DNA from: a virus | IMG/VR virus record: IMGVR_UViG_3300030106_005394 | Location: 1 to 64,000 of that record | DNA: 64,000 nucleotides | Reading direction: 5' to 3' (one strand) | Notes under the pieces: generated by a model | Told to the model about the DNA's origin: nothing | Database searches by the model: none | The model's input: the letters and a program-made list of their open reading frames with translations, nothing else | Translations under genes and position numbers: made by a program | In this document: positions 1-64,000 of the stretch, one piece after another | Numbering within the stretch: position 1 is the stretch's first letter | How the letters are laid out: every line of letters starts with the position of its first letter

Positions 1-22
1 GTAGGTTTTGATGCTACTGCTG

Positions 23-667
23 TCATTTAGTCCTCAAGCTGAATGTTCTAGCTCCAAGTTTCTCTTCCAGAAGTGCTTGCTGTTCTGGCGTCAGATGACT
101 GGACGGCCCTGCAGGAACCTGACCAACCATATTCATATGAGGCTTAGGAACATAAGTTTTCTTAGGCGCAATACCTAGATCAGCTAGGAAAGCACGAAGC
201 TTCTGTCTATGCTTATCGGGTATAGCATCTAAGGAAAACTCAAACGACTCCTTGGTGATGTAGCACTTATCTACATTGTTCCCCATAATGGCAACAAGTG
301 TGCCAGCACGAGGATTAGGAGAGCCATCAGGCTTAGCCAAAGGTATTGACTTGACCGAACCTGTGGCAACGAACTTGATCTCCGTACCTGTATCATCACA
401 CACAGGTATTGAGGTCTTCAGCTTTGTGGCGCCAATATTTTGACGCATCCAATCAGGCTTAGCCTGACCTATGATACTGTCCTTGAGTCGATCAGCCTCA
501 GTCTTGAGGTCTTTGATCTCTCCTTGGACTTGTACATAACGAGAGCACTTATCGCCCTCAACGAAGACAGCCCCAATCGGGGCCGCCTCCACGGATATCT
601 CCACACCCGACTCACCTGATAGTGCGTCAAGGTCGAAGAATGTTTCTTCTTCTATTGGTAGTTGCAT
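23..667 (-). CDS. Hypothetical protein (214 aa)
   Basis: I do not recognise this family. The protein is soluble, with an acidic N-terminus and a short predicted coiled stretch at about residues 47-65 (EIKDLKTEADRLKDSI). The C-terminal part is Pro/Lys rich and ends in a helix around LTPEQQALLEEKLGA. Its ATG overlaps the stop of the upstream thioredoxin-like gene in a TAATG arrangement, so the two are probably translated together. Length, codon use and this coupling support a real gene. It is the last gene of the left minus-strand block inside the window. Confidence 0.8.
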   Translation of the reverse strand: MQLPIEEETFFDLDALSGESGVEISVEAAPIGAVFVEGDKCSRYVQVQGEIKDLKTEADRLKDSIIGQAKPDWMRQNIGATKLKTSIPVCDDTGTEIKFVATGSVKSIPLAKPDGSPNPRAGTLVAIMGNNVDKCYITKESFEFSLDAIPDKHRQKLRAFLADLGIAPKKTYVPKPHMNMVGQVPAGPSSHLTPEQQALLEEKLGARTFSLRTK

Positions 668-1008
668 TATGCTTTGAACGCCTCCTTGTATGCGGTTGTT
701 AGTGTTTCTTCGCTGTTACCCTCAACACCCTTAACACGGGCGACAGGCAACGGCTTGCCATTATTATCCCTTACCCCCTTGAACACAAGGAGGGTGGGCA
801 CTTCCTTAACGCTGTGCGTGGCTGTAAAGTGGTCAGCCATCACATCCTCATGGTCAATGGGGAGGACATGAAGGCGATCACTGTCACCAGCCAGCTTACG
901 TATTACCTTTTCAGCGATACGGCATGGGCCACACTGATCCCACGTCATCAAGACGTAAGTCACTAGGCCTTTACTGATCCTTGCTTTTGCTTCTCTCAAC
1001 TCAAACAT
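667..1008 (-). CDS. Thioredoxin-like protein
   Basis: This small thioredoxin-fold protein has the classical active site WDQCGPC, with C26 and C29 as the redox pair. A Val-Pro-Thr segment (EVPTLLVFKG) supplies the cis-proline. At 113 residues it matches single-domain thioredoxins. The family reduces disulphides in the cytoplasm; in phages such proteins can serve as polymerase processivity factors or electron donors for ribonucleotide reductase. No ribonucleotide reductase or polymerase is encoded in the window, so the partner is unknown. It is coupled to the genes on both sides by short overlaps. A glutaredoxin is less likely because the motif is CGPC and not CPYC. Confidence 0.9.
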   Translation of the reverse strand: MFELREAKARISKGLVTYVLMTWDQCGPCRIAEKVIRKLAGDSDRLHVLPIDHEDVMADHFTATHSVKEVPTLLVFKGVRDNNGKPLPVARVKGVEGNSEETLTTAYKEAFKA

Positions 1009-1384
1009 TATTAAGGTGGGCTGAGAGTGGATTGAGATTCACATTCGACTTGCGAACATGAGGCGGTGTGGTGTCTACCTCACGCTGTATAGCACGAAGC
1101 TCACCATCCGTAGGGATGTTGTCGCCACGGTAGCGTTTGCGGTAGATCTTGAGGGCTTCACCCTGCAAGGTGCGCCAGCCAACCTTTGGTAGATTGACGT
1201 ACCCTGTTACTTCGTGGGGGAAGAAGGTGGATACCCCACTGGAGCCGTCGAATACATCAACGACCTCTCGGCCGTTGAGCTTGTACACTTTGGACTGATC
1301 GAACAGTCCATAGCGTTGAGTCGCACCGATTCTTGCCATGCGGCGTACGCCAGTGCTGAAGCGTACTAGTTGAGCTTTACTCAT
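1001..1384 (-). CDS. Hypothetical protein (127 aa)
   Basis: This is a basic protein of unknown family. It has a beta-rich N-terminal half (VRFSTGVRRMARIGATQRYG, VYKLNGREVVDVFDG) and an Arg/Lys-rich middle. Its end overlaps the start of the thioredoxin-like gene by eight bases, which supports an operon. A copy of the repeated AGGAGGGAACC element lies about 40 bases upstream of its ATG, inside the end of the preceding gene, and may influence its expression. No catalytic motif is visible. Confidence 0.75.
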   Translation of the reverse strand: MSKAQLVRFSTGVRRMARIGATQRYGLFDQSKVYKLNGREVVDVFDGSSGVSTFFPHEVTGYVNLPKVGWRTLQGEALKIYRKRYRGDNIPTDGELRAIQREVDTTPPHVRKSNVNLNPLSAHLNNV

Positions 1385-1396
1385 TTTATTATGTAT

Positions 1397-1939
1397 TTAT
1401 TTGGTTAGTTTGAGGGGTTCATCCTTGGTGATGGTTCCCTCCTGTTTTAGTGGATTCCACCAAGAAGGAGCAGGCGTTCCCCGCTCCCATTTGGCGAACT
1501 CTTTACTGTGGTAGTATGCCCTGTAGGCATCCACAGGATTGTCTTTTTTGTACTCCTCAGGCATAGCCTGTACTACAGGTCCATACACCTCAGAAGTAAT
1601 GTAATGATCCATGTCAGCCATCTGATCCAGTCCAGCGGCACAGAAGTGCTGATGCCCGTATCTCTCTTCGAACTCGTAACACAACTCCACAGCCAGTACA
1701 CCCAGCCAATTGAAGTTACCCTTATTGTTACCAGCCCATATGGTGCATGGGTGACGGTGATAGCCCCCACGAGCAGGATGGCCACTCTTCGTCAAAGGAA
1801 GTAGGTCAGGTTCTACTCCATGTCTGATGAGTGACGATACCTGCATCTGGAAACTTTCGACGATCATCTTCGGTACATGCTTATCACAATGTGCATGCGC
1901 CGAAGCGATCGGACATTGATCAAGATAGAAGATATTCAT
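1397..1939 (-). CDS. Conserved phage protein, MNIFYLD/CDKHVPKM type
   Basis: The N-terminus MNIFYLDQCPIASAHAHCDKH followed by VPKM is the signature of a family I recall from many aquatic phages. In that family an early Cys-Asp-Lys-His motif is followed by an HPCTIWA segment (residues about 61-67) and a late SYR/AYRAYY block with a terminal PSWW. Conserved His, Cys and acidic residues suggest a metal or nucleic-acid binding enzyme. Some relatives have been labelled as possible pyrimidine-dimer glycosylase-like proteins, but I cannot confirm that here. Its ATG overlaps the stop of the upstream gene (ATGA), so it belongs to the same operon. Confidence 0.85.
   Translation of the reverse strand: MNIFYLDQCPIASAHAHCDKHVPKMIVESFQMQVSSLIRHGVEPDLLPLTKSGHPARGGYHRHPCTIWAGNNKGNFNWLGVLAVELCYEFEERYGHQHFCAAGLDQMADMDHYITSEVYGPVVQAMPEEYKKDNPVDAYRAYYHSKEFAKWERGTPAPSWWNPLKQEGTITKDEPLKLTK
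1420..1443 (-). repeat. 24-nt repeated leader-like element, copy A
   Basis: The minus-strand sequence is AGGAGGGAACC, six variable bases, then AAGGATG. It lies inside the last codons of the 180-aa gene, about 36 bases before the next ATG. Its final ATG opens a five-codon mini-ORF (MNPSN) that stops before the 127-aa gene. Copies B, C and D are at 3658, 4561 and 4672. Confidence 0.6.
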
Positions 1940-2418
1940 GCCAGCCTTTTGATGCTACTCAATAGATCATGATATGGCTTCATGTCGTACGCGTAGACCT
2001 CATCTGGGTCATGGGTTATGAAACCCACGTTGTCGTCCTCTATCTCGACACTGAGCCGAGTGATAACCACACGAAATGGCAATCGCTCCATCCTGCCTGT
2101 AACGGCTGGAGGCTCGTCTATACCCTTGACGAACTTACCTCGTGCAATCATGCACTCTGTTATGTCGTCAATCCTCCATGGGAGGTCGATCGTATCGACA
2201 TTGGGCGATGGATTCGTAACGCGAACCGCATTATCGGCTCGACACTGAGGTTGGTATGCGTGCGTGCCATCACACACAAATGCACCCAGCAGGTTGATGC
2301 TACCCATCAACTGCCACTTTATGCCATCATCCTCTATGTAACAGGAGACAGTAAGCGGGATGTGATACCCATCCAGCTCGGTCGCCTTTCTTTGGAATAG
2401 TATGCGATCTTCAGCCAT
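1936..2418 (-). CDS. Hypothetical protein (160 aa)
   Basis: This is a soluble, beta-rich protein of unknown family. The alternating hydrophobic pattern (PLTVSCYIEDDGIKWQLMG, RLPFRVVITRLSVEIEDD) suggests a beta sandwich or barrel. It has no signal peptide or membrane segment. Its start overlaps the preceding 70-aa membrane protein gene by eight bases and its stop overlaps the following start, so it lies in a translationally coupled run. Confidence 0.75.
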   Translation of the reverse strand: MAEDRILFQRKATELDGYHIPLTVSCYIEDDGIKWQLMGSINLLGAFVCDGTHAYQPQCRADNAVRVTNPSPNVDTIDLPWRIDDITECMIARGKFVKGIDEPPAVTGRMERLPFRVVITRLSVEIEDDNVGFITHDPDEVYAYDMKPYHDLLSSIKRLA

Positions 2419-2623
2419 TATTATTCATCCTTTCTACTTCCTTCAGAGCTGCATCGACGCTCTTGTGTGGATTATTCATGCGCTGACCTCGACGAATGAA
2501 CGTCAAGGCATCCTCCGCCTGTTGGCGGTCATTTCTTGACGCCGCCAATATGCACAGAATGGTGATGGCCATAGCTACCACCAATATGCACATCAGTATT
2601 ATGATCGATTGTGGTACATACAT
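2411..2623 (-). CDS. Small membrane protein (70 aa)
   Basis: The protein has one long hydrophobic N-terminal segment (about residues 5-28, rich in Ile, Leu, Met and Ala). A hydrophilic, mostly helical tail follows, with charged heptad-like spacing (EDALTFIRRGQRMNN, DAALKEVERMNN). It would sit in the inner membrane with a short soluble domain. The layout resembles some phage membrane accessory proteins but nothing marks it as a holin or spanin. It leads the coupled run 2623-1397 after a 125-base gap. Confidence 0.7.
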   Translation of the reverse strand: MYVPQSIIILMCILVVAMAITILCILAASRNDRQQAEDALTFIRRGQRMNNPHKSVDAALKEVERMNNNG

Positions 2624-2700
2624 ATTATGTATCTCCTGCAGGACTTAGTTGATTGAGCATACCCTGCCTGCACGGATATGCTTGGTTTTTAAGAAAGGCA

Positions 2701-2729
2701 GCCTATCTATCTTTATTCTGCGGATAGGC
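2701..2729. repeat. Inverted repeat in a 125-bp intergenic gap
   Basis: GCCTATC and GATAGGC form a 7-bp inverted repeat separated by 15 bases. It lies between the 68-aa gene (stop at 2749) and the 70-aa gene (start at 2623). It could form a hairpin in the minus-strand transcript, but there is no good T-tract. It is a weak attenuator or processing-site candidate. Confidence 0.35.
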
Positions 2730-2748
2730 ACGCAGGTTTAAGTTTACC

Positions 2749-2955
2749 TCACTCTGCATCATGTGTGCAGAAGTCCTCTATAGACGCACCCTCAGGCAAG
2801 ATTGAGTCTATGTACTGAAGCAGGTTCTCTCCTACTTCGTGACTCACAGGCCCTAGCCTGTATGTTAGCAAGTCTTTGGGGCTTCCATACCCAAAGCCCA
2901 CGACTATGTGGCAATCGTCCTCGACTGCCTCTCCACTTATGGGGCAAGTCCTCAT
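2749..2955 (-). CDS. Hypothetical small protein (68 aa)
   Basis: This is an acidic 68-residue protein. It begins MRTCPISGEAVEDDCHIVVG, with two cysteines that could be half of a metal site, and ends with another Cys-Thr-His (CTHDAE). The spacing is not a standard zinc ribbon. The ATG shares bases with the stop of the upstream gene, so translation is coupled. The family is not recognised. Confidence 0.65.
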   Translation of the reverse strand: MRTCPISGEAVEDDCHIVVGFGYGSPKDLLTYRLGPVSHEVGENLLQYIDSILPEGASIEDFCTHDAE

Positions 2956-3218
2956 TACTCAAACTCTGGGTGAGTTACCTCATCCCTTTGTGAAGGTAAG
3001 GTGGTCAGCGGATTTTCATTCCATGAGTAGTTTAAGGGGCAATCCAATGCCCCAGAACCAAATATACTATGGTTCTCACGGAACTCCTGTTGTCTCTTTA
3101 TCTCATCCTGTCTTTTAACAAGATGAGACACGGGCTTCCCCGCCTCAACAGCAGGGAAGAGCTTTGATTGGTTCGCCATAAGCTGACGAACTCTGGCGGG
3201 TGAAAGATGCTCAGTCAT
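2955..3218 (-). CDS. Hypothetical protein (87 aa), start revised
   Basis: The reading frame could begin at 3275, but I choose the ATG at 3218. It is preceded by a strong Shine-Dalgarno sequence (GAGGAGG) eight bases upstream and overlaps the stop of the upstream gene by a few bases. The protein then starts MTEHLSPARVRQLMANQ, is hydrophilic and helical, and has a charged middle (KRQDEIKRQQEFRE). The short SPARVRQLMA helix could be DNA-binding, but nothing more can be said. Confidence 0.65.
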   Translation of the reverse strand: MTEHLSPARVRQLMANQSKLFPAVEAGKPVSHLVKRQDEIKRQQEFRENHSIFGSGALDCPLNYSWNENPLTTLPSQRDEVTHPEFE

Positions 3219-3660
3219 GACGTGCGCCTCCTCTTCTTTCAGCCCAGAAGGCCATTGTTTGACCAATACGGTCAATCAAGCTATTTAGCTTCTGCTCCAA
3301 CTTCGTGTCTGGCATCGTGCTTGCCCTAGCCACCGTCAGCATATCATGGATATGCATAAGCTTTGGCATGGGCCTCTGCTTATTTTCATTGTAGCTATAG
3401 AAGCTACTAACTGCTTTTAGCATAGGAGCAATCACCTCAGGGTTCGATGTGGACGTTATTATGTCCATCACCGAGCAATCGAAGTCCTCCAACCTTATTG
3501 GCCGTGGACGCTTTCCAGCCTCAGCCGCCTTCTTAAAGAAGGAGTCTATTGAGTTGTGTAACTCCCCGAATACTTCGGAGAGTTCCTGTTGTTGCTCATC
3601 ACTGAGCTTGATTCTCGTGCGGTCACCATCGGCTCCGCTGTATGATATTTCGGTCATCAT
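3211..3660 (-). CDS. Hypothetical protein (about 149 aa)
   Basis: The open frame extends to 3747. I place the start at the tandem ATG ATG at 3660-3655, because repeat element B (AGGAGGGAACC...AAGGATG) ends exactly there and the upstream residues look non-coding. The protein starts MMTEISYSGADGDRTRIKLS and is mostly helical. It has a central acidic/hydrophobic region (FDCSVMDIITSTSNPEVIAP) and a C-terminal helical half ending RRGGARHD. The family is unknown. It is coupled to the 87-aa gene downstream. Confidence 0.65.
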   Translation of the reverse strand: MMTEISYSGADGDRTRIKLSDEQQQELSEVFGELHNSIDSFFKKAAEAGKRPRPIRLEDFDCSVMDIITSTSNPEVIAPMLKAVSSFYSYNENKQRPMPKLMHIHDMLTVARASTMPDTKLEQKLNSLIDRIGQTMAFWAERRGGARHD

Positions 3661-3681
3661 CCTTGGAAATGGTTCCCTCCT
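3658..3681 (-). repeat. 24-nt repeated leader-like element, copy B
   Basis: This is AGGAGGGAACC, then ATTTCC, then AAGGATG, ending at the start codon of the 149-aa gene. GGAGG lies 15 bases from the ATG, longer than a normal Shine-Dalgarno spacing, while AAGG abuts it. The element may be more than a ribosome binding site. Confidence 0.6.
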
Positions 3682-3712
3682 ATTTTCCGTAACTCGGCTA
3701 TGAAAATGAAGC

Positions 3713-3876
3713 CCTGCTGGGATACGTATCTCCAACAGTACAACCACCTAGTACACCTATACAGGAACACCCTACACATACATAACACACCACAGACTCC
3801 TACTCCTCCATCTCGACACTCATCCGAAGGATGAGCCCAAGGGGCGACCTGCTGGATCGCCAACCTGCTGGATACG
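3713..3876. repeat. Direct repeats and hairpin in the 3660-3888 intergenic region
   Basis: Three copies of CCTGCTGGGATAC-like sequence lie at 3713-3726, 3848-3857 and 3864-3876. A 7-bp hairpin (CTCATCC, GAA, GGATGAG) is at 3819-3835. The 230-base stretch between the terminator at 3882 and the gene start at 3660 holds no convincing gene. It probably carries the promoter and operator of the 3660-23 minus-strand run. No clear -35/-10 pair stands out. Confidence 0.4.
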
Positions 3877-3881
3877 GGCAC

Positions 3882-3910
3882 AAAAAAAGGCCGATCCCGA
3901 AGGATCGACC
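3882..3910 (-). terminator. Rho-independent terminator after the 248-aa gene
   Basis: On the minus strand, GGTCGATCC and GGATCGGCC form a 9-bp stem (one U-G wobble) around a TTCG loop, followed by seven T. The wobble pair only works on the minus-strand RNA, which fixes the direction. It lies 18 bases after the stop at 3928. Confidence 0.85.
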
Positions 3911-3927
3911 TCTTTAAGTAGAGTCGC

Positions 3928-4674
3928 CTATTCCTCGGAGGGAATAGGTAATTCCAATTGAGCAACTTTAGCACGACTAGCGAATAGCTCACGCTCAAGC
4001 TTGCGGATTTTTTCCGCTTGCTCTTTTTTCGTGAGGGTCTTTTCGCCATAGCTTAGGCCTACACCGCCGTTGTCAGCGTTGAAGGTTGCGTTCTTCAGCT
4101 CAAACCTAGCTCCATCCTTTTCAGCTTGTCGAACTCGGCAAGCCTCAGCGATTAAGACCGCGGAAACGCTGATCTTCTTCGCAACCTTCTTACGTGCAAG
4201 GTTTCCAGCACGTAAGGCAGCTTTGTTCTTTTCGGATGTATCCGAGAATTCACCTAGTGAGGTATCAGTTCCCGTGTCCGCTTTTGAAAAGCGGTTGCCG
4301 TTTAGACCAGATACGATTTGATCGGCAACCGTACCCACACCAGCGATATGCTCACCTTTATGGTTTGTCGATCCATTGCGTATTCCATCTACTCGAGCAT
4401 CGTTTAACTTATCGGCAACTGATATAATATCGTTACCAATAACGGTTTTAGCAAGCTCGAGCATGCGTTCTGTTTTTAGTTCTTCTTTTGCAGTCACCGT
4501 AGGCTCTGCGTTATTGTTCTGTTCAGTCATGTGACTAGTGGAAAAGTCTTGTGTCTTGTTGTCCTTGTGAGGGGTTCCCTCCTGATCTTGTGAGTTAATC
4601 CTGTTTGCATCTTGCATGGTCTGTGTCCTTGGGTTTGGGTTTGGTTTGGATCGGGCAAGGGTTGCCGTCCTCAT
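3928..4674 (-). CDS. Hypothetical protein (up to 248 aa)
   Basis: This is an unrecognised soluble protein. The C-terminal third is a charged coiled coil (KTLTKKEQAEKIRKLERELF). The middle is Ala/Lys/Asp rich, and the N-terminal 48 residues are low complexity and Asn/Gln/Pro rich. The start is uncertain. ATG 4674 directly follows repeat element D. ATG 4617 has AAGGA at good spacing. ATG 4530 (MTEQNNNAEPTVT) is where the clearly protein-like part begins, after element C. The gene is monocistronic, bounded by a divergent promoter region and its own terminator, so it may be strongly or separately expressed. Divergent position and isolation would suit an early gene, but no DNA-binding motif is visible. 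Confidence 0.75.
   Translation of the reverse strand: MRTATLARSKPNPNPRTQTMQDANRINSQDQEGTPHKDNKTQDFSTSHMTEQNNNAEPTVTAKEELKTERMLELAKTVIGNDIISVADKLNDARVDGIRNGSTNHKGEHIAGVGTVADQIVSGLNGNRFSKADTGTDTSLGEFSDTSEKNKAALRAGNLARKKVAKKISVSAVLIAEACRVRQAEKDGARFELKNATFNADNGGVGLSYGEKTLTKKEQAEKIRKLERELFASRAKVAQLELPIPSEE
4561..4583 (-). repeat. Repeated leader-like element, copy C (variant)
   Basis: The sequence is AGGAGGGAACC, then CCTCAC, then AAGGAC. The final ATG is lost. It lies within the 5' part of the 248-aa frame, about 30 bases before the internal ATG at 4530. Confidence 0.5.
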
Positions 4675-4695
4675 CCTTGTAATCGGTTCCCTCCT
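4672..4695 (-). repeat. 24-nt repeated leader-like element, copy D
   Basis: The sequence is AGGAGGGAACC, then GATTAC, then AAGGATG. It ends in the first possible ATG of the 248-aa gene. Similarity with copy B extends past the ATG (GATG-A-GAC). Confidence 0.6.
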
Positions 4696-4975
4696 ACTGT
4701 ATCGCTAGGTATATCGTGCCGATGTACACAATACCCATTGTGTAAGGGGGGTGGGGAGGGGGGAACGCCATAACGCGTCGCCGTATTAATATAACCCCTT
4801 TCGGAAGTTTCCAGAAATCTGAAACTCACCCAAACACGCCCCAGAATGGGCGTAAACAGCCCCACAAGCCCCTTTAGGGGCTAAAGGCATACATAGATAC
4901 CAGAAAACAGCCCAAGAGGCTCCTACGGGCGCATATATAAGTTGACAAATCGGCTGACGGGTAGAAAATACAACA
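4696..4975. promoter_or_regulatory. Divergent intergenic regulatory region
   Basis: This 280-base region separates the minus-strand 248-aa gene from the plus-strand 245-aa gene. It holds a G-rich run at 4746-4764, with G6, G4 and G6 tracts separated by single T and A. There is a perfect hairpin AGCCCC-TTTA-GGGGCT at 4867-4882. A TTGACA box at 4942-4947 lies about 30 bases before the ATG at 4976, with a poor A-rich -10 (near AAAATA, 4965). If that promoter is used, the mRNA would be almost leaderless. The hairpin has no T-tract and may be an operator. Confidence 0.4.
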
Positions 4976-5713
4976 ATGCATGAGAATATAGGCCCCGTAG
5001 ACGTACAAGTACCCCAAGCAACTTACTTGAGTAGATTGCCTGACGGATCAATTGCACAGGAGACGCTGATGCTAGATACGACAGGGCCACTAGAGGATCA
5101 GATACAGCGTGAAGTATCTATGAATCCACAGCTTTATGACAATACTGTGTTTGAGTTACCTAATGGATTGCTACATATGCAGGATGGTCAAGGCGTCTTG
5201 ATGGATGGAAATATGCTGGATGCTATGGCGAATCCGTCGATAATGGCAATGTTGGGACAGCCTACGAGTCTTCCTGTTCAGGCTGTGATGCCTCAAGAAG
5301 AGCTTCCTGCTGATTTTGATAGTGCTCCTATGGTAGATATGCCAGTAATGCCTGAGATGATGGCTCCTGAGGCTCCTGCAATGGGCGGTGAGTCGGGAGT
5401 CAGTAGCTTATATCAGGCACAAAGAATGGGGCCAGATTCAGAAGCTGAGTTTTTGATGCGTTATGGCTCTATGGGGCCGAAGACGGGTATGGTGTCTGAT
5501 TTTGATCCAGAAGGCTCTGGTTATGATTATGCATCTGCTGAGGCTTTTGGAATGGAGCCAGATGCTGATGGACATTTCTACAGTAGAGTACCACAGACAG
5601 GTTTACTGCTAAAAGGTGCTGGTCATCCTACGTTTGATAAGACTTTATCCGCTGAAGCAGCAGTAGGTAATACTGTTACTCAGGGGCCAGACGGCAGATA
5701 CTACTCTAATTAA
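4976..5713 (+). CDS. Hypothetical Met/Pro-rich protein, possibly virion-associated (245 aa)
   Basis: The N-terminal part (about residues 1-100) is soluble. A Met/Pro/Ala-rich linker follows (about 100-140). It has the motif QAQRMGPDSEAEFLMRYGSMG, which recurs in the 600-aa protein at 6716 as AKRKGPEAESEFMANQYGSLG. The C-terminal 45 residues (HFYSRVPQTGLLLKG, HPTFDKT, GPDGRYYSN) match a short Tyr/His motif I recall near the ends of phage virion proteins. The context and shared motif suggest these proteins work together, perhaps in the particle. No enzymatic motif is visible. The ATG has no good Shine-Dalgarno. Confidence 0.85.
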   Translation: MHENIGPVDVQVPQATYLSRLPDGSIAQETLMLDTTGPLEDQIQREVSMNPQLYDNTVFELPNGLLHMQDGQGVLMDGNMLDAMANPSIMAMLGQPTSLPVQAVMPQEELPADFDSAPMVDMPVMPEMMAPEAPAMGGESGVSSLYQAQRMGPDSEAEFLMRYGSMGPKTGMVSDFDPEGSGYDYASAEAFGMEPDADGHFYSRVPQTGLLLKGAGHPTFDKTLSAEAAVGNTVTQGPDGRYYSN

Positions 5714-5732
5714 AAGGGCTAAAAAAAGAGCC

Positions 5733-5762
5733 AAAAAAAGGGCCACCCTTTTGAGGTGACCC
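5733..5762 (-). terminator. Terminator reading leftward, with no obvious minus-strand gene upstream
   Basis: On the minus strand, GGGTCACC and GGTGGCCC pair (one U-G wobble) around a 7-base loop and are followed by seven T (A-run at 5733-5739). On the plus strand the same stem has a C-A mismatch and only three T. Direction is therefore minus, although the nearest annotated genes are plus. It may end a non-coding RNA or antisense transcript, or act weakly in both directions after the 245-aa gene. Confidence 0.6.
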
Positions 5763-5993
5763 TTTGCGAGACAGGTTCTCCGCCAGTCAGAAACGGATTA
5801 TCCCTTGTGGAGGTAACACGGGAAAGAAGCTATCCGAAAACCCTCCAATCTCTATGATTACTGAATACCAAACTGTATCCAACCGTATGGGTGATAGTTT
5901 GACTGTCAAGTGGTTTTAGAAAAAAAAACTTATGCTACGCATTGGTTTTATATATGTTTGACAGGGGCTGGGTCGAGAATAGGATATAAACGC
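5763..5993. other. Non-coding stretch with nested hairpin
   Basis: There is no convincing gene. An open frame from 5910 begins with GTG and is likely only a shadow extension of the next gene. A nested structure can be drawn at about 5796-5843. TCCC and GGGA pair around GTG/CAC, and these sit inside GGAT/ATCC. A palindrome TTGACTGTCAA lies near 5899-5909. TTGACA occurs near 5959, with TATAAA about 20 bases further on (before ATG 5994), which could be a late promoter for the next gene. Confidence 0.4.
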
Positions 5994-6710
5994 ATGACAC
6001 TTCTTTCTATATTTACCAAGCCGTTCCAATCACATCACGAATTACATAAGCTCATGTCGATGGGCTTTCTGCCTTTTCTGGCTCCTTTGGTGGGGGCTAT
6101 AGGTAGCGGACTGGGAGCTGCGGCTGGTGGCCTTGGGAGTGCGCTTGGCGGGCTAGGAGGAGCTGCTGGTGGACTAATGAAAGCTGGCGGTGGATTATTG
6201 GGTAAGGGACTTGGGGGAATAGGTAAGACTCTATTTGGTGGTGGACTAAAGAGCGGAAGCTCAGGTTTATTTGGAAGTTTACTTAAAGGAGGAAAGCAGT
6301 TGTATGGTGGGCTTGACACCATGTCAGGTGGACTTCTACCCGGCGGGCAGTCTCCTTTTCAACAGGGTGGACTCTTTGGTGCCTTCAGTAAATCTCCTAC
6401 TGTTGCCGATACTAGACCTTTTGTGTCTCCGTCAAAACCAAACATAGGTAATATGGGTGTTGATTTTTATGGCAAAGAGATGGTTGGTTCTCCAGTGCCT
6501 AGGCAAAATAATATTTCAGGTCTACTAGGTGGACCACTTGGAAAGGCATCTATGAATACTGCCTTGGATGTACTTAAACAAAGATATAGACCTCAGCCAG
6601 CTCCTCCCCCTAGCTCGTATGACCCTAGGAGGGTTGGTTATAGCTCCGCACCTCCAGCGGCTGGACCCGAAAGTGGTCGAGGTGCACTATTTAATAACTT
6701 CTCAGCATAA
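5994..6710 (+). CDS. Glycine-rich putative virion/membrane-active protein (238 aa)
   Basis: The region after residue 25 is a long Gly/Ala/Leu repeat (for example GLGAAAGGLGSALGGLGGAA), probably a flexible or membrane-inserting segment. A Pro/Ser-rich tail follows and ends FNNFSA. Such Gly-rich starts (MGFLPFLAPLVGAIGSG) are common in phage structural or pilot proteins. I choose ATG 5994 because AGGA lies nine bases upstream. ATG 6054 or 6060 (MSMGFLP) fit the protein better but lack ribosome binding sites. The frame's first codon at 5910 is GTG and unlikely. The gene sits between two unrecognised genes on the same strand and is likely co-expressed with them. Confidence 0.75.
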   Translation: MTLLSIFTKPFQSHHELHKLMSMGFLPFLAPLVGAIGSGLGAAAGGLGSALGGLGGAAGGLMKAGGGLLGKGLGGIGKTLFGGGLKSGSSGLFGSLLKGGKQLYGGLDTMSGGLLPGGQSPFQQGGLFGAFSKSPTVADTRPFVSPSKPNIGNMGVDFYGKEMVGSPVPRQNNISGLLGGPLGKASMNTALDVLKQRYRPQPAPPPSSYDPRRVGYSSAPPAAGPESGRGALFNNFSA

Positions 6711-6715
6711 ATAAA

Positions 6716-8518
6716 ATGGCTACAGGAAACCCTATACTATCCTACCTCGGAAACATTGGTGGGAACATAATGGATGTCGGTAAGAGCGTTATTGGTATGC
6801 CTACTGCACAGAGTACACAAAGTGATCTTGTTGCTGGAGCACCTAGAGTTGGGTTGCTTGGCACTATTAAGACCGCAATGCCAGCAGTAAGGGGTATTGT
6901 TAATGTCGGTAGTGATATAGGTGACGCAATTGAAGATGTCTATGGCAAACACGTAGACCATAACATGAAGGACTTTCAGCTAGGGAAAAGGATTATGCCA
7001 GCCCTAGGTAAGGGATATGGTATTATACACGAAAACATACTAGGGCCTTTATTTGGGTATTCTGGAGCGAATGAGGTGCCAAACGCAAACAAGCCATACG
7101 TAGACGCCGCGTCACCAAGAACAGACCTAACACTTGAGGAGCTAGGGTTTTTAAATGAAGCAAAAGAAAACCCAGAGAAATACTCACTTGAGGAGCTAGG
7201 GTCCATGGGACTCGCAGGTGATGGAGTTGGCCCTCAGGTGGATAGCCCCTTGGCAGAAGATAATCCTTTAACGCCAAATCAATTTGATAACCTAGAGCGA
7301 GAAGGTAAATTTAGTGGGTCTGAGGGTGTACAATTTGATGACTTAGGCTTACCTGTTGAGGGTGAAAATGAAAATGAGGCAGATAAACCTACTGCCACCC
7401 CTAAGCCTAGCACACCTATATTTGATGATTACTTAAGCATGCCAGAAACCGTAAAGTTGGGCGGCGCAGGAAGGCCTGTTGAGGCATCTTATGCAAAAAA
7501 CCAACAAAGACTGAGAGAGCTATTAAAGAACCCAGCTTTTGTTGAGCATATGAATAAATTAGGCGCTCAAGTAACAGATAGCGTTAGAGGGCCTAGAGTA
7601 TCTTGGACACAAAAAGAGCAAGTAAGGCTTGGGGGTAGTAATAGGACAGCCCTCAGAGATGTTCCTAAGCGTTTATTAATGGAGGACTTCCTTGACAATA
7701 TGGAGGTTAGGTTTGCTCCATCTAACCCTGTTGCTCCTCAGACTTCGATTATCCCTACTGCTACTCCAGAAACAGGAAGCTTGCTTGAGGCTAAGAGGAA
7801 AGGCCCAGAAGCCGAAAGTGAGTTTATGGCAAACCAATACGGAAGCCTAGGCGGCGTAACTCCTTCAGTATCGGCGGCAGAAGAAATAAAGAATGCGGGC
7901 AGGAAGGCATTTGATAACTTACTGCAATTCCTTGAGGAGGATAATATTGAGCAACTAATCCTAGAGGCAAGGAACACACCAGAAGGGCAAGCGATACTGG
8001 AAGACCTCGCTAAGACTGATTACGGCAAGAGAATTATAGATAGAGTTACTGGTAGTGCGGTATCAAATCCAGTTACAGCAGACACCACACCTACTGAAGG
8101 TTCAGCCATGTCTCCGCCGATGTTAAGGGCAGATACTACACCTACAACAGGTTCCGCTATGTCCCAACCAATGGTAAGTGCAAGTACAATGCCTCCTCGG
8201 ACGCAACCAATTGCAACCGATTACACGCCAGACGTTCAATCTACTTTGATAGACACCGATTCCCTACCCTTAGTAGGCCCAGATAATCCGTTTATAGAGA
8301 GAGCTGTTTCTGGTGTAATGCCATCCGAGCCAATAGATGCTAACCCTGTGAGTAGGGAAACATCACCATCTATCGCAGATGCAGTTATACAGAGGGTAGC
8401 AAACGGAGAAGATCCTGCGGGAATAGAAGATCAATTAAGTAAAATGGTTGATGCTGATATAATTACACAAGACGAATACGATATGGGTGTTCAAGCCCTA
8501 TTAAATGCTGTCGAGTAA
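6716..8518 (+). CDS. Large hypothetical protein, possibly virion-associated (600 aa)
   Basis: The family is not recognised. The N-terminus is hydrophobic and Gly/Ile rich (SYLGNIGGNIMDVGKSVIG). Two LEELG repeats fall at about residues 137 and 159. A charged helical region covers residues 260-340. The motif AKRKGPEAESEFMANQYGSLG at about residue 360 is shared with the 245-aa protein at 4976. A Thr/Ser/Pro/Met-rich repeat follows (ADTTPTEGSAMS, ADTTPTTGSAMS). The C-terminal 40 residues (NGEDPAGIEDQLSKMVDADI) look like a small helical bundle. The stop overlaps the next ATG (TAATG). The leader is A-rich with no Shine-Dalgarno. Confidence 0.85.
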   Translation: MATGNPILSYLGNIGGNIMDVGKSVIGMPTAQSTQSDLVAGAPRVGLLGTIKTAMPAVRGIVNVGSDIGDAIEDVYGKHVDHNMKDFQLGKRIMPALGKGYGIIHENILGPLFGYSGANEVPNANKPYVDAASPRTDLTLEELGFLNEAKENPEKYSLEELGSMGLAGDGVGPQVDSPLAEDNPLTPNQFDNLEREGKFSGSEGVQFDDLGLPVEGENENEADKPTATPKPSTPIFDDYLSMPETVKLGGAGRPVEASYAKNQQRLRELLKNPAFVEHMNKLGAQVTDSVRGPRVSWTQKEQVRLGGSNRTALRDVPKRLLMEDFLDNMEVRFAPSNPVAPQTSIIPTATPETGSLLEAKRKGPEAESEFMANQYGSLGGVTPSVSAAEEIKNAGRKAFDNLLQFLEEDNIEQLILEARNTPEGQAILEDLAKTDYGKRIIDRVTGSAVSNPVTADTTPTEGSAMSPPMLRADTTPTTGSAMSQPMVSASTMPPRTQPIATDYTPDVQSTLIDTDSLPLVGPDNPFIERAVSGVMPSEPIDANPVSRETSPSIADAVIQRVANGEDPAGIEDQLSKMVDADIITQDEYDMGVQALLNAVE

Positions 8519-8841
8519 TGTTTAGTAAGAGACGATTAAAGGAGTGGTTTAACGTAGTTAAGGTATCAAAGCCTTCTATTTTGGGCTGGATAAAAATGAT
8601 ATTCGGGCTATTGTCATTATTATTCGGTAAGAGGATTTCGCCAATTACATGGCGTAAAAGAATGAATGCTTGCTACATGTGTCCAGTTTATGATCCAGTA
8701 TGGAAGCGTTGTCGTCCATATAACAACAGCGAGCTTGGTTGTGGATGCTATGCTCCATACAGTAATATGTTAGGCAAGGAATGCTGGGGGAGAAAAACCC
8801 AAGGCGCTCCATTTGGATGGGGAGAAGAACATGGAAACTAA
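8518..8841 (+). CDS. Cys-rich protein with N-terminal membrane segment (107 aa)
   Basis: A hydrophobic, basic N-terminal segment (about residues 20-37, ILGWIKMIFGLLSLLF) is followed by a Cys cluster. C52 and C55 (CYMC), C65, C75 and C77 (CGC) and C89 could bind one or two zinc ions, or an iron-sulphur group. Aromatic residues between the cysteines (YDPVWKRC) are typical of small metal knuckles. The metal site would lie on one face of the membrane. The gene overlaps both neighbours and precedes an MscS-like membrane protein. I do not know the function. Confidence 0.8.
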   Translation: MFSKRRLKEWFNVVKVSKPSILGWIKMIFGLLSLLFGKRISPITWRKRMNACYMCPVYDPVWKRCRPYNNSELGCGCYAPYSNMLGKECWGRKTQGAPFGWGEEHGN

Positions 8842-9202
8842 TCCAATAGATGCTTATCTCAAAGACTACATGCAGCACCTTATATGGGTAGGTCTGTCCC
8901 TAGTGGTATGGATGCTTATAAAGGACATGCTGGCCAAGTTAGCCGCAGGTATTACTTTCTATGCAAGCCCCAACTGGAGTGTAGGAGACGAGTGTTTAAT
9001 CGACAACAAGCGCGCAATTATCAGCAGCATAGGAATAAGGACCACAGTTTTTCAAATAAGGCAAAATGGTGAAGTTCGGTGGAGATTTGTCCCAAATGAC
9101 AAGATTACGGAACTTACACTAGAGAAGGTTGTGGACATGCACAACATTGAGAACCACTTAAAAAGAGATGTGGGATCTGGACACAATAAAAAAACTGAAT
9201 GA
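8831..9202 (+). CDS. MscS-like small membrane protein (123 aa)
   Basis: One transmembrane helix spans about residues 16-40 (IWVGLSLVVWMLIKDMLAKL). A beta domain follows with features of the mechanosensitive channel MscS middle domain: WSVGDECLID, a GI-R-T strand (SIGIRTTVFQI) and the FVPNDKI turn. In MscS the equivalent is a GD-ID, IGLR-T and PN pattern just below the pore helix. The C-terminal MscS alpha/beta domain is missing. I choose ATG 8831 because GGAGAA precedes it; the frame opens at 8813. The protein may be a minimal channel or an accessory membrane protein active during infection. It overlaps the Cys-rich gene. Confidence 0.8.
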   Translation: METNPIDAYLKDYMQHLIWVGLSLVVWMLIKDMLAKLAAGITFYASPNWSVGDECLIDNKRAIISSIGIRTTVFQIRQNGEVRWRFVPNDKITELTLEKVVDMHNIENHLKRDVGSGHNKKTE

Positions 9203-9329
9203 CAAGGAAGTCGAGCGCCGCAGGGAAAAGGTGCAAGAGGTGGTATCACCATTCACGCCCAAGCCCTTCACTCTTGATAAGGATGGAAAGAAGAAGGTTA
9301 AGGAGGACAAGAAGGATGGAGGGAGTTAG
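9168..9329 (+). CDS. Small charged protein (53 aa)
   Basis: A 53-codon frame starts MWDLDTIKKLNDKEVERRRE, overlaps the MscS-like gene by 35 bases, and ends in a Lys/Asp-rich tail (DKDGKKKVKEDKKDGGS). It is highly charged and probably helical. Its overlap with both neighbours is like the other genes here. No family is recognised. Confidence 0.5.
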   Translation: MWDLDTIKKLNDKEVERRREKVQEVVSPFTPKPFTLDKDGKKKVKEDKKDGGS

Positions 9330-9399
9330 TTCAGTAATTTTAATTGGCTGGGTAGGGGTTATATGCTTTCTAGCAGCCGCATACATTATACATTCATGA
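9316..9399 (+). CDS. Single-pass membrane peptide (27 aa)
   Basis: The 27-residue frame starts at ATG 9316, preceded by GGAGG about ten bases upstream. It is almost entirely one transmembrane helix (VSSVILIGWVGVICFLAAAY). It overlaps the preceding gene and ends one base before the HNH gene's ATG (TGA then ATG). Tiny membrane peptides of this sort can be holin-like or toxins, but this is inference. Confidence 0.45.
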   Translation: MEGVSSVILIGWVGVICFLAAAYIIHS

Positions 9400-9696
9400 A
9401 TGAAGAGGACACCACTCAAGCGCAAGACACCACTGAAGAGAACGGGTCGTCTGAGGCCAATGTCGAAGAAACGTCAGGAGGAGAGCAAGACGTACTCCCA
9501 GAGACGCCAGACCTTCCTACAGAAATACCCCCAATGCCAAGTGTGTCGCCGCCGAAAGGCAACAGATATACACCACGTGGCGGGCCGAGGTAAGAACTAT
9601 CTTAACGAAGATACGTGGCTTGCTACATGCAGAGAGTGCCACGAAAGGATTCACAGGAATCCGAAATGGGCTAGAGAGAAGGGTCTACTTCTTTAA
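9400..9696 (+). CDS. HNH endonuclease
   Basis: The protein has two CxxC knuckles (C46/C49 and C77/C80) bracketing the core DIHHVAGRGKNYLNEDTWL, with HERIH (H81, H85) after it. This is the classical HNH arrangement: H58/H59 start the beta hairpin, N67 is central and the final His is in the helix. The basic N-terminus (KRTPLKRKTPLKRTGRL) should bind DNA. Phage HNH proteins nick or cut DNA and often work with the terminase in packaging; here it is 9 kb from the terminase, so that link is less sure. It converges with the minus-strand gene at 9671. Confidence 0.93.
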   Translation: MKRTPLKRKTPLKRTGRLRPMSKKRQEESKTYSQRRQTFLQKYPQCQVCRRRKATDIHHVAGRGKNYLNEDTWLATCRECHERIHRNPKWAREKGLLL

Positions 9697-10117
9697 ACTC
9701 GTTTCTGTGTATATGACCAACAGGTTCCTCGTCTTGGTCATCCCTAGGCTTAGCGTTACCACCTATAAATCTTCCACCCCATCCGAAGTATTCGATGCCT
9801 GATGGGTTATATCTCCACCACCAAAGTCCGTCTGCATTCTTGAGTAAAAGAGTTACTGGTATATTCATGTTGGAGTAAGTCTGCATGTGCATCAGCTTTG
9901 CCATGCTCATAATCAATGTACTGTACTTATTCCAAGAGAAAGTCCTGCATCTTACCTCTACAAGCCCTAGCATTCTTTTGTCTCTGAACACAGCAAAGTC
10001 CATACGATACTGTATGGGTATCTTCTTGAAGCTGTAACCATAACGCTTCGCGAATGTCTGCATGACTTGTAATTCCTCATCTAGATTCGCCTTAGTTTCG
10101 TATAGGGGTCTACTCAC
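9671..10117 (-). CDS. PD-(D/E)XK-like nuclease family protein (148 aa)
   Basis: The core reads RMDFAVFRDKRMLGLVEVRC. It has an acidic residue (D) on one strand and E-V-R, in place of the usual E-x-K, on the next. A helix-strand pair (KYSTLIMSMAKLMHMQTYSN, IPVTLLLK) completes the usual order. The Trp-rich segment after it (GLWWWRYNP) is unusual. The fold resembles VRR-NUC or Holliday resolvase-like nucleases. The Lys to Arg change may weaken catalysis. It overlaps the HNH gene tail to tail. Confidence 0.7.
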   Translation of the reverse strand: MSRPLYETKANLDEELQVMQTFAKRYGYSFKKIPIQYRMDFAVFRDKRMLGLVEVRCRTFSWNKYSTLIMSMAKLMHMQTYSNMNIPVTLLLKNADGLWWWRYNPSGIEYFGWGGRFIGGNAKPRDDQDEEPVGHIHRNEFKEVDPSL

Positions 10118-10299
10118 TTACACTCCACCATTCTATATACTGGTACAGCCGTGTACGTCTCGCCCTCATGTGAATACTCTACTACATCCTCCCCAAAGAT
10201 GTCCTCTGACATATTTATCACATTGACATCGCTTAATCGCAACCACTCCCCGTGCAGATTAACAAATGCAACAGACTCAAGCTTCTTCACTTCGTGCAT
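10114..10299 (-). CDS. Hypothetical small protein (61 aa)
   Basis: This is a small beta-rich acidic protein (VAFVNLHGEWLRLSDVNVIN, EGETYTAVPVYRMVECK). Its stop overlaps the nuclease-like gene's start and its own start overlaps the diphosphohydrolase-like gene by 23 bases, consistent with the coupled minus-strand operon. Nothing points to a function. Confidence 0.7.
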   Translation of the reverse strand: MHEVKKLESVAFVNLHGEWLRLSDVNVINMSEDIFGEDVVEYSHEGETYTAVPVYRMVECK

Positions 10300-10609
10300 T
10301 TGGTCTATTATCTATAAAGGTTCCGTGTTTTGCTGAATCCAGTAGTATGGCACAGCTTGCCGCAATGTGAGCCAAGTGACATTCGCCCGTTTCCTTATCA
10401 AGGTCTTCTCCGTCAATCCAAGCGTCTATGTGTCTTCTCATTGCACCCACATAAGTCATTGCTGATATTCTTGATCCTCTTCGCCAGTTCCAAGCACCAT
10501 ACTTCTTTGCGCCAGAGGCAAGGGCAAATGCCATTGCCTCATTAAGTGCTGGAGGTATCAAGTGTAAGGGGGGCTTTTTGGATGCAGCGTGCTGCTTAGG
10601 GTCGCTCAC
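10277..10609 (-). CDS. dATP/dGTP diphosphohydrolase-like protein
   Basis: The sequence runs PPLHLIPPALNEAMAFALA, then SGAKKYGAWNWRRG, then AMRRHIDAWIDGED and ECHLAHIAASCAILLD. This is the order I expect of the N-terminal dATP/dGTP diphosphohydrolase domain (a MazG-like all-alpha fold, formerly DUF5664). The acidic helices coordinate Mg and hydrolyse deoxynucleoside triphosphates or adjust pools during replication. At 110 residues it is the whole domain. It sits in the replication operon, which fits nucleotide-pool control. Substrate preference cannot be read from the sequence. Confidence 0.8.
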   Translation of the reverse strand: MSDPKQHAASKKPPLHLIPPALNEAMAFALASGAKKYGAWNWRRGSRISAMTYVGAMRRHIDAWIDGEDLDKETGECHLAHIAASCAILLDSAKHGTFIDNRPNARSEEA

Positions 10610-10869
10610 TTCTTCTTGGCCTTTCTTGCTGCCTTCTTTAGTCTATTGTCTCTTTTGTCGATGAACTCCTGCCACTTATCCCTTGCAGATAATGCATCCT
10701 CTAGGGTCATGCCAGCATGTTCGGCAGGAAAACTAGGTTCCCCCTTTAGGTGTCTCTCTCCGACTGCACCCCATTTCGCAGACATAATCCTTAAGTCCCA
10801 AGTGCTTGGGTCCTTATAGTTGGGCACAAGAAGGACGTCCGTCAGTTTATAATCACTGGAACTTTGCAT
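10606..10869 (-). CDS. Hypothetical protein with basic tail (87 aa)
   Basis: The N-terminal half is soluble (VLLVPNYKDPSTWDLRIMS) and the C-terminus is Lys-rich and helical (DKRDNRLKKAARKAKKK), so it probably binds nucleic acid. It overlaps the downstream diphosphohydrolase-like gene by 4 bases and the upstream gene by 17. The family is unknown. Confidence 0.65.
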   Translation of the reverse strand: MQSSSDYKLTDVLLVPNYKDPSTWDLRIMSAKWGAVGERHLKGEPSFPAEHAGMTLEDALSARDKWQEFIDKRDNRLKKAARKAKKK

Positions 10870-11062
10870 GCAATGTGCTGATTAGCTCAACCTGCATTTG
10901 CAAGGCTGCCTCAGTCATATCTTGCTTCTCAATCCACAGAGCATAGGCATCAATGTGCGATGCTATATTCCTGTAAACGTCTCCTATTGCTTTGAATCCG
11001 TCGATGACTTGTTCTTTAGTAGCCACTCCAGATGTTGTTTTACTATCCTCAGATGCCGACAT
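10853..11062 (-). CDS. Hypothetical helical protein (69 aa)
   Basis: The protein is all-helical with alternating hydrophobic and polar residues (VIDGFKAIGDVYRNIASHID, MTEAALQMQVELISTLHAKF). It overlaps the SWIM-like gene by 79 bases, more than is usual in this operon. Either the overlap is genuine or one start is later than assumed. No family is recognised. Confidence 0.55.
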   Translation of the reverse strand: MSASEDSKTTSGVATKEQVIDGFKAIGDVYRNIASHIDAYALWIEKQDMTEAALQMQVELISTLHAKFQ

Positions 11063-11250
11063 TGCTTTTTGGGTTTGATGTTATTATTCAGCTTGGGTCG
11101 TATGTTAAAGCTGAAATACTCACAAGAGCACTCTCCGTAACCATCGTACTCTTCTAAATCTACTAGGTGGACGTTTTCGTTTCGGGTTAAGCTTTTAACT
11201 AGGAATCGGTATGGTGGATCAAGAACTTCTACTTTCATCCTCTTCATCAT
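10984..11250 (-). CDS. SWIM-type zinc finger-like protein (about 88 aa)
   Basis: The protein has the order C-S-C (GECSCEYF), about 16 residues, then C-R-H (QCRHLRIVKQHLEWLL), matching the CxCx(n)CxH SWIM zinc-binding pattern. SWIM proteins bind DNA or partner proteins, for example recombination mediators. The frame opens at 11289. I favour a start at ATG 11250, or 11238, because the upstream gene stops at 11219 and shorter overlaps are the rule here. It lies between SSB and small helical genes in the replication operon. Confidence 0.65.
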   Translation of the reverse strand: MMKRMKVEVLDPPYRFLVKSLTRNENVHLVDLEEYDGYGECSCEYFSFNIRPKLNNNIKPKKQCRHLRIVKQHLEWLLKNKSSTDSKQ

Positions 11251-11407
11251 CTCGATTCTTTTCGCTTTTGCCAAATTCGAAATCACCACGCATTGGCTTA
11301 CCTCCCCTTTTGGCCCAAAACTTTTCGTATCCCTCGTCTATCATTTTAGCGGTCTCTGACCACCATGACTCAGGGAGAGAATATAAATCTATCTCATCCC
11401 TGTTCAT
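11219..11407 (-). CDS. Hypothetical acidic protein (62 aa)
   Basis: The protein starts MNRDEIDLYSLPESWWSETA and ends in a charged tail (RDDEEDESRSS). It lies 15 bases after the SSB gene and overlaps the next gene. The WWSE and FWAKRGGKP segments are unlike random translation. The family is unknown. Confidence 0.6.
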   Translation of the reverse strand: MNRDEIDLYSLPESWWSETAKMIDEGYEKFWAKRGGKPMRGDFEFGKSEKNRDDEEDESRSS

Positions 11408-11421
11408 GGCAGCCCTAAATG

Positions 11422-11745
11422 CTATTCTTCCTTTTTCCCGCCTAAGAACCGAAACTCTCTTGCGCGAAACTTGGTTATAGTCCTGTTGTTTCCCTCCTTG
11501 TCCTGATAGGTCTGTTGATCGACGTTTCCCTCAATAAACACAGGCTCACCTTTGGAGGCCATGCAGATGATGTCTGCCAGCTTTCCCCACGCCTCACAGC
11601 GAAGGAACTGAACCTCATCTTCTCTTTCGTTCACCGCAATAGTGAACTCCACTTTTGTGATTTCTCCATTTTCAGAGTTAATCGCTCGCTTTTCTGGGTC
11701 AGCCGTAAGGTTGCCCATGATTACTACTTTAGCGTATCCTTTCAT
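11422..11745 (-). CDS. ssb: Single-stranded DNA-binding protein
   Basis: This is a complete OB-fold of the bacterial SSB type, with GNLTADPEKR in the first strand pair, VEFTIAVNE in the second, FLRCEAWGKLADII and GEPVFIEGNVDQQTYQDKEG. It coats single-stranded DNA at the replication fork. At 107 residues it lacks the Gly-rich linker and the DDIPF-like acidic tip that recruits partner proteins, ending instead in GGKKEE. An SSB-like tip is present on the ERF protein at 16078. Its start overlaps the helicase stop by four bases (ATGA). Confidence 0.93.
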   Translation of the reverse strand: MKGYAKVVIMGNLTADPEKRAINSENGEITKVEFTIAVNEREDEVQFLRCEAWGKLADIICMASKGEPVFIEGNVDQQTYQDKEGNNRTITKFRAREFRFLGGKKEE

Positions 11746-13088
11746 AGTCCGAATCTAGTTTGGGTTGTTGTTTTTGGGATGTCTTGTTCTTCTGAACCAT
11801 CATCATATGGTACGAATCTTTGGACTTCCCTTTGAAAGTTTAAGTCTGCAAATCCTTGTTGTCCGTTTCTGTTTTTAGCAACAGAGCACCTGACCAAGTT
11901 TGGGCTGCTTTGCTCCTCTGGTCTCCAGAGCATAAGGCAAACATCGCAATCTTGTTCAAGCTGTCCACTTTCTCTTAGGTCTGATAATTTAGGTCCTCTC
12001 TGAGCAATCTCGCTCTGTCGATTTAACTGACATAGCAAAAGGATTGGAATGTCAAGCTCCTTGCATAAGTTTTTAATAGAATTGGACATTTCTGCTACTT
12101 GTTGCTCTCTAGGGATGCGAGGATCTCTTGGTCTCACTAGCTGGAGGTAGTCAATTATTAGGAACCCAAGCCCACTACTCTTCAGTCGCCGTGCTCGCGC
12201 TCTAATCTGAGCAACTGAGGGAGAAGGTGTTTCATCAATCCAGAAGGTAGAGTTCTCTAAATCTTTCTCAGCTTGATCTACTGCTTTCTCTTGGTTTTCA
12301 GTAAGCAAACCATCAACCATAATATCTGCTTTCACGTTCGCCAAGGAACAGACCATTCTCTGCATTAGCGAATCTGCCGACATCTCAATGGATTGATACA
12401 GCGTAGGGATATTATCCTTTAGTACCGCTTGCAGGAAGCAATGAAGTGAGAATGCAGTCTTTCCTACGCTTGGCCTTGCAGCCAGTAGAGTCAGCTCATT
12501 CCTCTTAAATCCTTTTAGCCTCACATCCAAGTCACGTATTCCAGAAGGGATGCCGCTTTTCCCTTGCGCTTCCTTCAGCCTAGCAATGGATGACTTTGCT
12601 ATCTTAACAGCCTCAGAGCTATCGTGGAAGTATTCATTCCTGCATCTCTCCTTGGAGATTTGCATTACCTCGTTATCTACTGTATCCAAGATTGTTTCTA
12701 TCTGGATTCGTTGCTGTGATATGGAATCCAGAGTCTGATTACATAAAGCTCTCAGCTTTCTTGATGCAGAGTCATTCTCTATGATCTCGGCCCACATATC
12801 GAAGTGTAAGCTCGTCTCAACTGATCCACTTATTGAATTTAGTGTGGCAAAGTCTATTTCATCTGCCCAACCAAGTTCCTTGATTCTCTCAAGTAGACTT
12901 AATTCATCAATCTCAGGGGAGGTATCCCAGAGGGATAATAGAGCCTTGAAGATCATTTGGTACTTTAGGTCATGGAAGGATGTGTGATCTATCCTCCTGT
13001 CTAGTGCCCTGCCTATGCAGTCTGGGTCAATTATGCAACAGGCGAGTACGCCTCTTTCTGCGTTTTGGTTGTATGTTGGTTCTGTCAT
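11742..13088 (-). CDS. dnaB: DnaB-like replicative helicase
   Basis: The N-terminal DnaB-type helical domain (about residues 1-105, AERGVLACCIIDPDCIGRAL) is followed by a linker and the RecA-like helicase domain. Walker A is ARPSVGKT (204-211), Walker B is IIDYLQLV (311-318), and the LLCQLNR and SGQLEQDCD segments follow. It unwinds the replication fork as a hexamer, 5' to 3' in this family. At 448 residues it is complete. It is coupled to SSB downstream and the loader-like HTH gene upstream by four-base overlaps. Confidence 0.95.
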   Translation of the reverse strand: MTEPTYNQNAERGVLACCIIDPDCIGRALDRRIDHTSFHDLKYQMIFKALLSLWDTSPEIDELSLLERIKELGWADEIDFATLNSISGSVETSLHFDMWAEIIENDSASRKLRALCNQTLDSISQQRIQIETILDTVDNEVMQISKERCRNEYFHDSSEAVKIAKSSIARLKEAQGKSGIPSGIRDLDVRLKGFKRNELTLLAARPSVGKTAFSLHCFLQAVLKDNIPTLYQSIEMSADSLMQRMVCSLANVKADIMVDGLLTENQEKAVDQAEKDLENSTFWIDETPSPSVAQIRARARRLKSSGLGFLIIDYLQLVRPRDPRIPREQQVAEMSNSIKNLCKELDIPILLLCQLNRQSEIAQRGPKLSDLRESGQLEQDCDVCLMLWRPEEQSSPNLVRCSVAKNRNGQQGFADLNFQREVQRFVPYDDGSEEQDIPKTTTQTRFGL

Positions 13089-13768
13089 GATAGTCCTTTC
13101 TCTTCTAGGTATTCGATTCTGTAAACGTCTAGGTTTGTAGCTTTCTCAAGCCACCCCTTTTCTTTCATCCACTTAATGAAGTCTTTCTCTGGGAATTCAA
13201 CGGAAGGCGCAGGTATTCCCTTTCCCTGCAACCAAGTTCTGCAAGCATTTCTCCAAGTTGCATTCCAGTCGGCATAAGCCTTACCGCTTCCAATTGCCCA
13301 ATTCTTGAAGAACTCAATTGCTCCTTCTGGGTCAAGGTTATTTTCGGAAGCATACTTAGGGTCACTGGGCTTCCAGTTTTCCTTCATTTTTGATCTTCTG
13401 CCTTTGATGGTTCCTTTTGATGGTTCTTTATAAAGAGAGGGGGTGTCCTGTGGGACACTACCCCCCCTGTCCTGTGGGACACCCCTGTCCTGTGGGACAC
13501 CCCCCTCGCCCAATGGAGAAACTTGGTAGACGGAAGTCTCTAATCCGCCTCCAACAGATAGCCTCTCTAGAAGTCCCTTTGATTCCAGCTTCTCAATTAG
13601 CTTAGTCACTGATCTCCTCTGGACACGAACCTTTTGAGATAGGGTCTTAATTGAGGGCCAGCAAACTCCCTCGTCATTGGCATGGTCGCAGAGCGCCAGA
13701 AGCAGAAGTAGTTCTGATCCAGCCACATCCTCGTTACTCCAAGCCTGAGTCATTAGTCTTATGCTCAC
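13085..13768 (-). CDS. HTH replication protein, probable helicase loader/initiator
   Basis: The N-terminal 90 residues form a winged helix-turn-helix (SELLLLLALCDHANDEGVCW, SIKTLSQKVRVQRRSVTKLI). A VPQD-repeat linker follows at about residues 92-108. The C-terminal domain (IEFFKNWAIGSGKAYADWNA, TWRNACRTWLQ) resembles the DnaT/replication-O type that binds the helicase. Position directly upstream of the DnaB-like gene supports a loader role. The start is GTG 13768, with AAGGA nine bases upstream; ATG 13753 is an alternative. The linker is encoded by palindromic repeats that may be the origin. Confidence 0.85.
   Translation of the reverse strand: MSIRLMTQAWSNEDVAGSELLLLLALCDHANDEGVCWPSIKTLSQKVRVQRRSVTKLIEKLESKGLLERLSVGGGLETSVYQVSPLGEGGVPQDRGVPQDRGGSVPQDTPSLYKEPSKGTIKGRRSKMKENWKPSDPKYASENNLDPEGAIEFFKNWAIGSGKAYADWNATWRNACRTWLQGKGIPAPSVEFPEKDFIKWMKEKGWLEKATNLDVYRIEYLEEKGLS
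13443..13500. repeat. Three palindromic repeats, candidate replication origin iterons
   Basis: Three copies of TGTCCTGTGGGACA lie at 13444-13457, 13468-13481 and 13486-13499, spaced 24 and 18 bases apart. Each has arms TGTCC/GGACA around TGTG; the first is flanked to give GTGTCC...GGACAC. C-rich runs surround them. They fall inside the helicase-loader gene, as the lambda origin falls inside gene O. The repeats also encode the VPQD linker, so a purely protein reason is possible. Confidence 0.55.
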
Positions 13769-14216
13769 CTTTCTGTATCCTTTCTTTTACTTTTTTTACA
13801 ATTTCATCCCAGTCATCATCTAGGGTTATATGAACTCCAGTTCTGTCGCCCCAGCCCTTCATCAAGGTCATCTTCCAAATGATCTGGTCAGATACTAACC
13901 ATCCGCAAGTAACCATTGAGTCAACAAAAATCTTACTCAAGTTATCTAGGTCAGGTTTTGTATACATTGGTAGCCACCCAAGGGTCTTGTTTTTTTGTGG
14001 CTCTGATTTCCTCCAAGGCCAAGTAAATGCAACCTTCAGAGTACACGGCTTAGAGAATGGTTCCTCTGGCGCATTAGGGGCAAGCAGGGATACCCAAGTA
14101 TCCCTGCAAGCCACTCCACGCTTATCCTTAAACATCTTACCATCTTTGGTAAAGCGCAAGGAGCTTTGTGCTGTAGTCTTTGGAGCTACGCACGATATGA
14201 AAACGTCATGCTGCAT
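13734..14216 (-). CDS. rusA: RusA-like Holliday junction resolvase
   Basis: The diagnostic stretch is YTKPDLDNLSKIFVDSM, followed by the late aspartate D110 in VSDQIIWKMTL. K87, D89, D91 and N92 match the RusA pattern KPDxDNL in which acidic residues bind Mg at the junction. Its 160-residue length is close to RusA-family proteins. It would resolve recombination or replication intermediates made by the ERF pathway. It overlaps both neighbours. Confidence 0.9.
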   Translation of the reverse strand: MQHDVFISCVAPKTTAQSSLRFTKDGKMFKDKRGVACRDTWVSLLAPNAPEEPFSKPCTLKVAFTWPWRKSEPQKNKTLGWLPMYTKPDLDNLSKIFVDSMVTCGWLVSDQIIWKMTLMKGWGDRTGVHITLDDDWDEIVKKVKERIQKGEHKTNDSGLE

Positions 14217-14970
14217 CGGCTAAAACCATTTTGTCCATTACTTTGGTTAGTAGATGCGTCCTGTCCTGCATTGTCGGGTATGACCATTTTTTGGCTACTT
14301 CCGTGAATGCATTGTACAGGCTCCAACAATCTCTATTTTTGAACGCATCATGCGTTGGATTATAGAAGGTGTTGACCCAAGGCTTCAGCATTGATGGAGG
14401 GATTGCTCCAGCACGCATAGCAACCATTATGATGTCGTGCGCTGTCAATCTATCCAAGGAGTGAGCCTTGTAGGCCTCAACTCGCTTTTCATTTTCCTCG
14501 AACTGCTTATTGAGTTCAGTTATTGCACCACTTAACATCTTAGGCAAGTCCTTGAAGATATTCTTGGTGTGCCTTCGGCCCACTACGATGTTAGCAGAGA
14601 AGCTCAGGTTGTCGCACACGAATACACGATTACCACATCCCATATTCGCCCTAAACTGCATAGTGCTGGAGTTCCTTAAGCCTACAAGCTTAGCCATATC
14701 CTCATGGTTATTGCAGTTACGCAATTCCATAAGGCCAAACATATTATCCTGAGTAAGCTTACCATCTTTCTTTGAAAGAAAGCGTTGTAGGCTAAACTCC
14801 TCATGGACAATTTTGTATCCAGCATTCTCTAGAGCATTCTGCACTTCGTTTAAGAAGTAGTCATGCCGAATGGGATAGTGAGTTTCCGTCATAGGTACTG
14901 GGTTTGTTAGTTTACCGAGTTCCTCTCTTGTGATATGGCGACCGCCACAATGGTTCATGAAACCTTTCAT
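14206..14970 (-). CDS. DUF932-family phage/plasmid protein
   Basis: The protein matches the layout of DUF932 proteins: RHDYFLNEVQNALENAGYKI near the N-terminus, LRNSSTMQFRANMGCGNRVF and VCDNLSFSANIVVGRRHTKN in the middle, and a helical C-terminal half. These proteins are common in phages and plasmids near recombination genes. Their biochemical role is not settled. At 254 residues it is within the family range. It is coupled to the Cas4-like nuclease gene (ATGA overlap) and to rusA. Confidence 0.85.
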   Translation of the reverse strand: MKGFMNHCGGRHITREELGKLTNPVPMTETHYPIRHDYFLNEVQNALENAGYKIVHEEFSLQRFLSKKDGKLTQDNMFGLMELRNCNNHEDMAKLVGLRNSSTMQFRANMGCGNRVFVCDNLSFSANIVVGRRHTKNIFKDLPKMLSGAITELNKQFEENEKRVEAYKAHSLDRLTAHDIIMVAMRAGAIPPSMLKPWVNTFYNPTHDAFKNRDCWSLYNAFTEVAKKWSYPTMQDRTHLLTKVMDKMVLADAA

Positions 14971-16094
14971 GATTCGTCTTCCTTCTTTTTAGTATTCTTG
15001 ATTATACGGGCGGTAGATTCCTTAACCTGAACGGCACTAGCCGATTTCATTATATCCCGTAGTTCTTTTTTAGCTTTAGCTGTAGACTGGCCTGTTTTTT
15101 CAGCCCATATCTTAATTAGGTTCCTTTCTTGTAGTTTTACCAGCTTGTCCATCTCTTCGATGTCAAAGCCTCTTTCTCTGAGGATAGGCAGAGCCTTCTC
15201 CGTGTCGTAGGTGGCAATTTTCATGCCCCTACCCAGTTTGTAGCCCTCTACGGACTCAGGGTCGCTTTTAAGCTTATCCCTTACAGTTGACTTCACGCTC
15301 GCTGCGAACTTTTCGTACATTCCAGCCAGCGCATATGCCTTGCCCAGTTCTTCAGGGTCTTTGGATATCTCCTCAATGGTCTTACCCATTATTTCTTCTA
15401 GTAGTTGTCGAGCCTCTGGGCAGAATGGTAAGGCTCTGCAGTATTTGCATTGCTTCGCTCCAGCCACCCTAGGGGCATCGGGGTTTTTGATTGCCTTGGA
15501 CAGCTTATACAATTTACCCGCCCAAGCTTTGACTGTAGCCCTATCGAGCATTGACACCGTATACATCGGATCAAGCAAAGGAGTTACTAGGGCCACAAAG
15601 CACTCCTGTATATTTTTATTCTCCTGCATTACGAGAGCCGCCAGCGTAAACAGCTGAGGGTTTACGTGAGCAGGAGAGTGCTCTCCGTACAGCATCTTGT
15701 AATCTACAATAAGCGCACGTTTATATTGAGGTATTATTTCAACATAGTCAGGTTTACCGCTAAGGAATGGAACGTCATTACTGTCACGTAACCACATCCG
15801 TTGTTCCTTAATCTGATAACCTTCACCCTTTATTGTGCGTTGACGTAGCTCATGTACTGCCAACTTTGAATTTGTGATGGCCCTAGCACGCTCAGGATCA
15901 TCAATCTCGTCAATGGGCATATCCATTTCAGCAAGTGCATGGCGAATTGTGCCTTCACTAGATTCAGAATACTGAATATCTGGCAGTCCCTTCTCCGCAA
16001 GAAACTTACCCTTGCAGAGGAATAGGGACTCTACTCCCGACGCAGAGGGCATACCTCCACGCTCGTCAGCTAGATCATCAGAATGGGAGCTCAT
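14967..16094 (-). CDS. Cas4/RecB-type PD-(D/E)XK nuclease with Cys cluster
   Basis: The nuclease core is GKPDYVEIIPQYKRALIVDY followed by K, giving D119, D134 and K136 (counted from the upstream possible start at 16103). An early C30 plus C219, C222 (CKYC) and C228 resemble the iron-sulphur clasp of Cas4/AddB nucleases. The family, often called DUF2800 in phages, is thought to resect DNA ends for annealing. I place the start at ATG 16094 because AAGGAG precedes it at good spacing; ATG 16103 is the first possible start. The C-terminal third is Lys-rich and helical. It overlaps the ERF gene by 17 bases, so the two probably act together. Confidence 0.88.
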   Translation of the reverse strand: MSSHSDDLADERGGMPSASGVESLFLCKGKFLAEKGLPDIQYSESSEGTIRHALAEMDMPIDEIDDPERARAITNSKLAVHELRQRTIKGEGYQIKEQRMWLRDSNDVPFLSGKPDYVEIIPQYKRALIVDYKMLYGEHSPAHVNPQLFTLAALVMQENKNIQECFVALVTPLLDPMYTVSMLDRATVKAWAGKLYKLSKAIKNPDAPRVAGAKQCKYCRALPFCPEARQLLEEIMGKTIEEISKDPEELGKAYALAGMYEKFAASVKSTVRDKLKSDPESVEGYKLGRGMKIATYDTEKALPILRERGFDIEEMDKLVKLQERNLIKIWAEKTGQSTAKAKKELRDIMKSASAVQVKESTARIIKNTKKKEDES

Positions 16095-16800
16095 CTCCGT
16101 CATCTCCTTCTAGATCAAATGGAAGCTCATCTACCTTCTTTGGTGTTTTAGCTTCCTCTATTTGCTTCTTACCTTCACTTGACGCCGCATCAAGTGCCGC
16201 ACGGAATTGTGGGTTCTTGTTGTCAATGTTATCAATATACCATTGGAGTGACTGTTCTGGCAGGGAACTCAGGGGCTTACCCTTGTTTTTGCCAAACGGA
16301 ACCACGAAGTCGCCCCAGTCGCCAGTTTTATTTAACTCAACAGCTTTTGGTTTTTCAAACCTAGTCTCTTGTTTTTTGGGCTTAGGTTTGCTTGCTGGCT
16401 TTTCGTCTTTTCCGTGAGTATTGACCGCATCAGCATCCTTGCTGTCATCTATTGCGAATAGGCCATTTAAGGCATACTTGCGAGCGTAGGAGCTTGCTGC
16501 TCCCGTACACTGACTAGGTGACATTCCCTTGAGACTGCCTTCTTGCGCCCAGCCTACGCTTGAAACGCTCTCGCCGTTTGCGTGTAAGCTGGCTATGGCC
16601 TTAACGTAGGTGTTTCCGTTTATATCATAAACCTCATCACTTAATGTGACTGCAGCTTTATGCGTTTCCAGTAGGGGCTTGAGTGCCTCAAGTATGTCCT
16701 CACAGCTCCTGTAGTTGTACCCGCCAAACTTATTTGTCTGTCCTTTGGGCGCGTTTAGCTGGCTCTGTATAAAGCCAAGCGTTTCTAGTGCTTCATTCAT
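16078..16800 (-). CDS. erf: ERF-family single-strand annealing recombinase with SSB-like acidic tip
   Basis: The N-terminal ERF domain includes NKFGGYNYRSCEDILEALKP and GAASSYARKYALNGLFAIDD, the family's signature stretches. After a Lys/Pro-rich linker there is a small module (FGKNKGKPLSSLPEQSLQWY) found at the ends of exonucleases and recombinases. The protein ends in DELPF, DDGDELPF and two acidic repeats like the tip of bacterial SSB. ERF proteins anneal complementary strands in circularisation and recombination. The start has AGGAAGG upstream. It is the first gene of the 16800-9671 operon. Confidence 0.9.
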   Translation of the reverse strand: MNEALETLGFIQSQLNAPKGQTNKFGGYNYRSCEDILEALKPLLETHKAAVTLSDEVYDINGNTYVKAIASLHANGESVSSVGWAQEGSLKGMSPSQCTGAASSYARKYALNGLFAIDDSKDADAVNTHGKDEKPASKPKPKKQETRFEKPKAVELNKTGDWGDFVVPFGKNKGKPLSSLPEQSLQWYIDNIDNKNPQFRAALDAASSEGKKQIEEAKTPKKVDELPFDLEGDDGDELPF

Positions 16801-17039
16801 TTTTACCTTCCTTTTGAGATTATCGGCTAAATCGGTTCGCCGAATAAACTGCAGTTTTGTGAATTAATCCTCGACTGCAAGTTTTTTCTGAAAAAAAATT
16901 AATTGACAGGATATGTGCGTATACCTGACACTCCACGCACATCTTCCACGTGCCCCTCGGTAGGTTCTTATCCTTTCTTCCTGCCGAGGGGTTTTTTATA
17001 GTTGACTGACTAGTGTCTTTTGGTTTTGGGTTTTAATCT
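16801..17039. promoter_or_regulatory. Divergent regulatory region between replication and packaging operons
   Basis: The stretch holds no gene. TCGGC/GCCGA repeats lie near 16824-16844. A palindrome AAACTGCAGTTT is at about 16846-16857, with a second ACTGCAAGTTTT at about 16874. There is a TTGACA box at 16903-16908 on the plus strand and an 8-bp inverted repeat ATGTGCGT...ACGCACAT at 16913-16942. These are candidate operators and promoters for the divergent operons. No clean -10 is visible in either direction. Confidence 0.45.
16953..16997 (+). terminator. Strong rho-independent terminator with no coding gene upstream
   Basis: CCCCTCGGTAGG and CCTGCCGAGGGG form a 12-bp stem (one wobble) followed by six T. 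Direction is plus. The only plus-strand sequence before it is the non-coding region from 16801, so it may end a short RNA or shield the packaging operon. Confidence 0.85.
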
Positions 17040-17306
17040 ATGGACAGCGATACTGCGGACTTGATACAAAAAACAGTAAACCCACTTTTATCCGAGTTTC
17101 TTGACGGATTCATAATAGCAGGAGTTAAGGCTGGCACAGACAAGAAGGTGATATGCATTAAAATGCCACCTCCTCGTCCTGCTAGAGGGTATGAAGACCC
17201 AGACTTCTATCACAATGACGAGCCTTACGTAAGAGCCGAGGATAACTTTTTGCCCCTATTATCATGTATAGAGGAGTGGGCTGAAATAAATATAGATTTA
17301 GAATGA
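17040..17306 (+). CDS. Hypothetical protein (88 aa), first gene of packaging operon
   Basis: This is a small acidic protein. A helical N-terminus (DLIQKTVNPLLSEFLDGFII) is followed by a short strand (KKVICIKMPPPRPARG) and a Tyr/Asp-rich tail. It overlaps the next gene by four bases (ATGA). It has no clear ribosome binding site. Its position just ahead of the terminase genes suggests a packaging or regulatory role, but I do not recognise the family. Confidence 0.75.
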   Translation: MDSDTADLIQKTVNPLLSEFLDGFIIAGVKAGTDKKVICIKMPPPRPARGYEDPDFYHNDEPYVRAEDNFLPLLSCIEEWAEINIDLE

Positions 17307-17659
17307 GCTGGAAATGGTTTGATAAGTACCCACCACCTCTCGTTAGGTGCTTGGCTAGACGTAAGCTATCAGGTAGCCACGTTGTTGCGATGTCTGATGA
17401 AGAGGTAGCCCTGCGGGCAGATATACCCTTACTAAGGATAAAGGAGATATCAACAAAGAATGATTGGAGTGACGTGCCTATAGATGAGGCGAGAAGTTTC
17501 TGCAGTGCATGCAACTTCGATATATTCAATTCTGCAGACAGGAACAGAGCAGGAGCCTACCTTCGAAAAGGCGCTAAGTTTCAGTATTTAAAAGTATCTC
17601 CACACTGGAAGACAACATTCCTCCCATTGATACAAGCCATGAGAAGTAATGCCCAATAG
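17303..17659 (+). CDS. Hypothetical protein, possibly DNA-binding (118 aa)
   Basis: The protein is basic at both ends, with a central stretch SDEEVALRADIPLLRIKEIS resembling a helix-turn-helix, and a C-terminal basic helix pair. It overlaps the candidate small terminase gene by 11 bases. Position and composition fit a packaging accessory or regulator. This is inference; no family was identified. Confidence 0.75.
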   Translation: MSWKWFDKYPPPLVRCLARRKLSGSHVVAMSDEEVALRADIPLLRIKEISTKNDWSDVPIDEARSFCSACNFDIFNSADRNRAGAYLRKGAKFQYLKVSPHWKTTFLPLIQAMRSNAQ

Positions 17660-18323
17660 GCAATCCATACCGATAGCAGAGCTATCAGAGGCTCTCCGCA
17701 GGAACGAGGGAGATAGGGATGCTACAGCAAAGGAGCTAGGCATTACAAAGAACTATCTTAGTGTCAGAATCAACAAGACACCAGCCCTTAAAGCTCTTTG
17801 GTCTAACACCGAGCCTATTGACCCATCTAGTGCAGAAGCTGAAATTCGAAAGGCTCCACACAAGCCTACGGCTGATCCAATATCGGATAAGCGAAGTCTG
17901 GAGGTTTGGCAGAAGAACGGAAAAGATGTCTTCATGGAAGAAATCTCTTCTATGCTACATAACAAGGATAACATTGCGAAGCTGGACATATTTAAGGGCT
18001 TTGAGGGCAATGTTGGACTACATATGGCCAGAGCCTTGGAGATGACCCAGAATGTGAATATGCGTCAGAACGTAACACTTTTTGAGGTAGCAGAGAACCT
18101 GAGAGATCAAATACTGAGCGGAGCCTTAGATGAAGAGTCCGAGATTATGAAAACCAGACTTTATGTATCATGCTGCGAACAGCAGGGTAAGTTCTACGAC
18201 AGGCTACTTAGGGGACTGGAGGCCATGCTCAAGATGACCGAGAAGGAGGCTGGCAAGAAAAAGAAGAAGGCTGGGTTCCAGCCACTGTCAGAATTACAAA
18301 AGGCTGAAGATGCAGAAGAATAA
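17649..18323 (+). CDS. Candidate terminase small subunit
   Basis: The N-terminal segment GDRDATAKELGITKNYLSVR is a Fis/terS-like helix-turn-helix that would bind the packaging site. A central helical region (EISSMLHNKDNIAKLDIFKG, AENLRDQILSGALDEESEIM) could form the oligomer core. The C-terminus is Lys-rich (KKKKKAGFQPLSELQKAEDA) and might contact the large subunit. It lies just upstream of the terminase large subunit with only a 63-aa gene between. Length 224 is within the range of small subunits. Confidence 0.75.
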   Translation: MPNRQSIPIAELSEALRRNEGDRDATAKELGITKNYLSVRINKTPALKALWSNTEPIDPSSAEAEIRKAPHKPTADPISDKRSLEVWQKNGKDVFMEEISSMLHNKDNIAKLDIFKGFEGNVGLHMARALEMTQNVNMRQNVTLFEVAENLRDQILSGALDEESEIMKTRLYVSCCEQQGKFYDRLLRGLEAMLKMTEKEAGKKKKKAGFQPLSELQKAEDAEE

Positions 18324-18501
18324 GCAGATACAGCAGTTCTTAACTCAGTCAGATATAATTAATGGATTCTGGGAGGAGTTTGAGGCTAAGCATGAAACCC
18401 AGAAAGAGGAGCACCCTTGGAAACTTAAATACTTTGTTGCTCTTGCATTCGCAGAGGGAGTAGCGATGGGTATGAAGAATGCCAAAGCAGAAGAAAATTG
18501 A
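18310..18501 (+). CDS. Hypothetical small helical protein (63 aa)
   Basis: The protein is helical, with one moderately hydrophobic helix (LKYFVALAFAEGVAMGMKNA) after a charged N-terminus. It overlaps the small terminase by 14 bases and the large terminase by 23. It is of unknown family and probably co-expressed with packaging genes. Confidence 0.65.
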   Translation: MQKNKQIQQFLTQSDIINGFWEEFEAKHETQKEEHPWKLKYFVALAFAEGVAMGMKNAKAEEN

Positions 18502-20017
18502 TACAGCCGCAATTCTTAATCGCTTAGGCGACTTACAGGATGACGAGAAGAAGGAGACAGAGCCATGGCTCCCATCACTTTCTAAGACCCAAAGGGAGAT
18601 ATTTGACGACTCCTCAAGGTACATACTTGCTTATGGCGAGAGAGGTACTGGAAAGACTTATGTACTGGGTGGACACAAGCTCGTACGCCATTGCTATGAG
18701 AACTTTAATGCTCTAGCTCTTTGTGTAGTTGGCGTTAAGTCACAGGCCACCATGGGTGGGGTCTGGCATAAGCTTCAGACTGAGATACTGCCCCTGTGGG
18801 CAGAGGGCCTAGGTATAAACATTACCGAGGAAAGAAGGGACGAGCAAAAGAACTTATATGTTGATGTAGAGAATAGGTATGGTGGATACTCTAGGGTTGT
18901 AGTAATATCTGTTCCATATGGAGCTTTTATACGAGATAGGATAAAAGGGTTTGAGCCATCTTATGTATTTATTGATGAGCTTACTAACTTGGATACCGAT
19001 GATTACTTTAATGCGGTAGTACAGCAGATAGGTAGACGTCCGGGTATTCGTGGGCCACAGCAATATACTGCCGCATGCAACCCTGACGGCCCATCACATT
19101 GGGTATACAAGAGGTTCTTTGAGATACCTTATAATGACGAGGGGGAGTGGAATGACGATTATTCCGTGTACCACCTCAAGATAGAAGAGAATAAGGACAA
19201 CCTACCCAAGGGATACTACGATAATGTCATGGAGGCTGTGGCCGATGATCCTATCGAAGAGGCCCGAATGATTCGCGGTGAATGGATAGATAGACCGCTG
19301 GGAGATGCTATATTTAGACCCTACTTCCTAGAAAACATACATATGAAGGGGGATGCCAAGCATGACATACTCCCTAACCCAAAGTACCCGATAATATGCG
19401 GATGGGATCCGGGTGCCGTAAATAACGCCATCATATTCCTTCAGTGCTTAGTTGGTTCAGACAAGACTATATGGTTATGTTTCGACGAGATGATATGGAT
19501 AAATGAGAAGATGCCTTACACTGCCATGATACCAAAGGTCATGAGACAGATGAGGTATTGGAATAATAAAATGGACACCAAGTTTACCTTTGAGCACATA
19601 AGTGATAACTCGGCATTCAATCAGTTTAGGGCTAGGAGCGGAAGTTACGATGTGAGGGATATTCAGCAAATATCAGCCGAAAAGGCCGAATCCTTTGACA
19701 TGGAGTCCATAAGAATGAAGGCCGCCCCAAAGTTTTCTGGTTCCGTCGAGGCTAGAGTTAGGCTTATGATCTCAAAACTACAGCAAGAGGAGTTTATGCT
19801 TTCACATAGGTGCTCAAATATTAAGAAGATGTTTTATAGTCTTGTGGCCGAAAAGGGCAGGTCTGGCAAGTATGACCCATCATTGCCATTTAAGCCAAGA
19901 AGGAGTGTGTACATACATGGATTTGATGCCCTTACATATCCTATGCTTTATTATAACGCAGGCGCAATGATGCCTACCGAAAGAGCAGCATCTGAAATAA
20001 TTGAAGTCGGTGCTTGA
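18479..20017 (+). CDS. terL: Terminase large subunit
   Basis: The ATPase domain has Walker A GERGTGKT (53-60) and Walker B VFIDEL (163-168). The nuclease domain has the RNase H-like motif GWDPG with D310 and a second acid in HISDNSAF (D376). A C-terminal D in HGFDALTYPMLYY completes the usual set. TerL pumps DNA into the prohead and cuts the concatemer. At 512 residues it is complete. It follows the candidate small subunit and precedes the portal, which is the standard order. Confidence 0.95.
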   Translation: MPKQKKIDTAAILNRLGDLQDDEKKETEPWLPSLSKTQREIFDDSSRYILAYGERGTGKTYVLGGHKLVRHCYENFNALALCVVGVKSQATMGGVWHKLQTEILPLWAEGLGINITEERRDEQKNLYVDVENRYGGYSRVVVISVPYGAFIRDRIKGFEPSYVFIDELTNLDTDDYFNAVVQQIGRRPGIRGPQQYTAACNPDGPSHWVYKRFFEIPYNDEGEWNDDYSVYHLKIEENKDNLPKGYYDNVMEAVADDPIEEARMIRGEWIDRPLGDAIFRPYFLENIHMKGDAKHDILPNPKYPIICGWDPGAVNNAIIFLQCLVGSDKTIWLCFDEMIWINEKMPYTAMIPKVMRQMRYWNNKMDTKFTFEHISDNSAFNQFRARSGSYDVRDIQQISAEKAESFDMESIRMKAAPKFSGSVEARVRLMISKLQQEEFMLSHRCSNIKKMFYSLVAEKGRSGKYDPSLPFKPRRSVYIHGFDALTYPMLYYNAGAMMPTERAASEIIEVGA

Positions 20018-20051
20018 CCCTACTTAAATTTAGTAACACAATTCTAAAACC

Positions 20052-20309
20052 ATGCAAAATCTAGACAGCGTACATATTGACATTGAGGATAACGAAGACG
20101 TGGCCGAGCTATTTGAGGGATGCAAGGCTGGCCATGTAGTAAGAATTACTATGGAGGCTACCATTACCGAGCGAACCGAGGATCGAGTTGCGGCAAGCGT
20201 TGATGGCATTGAGCAGGTAGATAAAATTGGCGGGTACGATGAGGACGAAGAGGACGAGGATATGGAAGATGCCGAAGAGGATGAAGAAGGGGCCGACGAG
20301 GAGTATTAA
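20052..20309 (+). CDS. Acidic protein (85 aa)
   Basis: The first 55 residues look folded (HIDIEDNEDVAELFEGCKAG, HVVRITMEATITERTEDR). The last 25 are almost only Asp and Glu. Such highly acidic tails occur in DNA mimics and capsid-assembly helpers. Its stop overlaps a possible ATG (TAATG). The leader is A-rich. The family is unknown. Confidence 0.75.
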   Translation: MQNLDSVHIDIEDNEDVAELFEGCKAGHVVRITMEATITERTEDRVAASVDGIEQVDKIGGYDEDEEDEDMEDAEEDEEGADEEY

Positions 20310-20646
20310 TGGAGCCAGATCTTCCACGACGGCTTCAAGAATCATCGACGCGCATTATGAAGAAAAAAGCATTAGACGCTTGTGGAATCTTGGCAGAGCT
20401 GAAAGGCTTGCTAGGGCGCTCAACCTCACTCTTCCTGAGATTGCTAGCATTATTGCTTACCCGCATCCGGACTTTCTTAGGCAAATTGAAAAAGGGAAGT
20501 TAAACGGACCAGCTTGCGTACTACTTACACTTATAGAGCACGCATACCTAAACGACCTAGTACACGATACAGTAGACTTATTTAACTTCCATGGTAGACC
20601 TGAAGATATTAAAGGAGATGGGGTGCACATCGGCGCGCCTGCGTGA
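20269..20646 (+). CDS. XRE-like helix-turn-helix protein, start uncertain
   Basis: The segment ERLARALNLTLPEIASIIAY followed by PHPDFLRQIEKGKLNGPACV has the spacing of an XRE/Cro helix-turn-helix, with a late hydrophobic helix LLTLIEHAYL. The start is a problem. The frame opens at ATG 20227, and ATG 20269 (GAGG nine bases upstream) and 20281 are more likely, but all overlap the acidic gene. A short frame from ATG 20309 (TAATG) might instead reach the HTH part by a -1 shift at GAAGAAAAAAGC near 20360. It overlaps the portal start by 56 bases. It could be a regulator of late genes. Confidence 0.55.
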   Translation: MPKRMKKGPTRSINGARSSTTASRIIDAHYEEKSIRRLWNLGRAERLARALNLTLPEIASIIAYPHPDFLRQIEKGKLNGPACVLLTLIEHAYLNDLVHDTVDLFNFHGRPEDIKGDGVHIGAPA

Positions 20647-22849
20647 GATTTTCACATCAGAAGAAGGCGGTGAAGATCATAAGATAAAGGAGAGGCTCAC
20701 CGAAAAGATAGAGTCTAGAATACATGATGGAGTCATGTTTAGCTCTAGGCACGCGAATTTATATATGTCCGTTGACCTTGCTTGGGATAGTCTGCCAATT
20801 AATAAGGCAACTATACCTTTGCTTCAATATGCTCAGGGCAAAATAGACATAGAGTCATGCCATAGGGACTTAGAGGGACTTGATTGTGCTGACCAGTTCT
20901 GTGAGTACGACGAGGAGAATGCTCTGAAGTCAATTAACATAATGAGACTGTACGAGGTTTCTGTTAATTTAATTAGGTCTTACGTAACACGAAGAGTTGC
21001 CGCTCAGGTATCAAGATTTAACAATCTATTTCCTTTCTTTAAGTACGAGCCGAGAGGCACAGGTACCATAGATAAGGTCAGAGGGGATGTTTTGTCTCAA
21101 AGAATAGAGATTATGGCAGACCAGTTTGGTTACCGACATCACTTCTCTCAGGCCATACGTGACATGTTCCTGTATGGGAAAACAGTAAACTTTCCGACCC
21201 AAGGGTGGACTAGGGATGTCTCTTGGAGGAATGTATCAGACCCAGTTACTGGGGAGACCGAAAAAGAATCCTATGTTGAGCGTGAGGGCGTAGCATTTGT
21301 TAAGCCCCACCCAACTAGGGTTTTCTGGGATCAGTCCAGTCCATTGCCTCAGATTAACGACAATATTGGCCCTGACTGGATCGGGTACTGGGATATCGTT
21401 AAGTATTCAGATATGCACAAGAACCCTGCATATTGGAATACCGATAAGATCGAATTTAACAATAGTCTTATCGGCGTGTATGACCAGAACAAGCAGTTCT
21501 TTAAGTATTACTTCGACTCAAGTAGCCTTACGTTTCCTCGCACCAAAGATAACTTTTCCTTCCAGAATGAGCGCACAGCCAATATAGGGATATACTCTGC
21601 TGAAGAGCAGGACAAGGGAATGTTCCTAACTAATCTATTTATGAAGGTAAATCCCAAAGCCGAGGGCATTGGTGATTATCCTTTTGATGTATGGATGAAG
21701 CTTGTTGTGGCATCGGACTCGACAGTTCTTTATGCGGAATTCCTTCCATCTATTCCTGCAATATATGGAGGAATTAACGAGAATGACGACAGGTTGGCAA
21801 ATATCTCAATAGCCCATGAGATTATGCCTTTTCAGGATCAGATGAATAACATTATGACATCAATGCTTCACCTCATGAAGGTCGGCATGATGAAAATAAT
21901 TGCAATTGATCAAGATGCTATAGACCCAGAAATTAGAGAGTACATAAAAGATGCACTTGCCGAGGACACGTTCTACGCCAAACCAAAAGCTATATTTTAT
22001 TCAGGAACTAAAGCAGCGGACCTTGGAATTAACGCAAATAACTTTGTTAATGTCGTTGATGTTCATACTGAGCTTGCGGGCAGTATCAATCAAAGCATTC
22101 AAGGTATTTTGCAGTTACTTAACTTGGTTGAGAGACTGCTTATCCTGTCTCCGCAGGAGCTAGGGCAACCATCACCTCGTGAGATCTCGGCAACAGAAGT
22201 AACCGAGATAGCCAATACCACGAATGCCTTATATACATTTATATCAGACGGAATTGATGACCTCCGATCTGCTGCAAAAAAGATGCTTTACGAGCACCTT
22301 GTTGGATGCTCAACAGAGCCATTTAATGTTCCAGTTAAGGGTAGATATACTGTAAAGGCTATTCAGAATGCAGGATTTGAGGCAGAGGATACTGGGGATT
22401 TGCCAGAAATTCCTCGCCGAAGAAATGTAGTCGGGCTACCCATGGATTTACAGCACGAATATATGTTTTCTTCTAGGGATGGAGCCGAGAGAGCTAGGGA
22501 TGTTCAGTCTGCTCAGGTGCTGGGTCAGTTGCTACAGCAGTTACTACAGGTTCCAGAGTTAGCTCAGTCGGTTGGTAAGGAAAGAATTTTTGATATGCTA
22601 AATGAGGTCTTTAGAATGAGCGGGGCAGGATACGATCTGCTTCTAGAGACAGACGAGATGGAGGATCTGCAATTGACTCAAAGTATGCAACAGGAGCAGT
22701 TCTTGCAGCAACTTCAAGAGCAGATGCCTCAATTAATGCAGGCATTACAGAATCTCAATGAACGTGTTGGCGGGATTGAGCAAATGGCTGGGGTTGAGCC
22801 TCCTGCAGAAGGCGGTGCACCCCAACAGGAGCAACCTCCCCCACAGTAA
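20591..22849 (+). CDS. Portal protein
   Basis: The 752-residue protein lies after TerL and before the scaffold and capsid genes, where a portal is expected. The N-terminal helical region is followed by a beta-rich middle (FVKPHPTRVFWDQSSPLPQI) and a long helical stretch (IMPFQDQMNNIMTSMLHLMK). The Gln-rich C-terminal helix (QQEQFLQQLQEQMPQLMQAL) resembles the barrel of podovirus portals. It forms the dodecameric gate for DNA. I rely on position, size and composition, not a single motif. The ATG at 20591 lacks a ribosome site; ATG 20621 has AAAGGAG immediately before it. Confidence 0.8.
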   Translation: MVDLKILKEMGCTSARLREIFTSEEGGEDHKIKERLTEKIESRIHDGVMFSSRHANLYMSVDLAWDSLPINKATIPLLQYAQGKIDIESCHRDLEGLDCADQFCEYDEENALKSINIMRLYEVSVNLIRSYVTRRVAAQVSRFNNLFPFFKYEPRGTGTIDKVRGDVLSQRIEIMADQFGYRHHFSQAIRDMFLYGKTVNFPTQGWTRDVSWRNVSDPVTGETEKESYVEREGVAFVKPHPTRVFWDQSSPLPQINDNIGPDWIGYWDIVKYSDMHKNPAYWNTDKIEFNNSLIGVYDQNKQFFKYYFDSSSLTFPRTKDNFSFQNERTANIGIYSAEEQDKGMFLTNLFMKVNPKAEGIGDYPFDVWMKLVVASDSTVLYAEFLPSIPAIYGGINENDDRLANISIAHEIMPFQDQMNNIMTSMLHLMKVGMMKIIAIDQDAIDPEIREYIKDALAEDTFYAKPKAIFYSGTKAADLGINANNFVNVVDVHTELAGSINQSIQGILQLLNLVERLLILSPQELGQPSPREISATEVTEIANTTNALYTFISDGIDDLRSAAKKMLYEHLVGCSTEPFNVPVKGRYTVKAIQNAGFEAEDTGDLPEIPRRRNVVGLPMDLQHEYMFSSRDGAERARDVQSAQVLGQLLQQLLQVPELAQSVGKERIFDMLNEVFRMSGAGYDLLLETDEMEDLQLTQSMQQEQFLQQLQEQMPQLMQALQNLNERVGGIEQMAGVEPPAEGGAPQQEQPPPQ

Positions 22850-22866
22850 CATAAACAAAAAGAACT

Positions 22867-24162
22867 ATGGACGAGACACAAGTTACGGAGGACCCTAACC
22901 TGCAAGAGGAGGTACAAACGGGTGAAGAGGAAACAGAGGACGGAGGTCTGGTAGGTGCTACCCTATTCGACTCGCTTTATGCCGCCGCCGAGGGCGAAGA
23001 GGCTGAGGTAAGTGATGGGGGGCAAGCTGTAACAGACAGCTTATCGGGCGAAGCTCAGCAGCAACCTCAGGCCGAAGAAGAGCCACAGGCAGAAGCTGAA
23101 CCCAAGAAAAAGGTTAAGCGGATACACAAGAAGGAGGTCATTGATCCCGATCTTCCAGAAGAAGAGTCTAGTGAGGGCCATGAGCCAGTATCTGAATCCG
23201 ATGACGACGAGGAGTTTTTACTTCCAGAGGAGAGGGAGCAACTTAAGGTAGTTAAGCACATCTCTAATAAGAATAATACAAATCAAGATAAGGAGCTTAA
23301 GGAGTATTTTAGGAAGCAGAAGGAATACATCGAAAAGCGACTGGAGGAGAATCCAGACTTAAACCTTAGCGATGACCACGACTTTGAGCAATTTGTAGCA
23401 AGAAACCGACCTCAGTTAGATATGGCCGAGGTGCGTGCTGCAGAAAGGGAAATGTTGCTGGACGAGGCAGAAGAGAGGGCATTAAAACGCCTCAGGCCAG
23501 AAGTCGAAAAGACTAATATTGAAACTAGACGCTTGCAAATCAAGCCCAAGGTCGAAGAGGAGAAGCAAAAGGCAGAACAGAAGGCTATGTCTATGGTTCC
23601 AGAGTTTCTTGCAGATGACCTAAAGAATAGAAGTCCAGAGGATGTCCAGAAGGATAACCCTTATGAATTTAATATTGTAAATACTGCGGTAACAAACGCC
23701 TCAAGATTTGCATCTACCTTTCTTGATATATCAAAAGGCATGGTAGATTATGACCCACACAATCCAGAGCATGACCAGTTGAGGGATTGGCTGGTTAAGG
23801 AGCAGGATGCCTTCATTAATGGTGGTCAAACGAAGGATCAACAAGGAAGGCCATTCATGCGAAGGGAAAGATATCTGAGGCTTTCTTCTGCGGATCAGCA
23901 GAAATATTGGACTTGGACTGACGACCAGTGCGTAGATATTATGTACGCAAGGGCAAAGACCACAATGGAATCCGAGCTAGAGCAGCACAATAAGGCAATG
24001 CAAGCCTACTTAAGTAGGAATGGCCAGCAGCGACCTCAGGCCGCTCCAGCACAGGCTGCACCAACTCCACCAGCACCTAAGCCCACTCCTAGAGCTGGAG
24101 GAACTCCTCAGGCTCAAACCCAAGACCAAGTGCCCTCTCCATTATCAGTGTTAGGTATGTAG
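22867..24162 (+). CDS. Probable scaffolding protein
   Basis: The N-terminal 130 residues are very acidic (Glu/Asp/Gln rich). A basic patch (PKKKVKRIHKKEV) and long charged coiled helices follow (ELKEYFRKQKEYIEKRLEEN, AEEKQKAEQKAM-like). The C-terminus is Pro/Ala/Gln rich. This composition and the position between portal and major capsid are typical of scaffolds that direct prohead assembly. No protease motif is visible. The leader is A-rich, and the gene ends just before a terminator. Confidence 0.8.
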   Translation: MDETQVTEDPNLQEEVQTGEEETEDGGLVGATLFDSLYAAAEGEEAEVSDGGQAVTDSLSGEAQQQPQAEEEPQAEAEPKKKVKRIHKKEVIDPDLPEEESSEGHEPVSESDDDEEFLLPEEREQLKVVKHISNKNNTNQDKELKEYFRKQKEYIEKRLEENPDLNLSDDHDFEQFVARNRPQLDMAEVRAAEREMLLDEAEERALKRLRPEVEKTNIETRRLQIKPKVEEEKQKAEQKAMSMVPEFLADDLKNRSPEDVQKDNPYEFNIVNTAVTNASRFASTFLDISKGMVDYDPHNPEHDQLRDWLVKEQDAFINGGQTKDQQGRPFMRRERYLRLSSADQQKYWTWTDDQCVDIMYARAKTTMESELEQHNKAMQAYLSRNGQQRPQAAPAQAAPTPPAPKPTPRAGGTPQAQTQDQVPSPLSVLGM

Positions 24163-24197
24163 TTCTTAGTATTTAAAACCCAGTTTTGAGGTTTCAG

Positions 24198-24232
24198 CCC
24201 CAAGCCTGTTTTATCGGGTTTGGGGTTTTTTT
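24198..24232 (+). terminator. Rho-independent terminator before the capsid gene
   Basis: CCCCAAGCC and GGGTTTGGGG pair (one wobble) around a 9-base loop, followed by seven T. It ends the packaging transcript and implies a separate promoter for the capsid gene. Confidence 0.85.
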
Positions 24233-24263
24233 GCACTTTTTTCACTTTTTTCTAGGGGTTAGC

Positions 24264-24281
24264 ACATAACATCGGTTATGT
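24264..24281. promoter_or_regulatory. Inverted repeat upstream of the major capsid gene
   Basis: ACATAAC and GTTATGT form a perfect 7-bp inverted repeat around ATCG. It lies between the terminator at 24232 and the capsid ATG at 24319. It is a candidate operator or activator site for the capsid promoter, which must lie in this 86-base gap. No standard -35/-10 pair is clear. Confidence 0.45.
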
Positions 24282-24318
24282 TCCTGACGTTTTAAACCAT
24301 TCAACCCACATATATAAA

Positions 24319-26325
24319 ATGGCACTAACAGACATCACGGGCGCACAAACAAGCGCCAACACCACAGACGGTGGTCTGGTAAAAGGTGGCAGTTTACCTC
24401 GCATTGTGAAGGTGGACTCCAGTACCGGATGCACCTTAACGCGAGCACAGGTCAAGGGCTTAACCCCTAATGACTTTGCGGCATTAGCCAATAAGGAGAC
24501 CGATCTCGCACGAGTAATCGCAAATGCAGCCGAAGCTAAGGCTCTCGGCGTTGAGGAACGTGGGCTTACTACTTTGCTTACTTCCTCAGTAACCAATATT
24601 AAGCCTCTGATTAATAAGGTCAATGTAGCCGAGCAGTCACTTATACTGCCTTACATTCAGCGCCGTCAGAAGAGCGTAATCAATGCCAACTACTTCATTG
24701 TTACTGGCGGCGGCTATGCTTCATCTGAAACGCTATCGACCTATAAGGCAATGTCCGCCCCCAGCTCAACTGGTCAAGGCGAGCATGGTCAAGCTGCAAG
24801 TTCACTCCGTAATGGAGATTGGCGAGTAGACGTTAGCTTGGGTAACTCCGACTGGAAATCCCCAATCACTAACATCGAACGCTATTTCCTTCCGGGTTCT
24901 TATGTAGTAATCTCAGGCTGGCGCACAGACGCTGAAGGAACAACCACTGGTGGTTCTGACGCTTTCGACTCACAGTTTGAAGTTATTGGCGCAAAACAAA
25001 AATCTGGCACAACTGACGAAGCTCAATTGCTTTTACGTCCAGTTGGTCGTGACGTTGACCATGATGGCTCCACCTTTAGTGGATCTACTCACAACCTATC
25101 ACACTACCAGCCAGAGTTTGGCGTACTGCAGACTGTTGCAAATAACGTAAACGACTACGAGGCATGGTGCTACAACCAGCCAACCGACCTGTCGATGCGT
25201 CTTATTGTCAACTGGTTGCAAACCACACGTGAGTCCCGCATTGTAAACCAAGAGTACAAGGAAACCCTAGCCAAGATTATGGATGGCAAGGTTAATCCTT
25301 TCCTTAATAGTATGGTCTACAATCCTCTTGCAGAGCAGAACCGCATTGCGGCTCAAGTCTCACAAGATCAGTGGACACGTGCAACTTGGTACAATCAGCC
25401 TATCAGCTCTGAGCAGACCCCAGAAGGTTATATGAACCTGCCTGCGGTTACTGACCCAGAGGATAGCTCCTGTACTCTTGAGTATAAGGCTCAGGCATTG
25501 GGTATTAAAACCCTTCTGTATGAGGGCAACAGAATCAAAGATAATCTCGGTAATCCTCTCAACTTGGATTCCGTGTTTGGCGATCTGTACTACCTCAAGC
25601 GCAATCGTGAGCAGGATGGTGATCGCGTAAGCGTCATCGACTGTATGACAGACCGCATTACGGCAAACCTCATCTTTGAGGCCATGAACAACTACTACAA
25701 AACTAAGTATAGTTGGGACGTTACCCGTAATGTTGATATTAACCAGAAAATTACTCATGACGGCATCGTTCTGTTTAATTACAATCTGTATGATATCCCT
25801 GAGGTCGGCGTTCAGTTAGCTGTATTCCATGACCCATTCTTCGATGACCTCGTCAACGTAACGAGTGGATACAATGGAACTGGCTATGACAGTGACCGCC
25901 CAGAAAGCCGCTCACGTGCGTTATGGTTCCTTGATTGGTCCGATATTAAGATCGGTGTCGCTGGAACCAATTCAGTTACTCGCAAGAGCCCTAACCCTGA
26001 TATTGATCGCTTATACCGCTGTCGTATGGATTCGGTTGAGCGCGAATACAGCCTACGTTCAACGAAATGGACAACTATGGTAGATCGCCCTCACCGTCAC
26101 CTCATCATCGAAAACTTCGCTGAGGATATCCGTGTGACCGCTAAAGGTCCTAACCAATACAGCGCCATGACTGGAACTACCGATAGCACTACTGCTGGTA
26201 TCTATAGTTCCGCTGGTAGCCTTACCTACACAGCTCCTGTTCTGGACAGCTTCTCTGCTGACTCCACAGATGCTGATGAAGGTGGTACCGCTCAAGGTGG
26301 TGGATCACAGGATACGACCGCATAA
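24319..26325 (+). CDS. Major capsid protein
   Basis: The protein is 668 residues and sits after portal and scaffold genes, alone between a strong terminator and a hairpin. Its codon choice differs from neighbours, with many CGT and CGC arginine codons where the others use AGA and AGG. That is typical of a highly expressed protein. The sequence has an N-arm, an extended helical part (GVEERGLTTLLTSSVTNIKP, GVLQTVANNVNDYEAW) and a beta-rich rest consistent with an HK97-type coat. No motif is decisive. The last 40 residues are Thr/Ser/Gly rich and probably flexible or surface-exposed. No Shine-Dalgarno is visible. Confidence 0.85.
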   Translation: MALTDITGAQTSANTTDGGLVKGGSLPRIVKVDSSTGCTLTRAQVKGLTPNDFAALANKETDLARVIANAAEAKALGVEERGLTTLLTSSVTNIKPLINKVNVAEQSLILPYIQRRQKSVINANYFIVTGGGYASSETLSTYKAMSAPSSTGQGEHGQAASSLRNGDWRVDVSLGNSDWKSPITNIERYFLPGSYVVISGWRTDAEGTTTGGSDAFDSQFEVIGAKQKSGTTDEAQLLLRPVGRDVDHDGSTFSGSTHNLSHYQPEFGVLQTVANNVNDYEAWCYNQPTDLSMRLIVNWLQTTRESRIVNQEYKETLAKIMDGKVNPFLNSMVYNPLAEQNRIAAQVSQDQWTRATWYNQPISSEQTPEGYMNLPAVTDPEDSSCTLEYKAQALGIKTLLYEGNRIKDNLGNPLNLDSVFGDLYYLKRNREQDGDRVSVIDCMTDRITANLIFEAMNNYYKTKYSWDVTRNVDINQKITHDGIVLFNYNLYDIPEVGVQLAVFHDPFFDDLVNVTSGYNGTGYDSDRPESRSRALWFLDWSDIKIGVAGTNSVTRKSPNPDIDRLYRCRMDSVEREYSLRSTKWTTMVDRPHRHLIIENFAEDIRVTAKGPNQYSAMTGTTDSTTAGIYSSAGSLTYTAPVLDSFSADSTDADEGGTAQGGGSQDTTA

Positions 26326-26349
26326 TAATTCATCCCGTAACATAGTCCG

Positions 26350-26385
26350 CCTGCTGGAGGGGTTCTTCGGAGCCCCGCCAGCGGG
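26350..26385 (+). terminator. Long hairpin after the capsid gene
   Basis: CCTGCTGG and CCAGCGGG, with GGGG/CCCC inside, form a long stem capped by a TTCG loop. There is no T-tract, so it may be a processing or stability element that keeps capsid mRNA abundant instead of a full terminator. Confidence 0.55.
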
Positions 26386-26405
26386 TCTTGGGCTAAGATT
26401 ATGTT

Positions 26406-26711
26406 ATGCCTTATTTATATACGGAACGAGCAAATGCGAACTTCGGGATTAAAGGCCTGAAGTTTGAGTCGCATCTACAGGGGAGGACTTGGATTGGTTT
26501 TGCAAAGGCAAATCAAGCAGTCGCAGATCAAGCTAAGAACTATCCCCAGATCAAAGAGATAACCGAAGAAGAGTACGAGAGATTAAAAAAAAACGCAAAG
26601 CTTCGGTCTCCGGAATTCGTAACATCAATGGTGGATCCAAGCAAACCAATACATGCTCAGTCTGTGGTGGCTGAACAACAGACGGCAGAGGAGCTGTTGA
26701 TGGTAGAATGA
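26406..26711 (+). CDS. Hypothetical protein (101 aa)
   Basis: The protein starts MPYLYTERANANFGIKGLKF and has a helical, charged second half (ITEEEYERLKKNAKLRSPEF). It may be a capsid decoration or head-completion protein given its place after the coat gene, but the family is not recognised. It overlaps the next gene by four bases. Confidence 0.75.
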   Translation: MPYLYTERANANFGIKGLKFESHLQGRTWIGFAKANQAVADQAKNYPQIKEITEEEYERLKKNAKLRSPEFVTSMVDPSKPIHAQSVVAEQQTAEELLMVE

Positions 26712-26932
26712 ATGATACAGCAGTGTTAGGCGTACAAATATTGACAGGAGTTTTAGTTGGAGCACTTGGCTTTACTATTAAGCTTGGATTTGAGGCCATA
26801 CAGAAAAACGAAGATAGGATTAACGAATTAGAGAAGGATGTGTCTGGTTTAAGGGAAAGGAGTAAGAGTATTTTCCAGAGGCTAGACAGCATTGAACAGA
26901 AGTTGGACAAACTACTAGATAGGGAGGTATGA
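26708..26932 (+). CDS. Membrane-anchored coiled-coil protein (74 aa)
   Basis: One transmembrane helix (about residues 5-27, VLGVQILTGVLVGALGFTIK) is followed by a charged coiled coil (EDRINELEKDVSGLRERSKS, FQRLDSIEQKLDKLL). This layout is common in small phage lysis accessories. It precedes a probable holin. It may be an anti-holin or a spanin-like partner; the evidence is only its topology. Confidence 0.75.
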   Translation: MNDTAVLGVQILTGVLVGALGFTIKLGFEAIQKNEDRINELEKDVSGLRERSKSIFQRLDSIEQKLDKLLDREV

Positions 26933-26933
26933 T

Positions 26934-27374
26934 ATGTTATCGGGACCGATACTTAACACAATGATTGGCGCTGGCATTAAGTTGGGCGCTAATGTTGTAA
27001 ATGGATGGCTCGCCGCAAGGGAAGAGCAGCAGCGAATAATAGCCGCACGGGACAAGCAGATGTTTGATGCGGCAGTGCAACAGCAAAAGGACAACGCTAA
27101 AGATCCATTCGTAAAAGTCACAAGGCGCATGCTATTCATGAGCCTAACAATGACATATTGCTTTCTATTAATATACTACGCAATGAACCCGAACATTGAG
27201 TATGACGTCATCATGCCCAAGACAGGAGCAGACGGCGGCATATTCTCATTCATATTTGGCCCAGCCAAGGAATTCCATGTAGTCAAACTAACTGGAGGCT
27301 TGCTCCTTATGTCATTTATTGATTTGATGTTTATGGTAGTAGGGTTCTACGCAATACCTTCAAAAAAACGATGA
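26934..27374 (+). CDS. Putative holin-like membrane protein (146 aa)
   Basis: A Shine-Dalgarno GGGAGG lies seven bases before the ATG. The N-terminal amphipathic region and a basic helix (WLAAREEQQRIIAARDKQMF) precede two membrane helices (about 67-85, MLFMSLTMTYCFLLIYY; about 119-141, LTGGLLLMSFIDLMFMVVGF). The order resembles a family I recall next to structural genes in aquatic phages, considered holin-like. Holins open the inner membrane at lysis. It overlaps the adaptor gene by four bases. I am unsure of the function. Confidence 0.7.
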   Translation: MLSGPILNTMIGAGIKLGANVVNGWLAAREEQQRIIAARDKQMFDAAVQQQKDNAKDPFVKVTRRMLFMSLTMTYCFLLIYYAMNPNIEYDVIMPKTGADGGIFSFIFGPAKEFHVVKLTGGLLLMSFIDLMFMVVGFYAIPSKKR

Positions 27375-28282
27375 ACTGGGGACAATTCAAAGAAGCTGTA
27401 AGAACTTACCTTTTGGTGGATGCCCAAAGGAAAGGAAGAGGTGTACAGAAGTACATTAACCAACTGATGCGCTCTGCGATCATAGACCTACAGCGTTATG
27501 TACCAGAGCTGCGAGCCACGACAATTGAAAGCTATAGGTCTAATGATATAGTAACTGACTGGAGTTCAACAAAGCAGTACGCCTTTGGTGATATAGTCAC
27601 AAAAAGAAACCTTTCCGTAAACTCAAAGTATGGAGCACAATCTTATCAAGCCATCAGAGGAAGTGATGACGCAATCACCCAGCCGCCATTAGGCTCTGAC
27701 CCAGAGACATCTTCTTACTGGGCTAAAGCAAATGTGCTGGCCCCAACAGAAGAAGGCGCCCATGAGGGAAGCTTTGACAAACAGTTCTCAATGGTTGATA
27801 GGGTTTACATAAGACAGTTCCCTATGGAGGGAGTAAATACCTTAGATAAAAGCGCATATCATCCAGTCAGGCAGATAGATTGGGACGACAGAGCTTTACT
27901 TTTGGATGGAAAGACTCCTCACAGAACAATATCATTTGGAGATGATGGGTTTATTTATGCTCCCCAGTTAGCCAAGGACGAGAAGTTACTTATTGAGTGG
28001 AGGGGCGAGAAGCATTTCGATACACCTGATTACTTTGAAACTACTAGGGATACCGAGGAGGTAGTATTTGATGAGCGTGAGGCTAAGGCCGTTGCGGAGT
28101 ACATTAAGGCGCATCTACAGCGTGAGGTCGATAAAGATTTAAATATGTACAAGTCTCACTCCACGCAATACCAGAAGGAGCGTCAGGAGATTTACAGAGA
28201 GCGAAGGGAGTACAAGCCAACCAGCCTAACTAATCCATACCCCGTATCTACCGCAACAGTTGGGCCATACCAAGTGAATTAA
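27371..28282 (+). CDS. Head-tail adaptor-like protein with inserted Trp/Tyr module
   Basis: The N-terminal helices (WGQFKEAVRTYLLVDAQRKG, INQLMRSAIIDLQRYVP) and the C-terminal helical pair (EREAKAVAEYIKAHLQRE-like) are typical of podovirus adaptors that plug the portal. Between them lies a small beta module (STKQYAFGDIVTKRNLSVNS, SYQAIRGSDDA, SSYWAKANV) with the aromatic pattern of carbohydrate-binding modules. The adaptor would connect the portal to the nozzle. The inserted module may decorate the neck. Position after capsid and before fibres supports this. Confidence 0.78.
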   Translation: MNWGQFKEAVRTYLLVDAQRKGRGVQKYINQLMRSAIIDLQRYVPELRATTIESYRSNDIVTDWSSTKQYAFGDIVTKRNLSVNSKYGAQSYQAIRGSDDAITQPPLGSDPETSSYWAKANVLAPTEEGAHEGSFDKQFSMVDRVYIRQFPMEGVNTLDKSAYHPVRQIDWDDRALLLDGKTPHRTISFGDDGFIYAPQLAKDEKLLIEWRGEKHFDTPDYFETTRDTEEVVFDEREAKAVAEYIKAHLQREVDKDLNMYKSHSTQYQKERQEIYRERREYKPTSLTNPYPVSTATVGPYQVN

Positions 28283-28283
28283 G

Positions 28284-29144
28284 ATGACCACAGATACAAC
28301 AACTAGGGATTTATTGAAGTCATACTTTCAGTATGGCGACACTCCAACGGAGGCACAGTTTGCCGATTTAATTAATAAGCTAGCTACAGTAGTTGAACTA
28401 CAAGCAGAAGAGGATGCAAGGATTGCAGCCGATACCGCAGAAACAAGCGCTAGGGTAGCAGCAGATAATGCACTTGATGCAAAGATAACATCAAATGACG
28501 CTGAGTTTTCAGCAATACACGCTCTACTTGGAACACTTTCCCTAGCGCAAAACCTAGGCACATTTACTGGCGGAACCATACCCGACTCTTCTACTGTAAA
28601 GTCTGCACTGCAGTCCATAGAGACATATATAGAGACCCTAGCAACAAGTGCTACAGTTTCTGGACATAACAGTAGGATAGCAAGCCTAGAGGCCAATATA
28701 GGGCTAGACAGCTTTACATTCGCGTGCTCAGCGGAGATAGGAAACGTCTCAACGGGAACTGTCTGTACATTTAGGATGCCTTATGACTATAGCCTAGTTG
28801 ATGTACGTGGAGCACTTACCTCAGCATCATCAAGTGGCAATACATCATTTACTGTTGCGGTAAATGGATCAAACGTCACAAACCAGATAGACCTAGGCGT
28901 TGGATCAAAGACTACATATTCAGCAGGAGCAGCAAGCTCACTTGTAGGCATAAATAGCTCACCCATTGGAATTACGATGGACTCAGAGATTACAGTTAGT
29001 GTTTCATCTGCTGGAACAGGAGCCTCTGGCCTCAAGGTAACTCTTGTCGGCTCCCTAGGCACGACAACAATAACATCCTCTGACGGGAACATAACATTCC
29101 CGATAACATTCCCATACGGAACCACTTTAACCACTATATCTTAA
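28284..29144 (+). CDS. Fibre or neck appendage protein (286 aa)
   Basis: The N-terminal 75 residues are helical and Ala/Asp rich (VELQAEEDARIAADTAETSA). The rest is Ser/Thr/Gly-rich beta sequence, with a domain FACSAEIGNVSTGTVCTFRM. The last residues ITFPITFPYGTTLTTIS share the FPITFP motif with the 503-aa protein at 29421. This suggests a trimeric fibre with a C-terminal chaperone or receptor tip. It overlaps the next gene by one base (TAATG). Confidence 0.8.
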   Translation: MTTDTTTRDLLKSYFQYGDTPTEAQFADLINKLATVVELQAEEDARIAADTAETSARVAADNALDAKITSNDAEFSAIHALLGTLSLAQNLGTFTGGTIPDSSTVKSALQSIETYIETLATSATVSGHNSRIASLEANIGLDSFTFACSAEIGNVSTGTVCTFRMPYDYSLVDVRGALTSASSSGNTSFTVAVNGSNVTNQIDLGVGSKTTYSAGAASSLVGINSSPIGITMDSEITVSVSSAGTGASGLKVTLVGSLGTTTITSSDGNITFPITFPYGTTLTTIS

Positions 29145-29416
29145 TGCCACGGAAGAAGTCCAAGAGGAAGCCCGCTAAGGGCAAAAGATTCACTAAGGTA
29201 GTAAAAAACCCAAAGACGGGTCGCTCCCGAAAAGTATCTTATGGACAGGCAGGCAAAGCCAAGGGCGGAGGGGATAGAATCCGTCCGGGCACCAAGAAGG
29301 GTGATGCATACTGTGCACGCTCCGCAAAGATAAAGAAATGCAAGAACCCACCTTGCCCCAATGACCTTTCTCGTAAGAAGTGGAAATGCAGGGGTAAGAA
29401 ATCCATGAGGAAGTAG
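29144..29416 (+). CDS. Lysine-rich small protein, DUF6321-like (90 aa)
   Basis: The protein is strongly basic, starting MPRKKSKRKPAKGKRFTKVV. The motif RKVSYGQAGKAKGGGDRIRP followed by GTKKGDAYCARSA and NDLSRKKWKCRGKKSMRK is a family I recall from aquatic phages and large viruses of algae. It has four or five Cys in CxxxC-like pairs. It probably binds DNA or RNA. It sits between fibre genes, away from the other lysine-rich proteins at 58934-60558. Confidence 0.85.
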   Translation: MPRKKSKRKPAKGKRFTKVVKNPKTGRSRKVSYGQAGKAKGGGDRIRPGTKKGDAYCARSAKIKKCKNPPCPNDLSRKKWKCRGKKSMRK

Positions 29417-29420
29417 GTCG

Positions 29421-30932
29421 ATGCCTATAAACCTCATAAACTCATACCGAATTCAAGTAGTCGGTTTGATTTCTGCCACAGCGGCAGGAGGTATTGCAGT
29501 TGGCGGTAGTGCTACGGCAAGCGCAATAGCCCCAGCTGTAGCATCGGCAAATATTTCACTTTCAGGATCAGCAACTGCATCAGTAGCAGTATCTGCACCA
29601 GCATCAGCAACAGGCAATGTAGTTTTAACTGGAGCGTCTTCCGCTACAGCCCAAGGCATAACATTAAGCCCATCGGCATCTGGTGGTATCGTTATGTCTG
29701 GATCAGCGACATCATCATCAAATACGAATGTCTTGGGAAGTGCAGCAGGGGGCATAATATTTACTGGCACTGGGTCCGCAACGGCAACTACTTCAATATC
29801 AGCAACTGCATCTGGTGGCATAGTCATAGGAGCATCAGCCACAGGAATTGCAAATATTCCAGTATCTGCAGTAGCGGCAGGAGGTATAGTTTTAACAGGA
29901 TCAACCGAATCTCCTACAGTAGAGTGCTGGCCACTAACATTCCCCATTACATTCCCAATCCCGTGTGGCGCTGGGAACATAACAGAATCCGCATCCGCAA
30001 GCGGGGGTATAGTATTAACAGGATCGGCTACAGCGAGCACATCATCGACAGCTTCAGCGGTAGCGGCAGGAGGTATTGTATTAACAGGATCGGCAGACGG
30101 AGCCGCACAGATGTCATCAACCGAAAACCCAGTAGCTACAGGCAATATAGTATTTGGTGGCAGTGCTACATCAACAACAAGCACAAACACTCCAGTATCT
30201 GCAGCGGCAACAGGTAACATAGTCATAGGAGGCTCCGCTACTGCAACAGCAATAACACAAGAAGGCCAAGTTGAAGCCTTAACTGATAAACTGCTCTGGC
30301 TGGACGCTGAAAGCATAACAGGCAAAACCGATGGTGATAGTGTATCAAGCTGGACATCAAGGCACAGTAGTAGCGTAAGCGCGAGCAATAGCACATCTAG
30401 CACCCAGCCAGTATACAGTACAAACGAAATCAACAGTCTGCCAGCAATTGACTTTAATGCTGATTATTTAGAGGTAGACTACGGCAGCAACACATCACAA
30501 CCATTGACCGCCTTTATCGTTTGCAAATACGATGTTACGAGTGGCGGCGGTAGTAATAACGCAATAGACGGACGCGACGACCCTAGCGGATACCGAGGTG
30601 TAAACTTCTCGATGCGTTCGACGGGCTGGGGTACATACGCAGGTAGTTCATGGGTCGCGCCAGCATCAGGTTCACCAGATACCAACTGGCACATATTTAC
30701 GATCCACCTCAATGGTGCCTCCTCAACAATTCGCAAGGATTCAAGCGCACACGCAAGTGGAAATCCGGGTTCGCAAGGTACTAACGGACAGATTCTTGGA
30801 ATGTGGAAAGGCAAAAACACCTCCTACTATATGAACGGAAAAATCGCTGAACTACTGATATTTGAAGGCACACTAAGCGACTCAAATCGTGATCTGTGTG
30901 AAGGCTACCTTGCGGGCAAATACAACCTCTAA
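29421..30932 (+). CDS. Repetitive fibre protein with C-terminal lectin-like domain (503 aa)
   Basis: The first 280 residues are tandem Ala/Gly/Ser repeats of the type SATAS...GGIVLTGSA, encoded by near-identical DNA repeats. Their DNA could recombine and vary the length. One copy is replaced by WPLTFPITFPIPCGAG, shared with the protein at 28284. The last 200 residues (LLWLDAESITGKTDGDSVSS, IAELLIFEGTLSDSNRDLCE) resemble a concanavalin/LamG fold used for glycan binding. This fits a receptor-binding fibre. Confidence 0.85.
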   Translation: MPINLINSYRIQVVGLISATAAGGIAVGGSATASAIAPAVASANISLSGSATASVAVSAPASATGNVVLTGASSATAQGITLSPSASGGIVMSGSATSSSNTNVLGSAAGGIIFTGTGSATATTSISATASGGIVIGASATGIANIPVSAVAAGGIVLTGSTESPTVECWPLTFPITFPIPCGAGNITESASASGGIVLTGSATASTSSTASAVAAGGIVLTGSADGAAQMSSTENPVATGNIVFGGSATSTTSTNTPVSAAATGNIVIGGSATATAITQEGQVEALTDKLLWLDAESITGKTDGDSVSSWTSRHSSSVSASNSTSSTQPVYSTNEINSLPAIDFNADYLEVDYGSNTSQPLTAFIVCKYDVTSGGGSNNAIDGRDDPSGYRGVNFSMRSTGWGTYAGSSWVAPASGSPDTNWHIFTIHLNGASSTIRKDSSAHASGNPGSQGTNGQILGMWKGKNTSYYMNGKIAELLIFEGTLSDSNRDLCEGYLAGKYNL

Positions 30933-31186
30933 TGGCAAAGCAATACATACTGATCGACACTGTTTCTGAATGGGACGCTGCCAATCAACAGGCTGAAGAT
31001 GCACTAGGTATACCCAACGCCAATGCTGCTCAGTACGCAGAACGTCACACCATAGATAACCCTGACCACGCTGACTACGGCAAACACATACTGCCCGTAA
31101 TGGAGGAAGTAGCGCATCTATTCAACGGGCAAACACTTTTAAACAATCCAGATGGAGGGTGGTACACCGAAGAAGAAGGCCCTTGA
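30932..31186 (+). CDS. Hypothetical protein between fibre genes (84 aa)
   Basis: A soluble acidic protein (TVSEWDAANQQAEDALGIPN) with His-rich parts (ERHTIDNPDHADYGKHILPV). It follows the fibre immediately (stop and start overlap by one base), as small fibre-assembly chaperones often do. This role is inferred only from position. Confidence 0.7.
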   Translation: MAKQYILIDTVSEWDAANQQAEDALGIPNANAAQYAERHTIDNPDHADYGKHILPVMEEVAHLFNGQTLLNNPDGGWYTEEEGP

Positions 31187-31242
31187 CACTATTAGCCAGA
31201 AGACATATTTTTTCCACATACTAACCGCAACCTTATTTTATC

Positions 31243-31875
31243 ATGGCCCACGCATCCGCACAACTTGAAGACCTACTAGGCGACTACCTTATGACCTCAA
31301 ACTCTGGCGGAAGTAGTCAGAGTACATATAGTAATACTAGTTATAGCACAAGCACTCTATCTAGTGTCTATACCTACTCAGACCTACAGGGCAACCTGAC
31401 CAGCCAGAACAGCAATAGCGCATACTACTTTCAGCTTGCACTAGCAACGGATTCCAGTCTGGCCGCAAGATTTGACACATTTACCGAGGTAAGTGGAAAT
31501 GGCTACACCAGAGTTCCTCTTGTTAGTACAACGCTAAATGGAGGTTCTGGAACAGGCATCGTATTTGCCCAAGGCACCTGTGATACCGCTGGATACGACC
31601 AAGGTAATTGTTCTGGCACATGGACAGCCAATACCGCTGGTGAATACAAGAATATTCAAGCTGTTTCATTCCCTCAGTCTTCTGGGGCTTGGAATAGTAG
31701 TAGTGCAATTCCTTATGCTGTCATTGTTTACAGTGAGGATGATGTGTCGCTAAGCAATAGCGCCGCATGGATTCCGCTCTTGGCAATGCCGATTGCAAGT
31801 GGAGGAGTTACGGTGTCTGGAACAAATACTACTGTCACGTTTGGCGTAGGCGACCTCAAGTACACAATAGCTTAA
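31243..31875 (+). CDS. Tail fibre-associated beta-rich protein (210 aa)
   Basis: After a Ser/Thr/Tyr-rich repeat (SSQSTYSNTSYSTSTLSSVY) comes a beta domain including FTEVSGNGYTRVPLVSTTLN and SAAWIPLLAMPIASGGVTVS, ending FGVGDLKYTIA. The GNGYTRVP turn and the later PLLAMPI strand are like a phage tail-fibre family in which the first is GNGYARV. It likely forms a collar or fibre. It has an A/T-rich leader and no ribosome site. Confidence 0.75.
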   Translation: MAHASAQLEDLLGDYLMTSNSGGSSQSTYSNTSYSTSTLSSVYTYSDLQGNLTSQNSNSAYYFQLALATDSSLAARFDTFTEVSGNGYTRVPLVSTTLNGGSGTGIVFAQGTCDTAGYDQGNCSGTWTANTAGEYKNIQAVSFPQSSGAWNSSSAIPYAVIVYSEDDVSLSNSAAWIPLLAMPIASGGVTVSGTNTTVTFGVGDLKYTIA

Positions 31876-31896
31876 CCTTGATACCCACAGCATCCC

Positions 31897-33891
31897 ATGG
31901 CTAACATAAACTTCGACACCTCCGTTACGGGGTGGACTGCTGCTAGTGGTAGTGCCACAGCAGTTCCAAGCTCCATCAGTAAGACTATGTTTGAGTCCAT
32001 GCTGACTGGGCTAACTCCACAATCAGACTTCTTCGACCGATCCATCGTAGTCAACGAGTCAGGCACAAGTACATATGACTTCCGAGTAGAGTCAGACAGT
32101 CAAACCCACGCTCTATTCGTTGACTCAAGTGCGGATACAGTTTTCATCAATACAGACGCAACAGTAGGCTTCCCAAGTGGAATGTCTGCATCTGACTTCC
32201 ATTTAGTTGGCAAGGGTAGTGCATTGTTTGTAGAGGATGGCACAGGTTCCCCAACGGAGTTACGAGTTCTGGACGCAACTGACAGTGGGGAGGCAAATAT
32301 CTTTGCACAAGCTACAGGCACTAGCAGTTATGGTAGATTGATCCTAAGGGGCACTGAAGGTGCGAGTATCGACCTTCAAGATACGGCCGAGACCAATGAT
32401 AGGCTTACTATAACAAATGAAGCAGGTAAGATTGATTTCGACATATACAACACATCCAATACTAAGGTTGCCGACCCCCTCCAGATCGACACCGCAACAG
32501 GTAACGTAGGTATCGGTGGAGCTGCTGCTACTTCTACGTATGAGCTAAAGGTGTATGGCAATACACAGATAGTCGGAGATAATTCTGCCAGTTCGACTGA
32601 ATTGATAATAACAGAATCTTCTGATACTGCAGCCATAATACTTGAAGGCACTACTGGCTCATCTCAGCACATAAGAACGCTAACAAGTGGACAGGCTGAG
32701 ATATTCCTTACTACCACAGCAGGAACTGTAGGGTCAGCCAACAACTCCCTCAATATCAGGGTTGATGGAACAAGCACGGACTTTCTTATATATGACTATG
32801 ACACCTCAGGTGGACATAGTAACGGCCAAGCATTCTTGGATGTAGACAACGCCACAACCAGCGTAGGTATCGGCGGAAATGCAGACACCAACTATCAACT
32901 AAAGGTAGTAGGTGACACATGGGCTTATGGTAAGCTTAGTATTGGAACTTCCAGTACGATAGCCGACAACCCATACCTGTTAGTGTTTTCTGCTTCTGAC
33001 ACTGACATTATAAGCGCAACTTCATCTGGGTCTACACTTACTGCTTCCGAATTTGGACTGGTAGTATCGGGAGATCCTGCTGGCCATATTGTTGCTGCTG
33101 TACGAGCCAATGACGCAAATGATGCTTTTATTGTAGCCGTACCAGATACAGTCGCAAGCGGAACAACTAGCCCCAACTGCGATAAGAGCGTATTTAGGGC
33201 CACCTACAATTCGGTTATAATCAACGAAGATAGCCGTGACGTAGACTTCCGAGTAGAGTCTGACGCCAACGCCAATATGCTAATTGTTGATGGCGGTCTT
33301 AACGCAGTAGGCATCGGCAATACTCCCCTAACAGGGTATGAGTTGACAGTTGACGGGCAGGTACTCATAGGTGCGAATGCACTTACGGGTACTGGTGCAA
33401 CTGCATCTACTTTTGCAAGCACATATGGGCCAAGCGGAACGAACCCTGCCGAGGTCATTATAACACAAGGCGCAGATTCCACAGGAACTACACTTTTAGT
33501 ACAAAGTAGTGCAGCCAACAATGACTCTACTTCTATAGATAACGCCACTATTTCCATCCAAGGCAACGGGGAACCATTGTTGCAACTTTATGACACCAAC
33601 GGGACTGGCAATATAACCCACATATATCACAAAGAGGATGCGTTTAATGTGGATTGGTCGATGACCAATGGGAGTACCGCATCTGGAGATACCCATAAGA
33701 TACTTAGGGCGACCTCAAGCCACGATCTCGCATTAACTGTTAATACTTCAGCAATGGGAGTTGGTACTGGGACAGCCCAGATGGGGGGACAGATGATAAA
33801 CTTTTACATAGATGGCAGTAACCTGAAGGTGCAATACGTTGCGGCTGACGGAACTACCACGACAACGGGAACGGTAGCTACACTAAGTTAA
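31897..33891 (+). CDS. Repetitive fibre protein (664 aa)
   Basis: The protein has repeats of two kinds: DFRVESDSQTHALFVDSSAD / DFRVESDANANMLIVDGGLN, and VGIGGAAATSTYELKVYGNT / VGIGGNADTNYQLKVVGDTW / VGIGNTPLTGYELTVDGQ. The latter VGIG...LxVxG turn recurs in phage fibres with beta-helical shafts and C-terminal self-cleaving or chaperone tips. No S74 peptidase Ser-Lys pair is obvious. It is probably a long trimeric spike or side fibre. It overlaps the following small gene. Confidence 0.8.
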   Translation: MANINFDTSVTGWTAASGSATAVPSSISKTMFESMLTGLTPQSDFFDRSIVVNESGTSTYDFRVESDSQTHALFVDSSADTVFINTDATVGFPSGMSASDFHLVGKGSALFVEDGTGSPTELRVLDATDSGEANIFAQATGTSSYGRLILRGTEGASIDLQDTAETNDRLTITNEAGKIDFDIYNTSNTKVADPLQIDTATGNVGIGGAAATSTYELKVYGNTQIVGDNSASSTELIITESSDTAAIILEGTTGSSQHIRTLTSGQAEIFLTTTAGTVGSANNSLNIRVDGTSTDFLIYDYDTSGGHSNGQAFLDVDNATTSVGIGGNADTNYQLKVVGDTWAYGKLSIGTSSTIADNPYLLVFSASDTDIISATSSGSTLTASEFGLVVSGDPAGHIVAAVRANDANDAFIVAVPDTVASGTTSPNCDKSVFRATYNSVIINEDSRDVDFRVESDANANMLIVDGGLNAVGIGNTPLTGYELTVDGQVLIGANALTGTGATASTFASTYGPSGTNPAEVIITQGADSTGTTLLVQSSAANNDSTSIDNATISIQGNGEPLLQLYDTNGTGNITHIYHKEDAFNVDWSMTNGSTASGDTHKILRATSSHDLALTVNTSAMGVGTGTAQMGGQMINFYIDGSNLKVQYVAADGTTTTTGTVATLS

Positions 33892-34070
33892 TGAATAAGG
33901 ACGAAGTTGCGGAAAAAAAACAAGAACTGGAGGGACTACTCCGCCAAACACAGGATCAGCTCAAAGCACTAAGCACTCAAGAACAGAGAGTAATCGGCGC
34001 TTTGGCACTCCTGCAAGACATAGAGTCTGGCGCAGAGGAGAAACCACCAGTGAAGAGAGCTAAGAAGTAA
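33891..34070 (+). CDS. Short coiled-coil protein (59 aa)
   Basis: A 59-residue frame starts at ATG 33891, overlapping the fibre stop (TAATG). It is a charged coiled coil (EVAEKKQELEGLLRQTQDQL, STQEQRVIGALALLQDI) ending in a basic tail. It ends seven bases before the nozzle gene ATG. It may be a fibre or tail assembly chaperone. Confidence 0.65.
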   Translation: MNKDEVAEKKQELEGLLRQTQDQLKALSTQEQRVIGALALLQDIESGAEEKPPVKRAKK

Positions 34071-34077
34071 TGCTTCA

Positions 34078-37000
34078 ATGGCAAAAAAGAGATATGTCCA
34101 CAAGACCGTAAGGCCCTCTGATGGCGGTCGGCTACTGACCGCTACATCCGAGGAGACTGTGGGTATATCCAATTATGTCGAGAAGCTAAACTTCCGAAGA
34201 GAGCTAGACGGCGAAATTCGCCGCGAAGGCTGGAAGCTATTAGATGGCCATCAAAACATAAAGGATGGCGATATGGATGTGTCTGGATCGGTAAGACTTC
34301 TTCATGAGTTTACCGACCACCTAGGCAATCCTAGGCTATTAGCTGAAAGAAACGGGAATATATTTGCATTTGTTCCAACCACGGGAACCGAGTACTGCAC
34401 GCACACTCCAAGTAGGGCGGCTGTATTGGTGGTAACCAAGGTTTCGGGCGGAGCAATTACTGAGGTTATACCCAGAGATAAGGGGTATGGATATCCTGCT
34501 GGATACGTTACCCTCACGGCTGGCTCTGGCGGGGCAAGCCTTACAGCTAATGTAGTTGGTACATATATAGATACAGTATCTGTAGTAAGTGGAGGATCTG
34601 GTTATTCTGTAGGGGATTTAGTTACTGCAACTATAGATAGATATGATGCCATAGAAAGCTCACAGGCCTACTGGAATGAAGCAGAGGGAGTGTCTGGATG
34701 GAAGCTTATTGCTAGTGGTCTTCACCATTTAGATGACGGGACTTCTGGAGTTCGCAGATGGGAATGCGTGGAGGTTGATGGGCATGCGATACTTAATAAT
34801 GGCTTTGATCTTCCATTGATCTATAAGTCAGATTGGGATTCAGCTAAACCACTTTATGGTCTTCGAGAAAATAAGGTGGCTAGCGTTGGGACGATACAAA
34901 GCTTCGACGGCCGATTGGTGTGTGGCGATATAGTAGAAATAGATAAGGGATTCGATTTAGTAAGGGGAAGCTCATCTGGTGCTTACTCATGCGTATATGA
35001 TCTATCTGGATACGGGTCAGACATAACAACAAGGAGGAATCAGTACAGCCTGTTGTGGTCTGCCTACGGAGAGCCTTGGCTTTTCAATCAATCTCTGGAC
35101 GTATCAATTGAAAGAAACTCAGTTATATGTGCGTCGACCCACTCAGACTTTGCTGCAAATAAAACCAACGCAACATTCAGCGTAGGTGATCCAGTATACG
35201 TAACGGGCGCAGGCCAGCATGGTGGCAGACTTTCCCTGAAGCACGGAGGAAATGCAACCATAACTGGAATCACAGGTCAGAGTGCAAACGATGTATTTAC
35301 CAAGACCAAGCATGGCCTTGATGACGGAGAGCGTATTCGGGTCATACAGCATGATGGCGGTGGCCCTATTGAGGGAGATGATTATTATGTAGTCTACCTA
35401 ACCGAGGATACATTTAAGCTTTCTATTACCCAAACCAGACAAGCCAAGGCAACCCCGACACTTAACGGATCGACTCTATCCATAAAAATAGATGACCATG
35501 GTGCAGGATATCAGAGCGCACCAGCGGTAACAGTTACTGGATTTACCCAGAGTTCTGGCACTGCTCCAGTAGCTGTAATAAGCTCAATAGGCCAAGTCGT
35601 AAAGGTAGCCGACACATTAAACTGGTCAACGACTACAGCCACGGCTCCAGCAGTAGAGATAGCAAGGCCAGCATCTACACCAGTAGACATAACAACATCA
35701 ATGACGTCCATGATAATAACCAAGCCAGACTTGGTTGATTCATATCGTGCCATCCTTGATGAAGCAATAGCCCAAGTCAGTAAGGTGGGGATAACAAGGA
35801 CTGTACCATCAAGTGCCCCGACAGTGGCATTCGCATATCAGATTTCCATAAATAACGAAGTTTATTTACTAACCAATGACCCGACAGCTAGCCCAGCAGT
35901 TGAGGACTTTGCTTGGGATTCAACGGCAGAAACTATAGCCAAACAGTTTGCGGACAAGATAAACTCTGATTCTACCGAGGTTACTGCCACATCCGATAAG
36001 GATGGATTGACGCTAACTGCCAAGATGGCAGGTTCTGGTTTTAGTTTGGGCGTATCAGACTCAGACACAGATGGTGATATTACTAGCTCAACAACCACAC
36101 TTAATTCCGCCGAGGGTGCATCCGATTCAGATTTAGATGAGGCATATATAGAGCTGTATGGAACACAGAGGGGATTTGAGGATGAAGCCTTGTCCTTTAA
36201 TAATGCAATTACCATAACCGACATAGAGGGTCCGTTTGGTATGATAGTTGCAAATGGCGCATTAGTCCCAACGCCAACATCATCATATCTGCCACAGTAT
36301 GATATAACTTTTGTAATAGATGCTGGATTGCCATCTGAAATAACCGAAACGATTCGGTATGACTTTGCGACTTGGTATAATTCTGGAGGATACTCCTCTT
36401 ACTCCACTTCTAGTTACCCAGATATAGTAGGCTCTGCATTTGTGGCTGGCCTTGCTAGGACAGTATACGACCACCCAGTATTAGGTAATAAAGTAAAGGT
36501 ATCAGCCTACGGCTTTGATACCAAGCAACCTTATATGTGGTACTGGCCAGAAGAGGTAGGAGGTACAGTAGACATAACAGCAATACAGCGTGTAGGATCT
36601 ACATCATATACTGGACAAGATGACCCTTGGGAGAACATAGCAACATGGGCCACAGAAATAAGTGGAGGCTACTATTACCATGCCTCAGCAGGATACTTTT
36701 ATTGGGATGGATCAAGCGAGTGGGTATATGTTGCGTATGATGCCTCTGGAGCAAACACAACCCCAGCATGGGTTTACGTAGGCAGGTATGACGATTCCTT
36801 TTATTTCACGGATGGGCTGGCGACATACAAGCCTAAGCCCGAGTGGCAAAGACGCATATATCTTGATGCCTATGCCGAAACTACAAACACCACGGCAGAA
36901 CTTCATAGAAGCGTAAGCATAGCTGGCGGTATAGTATTTGATATTAGTCTTGGGTCTGGCTACCAAGACTGGCAGGAGGATGGTTCCACGATAATGAAGA

Positions 37001-38022
37001 TGGAGCCAATAGGAGATCACCTCGCTTGCTACAGAGAGAACGGATACTTCATTACTAGCCAAACAGGTGACGTAAAGAACCCCTTCTCATTTAAAACCAG
37101 ATACGTAGGCAGAAACGTACCTTCATTCCGACACACAGTTATGCTCGTTGGTGGCAAGAAGCATGTGTACGCTGGATATGAGGGCATATATGAACTTTCA
37201 TTAGCTCAACCCCAGCCTATACCATCAGTTGAGTTGGCCGCTGCAACAGACTTCTGGGAGGAGATAAGCGAAGCGGAATCAGAATATGTATTTGCGATTG
37301 ATAATGTCGTAACAAGTGAGCACTTTATACATTTACCCAAGGGATATAAGACTGGCTCCAGTATCCATACTATAGCCTTTGACTATAAGTATGGATCTGT
37401 ATCGGAGATGGATGCGGAGATAACTGCTTCAGCTTCATGCAGACAGCCATCTACTGATGTAAATCCTGCACCAAATGACTATAGCGATTACATTTTCCTG
37501 ATGTCGATAGACGATGCCTCTGGCAATGGTCATTATGTAGCCAAGTACGGACTGGAGGCGGCATCTGGAAATCAGCCTAGGAGTGCAATTTACTATAGGC
37601 ATGATATATTCAAGAATCAGATAGCTTACGACTCAAAGCTGAGATTCGGACTTATTGCTTTTGGGGACACATTTAACGAGAAGGATATGCGGTCATATAT
37701 CCTACATACAGCTGATGTTAATGCATCTGTAGGTGTTGAGGTCTACACTGCATATACTACTGCGGCAACAGCATCTGAAAAGTTTCTATTCGGTGAAGAG
37801 AATGACCCGAATACAGCAATTATATTGAGCGATTTAAAAAACGAGAATGCTATACCTCTATACCTGCGAGCACCTTTATTCCAAGATCAACTAGTCGTTA
37901 CAGGTACTACTGCAGGAAATTCAATTAAGTTTCTAGGGAGAACCTTTGAGGTCGGAGGCGTGTATGATCGGGCTGCAATGCAGATGATAGGCATAGGAGG
38001 TTCAGTAGATGTCTCTAGTTAA
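34078..38022 (+). CDS. Tail nozzle/tubular-type protein (1314 aa)
   Basis: The N-terminus has PSDGGRLLTATSEETVGISN followed by a LNFRRELDGEIRREGWKLL block, as in the beta-propeller nozzle proteins of podoviruses that I recall. The C-terminal part has repeated strands (GDHLACYRENGYFITSQTGD, YVGRNVPSFRHTVMLVGGKK). Several beta modules in the middle (about 115-210 and 450-700) look like insertions, some with the repeat SGGSGYSVGD. It would form the distal tail tube. It overlaps the next gene by 14 bases. Confidence 0.78.
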   Translation: MAKKRYVHKTVRPSDGGRLLTATSEETVGISNYVEKLNFRRELDGEIRREGWKLLDGHQNIKDGDMDVSGSVRLLHEFTDHLGNPRLLAERNGNIFAFVPTTGTEYCTHTPSRAAVLVVTKVSGGAITEVIPRDKGYGYPAGYVTLTAGSGGASLTANVVGTYIDTVSVVSGGSGYSVGDLVTATIDRYDAIESSQAYWNEAEGVSGWKLIASGLHHLDDGTSGVRRWECVEVDGHAILNNGFDLPLIYKSDWDSAKPLYGLRENKVASVGTIQSFDGRLVCGDIVEIDKGFDLVRGSSSGAYSCVYDLSGYGSDITTRRNQYSLLWSAYGEPWLFNQSLDVSIERNSVICASTHSDFAANKTNATFSVGDPVYVTGAGQHGGRLSLKHGGNATITGITGQSANDVFTKTKHGLDDGERIRVIQHDGGGPIEGDDYYVVYLTEDTFKLSITQTRQAKATPTLNGSTLSIKIDDHGAGYQSAPAVTVTGFTQSSGTAPVAVISSIGQVVKVADTLNWSTTTATAPAVEIARPASTPVDITTSMTSMIITKPDLVDSYRAILDEAIAQVSKVGITRTVPSSAPTVAFAYQISINNEVYLLTNDPTASPAVEDFAWDSTAETIAKQFADKINSDSTEVTATSDKDGLTLTAKMAGSGFSLGVSDSDTDGDITSSTTTLNSAEGASDSDLDEAYIELYGTQRGFEDEALSFNNAITITDIEGPFGMIVANGALVPTPTSSYLPQYDITFVIDAGLPSEITETIRYDFATWYNSGGYSSYSTSSYPDIVGSAFVAGLARTVYDHPVLGNKVKVSAYGFDTKQPYMWYWPEEVGGTVDITAIQRVGSTSYTGQDDPWENIATWATEISGGYYYHASAGYFYWDGSSEWVYVAYDASGANTTPAWVYVGRYDDSFYFTDGLATYKPKPEWQRRIYLDAYAETTNTTAELHRSVSIAGGIVFDISLGSGYQDWQEDGSTIMKMEPIGDHLACYRENGYFITSQTGDVKNPFSFKTRYVGRNVPSFRHTVMLVGGKKHVYAGYEGIYELSLAQPQPIPSVELAAATDFWEEISEAESEYVFAIDNVVTSEHFIHLPKGYKTGSSIHTIAFDYKYGSVSEMDAEITASASCRQPSTDVNPAPNDYSDYIFLMSIDDASGNGHYVAKYGLEAASGNQPRSAIYYRHDIFKNQIAYDSKLRFGLIAFGDTFNEKDMRSYILHTADVNASVGVEVYTAYTTAATASEKFLFGEENDPNTAIILSDLKNENAIPLYLRAPLFQDQLVVTGTTAGNSIKFLGRTFEVGGVYDRAAMQMIGIGGSVDVSS

Positions 38023-38203
38023 GACAATGCCGAAGGCAACGCCTCAGTACATAACGGTTGATATTGATACGATGCCTAAGGTTCCAGATGCAATTCGTGA
38101 GCTAGACCCAGATGGTGTTAATGCATACGAAGATAAGATGAGGATATTTTGGATTAGTCTAGCAGACTCAATCAACAGCATCATAGAAAAGGTCGAGTCT
38201 TGA
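38009..38203 (+). CDS. Hypothetical small protein (64 aa)
   Basis: Starts MSLVKTMPKATPQYITVDID and ends with a helical pair (AYEDKMRIFWISLADSINSI). It overlaps the nozzle gene by 14 bases. It may be a structural accessory, but the family is not recognised. Confidence 0.7.
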   Translation: MSLVKTMPKATPQYITVDIDTMPKVPDAIRELDPDGVNAYEDKMRIFWISLADSINSIIEKVES

Positions 38204-38237
38204 CTATGAAAACTCAAACAGTAATATAGTACGCGAA

Positions 38238-39095
38238 ATGGCAACTAACTTTCAGACGCCTACAGACCTTTCAGGCCACACAATAGATACTGGTCAGAGC
38301 ATAACCACAAGGACGGGATCAAGTGCTCCAATATCACATGCAAATATAGACGCAAACTGGAATCGACTCACCACAAAGGTAAATGGAATCCATGCTGGCC
38401 TAGGCGCAATTCATACTGCTGTAAACGCACTGGAGAACAGTAGTCTTTTCTCTTCTGGACTTCCAACTGCCACTGCTACTGTAAAAGGGGGAGTTAAAAT
38501 TGGAAGTGGACTATCCATGAATGGTGAAGTCCTTAGCACCGATTCTGCTGTTCTCAATAGCGCAATAGACACTAGGATCGCCACACAGGTACAAGCAGAT
38601 AACTCAATCAGCAGAAACTCTATAGAGTCTGAATGGACATGGCTTACAACTCCATATGTTGCTTCTGTTTCTGGATCAGGTACCGCCAGCCAAGGCGGCA
38701 GTAGCGTAAGTGACCCAACAAGTATTGGGTGGAAGTTTGTTCAGGTAATAGGACTAGGCGGAGTTCCTTCCACCGCAAGGCAAGTGCTTGTTAATGTCAG
38801 CGTGAATGAGCTTGATATGTGGGCATACAACCCAGATACGGGAGTGCTGGCGCCTTATGCCGCAAATGCTTGGGATAATTCTGGCGATGTCTACGCTAAT
38901 GTAGTTCTTCATGCTGGCTCGGCTCCTTGGCCAATACTCATGGGCTCCACCAACTATAAAGCATCAAACAATGCAGTAAGCTCTCCTTCTAATACTGGAG
39001 GAATAACCCCCTCAACCCATGTCGTTGTGTACTTCGCTAGGCAGGACGGCAATGGAGGATCACATGGTAATTTTGAAATCTTAGCATACCGATGA
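38238..39095 (+). CDS. Fibre-like structural protein (285 aa)
   Basis: The N-terminal region (SISHANIDANWNRLTTKVNG-like, ending in helices) is followed by the phrase TATATVKGGVKIGSGLSMNG. That VKGGVKIGSGLSM stretch is common in fibre and collar proteins. The C-terminal 120 residues form a beta domain (ARQVLVNVSVNELDMWAYNP). It probably is an appendage of the tail tip. It overlaps the following gene by four bases (ATGA). Confidence 0.75.
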   Translation: MATNFQTPTDLSGHTIDTGQSITTRTGSSAPISHANIDANWNRLTTKVNGIHAGLGAIHTAVNALENSSLFSSGLPTATATVKGGVKIGSGLSMNGEVLSTDSAVLNSAIDTRIATQVQADNSISRNSIESEWTWLTTPYVASVSGSGTASQGGSSVSDPTSIGWKFVQVIGLGGVPSTARQVLVNVSVNELDMWAYNPDTGVLAPYAANAWDNSGDVYANVVLHAGSAPWPILMGSTNYKASNNAVSSPSNTGGITPSTHVVVYFARQDGNGGSHGNFEILAYR

Positions 39096-39883
39096 AACCA
39101 ATAATATTCCCATTCAATATCTTAGCAAATCCTTGGAATGCCATTGGAGAACTCCTTAAGGCTATACCAATCTGTTTTTTTCTTGGTAAATTATTTGGCG
39201 TAAAGAAGCCACCTTCGCCGTACCAGCAAGCTCTTCAAAGCATGAAGGCTAAGCGTACTGCCGACCAATGGGCATACGACGACTGGATGAAGAGGAACCC
39301 TTGGTATAGCAACTGGAGGAATTACGCATCAGATGCAGCCAGCTCTCTTGGTGATTACGGGGATAGGTTTGCTCAAGCTCAGGCCATTAATGATATGTAC
39401 CAAAGGGATGTAGATAGCCTTTACGATCAAAACGTAAGGCCACTTTTGGGATCAGGGATAGGCTCATACGAGTCAGACCAGCAGGGATTATTTGGTGACA
39501 GAGCAAGAGCTGCAACGGCTGGCGCAAGGGCATTTGGTGAAAGTAACCAAAAGATATTTTCCGATGGCTTAGCTCAGATGGCCAAAAAGTTTGGAACAGA
39601 GCAGGGCGGGTTTGGCTCTGGTTTTGCTTCTTCGTTTGGAGAAGCTGCACAACAGGGAGCGCAATCTGCGGCCGACATGTTTGCATCCGCACAGCAGGGC
39701 ATTGCAGCAGATAAGACCGATACATATGATAAGGTTTTCTCTGCACAATCCAAGGCTCCAGCTAGAGTAGATGAATTTAGAAAAACCGCACTTGATAGCT
39801 TGGTTGCTCCTACTGAGTCTGCGCTTGCAGGATGGGATAGCATAACCAGCAGAGAGCGACAAAACGCACCTCAAATGGCATAA
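39092..39883 (+). CDS. Probable internal virion protein (263 aa)
   Basis: A hydrophobic N-terminal segment (PIIFPFNILANPWNAIGELL, AIPICFFLGKLFG) is followed by helical Ala/Gln/Gly/Asp-rich sequence (AAQQGAQSAADMFASAQQGI). Position directly ahead of another helical protein and the giant protein matches the internal ejection proteins of podoviruses. No enzymatic motif is visible. Confidence 0.7.
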   Translation: MKPIIFPFNILANPWNAIGELLKAIPICFFLGKLFGVKKPPSPYQQALQSMKAKRTADQWAYDDWMKRNPWYSNWRNYASDAASSLGDYGDRFAQAQAINDMYQRDVDSLYDQNVRPLLGSGIGSYESDQQGLFGDRARAATAGARAFGESNQKIFSDGLAQMAKKFGTEQGGFGSGFASSFGEAAQQGAQSAADMFASAQQGIAADKTDTYDKVFSAQSKAPARVDEFRKTALDSLVAPTESALAGWDSITSRERQNAPQMA

Positions 39884-39885
39884 CA

Positions 39886-41382
39886 ATGGCAACCCTACTA
39901 GAGCAGATTTCCAATAGGGCAGCTTCTGCGCCGCAGCAAAAAATACAGACCATCGACCCCAACAGGTTGATGCAAAATGTAATGAGCATGGAGCAGGACT
40001 ACCGCATGGCACAACTCAACAGCCAATACGAGAGTGACCGCATGCGTGCCAAGGCTCACATGGATCAACTCATGACCCTACAAAGGGATAAGAAAAACTT
40101 CAAAAGGGAAAGAAAGCTAGCACGTGAATCCGACAGAAATAAGGCCATAAGTGGTTCAATTGGGTTGGCCGAGCAAGGCTATGGATCAGCCCCCTTGGGC
40201 ATGTCCCCAGAGCAGTCTACTCTATACTCACAAGCTTCGTTAAAAGGAGCAGAGGCAAAGAGCCAGAGAGAGGGTCAGGGAATGTTTGCCGCAAATCTAT
40301 ATAAGGAGATGGAGGCCTACAATCCAGCCTTATACCGAGAGCAGGTCACAGATAGTATTTACAGCGAAATGGCCACCCCAGAAAAGGTGGACGAGTGGCT
40401 GACATCCAAAGAGGGCAGAGCATATCAGAGGACTCCAGAGTATGCTAACCTGAGGATGCAAGGAGGCGCAGACGGAGGAGAGGTCCCAATGGGAGTGCCA
40501 CTTCACCCAAGCTCTCCAGCCTTTAAGATGCTTCAGCGCAGATATATAGCGAGCGACCCAATGATTCAAGCCCAAGCGGATCAAGCAATACTTAGTATTG
40601 CAGGGGCTAGGGAAGCGAAGCACATGTCCCAGACCAATCAATTTAATACCCTTACAAATGCTGGGGTAAATTGGTATCCATATTATAATGCTCAACCTCA
40701 AGCTGGTCAGGATAACCCACTCTTGCCTCAAGGTAAAAATGAGGACAGCGAATCTAAAACCGAAGGCTCAGGAGGAGGCTCTGAGGAAGAGGAAGAAATG
40801 AACCCGATACTGGGAGGAGCACTTAGGGCTGCTGGTACTGGAGGATTAGCTTATGGTGCTGGAAGAATGACCACAACTCCATATAGGGCCGCTACATCAA
40901 CCTTATACGGAAGACAGCTTAGCACGGAATTAAAGAGAGCCACCAATAATTTAGCCAGAACACCATCATTGCAATGGAATACTCCACGATCAGCTGCTGG
41001 GCCAAACCCAGCCTTGGCGAAAGCACAAAGCGAGATTGACTCTGTAATGAAGTCCCAGAGAAGCCTACTCAAGGCAAATGGGGTTCAGGACGTTGCCCAG
41101 TTAAGCAACCAAGAGGTAACCGAACAACTCAAGCAGATGGTTGAGGACGGCAAGATAAAGAAGATACCTAAAGCTGATAAGGCACTTGCTAAGAAGCTTG
41201 GGAAAGGGGTATTGAGTTCCGTATGGAAAAAAGCTTTAGCCGCCGTAGGTGGCGCCACAGCAACTGGTGCATCTGGCGCGAACCCTTGGACAACAGCAGC
41301 AGGATTTATAGCAGGACTAGGCATGGCCGCATGGACAGTCCATGACGTTTACGGGATAGCAAAAGACTTAATGAGTGAATAA
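39886..41382 (+). CDS. Probable internal virion protein (498 aa)
   Basis: The first 200 residues are charged and helical (RAKAHMDQLMTLQRDKKNFK). A Glu/Gly-rich linker lies at about residue 290. The C-terminus contains a hydrophobic stretch (AAVGGATATGASGANPWTTA, AAGFIAGLGMAAWTVHD) that could enter a membrane. Position and composition fit an ejection protein acting with the giant protein, whose ATG overlaps this stop (TAATG). Confidence 0.72.
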   Translation: MATLLEQISNRAASAPQQKIQTIDPNRLMQNVMSMEQDYRMAQLNSQYESDRMRAKAHMDQLMTLQRDKKNFKRERKLARESDRNKAISGSIGLAEQGYGSAPLGMSPEQSTLYSQASLKGAEAKSQREGQGMFAANLYKEMEAYNPALYREQVTDSIYSEMATPEKVDEWLTSKEGRAYQRTPEYANLRMQGGADGGEVPMGVPLHPSSPAFKMLQRRYIASDPMIQAQADQAILSIAGAREAKHMSQTNQFNTLTNAGVNWYPYYNAQPQAGQDNPLLPQGKNEDSESKTEGSGGGSEEEEEMNPILGGALRAAGTGGLAYGAGRMTTTPYRAATSTLYGRQLSTELKRATNNLARTPSLQWNTPRSAAGPNPALAKAQSEIDSVMKSQRSLLKANGVQDVAQLSNQEVTEQLKQMVEDGKIKKIPKADKALAKKLGKGVLSSVWKKALAAVGGATATGASGANPWTTAAGFIAGLGMAAWTVHDVYGIAKDLMSE

Positions 41383-44300
41383 TGTCAGATACATATGGAC
41401 AAACCAATCCCTACACGCAGAGGTACAGGGTACAGCTCAAAGCGCAAGGGGTGGATACATCCCAGCTATCTGATGACACACTTACGTTTAGGTTAGGCAA
41501 GCGCCTAGAGTCTGAGGGCAAATCGCTCTCTAAAGTCGGCGGTGATGCTTTCCAGAAGCAATATCTCGACATAAAGAATCGACCAGCTCCTGACATGCAG
41601 GGGCCATTAGCTCTGCCTAAAGAGCTATATCGTGCTGGCAGGATGTCTACGATAGGTATGGCTGGTAGTGGCTTAAGTGCATTAGGTCTAGTAGCAGATC
41701 AGATACCTGTTGTTGGTGACGATTTGAATGCTTGGATGCAGGAGAAAGCTAATGCCCTCAGGGCCGAATCAAGTAGATATACTCCTACAATTACAAGACC
41801 TACCGATATTAGGTGGAACAAGCCTGACGAGGCTATGCGTGGTGCAGCGTCTATTGCAGGACAGGCATTTCCTTCATTGGTGCAAGGTCTGGTTGCCGCA
41901 AGAACTGGAGCTGTCGGCTCAAAGGCACTAGCAAAGACACTAAGTAAGAGAATACCAGAGGGAAAGAAGGTCACTAAGAGAGTAAAGGGAACCTACGTTC
42001 AAAGGGACGCAAGAGAAGACTTTATTGAGAAGATGGAGATGGGCGGCATGTATGCGGCTACAGCTCTAAATAGTATTGGGATGAATGCGGGAGAGATTTA
42101 CAGCTCCCTATACGACAGCACTTTACTACCTGAGAGCGACCCAGAGTATGTTGATCCAGTAGATGCACGTAATGCGTCTATGGTCGGAGGAGTTATTTCT
42201 GGCTCTGCGGACTTCGTATTGCCTTCGATGATAATGAGCAAGTTCCTGAGGAATACAGGTCCAAAGGGTAAGCATTATTGGTCTAGATTTGTACAGTCAC
42301 TACCTAGGAACATAACACTTGAGGGTGGAACTGAAGGCTTCCAAGAGCTCGTCAATATGATGAGCGAGAAGTACGCCAAGGGTGAGCCTATGGACTGGAA
42401 GCACATGACCAGCTCGGAGCGAATGAGGCTTGTAGATGCTGGTATTCTAGGTGCAGCAGGCGGTGCACAGGCAACACTTATAGAGGCTTTAGCCCAGCCA
42501 GAGGAAAGGCCCCTTAGCTCCGTTATGGCGAAGGAGCTTGAGGCTAGAGTGAAGCAGGGGAAAATAGATCAGCAACGCAGACTTGAACTCGCAGACGCAA
42601 GGGAGACTTCTCGTATAGGCAGAATCTTTAAGAAAGGGGAAGCCATACTTGACACAAGCACTGGCAAGATAGGCACATATAATCGGAGACTATCGGAAGA
42701 CTTTATAGAGATAGAAGCAGACGGGCAAAGCCAGACAGTACCTATATATAGGGCGGTAAAGGCAGTACCCGAAAATCAGCAATCACAATTTGAGACAGGT
42801 GATTATGTAACCTTCTCTGATATAGACGTCCCTGAGCAGGGCGGAATCATAACTAGCATCAGTGGCAATAGGGCCAGCATAGACGGAATAGACTTTGATG
42901 TAGAGCTAAGTAAGCTAAACAAGGTTGCCAGTAAGAGAGAGAACGAGCAAGATCGTGCGCTCCAGAATCTATCTAAACGCACAAGGAGCGGAAATATTGC
43001 GGCAGCAACAGTAAATAAGATACTTAACTCTGGGCTTACAATCGACCAGCTAAAGGGAACGACCGCAGAGGGAAAGGATTTTGAGGTCGTTGAGCAAGGC
43101 GGTAAGTATAAGTACAATCTATCATCCAAGAAAGCCAAGCCAGTAGATGTCAAAGTTGATCCGCCAACAGCCGAGGTTCAGGTACCCCAGAGCGATATAA
43201 ACGCCTATGTAACATACGCTACGGATTTCATTAACAAACTAAAGGAGAAGCCGAATGCCGATCTTACTGGAGATTACATATATAACATAACCCGAAAATC
43301 CTTCATGAATAAGTACATGAAGGATAAGGGTGTTGATGCTCAAGTTGCCAATAATATCTGGCAGCAGTCGAACAGTAACGGGATCGCATGGAACCTTAGG
43401 GAGCGTGGAATACTTAAGGGGATCAGGGTCAGTGGAGAGACTGCTGGAGAGCGATTAATTGCAGACACCAAGGAGAAGCTTGGTGACATAAGGAAGGAGT
43501 ACAACCTAAAGAAGGGTGTTATTGCGTACAATGGCAACCTTGGTGTTACTGGGAGGCTCAATGAATCTAACGGGAGAGTTGAGGTACATTACATTTCCGA
43601 TGCAATAATACAGACTAGACAGGTAGACGTTGGTGATATTGAGAAAATTAAATCAACAGGGGATAAGGCATCAATCAAGAGGCTAGGTTTTGCCCTGCAG
43701 CAGCAAGGCATTGAATCCTACAGGGAGCACATGGATGAAATCCTCAGGCTTCAAGGCAGGACTGATAAGGATATAGAGTCTAAAAAAGAAGACGTTACTC
43801 GCAGTATTGAAGAGGAAGGGAATAGGCAGGCTTGGTTGAGTTATGTTTCATCGCTTGAGTCAAAGATAAGTGAGGATGAAACCAAGCAGAGGAACGGGAA
43901 GGGATTTACGGACCCAGCAGGAAATCCTAATGATTTTGGAAGGCATTATTTTGCCAAACAAAACATATCTGATCTTGAAGATTTATATAACGGAACGCTA
44001 CTCAATCTTGGTATATATGGAGATGGGTCCAATAAGGAGTACATAGATGCCTTGGCCTACTACAATATCCCAGCAAGATTTAATGCAAGCGACATAAAGA
44101 AAGTCGCAGATGTAAAGCCATACTACAATATGGCGAGAAGAAGGTTCAAGTACCACCTTAGCAAAACGCAGAAGGAGTGGGAGAGTTTCTTGATTGACCA
44201 ATACAAGGCTGACAAGAGCGACAAGGAGAGGCGGGCAAGGGAGAGTGAAGCCAAGAATGAGAAAGAGAATGAAAGGCGAAAGAAACTTAGTCAGGCCACA

Positions 44301-47300
44301 AAGAATAACACACCCCTGCCTCCTGACTTTGAATACTCAAATGAAATAGTAGGTCGCATTGAGCGTGAGCATTTTTCGGGAGTGAGAGAAGGTCAGGAGG
44401 ATGCTTTGGCCATCATTGATTCAATAAGATCGTTTTTATATAATGATGGTCGCTTTAGTTTCAGTGAAGAGCAACCTGCTCTCACGGGAGACAAAATGAG
44501 ACTTTATCAGGCATTCGATGCCCACATAAGGAAAAATCGCGGAGTCTGGACTCCTCTCGTAGAGGGGCATTGGTACAAAGAGCCTCACTGGGAGAAGTTT
44601 ATAAATTACGCAAGGCAAGAGCCATCCATGAGGGTAAAGGGGCTAGTGTGGGAGGATGGAGATCAAGCATTTCCAAGAAAGCAGAATGCTTCATTAAGGG
44701 CTGAGATTAATCGATGGGGTAGTTTTTATGCATCTTGGGAAGGAACTTACAGGGATGCGGTAAGCACCGCCTTAGGGGAAACTCTTCCAAAGAAGTTAAA
44801 CGTAGAGCAAGCCTTGCTTCATATGGATGAGGATTTCAGTAATTATATTGGAGAAAATACAGACTCTGCTTTAATTCAAGATATCTTAACTGGTGGTGAG
44901 GTAGAGGGAGTATTTACAGGCTTATTCGATAAGCTCATATCTGTTTCATCTGACGCAAAAACGGATTGGGACACAATCGCTAATTTAAGCGGCGGACAGC
45001 AGTACCCAAAGCTTAGGTTTCTTAAAAGGCCAACGAAATACGGCAGCCATAAGGTTGCAAGCATTAACGAAGATGAATTTGCCGAATTGCTGGCCGCAAC
45101 CCAGTTCGATGGCGCAAACACCATGGTGAATGCTTGGGGTAACGCAATAGACATAACGGTAACAAAACAGTACAAGCAGAATACCTCCTTTAAGAATTAT
45201 GTAGTTACAGATAAGGCTTGGGGCAGTGAGGACAGATACTGGCTTGAGGTTCGCAGAGATGGGGGATACTATTATGTTCTTCTTGACTCTGGCAGTAATG
45301 ATCTGCGCAACTCTAAGCGAGGTATAGATTTTACTGAAGAGCAACATAGTACATCCGTACAGCCCGAGACAGATACCATCGAGGAGAGCTTCGATGAGTT
45401 TAAGAGTTACATAGGGACCCTAATAGAAAGTAGTATAGAAGGTCTGGATGATTATGATATCCTCAATCTTGCGGCAGAGGACATAATCAAAAATCACAAG
45501 GATAAGATTCCTAGTATATTAAAGAGAGCTAAGGCCCCTAAGGTATATGATGATTCTGACGGATATGAGGTACTTCCTTACTTTGTAAAACTCCTTGAGC
45601 AAGCCGAGCAGCAGGGCAATCTTCTGGAGTTAGCTAAGGAGCAGGCCAAGAATGTGACCGAGGAACAGCGACAGGACGCATTATTTAGCGAGTTCTATAA
45701 AGAAGCTGGGGATAGGATATCCGAACTAGAAGACGAGCAGGCTGGTGATATCCCGCCCGATATTGGGCTGGCTATTATGGGTGAGGAAAGGCGGGGCATA
45801 CGGGAGCTTTCTAAGGAGTGGGCTGAGTGGTTTGGGCGTTCTGCCTACAGGTATTTACAGATGTCCGTACTTCGGGCCGCTAGGTCAGGAATAAGCCTTA
45901 CTCGAGTATTTGAGGAGTGGTATACGTCCTTGATTAAGTACATATCGACCTTGACCAATACAAACGGGCCTGTGCCTACAGATACCAAGGCAAGGCTCAT
46001 GAAGGTCACAAACTCCGAGCTGTTCTCCGAACTACTAGATGAATTATCCAAGGATAAGGATTTCCTTAGTGAATTAACCCCGCAGCAGCAGCGCAACCTG
46101 AAGGACATAATAAAGTACGGAGATAGCTTTGGATACATGACCAAGGATTCTGTAGTCGATTACTTTGATGTCATAGAGGATCATATGCTTACTCGGATTA
46201 GGGTTGAAGCACTTATATCTGATGGCGATATTAATAATGATCTTATTTCTCAACTACAGGATCAGATTGGCCCCGTAAGTCTTGCTGAAAAAATCAGGCA
46301 ATTACAGGTGGCTGAGGGAACGGGCACAGAGGAGATAGCTTTGCATACAGCCCTAGTGGGAGCAGAGAATATTTACAGCAAGTACAATGAGGCAATAAGC
46401 AAATACGACTCAGTGGAAGATTGGACTGGTACGGAAGACTACAGGAAGCTAAGAGCCGAGCTTCAGGATTCCCTTTACGATAAATATAAGTCAGGTAAAG
46501 GTGTAAATCCTATTGCTGAGCTAAAGGACATTAAGATCCCATTTGGTCAGGCCGATATGTTTGGTGCAAATGAGTTTGATCCTATTAATGCATTCCAGTA
46601 TGAAGACATTGATTGGTTCAATCGACTAGACAATATGGATACCCCAGAGTTTGACTGGGCCTCAATCTTGGGTGCTACATCCTATAACAGGTATCGCATT
46701 GAGAGGGGAGACACGCTTAAGGGTATCGTTAATATGATAGCTGAACAGAGCGGGGGAGATAGGGATAAGATTCGTGATGCGATAATAGAGAGTACCAATG
46801 ATGACTTAAATTGGATACCAGACCCATTAAGGTCACTTAATGATGCAGAGCGAATGACCTATAATGCCCTCAAGGCGCATAGGACTTTTCTTGAGAGCAA
46901 AGTAAGAGATCTTGGCTCCAGTCTCGAACTAGATGAGGCACTAAAGAAGGTCAACAAGCAGATGGATGACCTGACCATAAATGCGGAGAAGCATAACCCC
47001 CAAACTAGGGTAGAGGATTTCGACGGAAAAGCTTGGCACGAGCAGGACATTATCGGCAGTGGTGATAATATAGGTAGATTTATAATAATTCCATCAAGAG
47101 GGGGTTTCGGACAGGCTCTTCTTGATGACATTAAGGCCGCTGAAGACGCAAGGCGTATCGCCATTGAATTTAGTGGCAACGAACAAAAGGCCTTTGAGGC
47201 TCTGATAGCGGAAGAAAAGGCCAAGGAAGCAAAGGCGAATCTTCCGTCCCCAGAGGTACAGAAGTCTGTGGCCATAACAGTAAGGTCTCTTTCTGACGAA

Positions 47301-50300
47301 AACGGACAGCTCAGTATTAGCGATGAGGATAAGTATGTAAACGCAGAGGCTACCGCTCAGAAGATTGACTCTGTGTATGCTCAGAGCCAAATGCAGGCTG
47401 CCATGCAGAAGTCAACTGGTGCGGGCAAGCGGGCCAAGGGTCCATATAAGAAGTTTTTTGGATTCTACTCAAAGAGTACAGCAAGTGGACTTGGTAGCTA
47501 CTTTATGGTTGGTACTTATCAAGGAAAAAACAAGAGAGTAAGTATTGGTTCAGATAATTTACCTATTGTAAAGAAGAGGCCTGATGGGGAGCCAGTTATT
47601 AACCTGACTGGAAAAACATTCAAGGAAGTTCGAATTCAGAATAAGTCTACGCAACAAAGGAGCGCAGGAACGTATGTGATCTATAGGGACAACAAGGGTA
47701 ACGCTCACTTTTATAATAGTAATCTTTTCGAGTCATATGCACCAATAATGATAAGGCCTGATGCCTTTGGACTTGATCGACGTGAGGGCATGACACTAGG
47801 CCAATTCCTTGTGGAGCATGGAGATAAGTTCAGCCTTGATGGTGAGACAATAACATTTAGGAATCCTCCGATGCTGGCCGATAATCAGCCTAGGGTATCT
47901 TTTAAGTTTTCCAGCTATGAAGACTTCTTAAACGCAAAGAATCTTGCGTATGGTAACGTAGCTAGCGTTGCAGCAAGCACTGGAGAGAAAACACTTACTG
48001 GCGACAGGAAGACAATAAAGGTACTTCGATCAGAGAGGAACAGGCTGGCGGAAAAGATAGAATCATTTGATGTAGGCGATCCTGATAAGCTAGTAAATCA
48101 ATATAAGTTTAGCCACAAGGCGAAGTCTGATGAGCTACATAAAATAGAGGCCAGAAGTAACCCATTGATGACAGGCCCAGAGCAAGACCTAGACAGCTTT
48201 AATGAAAACCAAAGGAAGAACTACACCGATGATACTGTGGCTACAGTGGGCCAGCATGCCAGTAAGATTATAAAGATAGGAGAAAGGTCTTTCCAAGTTA
48301 CCGATACTGGGGTAATTGATGCCACCACAGGACTCGGCGTTGATTCCAGCAAGAACTTCATCGTAGAGACCCTCAGGCCCTCAAGGGATATAATGATTGA
48401 GCTAGTGGAGCTATCTGCCGAACTGAGCTATGCGGGTGACCCAACTAATTTATACGAGCTTAAGCCTGACGAGATACAGAATAAGTTCGACAGGATTGTG
48501 GAGCTGGAACAGAAGTGGAAGGACCTGTACAGTAAGAACGAGAACCTTCGCTACATAATAGAGCAGATTGGTGTACCAAAGGACCTAGGCTACTCATTTG
48601 GCTCTAGGCTTTATTCGGTAAGCCAGAAGATGACTGGAGAATCTCAGATGGAGAACACTCGGGCGCTAGAGCCTGAGGTGGCAAGATACATAATTGAATC
48701 ACTATTCGGCAGGACTCGGCTTCTTGTTCCAAGTAAGTATGAGCTTTCCATTGAGATGACCAGAGATATCCACAAGAGGCTCATTAAGGATAATCCCCTG
48801 TTGAGCTTTCTAGATAGGTACATCGTTGACTTAAGCCTCAAGCAATCAATAAGAAATGTAAAGAGGGGCGATGGTAAGGCTGATGAATTTATAATGGACT
48901 CGGGCGTTACTCCCGTCGAGAACGCCATCATGAATGACCAGCGAGTTGTTGAGGTTCGGGAGGGCACTACACTTGCGGATATAGCAAAGGCCGAGGGCAT
49001 TGAGACTTGGGACCTAGTTAGACTCAATGGACTAATAGAGTCTGAGGCACTTACGCTAAGGGGTGAGTTCTCCCAACAGCAAAAGAAGATTGATGTTGAA
49101 AATGCTGAGGCTAAGTTTGCCGAGAAGCTCAGCAGGATAAAGGGAACATACCCAGATTATGAAGTTATAATCCTTCCAAATATAGAAGACTCTACTGTTG
49201 AGGTATCCAGAACTTCCGATCGGGAAGACACAGGATACTCTGACGAGGATGTGGATATTTCAGATCCCGATATATCTGGCGATAGGCTTGGCTATAGTAA
49301 TACCGAACGGATGCGAGAGTATCTTAAGGAAGAAGATACTGGTCGTGAGTCCGAGGTAATAGAGGTAGAGAGAAGGCAGATCAAGGATAGGAGTGTTGAG
49401 CTTAGCAGGTCTTTACAGGGGGAGTATATTGACCTTGGCGAGGAACTTAGTGAGCTGGAGAGGCAAGGATTTACTACAGGCTCAATAGCTGGGAAAAACC
49501 AAACACGCTCTAATAATATCAGAGCAAGGATGCGAGAAATCCTTGTCACAATCGACAGGGCTAGAAGAAAATCATACTGGTACACTATAAGGCAAAATAT
49601 ATACGGAAGTCGGATTGCAGGATCTAGTATAGAATTGGTAACTCCCGAGTCTCAAGCCCTGCAAGAAGCTAGGGCAGAGCAGGGTATCGTTCAGTCGCAA
49701 ATAAAGCTTGAGAGGATTGAGCAGGGAATATCTCAACAGAGTAGTGACCTTCAGGAATTGCGAGAAAATATAAAGAAGTTGGGTGAGGAGACTATAACTG
49801 TTAATACCGCTGACTTTGACAGATACGCCAATGAACCTGCGGACGCAACATTTGTAATCAAAAGGGATAAGCATGTAACATTTACCCTAGAGCAAGGAAA
49901 GGCTCTTTCAGAGTTAAAGGGGAAGTTATTTAACGACCTATCAAAGCTAGGCCATTACTATAAGCAGATTGAGATATTTGTTGAAGCCGAGATAGAGGCT
50001 AGCGGATTAAGTGCCGCAAGAGCCAAAAGAAGTGCCACCATAAGCAAGCTAAGGAATCTCATGGTCGAGAAAGAGGCGGCCATGATGGAGTCAAAGGCAT
50101 GGACGCAGGTAGTTAATATAACTAAGGACCCCGAGGACGCGGCCAATAGAGTATCTGATCTAGGCTCCACCAAGCAGGCTTTACTGGATTATGTAGATGA
50201 AGAGATAAGCACCATAGAGGAGCAGTACACAAGCCCAATAGACGGAACTTCAATAAAGGTGGATATGGGGTCCCTGTCTCCATCTGCGGCCAGCGAGATA

Positions 50301-53300
50301 ATAACTTCCTTAGGGAATGTAGTTTTGGCTGGCTCTAGTGAAGGGCAACTTTCCGAGATTAAGAACAATGCGGAGGTTATCGGGGAGGTTTCAATTAAGA
50401 TTGATGACATGCCAGAAAGCCTGCAGGTTGAGCTAAAGTCGGCACTTGAGGCATACGGAACAAATGATCCACGCATTGCTGAAAAGCTAATGTCAATATC
50501 GAAGAACCCTGTTGTTCTTGAGTATGCCTTGGGGCTATTTCGGGGAAACAGGTGGCAGCGCAGTGATGACTCCTCAACCTATTCTGTCAGCTCAAGAAAC
50601 CCTTGGACATCGGCAGCGGGCACAACTCAGGTTTTTGACTCCAGAAAGAATTTCAATACCCAGTCCCTTCGGAACTTTATACATAACGGAATGGGACCCA
50701 TGGGAGGCAGGAAGGGATACAGCCAGCAGTTTCTTCAATATGTATTCAGGCAGTTCTTTACTGACATCAACTACATCTCAAGCGAGGGGGACACAACTGT
50801 GTTCTCCCAAGCTACGGCGGATACTATAATAAAAGAAGCTCCACTTAGGGGGTCAACAAAAGAGCAGCTGCTTGAGATTAAGAGGCGCAACGAACAGCAG
50901 TGGGCGCAGGTCGTGGGAAGACTTATGGCTGGTGGCCTTGGGCCAACATACCTATGGGACCCATCGTCTATACCCTCCTATGTACCTGACAGGCCAAGCA
51001 TAAATAGAGAAGACATAGACAGGGGTGAATTTGGATTCCTTGGGCTTGATCCCAATAGGCTTAATGCGGCGATAAGTAATAATGAAGACATAAGCAAGCT
51101 AAAGCCAGATGCTGAACTTATATATGAGCAATACCAAAAGGCGTTAGAAAGCCGAAAGATAACCTACCGAGAAATTGACGAGGCAGACCTAGCTGGGCTA
51201 ACCCCAACCCAGAGGGAAGAGTTTATTAATGCCGAAAGGGTTAGTGCCATTGAGGCCATACTGGATATAGGCAAGAACGAGCCATCAAATAGAACCATAG
51301 GCAGCTTGGCTATGGTCTTGGATAATGCCGTACTTGCATCAAAGACTCCTGAGATGCTTGAGGCATACATACAGGACGTATTGGATAAGGGTGGAGATAT
51401 CCACCAGCATTGGTCTCGTTTGATACTTCAAGACCCAGACGGGGTTGTTAGCGATCAGGAGGGATATAGGGTTGGTGGCTCTCAGGGGACTAGGGAATAC
51501 TCAACACCAAGAGAGTTTGTTGATGCTCTATACCAGAAGGCTGCCGATATAGTTTCGGACATTACTGAAGCTGTTGGCGGTGTTGGCGTAAATAGAAATT
51601 TGGTAGCGGAAGCCCTGCGGGGACAAACCGACCACTCTCCCACCAATGAATACAAATCAGCAACAGAGCCAGACGAAAAGATAGACCCAGACGCTCACAT
51701 ATTCCATTCAGCGGAACCCCTAGAAGGCCAACTTGACTTTGACGGCCAACCAATGACAGGTCCTGTCCTTACTTCATCAGATAAGGCAGAGAGACATAAC
51801 GCATCAGTATACGCAAAGACTCCATCCAGAATACCAGTAGCTCCTCCAATACAGGAAACCATGGTAGAGGACAACAATAGGGCGGTAGACATCCTATTGG
51901 ATAACAACCTCAACTCCGAGTACGCGGGTAAGCTATTGCACAGAGTGGCCGCGAGGGGAAATGTGGACGAGTTCACAAAGGAGATAGCAGATAGGCTAAG
52001 GAATGCCCCTGCCTTACGTAGTCTACCTATCAACTTTGAACAGTGGGCCACCTTTAAGCATAAGGCGTACACGAAGTCGGGTGCCTTCGGGAAGGCATAC
52101 TACAACGCCACCACGAAGTCGGTACACATCTCAAAGGATGCCTTCCGAATCAGGGGCGCGGATGTAGATGCCCAGCTTGACTACATAATAGTTCACGAGA
52201 TATTCCACAATGTACTCCGAGATGCCCTAACGCAGAAGGCCCAGATAAGAATAAACGATATCACCGAGTACAGGGTTGCTTACCTAGAGGATGAGGCAAA
52301 TGAGCTTTTCAATGAGATAAAGAAGATAGATATACCAGCGGAGTTTGCGCATCAGGTATCCAGTATGGAGGAGTTCCTTAATGCGTCATGGAGCGACAAG
52401 AGGTTTTCCGAATGGCTTAGCAGCCAATCCCCAAAAAGCGCCAGCGGTAGCAAGTTCAAGAACTTCTTAGACTGGTTGCTTGACATATTCTCAAGGGTCA
52501 TAAGCAAAATAACCCAGCGGCAAGACAAGAGGGAGGACAGGAAGTCCCTGAGCAGAATCCACGAAAGGGTTAAGGCCTTGACCGAGGCCCTAGTGCCCTT
52601 CCAGCCCCCAGAAGGCCTTGCGGGCAAGGTGTTCCGTAGCAGGGGGAGGCATGACCAGATAGCAAGATCCATTTCTTTTTCTGGGTATGAATTAGATGGC
52701 AATAATATCCGCGCGCTTCGGAGCAGCCTAATCTCTGATTACGTAAGCGATTTCAAGGCCGCCGAGGTCGAGAACCCATTTGAGGACTATGAAAAAGAAC
52801 TCGATAGATTAAAAAAAGAAGTCATCGAGGAGGAGGGGGGCTTGAACGATGATTACCTGTTGACCCTAAAAGAAAGAGCTGCCAAGGCGGTCGGGCAGTC
52901 CCTCCGGAGGGGACAACCTGTGCGGCACTTATACGAAACCCACTCTTTTGGGAGATACAAAACAGTTGGGGTGCTGTTTGACGAGATATATAAGTCCGCT
53001 AAATCTAGACTGCCTGCCGACTCTGCAAATATCAAGCTACTGAAGGCGCTAGACAAGGCCCTTAATTGGGACGTGTCAAATGCCCAGCCGATAAGGGAGG
53101 CCAAGCTTGTCCCCATTGAAGATCGCATGGGCTCCTCCAGAAGAGGGCGGGTTGGTCTAAAAAGTGACGCTAGCGTTGGCACCTTTATTCATGAGTTAAT
53201 TCATCAATTTACTCAGCCAGAAATCAGAGCCCTTGAGCGGGCGCATCTCAATGAGCACGCCAACTACATTGAGTTCGCAAGGGCTATAGCAGAATCCGAT

Positions 53301-56300
53301 AGTGGAAGCTCCGCATCAAAGGTGGCCCAGATGTACATTAAAGTGATAGATTCTCTTCCTAGAGATATGCGTCATACGCTCGTTGCTGGCGAAACGTACA
53401 ACCTTGGGAAACCTATGAGGAGATTGAACTGGAGGGGGCTGATTGGAAAAGATGTGTCTTCGGGTATTGCATATGGGTTAAGTAGCCTGCATGAGTTTTA
53501 CACCCAAAGCCTAACTGACAGTGATTTCCAGAGTCTTTTAGCTGATATTTTTGTAGACAGAAGCTCCACTGTCCTGACCGAGCTTCAGGATGCATTCGCC
53601 AATCGGTTTAATACTATTGCCGATACAATGCTGGATCTCGTACTCGCCTCCGAGGCTTACGCTCCGTCATACGCGCTACCAGAGGAAGGAAAAGCAATGG
53701 ACCTCAGCGATCGGCGAGACATCACCGAGCAATATCTAGACTCTCTGCCTGTTGAAAGAGACTCGGACGATGATGTTTTACTATTTAGCTCAGAACCCAA
53801 CCCAGATGTAACAATCACCCCAGATGAAAATGTTGCCCACCAGATGCTGCAAGAGCTTGGTGGAGCAAATACTGTACTCAAGGAGATGGAGGTTGTTCTG
53901 TCCGAGCTTGCTGAAGAAGGTTATGTACCAAGCACGAAGGAGGGAGAGGAGCCGCTTGCTGCATTCGTAAGGGAGTACGGCATAGTTGAGGGCAAGCCAA
54001 TAACCTACCACATTAATAAGCTATCAAAGTACGCCGAGGCTATAGGTGAAGACCCGAAAAATGTTGGTCTAGGCTGGGGAGGCAACGATGTAAACTTTAA
54101 GATGCAGTCAGCCCAGCTGGCAATTAAGTACCTTGAGATAATAAGAAAGAAAGCAAGAGATCAGGCAGAGTCTTCAGCTACATCCATAGATAACCTAGAG
54201 ACCGAGATCGAGGAGCTAAAGAAGCTACTTGACCCCAAGCAAGCATTTGAAACCTCAAGGAATGGACGCACACTAAAAGGCAAGTTTACCACCACAATCA
54301 ATGGTAAAATCAAGAAACTCAAGGCAACAAATACAGACCAATCCCTTGCCTTGGCAGAAGAGCTAGAGTCTATAAAGGGCGCAACAAGCACCCAAAGGGT
54401 TGTGGACACGTTGATACATGTAGTAGACAGGGATGTAGACATAAAAGGACCTGTCGAAGATATATCCAGCGCAATATACGACCTAACTAATGATCGTAAT
54501 TACTCAGATGTAATGGCTGAAGTAATACAATCCTCTCCAACCTCATTTGCATTCATGCAGATATCAAGAGGAACGCTACCTAATCAGCAGGAGCTAGTGG
54601 ATGAAATATCAAATTACGCCAACTACTCAAGGATCAAGCTTGAGATGGAGGTACCCAAGCTAACAGGCGATGACTTCGAAACTAAGATCAAGCGACAATT
54701 CGCTGAAAGGTGGAGAGACCTTAGGCTCAAGGAGGCGGATATTGAGTACGAGCGTTCAGTTAATTCAGTTGGTAGGGAGATTAACAACAGACTATTTCCA
54801 TTAAGACAAAAGCTCGGAGTTATACTTGGAGACATGGAGCCATTCTCGTTAAGCGATGGCGTGACCATGATCCACATGAAGCAGACTGGCGAAGGCAATT
54901 GGACGTCTGGTACTTATGTAATCAGACTAGGCAATGACATGTCCCCTGCTGACTTGGATGAATATAATCAAGTAGTAGGAGATAACCTTAAGTTCCTCAG
55001 AGACAAGAGTAACGACAGGTACAAGGATGAGCCATTCTATGATATAGTAAAGACCCAGACCAATGAAGCCGCCAAGGCTCCAACTATGAAGGAGTGGCAT
55101 GAATCAAGGCGTGCATCATACTTCTCGGTAGTACAGAGCCTTAGTCAGCAGTTTGCAAACATGGGACTGCTAGGCAAGACCATGAGCCAAATGCTCAATC
55201 AAGTGGTTACGCTACATAAGGCTCACGACTCTTATTTTAAAAATCAATCCTTCAAATGGAACCGCAAGCTTAAAGACGCTGCCAAAGCACTAGGATACAA
55301 TGACTGGCAAAAGCTTATTGAGGGGCCATACACAGACGCCCTCAACTGGCTGGACAACCACCCAGAGCTTATAGGCAAGGGTGATGTTGCGTATGAGCGC
55401 ATGTGGGAATACCTAAAAACATCTGGTACTTTTGCAAACCCAGAGAAGGCTACCCTGCTGGGCAAGAAAGCATTCATAGCCTTCATGAAGGAAACGAACA
55501 CATCCAGAGAGATGCTTCGTGACTTATCCCTATCCATAGGTAATAAGGTTAAGGCTGTACATAAGGGAGATAACATTATGGTTCAGTCTCCAGTTACAGG
55601 AGAAATGGTTCCATTGTACAGAGACCCAATTGACGTAGGTCCAGTTACTGTAGCTAGGAGGATAAACAAATCTCTTATTGCCACAGTAGAGGTTCTAAGT
55701 AGAGCAGGGTGGGGCGATATTAAGCCACCAGAAGAAGGCGAGGATATCGGATTGTACCTATCTAGGTACTTCACCCCTCAGGTTGTTGAGCGATTTGTTG
55801 CTCCCTATGCAACAATGAACACAATGACTGAGGCATTCAAGCTCAAGGGTCAGATGATTCCTCAGTCTGTAATCAGATCAGCTTGGATGAAGACAAGCGG
55901 AGAGGGTACGGATAGATTCATAGAGTGGGCTCAAAACTTATCTACCACACTTGGTATGGAGCTTGAGGATACAACCAAGCAGTTGTTTAGCCAACTCCAA
56001 GGATTCCATAGCGAGATGGTTAGGGTGAAGGATTCTGCCGACAATAAGGAGACCTTCCGAATAACAGACTCAGTAGCTCACAAGATCATGGATGGCCGAG
56101 ACATCAGGACTGTCATGCCCAAGGAGTTCTGGCAGTACGACACATTTGATGAGATGGGCTTCAATATTCAGCTTGCCAATGTTATAACCAATGCGGTTAT
56201 GGGCCGAGGTGGAGAGCGCAGGCGAGGAGTACATAACGGGCTGATGGATCAGCTTAGGATTAAAAAGAAAGCTTTTGCTGAGCTTATAAGTCAGGCTGGA

Positions 56301-58481
56301 GGCAGGATGAATATGGTGTCCGAGAAGCCTCAAATGAGGATTAGCGGAAAGGTTCGTAGACGTGCAGAAGCTATACTCAAGGGTCAGGGTATAACAAACC
56401 CGAAGCAAAAGTTTGAGGAACTAAGGTCTGCCGCAGTCCAAGAGGGTCAAGCGAGAAAAGCTTTCGAGATGATGGAGCTTTACTTTGGCGGCAAAGATGG
56501 CCCTTACCAAGATGTTAGGTTCCTTACAGAAATGCTTGGCTTCCATGCGTTCATGCTATTGTCGCAACCAAAGTCCTCAATGCTTAACTTCCTGTCCATA
56601 CCTGATATATTTGTTTTCTCTAGGGGACTCAATAAGATGGGACTAAAGGGAACCGCAAAGGCATTAGGCAATGTGCTGGATCAAGGCTTTGGTGGAATGC
56701 TTGAGTCAATGGGTATACAGTATAAAAGGGCTCATGACTACGCAAAGGATACTGGAGAGATGTTCTTTCACTTTAAGGAACACGAAGCTCCATTTAGGGA
56801 TCAAATTAACCTAGTTGGGCTAAGAGGAACAGGTAAGGCATCCTTTACGGATAGGAGTATATCTGGGGGGCTAGGGCCGATTCCGGGTGTCAAAGGATTA
56901 TCTGCTATAGGCAGGGCACAGGCCGCTGGAGTGCGAGACCCAAGTAGACAGCCTCTATCGCTTAGGACGATGATTCCGGGCATAGGAGATCCATTTGGCT
57001 ATACAGCTAGAGTTTCCAACCACAGTATTGCTTTCGGGCTATCGTCGGTATACCACGATCTAGTCCTTGAGGCGTCTAAGTACATAAAAGCCAACAACCT
57101 AAAGCATGGTGATGAGATAACTGCCGAGGATCTAGGTTACGGAAAGGGCGTTGGAGGGATAGGATTCGGTAAGGCGACCCTAGATAACCTTGTTTTTGGA
57201 GGAGTAGAGGGCTGGAATAATTACAACGTAAAGCTAATTGACTCTGGCATTGGAAGTATAGCAGACCTTGCTCACGACTATTTGGCTAGAAAGAAGAACG
57301 GAGATAATCGGGTATTATCTAAGGATGCTGTTTTAGGTATAGGAACAATTGGCCTGAATGAGGTATCTCTTGATGGGTTCCTTGCTCGAGCACCTTGGCT
57401 ATACACGTCCCTGCCGGGCCGTGTAGCCGCTCCATTATTGGGTTGGTCACTTGGCAGGATCAATCAAGTTAATGAGTTTATGCGCACGAAGGACGGGAAG
57501 CTTTCGGGAATGCTACTCATTAAGTACATGGCCCTCATGTCTGGAAGCATGATCCCAGCAGGCCTATTCCTGTCCTTGACGCAGGATATCTGGGATGAAG
57601 ACATAACAGGTAAGCCATCTGCCTTAGGTTCCATAGCGCCTACTCAGGCCATACCATTCGTAGGTATGTTCATAAACAAAGACGATCCTAAGTATAGCAT
57701 CATGGCCGCAATCGAAAGGGCTGGAAGAACCTCCTCCCCTTATGGGTTGGTGTATGATGCTATCGCTCAAACCATATCATTTGCAGATCCACACTCTCCA
57801 GCTAGAGGATTCTCCCTAGATAGTAGAATACTTATATTCTCTCAATTGAGTGGATTTATGAACATACTCAGAAATGTTGCGTCTACAGGCCTAGAAGGAT
57901 TAACGGATTATGGGACATTCACTAGACCGCTACTTTACAACATGGGAGGCAATGCCTACTTCCATTACCATCAAGCGTTTACAAATCTCATGGGCTCTGA
58001 CTCTCAGGAGCGCAGGATGGCAGACATAATAGGTATTAAGAATACCTTACGTAAAGGGGCTAAGGCTACTGGTCTTCCGCTACGCACAGCCATGAAGTTT
58101 GGTGCTGCACCCACTCGACTCTCCATGTACATAAAGCAGATGGAGAGAGCGGCTATTGCAAATGACACAGACGCATTTAGGAATTCATATATTAGTGCGG
58201 TGGCCGTTGCCCGAGCCGATGGCAAACCTAACCCAGAGAAGTATGTTATTTCATCATTTAAGGACAGGGACTTACGCAGGTCTGTTACGGCTAGAAAAAT
58301 ACAAGATGAGGACTGGTCGAGACTACTCAATGAAATAGACCCTGAGATGAGAAGGAAGATATTGCAGTTTGAGGCTTCCAAGCAGAGGTATATTGAGCTA
58401 CTAAGTCCACAAGTAGAAGCCTACAAGCAACCTAGAAGAAAGAGCTTAGCGCAACTCAGGAGAGAAGCATTAGGCTTATAA
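41382..58481 (+). CDS. Giant large polyvalent protein (5,699 aa) with two metallopeptidase motifs
   Basis: This single frame takes 27% of the window. The N-terminal 370 residues hold hydrophobic segments and the phrase ITLEGGTEGFQELVNMMSEK, which I recall from phage polyvalent proteins. An SH3-like region is at about 415-515. LysM-like segments lie at about 1770 (RYRIERGDTLKGI) and 2523-2565 (VEVREGTTLADIAKA). Two zinc-peptidase motifs follow: HEIFH 3605-3609, and HELIH 3937-3941 with SLHEF (E4038) as a possible third ligand. The last 1,100 residues have hydrophobic helices (LLIKYMALMSGSMIPAGLFL). It follows internal virion proteins, so it is probably packaged and ejected. It could equally be cut into several proteins. 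The frame is uninterrupted. Confidence 0.9.
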   Translation: MSDTYGQTNPYTQRYRVQLKAQGVDTSQLSDDTLTFRLGKRLESEGKSLSKVGGDAFQKQYLDIKNRPAPDMQGPLALPKELYRAGRMSTIGMAGSGLSALGLVADQIPVVGDDLNAWMQEKANALRAESSRYTPTITRPTDIRWNKPDEAMRGAASIAGQAFPSLVQGLVAARTGAVGSKALAKTLSKRIPEGKKVTKRVKGTYVQRDAREDFIEKMEMGGMYAATALNSIGMNAGEIYSSLYDSTLLPESDPEYVDPVDARNASMVGGVISGSADFVLPSMIMSKFLRNTGPKGKHYWSRFVQSLPRNITLEGGTEGFQELVNMMSEKYAKGEPMDWKHMTSSERMRLVDAGILGAAGGAQATLIEALAQPEERPLSSVMAKELEARVKQGKIDQQRRLELADARETSRIGRIFKKGEAILDTSTGKIGTYNRRLSEDFIEIEADGQSQTVPIYRAVKAVPENQQSQFETGDYVTFSDIDVPEQGGIITSISGNRASIDGIDFDVELSKLNKVASKRENEQDRALQNLSKRTRSGNIAAATVNKILNSGLTIDQLKGTTAEGKDFEVVEQGGKYKYNLSSKKAKPVDVKVDPPTAEVQVPQSDINAYVTYATDFINKLKEKPNADLTGDYIYNITRKSFMNKYMKDKGVDAQVANNIWQQSNSNGIAWNLRERGILKGIRVSGETAGERLIADTKEKLGDIRKEYNLKKGVIAYNGNLGVTGRLNESNGRVEVHYISDAIIQTRQVDVGDIEKIKSTGDKASIKRLGFALQQQGIESYREHMDEILRLQGRTDKDIESKKEDVTRSIEEEGNRQAWLSYVSSLESKISEDETKQRNGKGFTDPAGNPNDFGRHYFAKQNISDLEDLYNGTLLNLGIYGDGSNKEYIDALAYYNIPARFNASDIKKVADVKPYYNMARRRFKYHLSKTQKEWESFLIDQYKADKSDKERRARESEAKNEKENERRKKLSQATKNNTPLPPDFEYSNEIVGRIEREHFSGVREGQEDALAIIDSIRSFLYNDGRFSFSEEQPALTGDKMRLYQAFDAHIRKNRGVWTPLVEGHWYKEPHWEKFINYARQEPSMRVKGLVWEDGDQAFPRKQNASLRAEINRWGSFYASWEGTYRDAVSTALGETLPKKLNVEQALLHMDEDFSNYIGENTDSALIQDILTGGEVEGVFTGLFDKLISVSSDAKTDWDTIANLSGGQQYPKLRFLKRPTKYGSHKVASINEDEFAELLAATQFDGANTMVNAWGNAIDITVTKQYKQNTSFKNYVVTDKAWGSEDRYWLEVRRDGGYYYVLLDSGSNDLRNSKRGIDFTEEQHSTSVQPETDTIEESFDEFKSYIGTLIESSIEGLDDYDILNLAAEDIIKNHKDKIPSILKRAKAPKVYDDSDGYEVLPYFVKLLEQAEQQGNLLELAKEQAKNVTEEQRQDALFSEFYKEAGDRISELEDEQAGDIPPDIGLAIMGEERRGIRELSKEWAEWFGRSAYRYLQMSVLRAARSGISLTRVFEEWYTSLIKYISTLTNTNGPVPTDTKARLMKVTNSELFSELLDELSKDKDFLSELTPQQQRNLKDIIKYGDSFGYMTKDSVVDYFDVIEDHMLTRIRVEALISDGDINNDLISQLQDQIGPVSLAEKIRQLQVAEGTGTEEIALHTALVGAENIYSKYNEAISKYDSVEDWTGTEDYRKLRAELQDSLYDKYKSGKGVNPIAELKDIKIPFGQADMFGANEFDPINAFQYEDIDWFNRLDNMDTPEFDWASILGATSYNRYRIERGDTLKGIVNMIAEQSGGDRDKIRDAIIESTNDDLNWIPDPLRSLNDAERMTYNALKAHRTFLESKVRDLGSSLELDEALKKVNKQMDDLTINAEKHNPQTRVEDFDGKAWHEQDIIGSGDNIGRFIIIPSRGGFGQALLDDIKAAEDARRIAIEFSGNEQKAFEALIAEEKAKEAKANLPSPEVQKSVAITVRSLSDENGQLSISDEDKYVNAEATAQKIDSVYAQSQMQAAMQKSTGAGKRAKGPYKKFFGFYSKSTASGLGSYFMVGTYQGKNKRVSIGSDNLPIVKKRPDGEPVINLTGKTFKEVRIQNKSTQQRSAGTYVIYRDNKGNAHFYNSNLFESYAPIMIRPDAFGLDRREGMTLGQFLVEHGDKFSLDGETITFRNPPMLADNQPRVSFKFSSYEDFLNAKNLAYGNVASVAASTGEKTLTGDRKTIKVLRSERNRLAEKIESFDVGDPDKLVNQYKFSHKAKSDELHKIEARSNPLMTGPEQDLDSFNENQRKNYTDDTVATVGQHASKIIKIGERSFQVTDTGVIDATTGLGVDSSKNFIVETLRPSRDIMIELVELSAELSYAGDPTNLYELKPDEIQNKFDRIVELEQKWKDLYSKNENLRYIIEQIGVPKDLGYSFGSRLYSVSQKMTGESQMENTRALEPEVARYIIESLFGRTRLLVPSKYELSIEMTRDIHKRLIKDNPLLSFLDRYIVDLSLKQSIRNVKRGDGKADEFIMDSGVTPVENAIMNDQRVVEVREGTTLADIAKAEGIETWDLVRLNGLIESEALTLRGEFSQQQKKIDVENAEAKFAEKLSRIKGTYPDYEVIILPNIEDSTVEVSRTSDREDTGYSDEDVDISDPDISGDRLGYSNTERMREYLKEEDTGRESEVIEVERRQIKDRSVELSRSLQGEYIDLGEELSELERQGFTTGSIAGKNQTRSNNIRARMREILVTIDRARRKSYWYTIRQNIYGSRIAGSSIELVTPESQALQEARAEQGIVQSQIKLERIEQGISQQSSDLQELRENIKKLGEETITVNTADFDRYANEPADATFVIKRDKHVTFTLEQGKALSELKGKLFNDLSKLGHYYKQIEIFVEAEIEASGLSAARAKRSATISKLRNLMVEKEAAMMESKAWTQVVNITKDPEDAANRVSDLGSTKQALLDYVDEEISTIEEQYTSPIDGTSIKVDMGSLSPSAASEIITSLGNVVLAGSSEGQLSEIKNNAEVIGEVSIKIDDMPESLQVELKSALEAYGTNDPRIAEKLMSISKNPVVLEYALGLFRGNRWQRSDDSSTYSVSSRNPWTSAAGTTQVFDSRKNFNTQSLRNFIHNGMGPMGGRKGYSQQFLQYVFRQFFTDINYISSEGDTTVFSQATADTIIKEAPLRGSTKEQLLEIKRRNEQQWAQVVGRLMAGGLGPTYLWDPSSIPSYVPDRPSINREDIDRGEFGFLGLDPNRLNAAISNNEDISKLKPDAELIYEQYQKALESRKITYREIDEADLAGLTPTQREEFINAERVSAIEAILDIGKNEPSNRTIGSLAMVLDNAVLASKTPEMLEAYIQDVLDKGGDIHQHWSRLILQDPDGVVSDQEGYRVGGSQGTREYSTPREFVDALYQKAADIVSDITEAVGGVGVNRNLVAEALRGQTDHSPTNEYKSATEPDEKIDPDAHIFHSAEPLEGQLDFDGQPMTGPVLTSSDKAERHNASVYAKTPSRIPVAPPIQETMVEDNNRAVDILLDNNLNSEYAGKLLHRVAARGNVDEFTKEIADRLRNAPALRSLPINFEQWATFKHKAYTKSGAFGKAYYNATTKSVHISKDAFRIRGADVDAQLDYIIVHEIFHNVLRDALTQKAQIRINDITEYRVAYLEDEANELFNEIKKIDIPAEFAHQVSSMEEFLNASWSDKRFSEWLSSQSPKSASGSKFKNFLDWLLDIFSRVISKITQRQDKREDRKSLSRIHERVKALTEALVPFQPPEGLAGKVFRSRGRHDQIARSISFSGYELDGNNIRALRSSLISDYVSDFKAAEVENPFEDYEKELDRLKKEVIEEEGGLNDDYLLTLKERAAKAVGQSLRRGQPVRHLYETHSFGRYKTVGVLFDEIYKSAKSRLPADSANIKLLKALDKALNWDVSNAQPIREAKLVPIEDRMGSSRRGRVGLKSDASVGTFIHELIHQFTQPEIRALERAHLNEHANYIEFARAIAESDSGSSASKVAQMYIKVIDSLPRDMRHTLVAGETYNLGKPMRRLNWRGLIGKDVSSGIAYGLSSLHEFYTQSLTDSDFQSLLADIFVDRSSTVLTELQDAFANRFNTIADTMLDLVLASEAYAPSYALPEEGKAMDLSDRRDITEQYLDSLPVERDSDDDVLLFSSEPNPDVTITPDENVAHQMLQELGGANTVLKEMEVVLSELAEEGYVPSTKEGEEPLAAFVREYGIVEGKPITYHINKLSKYAEAIGEDPKNVGLGWGGNDVNFKMQSAQLAIKYLEIIRKKARDQAESSATSIDNLETEIEELKKLLDPKQAFETSRNGRTLKGKFTTTINGKIKKLKATNTDQSLALAEELESIKGATSTQRVVDTLIHVVDRDVDIKGPVEDISSAIYDLTNDRNYSDVMAEVIQSSPTSFAFMQISRGTLPNQQELVDEISNYANYSRIKLEMEVPKLTGDDFETKIKRQFAERWRDLRLKEADIEYERSVNSVGREINNRLFPLRQKLGVILGDMEPFSLSDGVTMIHMKQTGEGNWTSGTYVIRLGNDMSPADLDEYNQVVGDNLKFLRDKSNDRYKDEPFYDIVKTQTNEAAKAPTMKEWHESRRASYFSVVQSLSQQFANMGLLGKTMSQMLNQVVTLHKAHDSYFKNQSFKWNRKLKDAAKALGYNDWQKLIEGPYTDALNWLDNHPELIGKGDVAYERMWEYLKTSGTFANPEKATLLGKKAFIAFMKETNTSREMLRDLSLSIGNKVKAVHKGDNIMVQSPVTGEMVPLYRDPIDVGPVTVARRINKSLIATVEVLSRAGWGDIKPPEEGEDIGLYLSRYFTPQVVERFVAPYATMNTMTEAFKLKGQMIPQSVIRSAWMKTSGEGTDRFIEWAQNLSTTLGMELEDTTKQLFSQLQGFHSEMVRVKDSADNKETFRITDSVAHKIMDGRDIRTVMPKEFWQYDTFDEMGFNIQLANVITNAVMGRGGERRRGVHNGLMDQLRIKKKAFAELISQAGGRMNMVSEKPQMRISGKVRRRAEAILKGQGITNPKQKFEELRSAAVQEGQARKAFEMMELYFGGKDGPYQDVRFLTEMLGFHAFMLLSQPKSSMLNFLSIPDIFVFSRGLNKMGLKGTAKALGNVLDQGFGGMLESMGIQYKRAHDYAKDTGEMFFHFKEHEAPFRDQINLVGLRGTGKASFTDRSISGGLGPIPGVKGLSAIGRAQAAGVRDPSRQPLSLRTMIPGIGDPFGYTARVSNHSIAFGLSSVYHDLVLEASKYIKANNLKHGDEITAEDLGYGKGVGGIGFGKATLDNLVFGGVEGWNNYNVKLIDSGIGSIADLAHDYLARKKNGDNRVLSKDAVLGIGTIGLNEVSLDGFLARAPWLYTSLPGRVAAPLLGWSLGRINQVNEFMRTKDGKLSGMLLIKYMALMSGSMIPAGLFLSLTQDIWDEDITGKPSALGSIAPTQAIPFVGMFINKDDPKYSIMAAIERAGRTSSPYGLVYDAIAQTISFADPHSPARGFSLDSRILIFSQLSGFMNILRNVASTGLEGLTDYGTFTRPLLYNMGGNAYFHYHQAFTNLMGSDSQERRMADIIGIKNTLRKGAKATGLPLRTAMKFGAAPTRLSMYIKQMERAAIANDTDAFRNSYISAVAVARADGKPNPEKYVISSFKDRDLRRSVTARKIQDEDWSRLLNEIDPEMRRKILQFEASKQRYIELLSPQVEAYKQPRRKSLAQLRREALGL

Positions 58482-58484
58482 GGT

Positions 58485-58907
58485 GTGGACTCAAAAAGAT
58501 TCGGCACCACATGCGAGGTTGCCTTCAAGCTTCATGCATTAAAGAGGAACCTAGAGGTCTTTCCTTCCGAGGGAGACTTTAGTGTTGTTGACTGCATTAT
58601 AATGAACCCAGCAGGTAAGTGCTATAGGGTTCAGATAAAAGGGACAAGCACTATCACTAGCGATGGGATAGATAGACCAAAGCCCAAAAATAAGTATCGA
58701 GTAGTCTGTGGTAGAGGTACGGCAAAAGAATCCTTGAAGGCAACTGAGGTTGATGTGCTTGCATGCTACATAGAGCCTAGGGACGTGTGGTATCTTATTC
58801 CCATGACCAAAGCCCACGGCAAGAAGTCATTTGCGTTTTTTGTCAAAGAAGATAGTAAGTCTCAATGGTCTCCATTTAGAGACAACTGGGATATTTTCTT
58901 GAAGTAG
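58485..58907 (+). CDS. PD-(D/E)XK-like nuclease family protein (140 aa)
   Basis: The layout is an N-terminal helix (GTTCEVAFKLHALKRNLEV), then SEGDFSVVDCIIMN, then CYRVQIKGT. This is D-x(n)-QxK, a variant of the PD-(D/E)XK core seen in some restriction-like phage proteins. The Gln for Glu change is tolerated in parts of this superfamily. The GTG start at 58485 is four bases after the giant gene stop. It may process or degrade DNA, or work with the giant protein. Confidence 0.75.
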   Translation: MDSKRFGTTCEVAFKLHALKRNLEVFPSEGDFSVVDCIIMNPAGKCYRVQIKGTSTITSDGIDRPKPKNKYRVVCGRGTAKESLKATEVDVLACYIEPRDVWYLIPMTKAHGKKSFAFFVKEDSKSQWSPFRDNWDIFLK

Positions 58908-58933
58908 ATTGATCGAAGTATATATTTATAATT

Positions 58934-59230
58934 ATGCCAGCCAAGAAGAAGAGTAGGAGAAATACCTTAGCCAAGGGTGCATCGTCAGCAAAGAAGCTGG
59001 CCTATCAGCGTAAGTACAATAAGAGTACAAAGGAGAAGCGTAGGCGGGCAAAGCTCAACAAGGCAAACCGAAAAGCAGGTACATACGGAAATAAGGACAA
59101 GAAGGACGTATCGCACACCAAGGGAGGCGGGTATGTCATGGAGTCCGAGAAGAAGAACAGAGGTCGGCGTGGCAAGAAGTCCGTCAAGAGGTCACGCAAG
59201 CTACCAACTATCAAGCACAAGAAGAAGTGA
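58934..59230 (+). CDS. Lysine-rich small protein (98 aa)
   Basis: Starts MPAKKKSRRNTLAKGASSAK and continues AYQRKYNKSTKEKRRRAKLN, KANRKAGTYGNKDKKDVSHT. I recall this AYQRKYN...KANRKAG...DVSH pattern from many aquatic phages. It is extremely basic and lacks cysteines. It probably binds DNA or coats the genome or capsid interior. It starts a cluster of similar genes. The leader is A/T-rich. Confidence 0.85.
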   Translation: MPAKKKSRRNTLAKGASSAKKLAYQRKYNKSTKEKRRRAKLNKANRKAGTYGNKDKKDVSHTKGGGYVMESEKKNRGRRGKKSVKRSRKLPTIKHKKK

Positions 59231-59541
59231 GATACCTACTCCTATTGATACTGCTCTGCGGCTGCAGGACAGGCCAGCAGAACATAGAGAAGAGCACGTT
59301 TTATAACCCAATAGGTGAGGCTCGCCACCATGTATCTAGGGCAGAGCGACATATTGATCGTGCAATTAAAAAGACTCCCTCAGTAGAGCAATTAAATAGG
59401 TCCGAACCATTGAAGTGGTTCGTAATATTAACGAGCATAACTTTAGTCCTCACCTTCGGCGTAACTACCTGCGTGGTTGCTGCGAAGAAGATAATAAGCC
59501 ACATTAAGCTCAAGAAAAATGACAATACCAGAACAGACTGA
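59227..59541 (+). CDS. Lipoprotein with C-terminal membrane helix, candidate unimolecular spanin
   Basis: The GTG start (GTGA overlap) leads to the signal peptide MRYLLLLILLCGC, with a lipobox LCGC at C13. The mature protein is charged and helical (GEARHHVSRAERHIDRAIKK) and ends with a transmembrane helix (about 64-86, KWFVILTSITLVLTFGVTTC) and a short basic tail. A lipid anchor plus C-terminal membrane helix is the u-spanin layout, spanning the periplasm from outer to inner membrane. Such proteins fuse the two membranes at lysis of Gram-negative hosts. At 104 residues it is short but possible. Confidence 0.7.
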   Translation: MRYLLLLILLCGCRTGQQNIEKSTFYNPIGEARHHVSRAERHIDRAIKKTPSVEQLNRSEPLKWFVILTSITLVLTFGVTTCVVAAKKIISHIKLKKNDNTRTD

Positions 59542-59704
59542 CGCATTTTACACCGACCTGTATCAGCTGATCTCTAGGTATAGTAATGAGTTTGACTTGC
59601 CACTTGAGACCCTAATTGGTGCAATAGAGATGGTTAAGGCAGACTTAGTGTCGGGTGTAGCTTTCCAAGTGGATTTCGAAATTGATACAGAAGAAGATGA
59701 ATGA
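59519..59704 (+). CDS. Hypothetical acidic small protein (61 aa)
   Basis: A soluble helical protein (TDAFYTDLYQLISRYSNEFD, LETLIGAIEMVKADLVSG) with an acidic C-terminus. It overlaps the spanin-like gene by 23 bases and the next gene by eight. I recall similar small proteins in phage lysis regions, but give no function. Confidence 0.7.
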   Translation: MTIPEQTDAFYTDLYQLISRYSNEFDLPLETLIGAIEMVKADLVSGVAFQVDFEIDTEEDE

Positions 59705-60020
59705 GGAGCTTTCAGAGAACACACAAGTAAAGGCCAACATGGCCTTCGCAATCAAGGTCATCATGGCCGTTGGTACTGCTGTGTGGGGGTATAGTGTCAT
59801 TGAGCATCGCATAAGCGACACAGAGAATGAGATCGTACGCATGAAGTCGGACGTAGAACAGAACTCAGAGTTCAGGGTCAAATGGCCAAGAGGAGAGCTT
59901 GGAGCATTGCCCGATGATGCAGAACAGAATTTAAGGCTGGGCTATATAGAAGCTCAGATTAAAGTTCACTCAGAGCATATTGATAACCTCAGACATAAAG
60001 ACGATGCCCAAATTAGGTAA
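59697..60020 (+). CDS. Membrane protein with coiled coil (107 aa)
   Basis: ATG 59697 is chosen over the TTG at 59682. After a short charged N-terminus there is one transmembrane helix (about 13-32, AFAIKVIMAVGTAVWGYS). A coiled coil (EHRISDTENEIVRMKSDVEQ) and a segment FRVKWPRGELGALPDDAEQN follow. This RVKWPRGELG phrase recurs in a phage membrane family. It may join in lysis with the spanin-like protein upstream. Confidence 0.75.
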   Translation: MNEELSENTQVKANMAFAIKVIMAVGTAVWGYSVIEHRISDTENEIVRMKSDVEQNSEFRVKWPRGELGALPDDAEQNLRLGYIEAQIKVHSEHIDNLRHKDDAQIR

Positions 60021-60120
60021 AAAGAAATTCCCATACACAAAAGCAGGTATGAAAGCATACTCAAAAGCTAAGGCTAAAAAAGCCCCAGCCAAAAAGGCTA
60101 AAGCCAAAAAACGCTACTAA
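60004..60120 (+). CDS. Lysine-rich microprotein (38 aa)
   Basis: Starts MPKLGKKKFPYTKAGMKAYS and ends in KAKAKK-type repeats. It overlaps the previous gene by 17 bases and the next ATG by one (TAATG). The FPYTKAG phrase occurs in other phage microproteins I recall. It is strongly basic and so probably nucleic-acid binding. Confidence 0.7.
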   Translation: MPKLGKKKFPYTKAGMKAYSKAKAKKAPAKKAKAKKRY

Positions 60121-60254
60121 TGCCCAAGAAGTCCAAAACCAAAAAGGACTCTTGCTACAAGAAGGTGAAGGCCAGCTACAAGGTGTTCCCTTCTGCATAT
60201 GCAAGTGGTGCCATAGCTAAGTGCCGAAAGCGCAAGGCTAGGAAGAAAAAGTAA
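60120..60254 (+). CDS. Lysine-rich microprotein, DUF6321-like (44 aa)
   Basis: The 44 residues include KKDSCYKKVKASYKVFPSAY and ASGAIAKCRKRKARKKK. This CYKKVK...YPSAYASGA...CRK pattern is widely shared by phages and giant viruses. The two Cys (CYKK, KCRK) could bind metal. It is coupled to both neighbours by one-base overlaps. Confidence 0.75.
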   Translation: MPKKSKTKKDSCYKKVKASYKVFPSAYASGAIAKCRKRKARKKK

Positions 60255-60493
60255 TGGCTGTCCGCAAGACAAAGAAGGGAGCCTCCCTCAGGCGATGGTT
60301 CAAGGAGAAATGGACTGATCAGCATGGGCGGCCCTGCGGGAATAAAAAGACCAAGGGAGTCAAGAAGTGCCGACCCACAAAGAGGGTATCAAAGAAGACT
60401 CCTAAAACATGGAAGCAGGTAGGAAAGAAGAAGAAGGCTTTAGTTGCAGCAAAACGCAAAGTAGGGATGGGTAAGAGAACCAAGAAGGCATGA
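60254..60493 (+). CDS. Lysine-rich protein, DUF5872-like (79 aa)
   Basis: The pattern RRWFKEKWTDQHGRPCGNKK, then KCRPTKRVSKKTPKTWKQVG, is a family (DUF5872-like) present in large algal viruses and phages. It has paired cysteines (PCG, KKC) and over a third Lys/Arg. It probably binds nucleic acid. Its ATG overlaps the previous stop. Confidence 0.8.
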   Translation: MAVRKTKKGASLRRWFKEKWTDQHGRPCGNKKTKGVKKCRPTKRVSKKTPKTWKQVGKKKKALVAAKRKVGMGKRTKKA

Positions 60494-60558
60494 AGCGCAC
60501 CAACAACTACAAGCGCAAGATGAAGCCTTGCTGTCGCAAGTGCGCCAAAAAGAAATGA
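60490..60558 (+). CDS. Lysine/Cys microprotein (22 aa)
   Basis: A 22-residue frame, MKRTNNYKRKMKPCCRKCAK and K-K, overlaps the previous stop by four bases (ATGA). It has three cysteines in CCRKC. It is the last gene before the convergent hairpin. Its small size makes it uncertain. Confidence 0.5.
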   Translation: MKRTNNYKRKMKPCCRKCAKKK

Positions 60559-60566
60559 CACTCATC

Positions 60567-60595
60567 AAGGGCGACCCCCGAAGGAGCCGCCCTTT
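60567..60595. terminator. Convergent hairpin between late and accessory blocks
   Basis: CAAGGGCG...CGCCCTTT forms a stem with a GAAG/TTCG-type centre. The minus-strand version pairs better (two wobbles) than the plus (two mismatches). Neither side has a long T-tract. It lies between genes that converge at 60558 and 60600, so it may stop both. Confidence 0.6.
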
Positions 60596-60599
60596 ATGA

Positions 60600-60827
60600 T
60601 TAGCTTAGTGCTTTATGTTCGTCAATGTCAGGCAGGATCACATCCAGCCATATCTGAAGACAGGCTTCATTGTCCTCAGGAGCCAGCCTCTGCTTCCATT
60701 CGTTAGTTGTATCCGAGATGGATACCGTATCTTCCTGTAGGTCAGGCAAGCCATTCTCCGCAAGAGGACCAACTTGGCCATCGTTGCGAATGTAGCTACC
60801 TACGGATTTTAGTATTATTAAGTCCAT
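60600..60827 (-). CDS. Hypothetical protein (75 aa)
   Basis: A small acidic protein (VGSYIRNDGQVGPLAENGLP, EWKQRLAPEDNEACLQIWLD). It overlaps the upstream gene by 32 bases. The family is unknown. It is the last gene of the right-hand minus-strand operon. Confidence 0.65.
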   Translation of the reverse strand: MDLIILKSVGSYIRNDGQVGPLAENGLPDLQEDTVSISDTTNEWKQRLAPEDNEACLQIWLDVILPDIDEHKALS

Positions 60828-60987
60828 GCTTAACCCAACAGTTTCCTAATGTGTAACCGTACTTACCCTTTCTTATTGGATACTTGGACGGATCTTTGTA
60901 TGTCCAAGTATTATTGTTACCCTTGTGCTGCTCATAGGCAGCAACCAGTGCTTGTTTTGGAGGTAGTGAGTAGCTCAGCTCCTCCAT
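60796..60987 (-). CDS. Hypothetical protein (63 aa), start revised
   Basis: The frame opens at 61011. I choose ATG 60987, eight bases after the preceding stop, because the protein MEELSYSLPPKQALVAAYEQ fits a phage family I recall with that start. It continues NNTWTYKDPSKYPIRKGKYG, a Tyr/Trp-rich region. The function is unknown. Alternative starts are within 24 bases. Confidence 0.65.
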   Translation of the reverse strand: MEELSYSLPPKQALVAAYEQHKGNNNTWTYKDPSKYPIRKGKYGYTLGNCWVKHGLNNTKIRR

Positions 60988-60994
60988 ACTATGC

Positions 60995-61159
60995 CTAACT
61001 ATTGTCGTCATCGTAGTCGATTATGTCATTATCTCGCATCATATCTGCGACTTGATCTTCCGACATATACTTGAGGCATGCCATGATTACGTAGTCTTTG
61101 GTTACTAGTCCTTGATCTAGCATTTCAAGGAGCTTGTTCGTTTGCTTTCTTACGCTCAT
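60995..61159 (-). CDS. Small acidic-tailed phage protein (54 aa)
   Basis: The 54-residue frame runs MSVRKQTNKLLEMLDQGLVT, then KDYVIMACLKYMSEDQVADM and an Asp-rich end. The ACLKYMSED phrase is typical of a small phage family I recall. It overlaps the following stop by one base. Confidence 0.7.
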   Translation of the reverse strand: MSVRKQTNKLLEMLDQGLVTKDYVIMACLKYMSEDQVADMMRDNDIIDYDDDNS

Positions 61160-61491
61160 TAGTTGATCTTGGTAAAGCCTAGGTTATCAATAACGTAGAC
61201 TGATTTATTTCCTTCTTCCTTATCGAGAACTATTATGTCTCCGACTGAAGCGGAGTGCGATAGGTTATCTTCAAATACAATTAAGCCAGCATTCTCAGTC
61301 CAGCTCTCCTCGTATTCATCTGGACAATTGCACCTTGCAAAAACATTGTGCAATTGCTTCTCGTCCTCGTCGCCATCGACATATGGAACTCTAACAGCTC
61401 TCTTGTATTCATCGAAGTGACCCTTCTTTTGCCACAACTCAGCATACTGAGAATGATGCTTAATAAACGCCTCTAACTGGGGTATGTTCAT
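61159..61491 (-). CDS. Hypothetical protein (110 aa), start revised
   Basis: The frame opens at 61542, but ATG 61491 overlaps the upstream stop (ATGA) and starts MNIPQLEAFIKHHSQYAELW. The C-terminal half is beta-rich (AGLIVFEDNLSHSASVGDII, VLDKEEGNKSVYVIDNLGFT), with two Cys in RCNCPDE. Probably soluble; the family is not recognised. Confidence 0.7.
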   Translation of the reverse strand: MNIPQLEAFIKHHSQYAELWQKKGHFDEYKRAVRVPYVDGDEDEKQLHNVFARCNCPDEYEESWTENAGLIVFEDNLSHSASVGDIIVLDKEEGNKSVYVIDNLGFTKIN

Positions 61492-62114
61492 TCGAATACA
61501 TCCTCCGTTGGGTTTACCTTTGTTGTTCCCTTGCCGTAGCACTCGATCCAGAATCCAACGTGTGCAATGAACTCTCTATTTCGCTGTTCGTGTCGAAGCT
61601 GCCTGAGCTTATCCTTGACATCGTAGCGATCTGAATCGGACTCGGCATCATCAAGTGCCAGCCCTAGATCCTCCCGCTCCTTCTTTATGTCGCTCATACT
61701 TTTGCCTGACACAAACTCACCCCTGTCACTCCATAGCTGATACATAGGCTCATCACTTTCGCCATTGTAGTGTTTCATTAGGGCATGCAGAGGGTAGTCT
61801 GTGTACTCGTGCCTAGTGCCGTTGAGCTTGAAGGGAACATGAACCTTTCGCAGTTGATCTGGGACGCAACAGCCAAGTGCATCTCTGTACTCTCGGAGCG
61901 GATCTATTATGTACTGTTCAATCCACTCCTCGGCGAACTCGCGTGACCATCCATAGTGATGGTGACCATACTCCCCCTCATAGGGGAAGTAATGGTCGTC
62001 TTGCAAAAAGGTTACGGCCGCATCATAGCCAATCCTTCTTGCTTTTTTATCGCCCCACAGATTTAGCATCTGTATTACGACTGATATTAGGTTTAGTTTT
62101 GGTTTTATAACCAT
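61488..62114 (-). CDS. Hypothetical protein (208 aa), start revised
   Basis: The frame opens at 62186, but ATG 62114 has GGA upstream and overlaps the zinc-ribbon gene's end by 10 bases. The protein has a hydrophobic helix (NLISVVIQMLNLWG), His/Tyr-rich sequence (GEYGHHHYGWSREFAEEWIE) and a charged C-terminal helix (KDKLRQLRHEQRNREFIAHV). Nothing identifies the function. Confidence 0.7.
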   Translation of the reverse strand: MVIKPKLNLISVVIQMLNLWGDKKARRIGYDAAVTFLQDDHYFPYEGEYGHHHYGWSREFAEEWIEQYIIDPLREYRDALGCCVPDQLRKVHVPFKLNGTRHEYTDYPLHALMKHYNGESDEPMYQLWSDRGEFVSGKSMSDIKKEREDLGLALDDAESDSDRYDVKDKLRQLRHEQRNREFIAHVGFWIECYGKGTTKVNPTEDVFE

Positions 62115-62317
62115 TTGTCTTCCTTTGCTTTCTTTTCGATTTCGAGTGTTTCGACACTGTAGTACCTTGCGTTGCACTTGGGGCAATGCCTCACTCTGCC
62201 TACGGCATTGTCGCCACCTATATCTAGGGCGATGCTACCGCAGACAGACTTACCTAGGTACATAGAGTGCCTACTGTCGATTATTTTGAGTTTATTCTTA
62301 CACTTGGGGCAGTACAT
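62105..62317 (-). CDS. Zinc-ribbon protein, NrdR-like N-terminus (70 aa)
   Basis: Two CxxC knuckles (CPKC at residues 3-6 and CPKC at 45-48) with SRHS between and RHCPKCNARYYSVETLEIEK after resemble the zinc ribbon of NrdR. The ATP-cone of NrdR is missing. It may be a small DNA-binding regulator. It precedes the 208-aa gene with a short overlap. Confidence 0.75.
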   Translation of the reverse strand: MYCPKCKNKLKIIDSRHSMYLGKSVCGSIALDIGGDNAVGRVRHCPKCNARYYSVETLEIEKKAKEDKWL

Positions 62318-62320
62318 AAC

Positions 62321-62767
62321 TTAGTCTTCAAACACGAACCTGAGTATCTTCATGCAGTTCTCTTCGTCCTGCAGTTTATTATACAGGTCGTCGTTTTCCT
62401 TTAGGTAGTCATCAACCCCCTTGTCAACCCTTTCAATGATCTTATACATTTCCTCCTCTTCGAATGGAAACGATATGAGCATTGGGCCAACTTCGTAGTC
62501 GTGACCTTCAATGATTGAGCCAACAAGAAGCCCAATACACTTTGATGGGCGAACGCCATTCCATACTTGCTTGACCCATTGTACCCAAGGCCATCTACAA
62601 GTATGAGGCGCCCTAGCTAGTGGGTCTTCGTAGCATAACTCCTTTCCGTTTTGGAAACGGAAGGCGACCCAAGGGCCGCAATCCGTGTATTTGTATATAG
62701 CTCTACCGAAGTGAGCCATAGAGTGGAAGTCTCCACTTATTAGTTGTGGTAGGTTATGTATTATCAT
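62321..62767 (-). CDS. Hypothetical protein (148 aa)
   Basis: The protein has Trp/Cys-rich regions (GPWVAFRFQNGKELCYEDPL, TCRWPWVQWVKQVWN) followed by a long acidic helical C-terminal part (EEEEMYKIIERVDKGVDDYL). The function is not recognised. It overlaps the next upstream gene by four bases. Confidence 0.72.
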   Translation of the reverse strand: MIIHNLPQLISGDFHSMAHFGRAIYKYTDCGPWVAFRFQNGKELCYEDPLARAPHTCRWPWVQWVKQVWNGVRPSKCIGLLVGSIIEGHDYEVGPMLISFPFEEEEMYKIIERVDKGVDDYLKENDDLYNKLQDEENCMKILRFVFED

Positions 62768-63036
62768 CGTAGTGATATTTGCCTCTCTATCATTAGTATA
62801 TGTTTTTTACGTATGTTTGTTACCATCTTGCACTTGCTGAACCATTCAGGGTCTGCGGCTATGCCTGTCTCCCTGAACTTCTTCATTGCTCCATTTAGCT
62901 TATCCTGAGCACCATCATGTATGTACTTGATCTCGCTCAGCAACTCCCTTAGGTCCTCGATGTCAAGGCTCCTGATTTCGTAGAGGAATTCACCATCGGA
63001 ATACTTTCCTTTCGATATTTCCTTTACTCGGTCCAT
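62764..63036 (-). CDS. Hypothetical helical protein (90 aa)
   Basis: A charged helical protein (FLYEIRSLDIEDLRELLSEI, HDGAQDKLNGAMKKFRETGI) ending IRKKHILMIERQISLR. It overlaps both neighbours. The family is unknown. Confidence 0.7.
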   Translation of the reverse strand: MDRVKEISKGKYSDGEFLYEIRSLDIEDLRELLSEIKYIHDGAQDKLNGAMKKFRETGIAADPEWFSKCKMVTNIRKKHILMIERQISLR

Positions 63037-63254
63037 GACCAGTCCTTACTGCTTACTATCATTGATAGGTTAGTGCCCTTTAGTTCTGCAATTAAGTCCC
63101 CATCTTTATGGTGCTTATATGTAACTACTGGCTTCATATCTATGTGAGGATTTAGCTGGTGGTACAGGATTTGGAGCTTTGACCACTTATCCAATACCTC
63201 CTTCGATACTTGTATTTGTGGTTCTTCGTCTTCTGAGTGATTAACTATGTACAT
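63024..63254 (-). CDS. Hypothetical protein (76 aa)
   Basis: A soluble protein with a helical region (VSKEVLDKWSKLQILYHQLN) and a beta C-terminus (HKDGDLIAELKGTNLSMIVS). It overlaps the integrase stop by 14 bases. The family is unknown. Confidence 0.7.
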   Translation of the reverse strand: MYIVNHSEDEEPQIQVSKEVLDKWSKLQILYHQLNPHIDMKPVVTYKHHKDGDLIAELKGTNLSMIVSSKDWSWTE

Positions 63255-64000
63255 GATTGTAACCTTCTGTGGTCGATGTGTCTGAGTGGCCTACATATCG
63301 GCCTATGTCTGTGATTGATAAGCCCATGCCAGCCAGCCTAGTCACAAAGCTGTGACGTAGGCTATGGAATGAGCGGCCTTCTATGCCGTACTCCTTGAGT
63401 AGCTTGCTGAATTTGGATGACAGTCTAGCTCTAGCTTTTGGGTACTCAACGGTAGCCCTTTGCCTAGGGAAGCAGAACACATCGTCCTCCTTCTCTATCT
63501 CCTCTAGATACTGACATAGCTTGCCAAGTCCAGTTGCTATATGGCCCAGTGGGAGAGACACACGCTTATCCCTCTTCTGTGTCCACACGACCATATGCGT
63601 ATCGGATATGGAGTTCCACTCCAAACAGCATATATCGCTCAACCTTAAGCCAGTATACCAGCTTATAGCGGTCGCCTGTCTATAGAAGTAAGGCGCGTGA
63701 TCTATGACATACTGTACCTCCGTTTCAGTGAAGGGCCTCACATTGCGACCCTCGCGCTGACTGTGGTTTAGTATGCGCTTGTTCACCTTAACTATATCGG
63801 CTGGATTTGTACTACAGTAACCCTTACCCTTTGCGTAAGCAAAGAACGCCTTGATTGCTGCAAGGGTGAAGTTCTTCGTAGAAACGGACTTGCCGTCATC
63901 CGCATTAACCCAAGCATTGATAATCTCTGGCGTTACAGCCGTTATCGACTTAAGCTTGCGCTCCTTGATGAACTTCTCCACGTACTTGCCTTGGGAGTAT
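63241..64000 (-). CDS. int: Tyrosine recombinase/integrase, 5' end cut by window edge
   Basis: The catalytic domain has R in TGLRLSDI, HSLRH with His and Arg (SFHSLRHSFVTRL), the second His in GHSDTST, and the nucleophile Tyr in TEGYNH. K137 in the beta-hairpin is the likely catalytic Lys. The frame continues past the window edge; upstream codons (YSQGKYVEKF) look like an integrase core-binding domain, and the GTG at 63981 is not the true start. It would integrate the phage DNA at a host att site. No attP or excisionase was seen. It suggests a temperate phage. Confidence 0.93.
   Translation of the reverse strand, partial: YSQGKYVEKFIKERKLKSITAVTPEIINAWVNADDGKSVSTKNFTLAAIKAFFAYAKGKGYCSTNPADIVKVNKRILNHSQREGRNVRPFTETEVQYVIDHAPYFYRQATAISWYTGLRLSDICCLEWNSISDTHMVVWTQKRDKRVSLPLGHIATGLGKLCQYLEEIEKEDDVFCFPRQRATVEYPKARARLSSKFSKLLKEYGIEGRSFHSLRHSFVTRLAGMGLSITDIGRYVGHSDTSTTEGYNHVHS

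Follow-up and report, generated by a model that had tools for sequence, protein, structure and literature searches.

We identified a giant open reading frame (ORF) in the window, by which we mean the whole 64,000-nucleotide stretch of viral DNA that was analysed, and its product is very probably the third ejection protein, and the largest, of a hitherto undescribed clade of short-tailed phages, occupying the slot held by gp16 or by the virion RNA polymerase (vRNAP) in known systems. The sequence-only reading had proposed an internal virion protein ejected as cargo, and we adopt the ejection reading because three lines of evidence support it: the gene order, the complete absence of cysteine and the homology of a zincin domain to known ejection proteins. 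Among proven members of the gp16 position, homology was found to phiM1 gp48 over the zincin domain, and none was found for the rest of the chain. The frame takes up 27% of the window, in agreement with the earlier description of a single stop-free frame filling more than a quarter of it, and 23.5% of the whole 72,704-bp virus record. The cassette and the parts of the giant are laid out as follows.

34078-38022 (+), probable tail nozzle, similar to tail tubular protein B, 1,314 aa, 7 Cys (PHROG_460 head closure Hc2, E=3.5e-5, and position)
39092-39883 (+), candidate ejection protein in the gp14 position, 263 aa, 1 Cys (synteny with T7 and phiM1)
39886-41382 (+), candidate ejection protein in the gp15 position, 498 aa, 0 Cys (synteny)
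41382-58481 (+), giant ORF, 5,699 aa, 639 kDa, zero cysteine
41382-43118 (+), conserved N-module, aa 1-425 and on to aa 579, the first part common to at least three relatives
42609-42941 (+), two KOW/SH3-like stretches, aa 410-520 (weak profile match to ribosomal protein L24, E=0.25)
43119-51923 (+), lineage-specific core, aa 580-3514, ~2,935 aa
48951-49034 (+), LysM-like stretch, aa 2524-2551 (Pfam LysM, E=0.15; 12.5 bits, below the cut-off of 20.9)
51849-52541 (+), zincin-like domain 1, aa 3490-3720, with HEIFH at aa 3605 and SSMEEF downstream
53079-53591 (+), zincin-like domain 2, aa 3900-4070, with HELIH at aa 3937 and YGLSSLHEF at aa 4031
53820-58478 (+), conserved C-module, aa 4147-5699, ~28-31% identical to relatives
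58485-58907 (+), 140-aa gene directly 3' of the giant (PHROG_5018, function unknown)

The giant is the third, last and largest gene of an ejection cassette in T7 order: a nozzle-like gene, a small gp14-like gene, a gp15-like gene and then the giant, as in T7 and phiM1. This order bears out the earlier observation that the giant directly follows two candidate internal virion proteins. The gp15-position candidate has a Gly-rich, hydrophobic C-terminus. Neither neighbour has relatives among the clade loci compared, so their identities rest on position and composition. Beyond position 58481 lie the 140-aa gene, which is kept beside the giant in several relatives, small basic ORFs (a run of very short Lys/Arg-rich frames at 58934-60560, + strand) and a strand switch.

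The second line of evidence is the absence of cysteine. We counted none in the 5,699 residues of the giant and 106 in the 11,891 residues of the 37 other window proteins; 51 would be expected at the rate of the phage's other proteins and 32 at that of its non-ejection virion proteins. Base composition does not explain the gap, since the other two forward frames of the same DNA hold 89 and 237 TGT/TGC triplets. Across the giant family we found a single cysteine in ~46,000 residues, leaving out two in a frame-broken copy (G014), and cysteine is likewise missing from the ORFs immediately 5' of the relatives' giants, in contrast to most replication and head genes. Among known ejection proteins, cysteine is absent from T7 gp15/16, P22 gp7/16/20, phiKMV gp35-37, phiM1 gp48-50, N4 gp50-52 and another five vRNAPs; a single one occurs in T7 gp14, and the crAss001 candidates contain 0 to 3. 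The lack of cysteine in vRNAPs has been reported before, with the suggestion that it may help the protein to pass the tail and the periplasm (PMC2784036, PMC3715699, PMC3915230). Its lack in the giant would be an independent sign of ejection, plausibly selected because such a chain could form no disulfides while crossing the oxidising periplasm.

To relate the giant to other proteins, we searched it against 50,697 phage records (tblastn), finding no match, and against Pfam, PHROGs, NCBIfam and PDB sequences, finding sub-threshold matches at most (LysM, E1_FCCH, bL9 and LiaF_C, none of which we accepted). Single-sequence searches of viral contigs with the C-terminus and the core also found nothing. 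The large terminase (18479-20017, PHROG_2) gave access to relatives: used as bait, it recovered 59 IMG/VR loci at 63-84% identity, and searching whole records of 30 of these loci with the giant's ends yielded the homologues. A C-module profile added two more homologues, plus a locus that lies in a genome bin classed as archaeal. Single-frame copies carrying both modules measure 5,699 aa (window), 5,397 (G021), 4,398 (L120), 4,214 (L135), 4,138 (G017), 3,771 (G006) and 3,751 aa (G005); the giant of G008, read across overlapping contig ends, comes to ~3,960 aa, and those of the remaining relatives are incomplete at contig ends. Two relatives are broken into several frames (794+3,092 residues in L094; 1,589+500+1,724 in G014), so fission or sequence error does occur within the family. 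The split copies lie at 3109-14734 of L094 (+, two frames) and at 3042-14972 of L084 (-, three frames).

Only two modules, window aa 9-425 and aa 4147-5697, are common to at least three relatives, and the length differences among giants fall mostly between them. The N-module is Gly-rich with short hydrophobic stretches and is shared up to aa 579 with the nearest relative, G001, at 36% identity; a profile of the N4 N-terminal domain (NTD) matched the family's N-modules at E=0.027 at best and was not accepted. The core (aa 580-3514) has no relative in the other giants or in phage records, and two scans of 2.9 million viral contigs found none for aa 1500-3479. The C-module appears mostly helical in a low-confidence AlphaFold model (pLDDT 53), which gave no meaningful fold match with Foldseek, and no significant profile match was found to N4 C2, phiM1 gp48, T7 gp16 or P22 gp16. 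Judged from their sequences, the giants form a widespread, previously undescribed family in uncultured phages, built of conserved ends, peptidase-like domains and a large, apparently swappable middle.

Several other features of the clade were recorded. A tyrosine integrase (63241-63999, -, continuing to record position ~64077; PHROG_1, E=1e-44) is present in 8 of 11 relatives tested, and a temperate lifestyle is therefore possible for the clade; replication genes of the Erf-like and O-like types were found as well. A basic, cysteine-containing 90-aa protein without a PHROG match (29144-29416, +) shows 88-97% identity across 58-75 residues to its counterparts in distant clade members, against 63-84% for the terminase. 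Three different giants (L120, L135 and L136; 4,398, 4,214 and at least 3,844 aa) fall in one 1.6-Mb bin assigned to an uncultured archaeon (G031), with three clade terminases and a partial archaeal 16S rRNA. We did not accept this bin as proof of host; a binning effect is more likely than archaeal hosts.

The third line of evidence lies between the core and the C-module, where the peptidase part named in the sequence-only reading proved to be two zincin-like domains. Domain 1 aligns to a profile of the relatives' zincins at E=4.4e-12 (hhalign), and its model shows a helix, strands and the HExxH helix at pLDDT ~70-80; domain 2 aligns to the relatives at E=3.7e-6 (hhalign) and to phiM1-type ejection proteins at E=1.2e-5. 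Every relative whose centre is covered carries HExxH mid-protein and, further on, a conserved motif with a glutamate (mostly YGLSSxDEF); this pair of features characterises the zincin-like metallopeptidases found in polyvalent proteins (PMC5512222). A second HExxH in G017 and L095 fits the zincin profile poorly (E 0.01-0.06), and we therefore claim two zincins for the window protein only.

The best PDB match of the relatives' zincin profile is 8vb2 chain A, phiM1 gp48, annotated 'Tetrameric ejection protein' (E=0.0015), in an alignment that spans HExxH and the YGLSxxxEF motif. In profile-profile comparisons, the zincin matched six phiM1/phiKMV-type gp16-like proteins (E=2.5e-9; reversed control 0.44) and eight N4-like C-terminal domains, the vRNAP C1 (E=6.3e-7; reversed control 0.54), and the phiM1 and N4 families matched each other over the same domain (E=6.4e-10; reversed control 0.58). 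Since the three match pairwise, a single zincin domain is common to three ejection-protein families. The HExxH domain lies at aa 383-473 of 8vb2/phiM1 gp48 (L098) and at aa 423 of phiKMV gp37 (L118). The paper on the N4 structure reports HExxH in C1 (PMC12633501), while the text of the phiM1 structure paper appears to make no mention of the domain: 'metallo' and 'HExxH' are absent, and 'zinc' occurs only for nanoparticles (PMC11440229).

Of the domain searches and AlphaFold modelling proposed at the outset, profiles revealed the zincins, but models were mostly of low confidence and Foldseek matches meaningless (the zincin-region model, pLDDT 45, gave no fold match). Of the mixture of membrane, SH3, LysM and peptidase parts first suspected, the peptidase stands, whereas the LysM-like (E=0.15) and SH3-like (E=0.25) stretches are weak and the membrane part marginal; the giant has only two hydrophobic stretches, both marginal, at aa 267-285 and, near the C-terminus, at aa 5377-5400, the latter a possible transmembrane helix. 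A second enzymatic domain, as 'multi-purpose' cargo would imply, was not recognised in Pfam, PHROGs or NCBIfam.

In a different assignment, the giant would be a polyvalent head protein of the P1 DarA/DarB or DdrB type, an anti-defence bundle cut by its zincins rather than part of a channel. We consider this doubtful. Zincin metallopeptidases are a hub domain of polyvalent proteins, with autoprocessing proposed (PMC5512222), and two zincins beside a lineage-specific core fit such a protein; however, none of the known partners (methylase, helicase, ART, ParB-like domains and others) was significant in the window protein, the relatives' cores likewise gave no significant polyvalent partner domain, and the position in the cassette is gp16-like. 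The two assignments also overlap, as an ejection protein can itself be polyvalent.

The giant might instead be a packaged RNA polymerase, of the N4 vRNAP or crAss-like type, too diverged to recognise. Its size class, cassette position and lack of cysteine are all as in N4 vRNAP, a zincin followed by a helical C-terminus recalls N4 C1-C2 (PMC12633501), and its middle matches no identified domain. The earlier statement that no RNA polymerase motif is visible nevertheless survived a stricter search. A profile of six N4-like RNA polymerase domains found no giant (hmmsearch E 0.2-23) and scored E 0.09-0.6 against six giant middles, compared with 4e-31 for a held-out N4-like polymerase, and the DxDGD motif of crAss-like virion RNA polymerases occurs in none of the giants. 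A polymerase would be expected to be conserved, and the giant's middle varies between relatives. This reading is highly improbable.

It is also highly improbable that the giant is the tape measure of a long-tailed phage. Great length, a place in the late gene cluster and a mostly helical C-module (in the low-confidence model) would suit one, and peptidase or LysM domains are sometimes part of tape measures. Against this, the giant is preceded by tail-like genes and not followed by tail-tip genes, its zincin shares homology with podoviral ejection proteins, a 5,699-aa tape would imply a tail near 0.85 micrometre by our estimate, and the homologues vary in length from 3,751 to 5,699 aa.

The frame itself is sound. 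It starts at an ATG that overlaps the upstream gene's stop by one base (TAATG) and runs without an internal stop over 5,699 codons, an event with a chance of ~10^-151 at the local base composition, while the other five frames over the same DNA hold 160-555 stops each. It contains 58 Trp and 130 Met codons and no internal repeats that our search could find. Fusion of several genes by assembly or sequencing error, to which the split content of G014 (three frames) and L094 (two) might point, is extremely unlikely and refuted at the family level, because in at least six other records a single uninterrupted frame spans the N- and C-modules; codon-position composition is also uniform along the ORF. 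The single frame in related phages likewise largely answers the earlier concern that assembly errors might affect this one.

Returning to the ejection reading, we propose that the giant is packed in the head and ejected into the host before the DNA. A few copies would sit above the portal. Once the gp14- and gp15-like proteins have passed down the narrow tail, these copies would be threaded after them in a state that is unfolded at least in part, and the giant would then help to build a channel across the envelope. The N- and C-modules may form a chassis for packaging, threading and anchoring, and the non-conserved core may be cargo delivered to the host side; the zincins, as putative peptidases, could cleave the chain once it has been delivered, or else attack targets in the host or its envelope. 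That the ends and zincins carry a freely exchanged, lineage-specific core of ~1,000-3,000 residues, which the zincins release and which works inside the host as a set of effectors, is a tentative extension of this scheme. If true, one cysteine-free protein would combine a channel part, a peptidase and an effector library.

Several consequences follow from the ejection reading. The ejection machine would extend to a single 639-kDa chain that leaves the head through a tail channel a few nanometres wide; it is ~60% longer than the N4 polymerase, which already poses the same threading puzzle. The zincin domain would link three families of ejection proteins, and zero cysteine together with cassette position could provide a cheap test for ejected proteins in uncultured phages.

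Several known systems resemble the giant in part. In the phiM1 gp48, phiKMV gp37 and KP34-type group (Autographiviridae), the protein is likewise encoded at the end of a trio of ejection genes that comes after tail tubular protein B, is cysteine-free (one cysteine in one member) and has a zincin-like HExxH, with YGLSxxHEF downstream in phiM1 gp48; these proteins, however, have 1,033-1,337 aa and one zincin, lack a large variable core and show no detectable homology to the giant's N- and C-modules. T7 gp16 shares its position and lack of cysteine but has an N-terminal transglycosylase, and sequence homology was not found. The polyvalent proteins of Iyer et al. 2017 (PMC5512222) are also very large, zincin-bearing and encoded beside virion genes, but the giant gave no second recognisable enzymatic domain in Pfam, PHROGs or NCBIfam. 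The 2,270-aa protein of StenR_269 and its Zobellviridae counterparts (PMC10747016) are similarly large, cysteine-free, unassigned and placed in the late cluster; the StenR_269-type protein is under half the giant's length, and the giant is unmatched anywhere in the phage collection.

The closest parallel is the N4 vRNAP (Schitoviridae gp50), also giant, cysteine-free and in the same cassette position. T7 gp16, the last ejection gene, forms the inner-membrane part, and N4 vRNAP takes the same place; it starts with a membrane-associated domain at its N-terminus, continues with the polymerase and then the zincin C1, and ends in a large helical C2, and the proposal is that it leaves the particle like beads on a string (PMC8954989, PMC12633501). 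N4-like vRNAPs measure 3,398-3,632 aa, against 5,699 for the giant, which has no polymerase domain and no detected homology to C2. By its predicted domain layout the giant nonetheless repeats the N4 order of NTD, cargo, zincin C1 and helical C2 (PMC12633501), its core replacing the polymerase, and the polymerase may therefore be just one of the cargoes that such a layout can carry, not the reason that it exists. The novelty of the giant lies in its size, its pattern of chassis plus core and its zincin link, while its working principle resembles a known kind.
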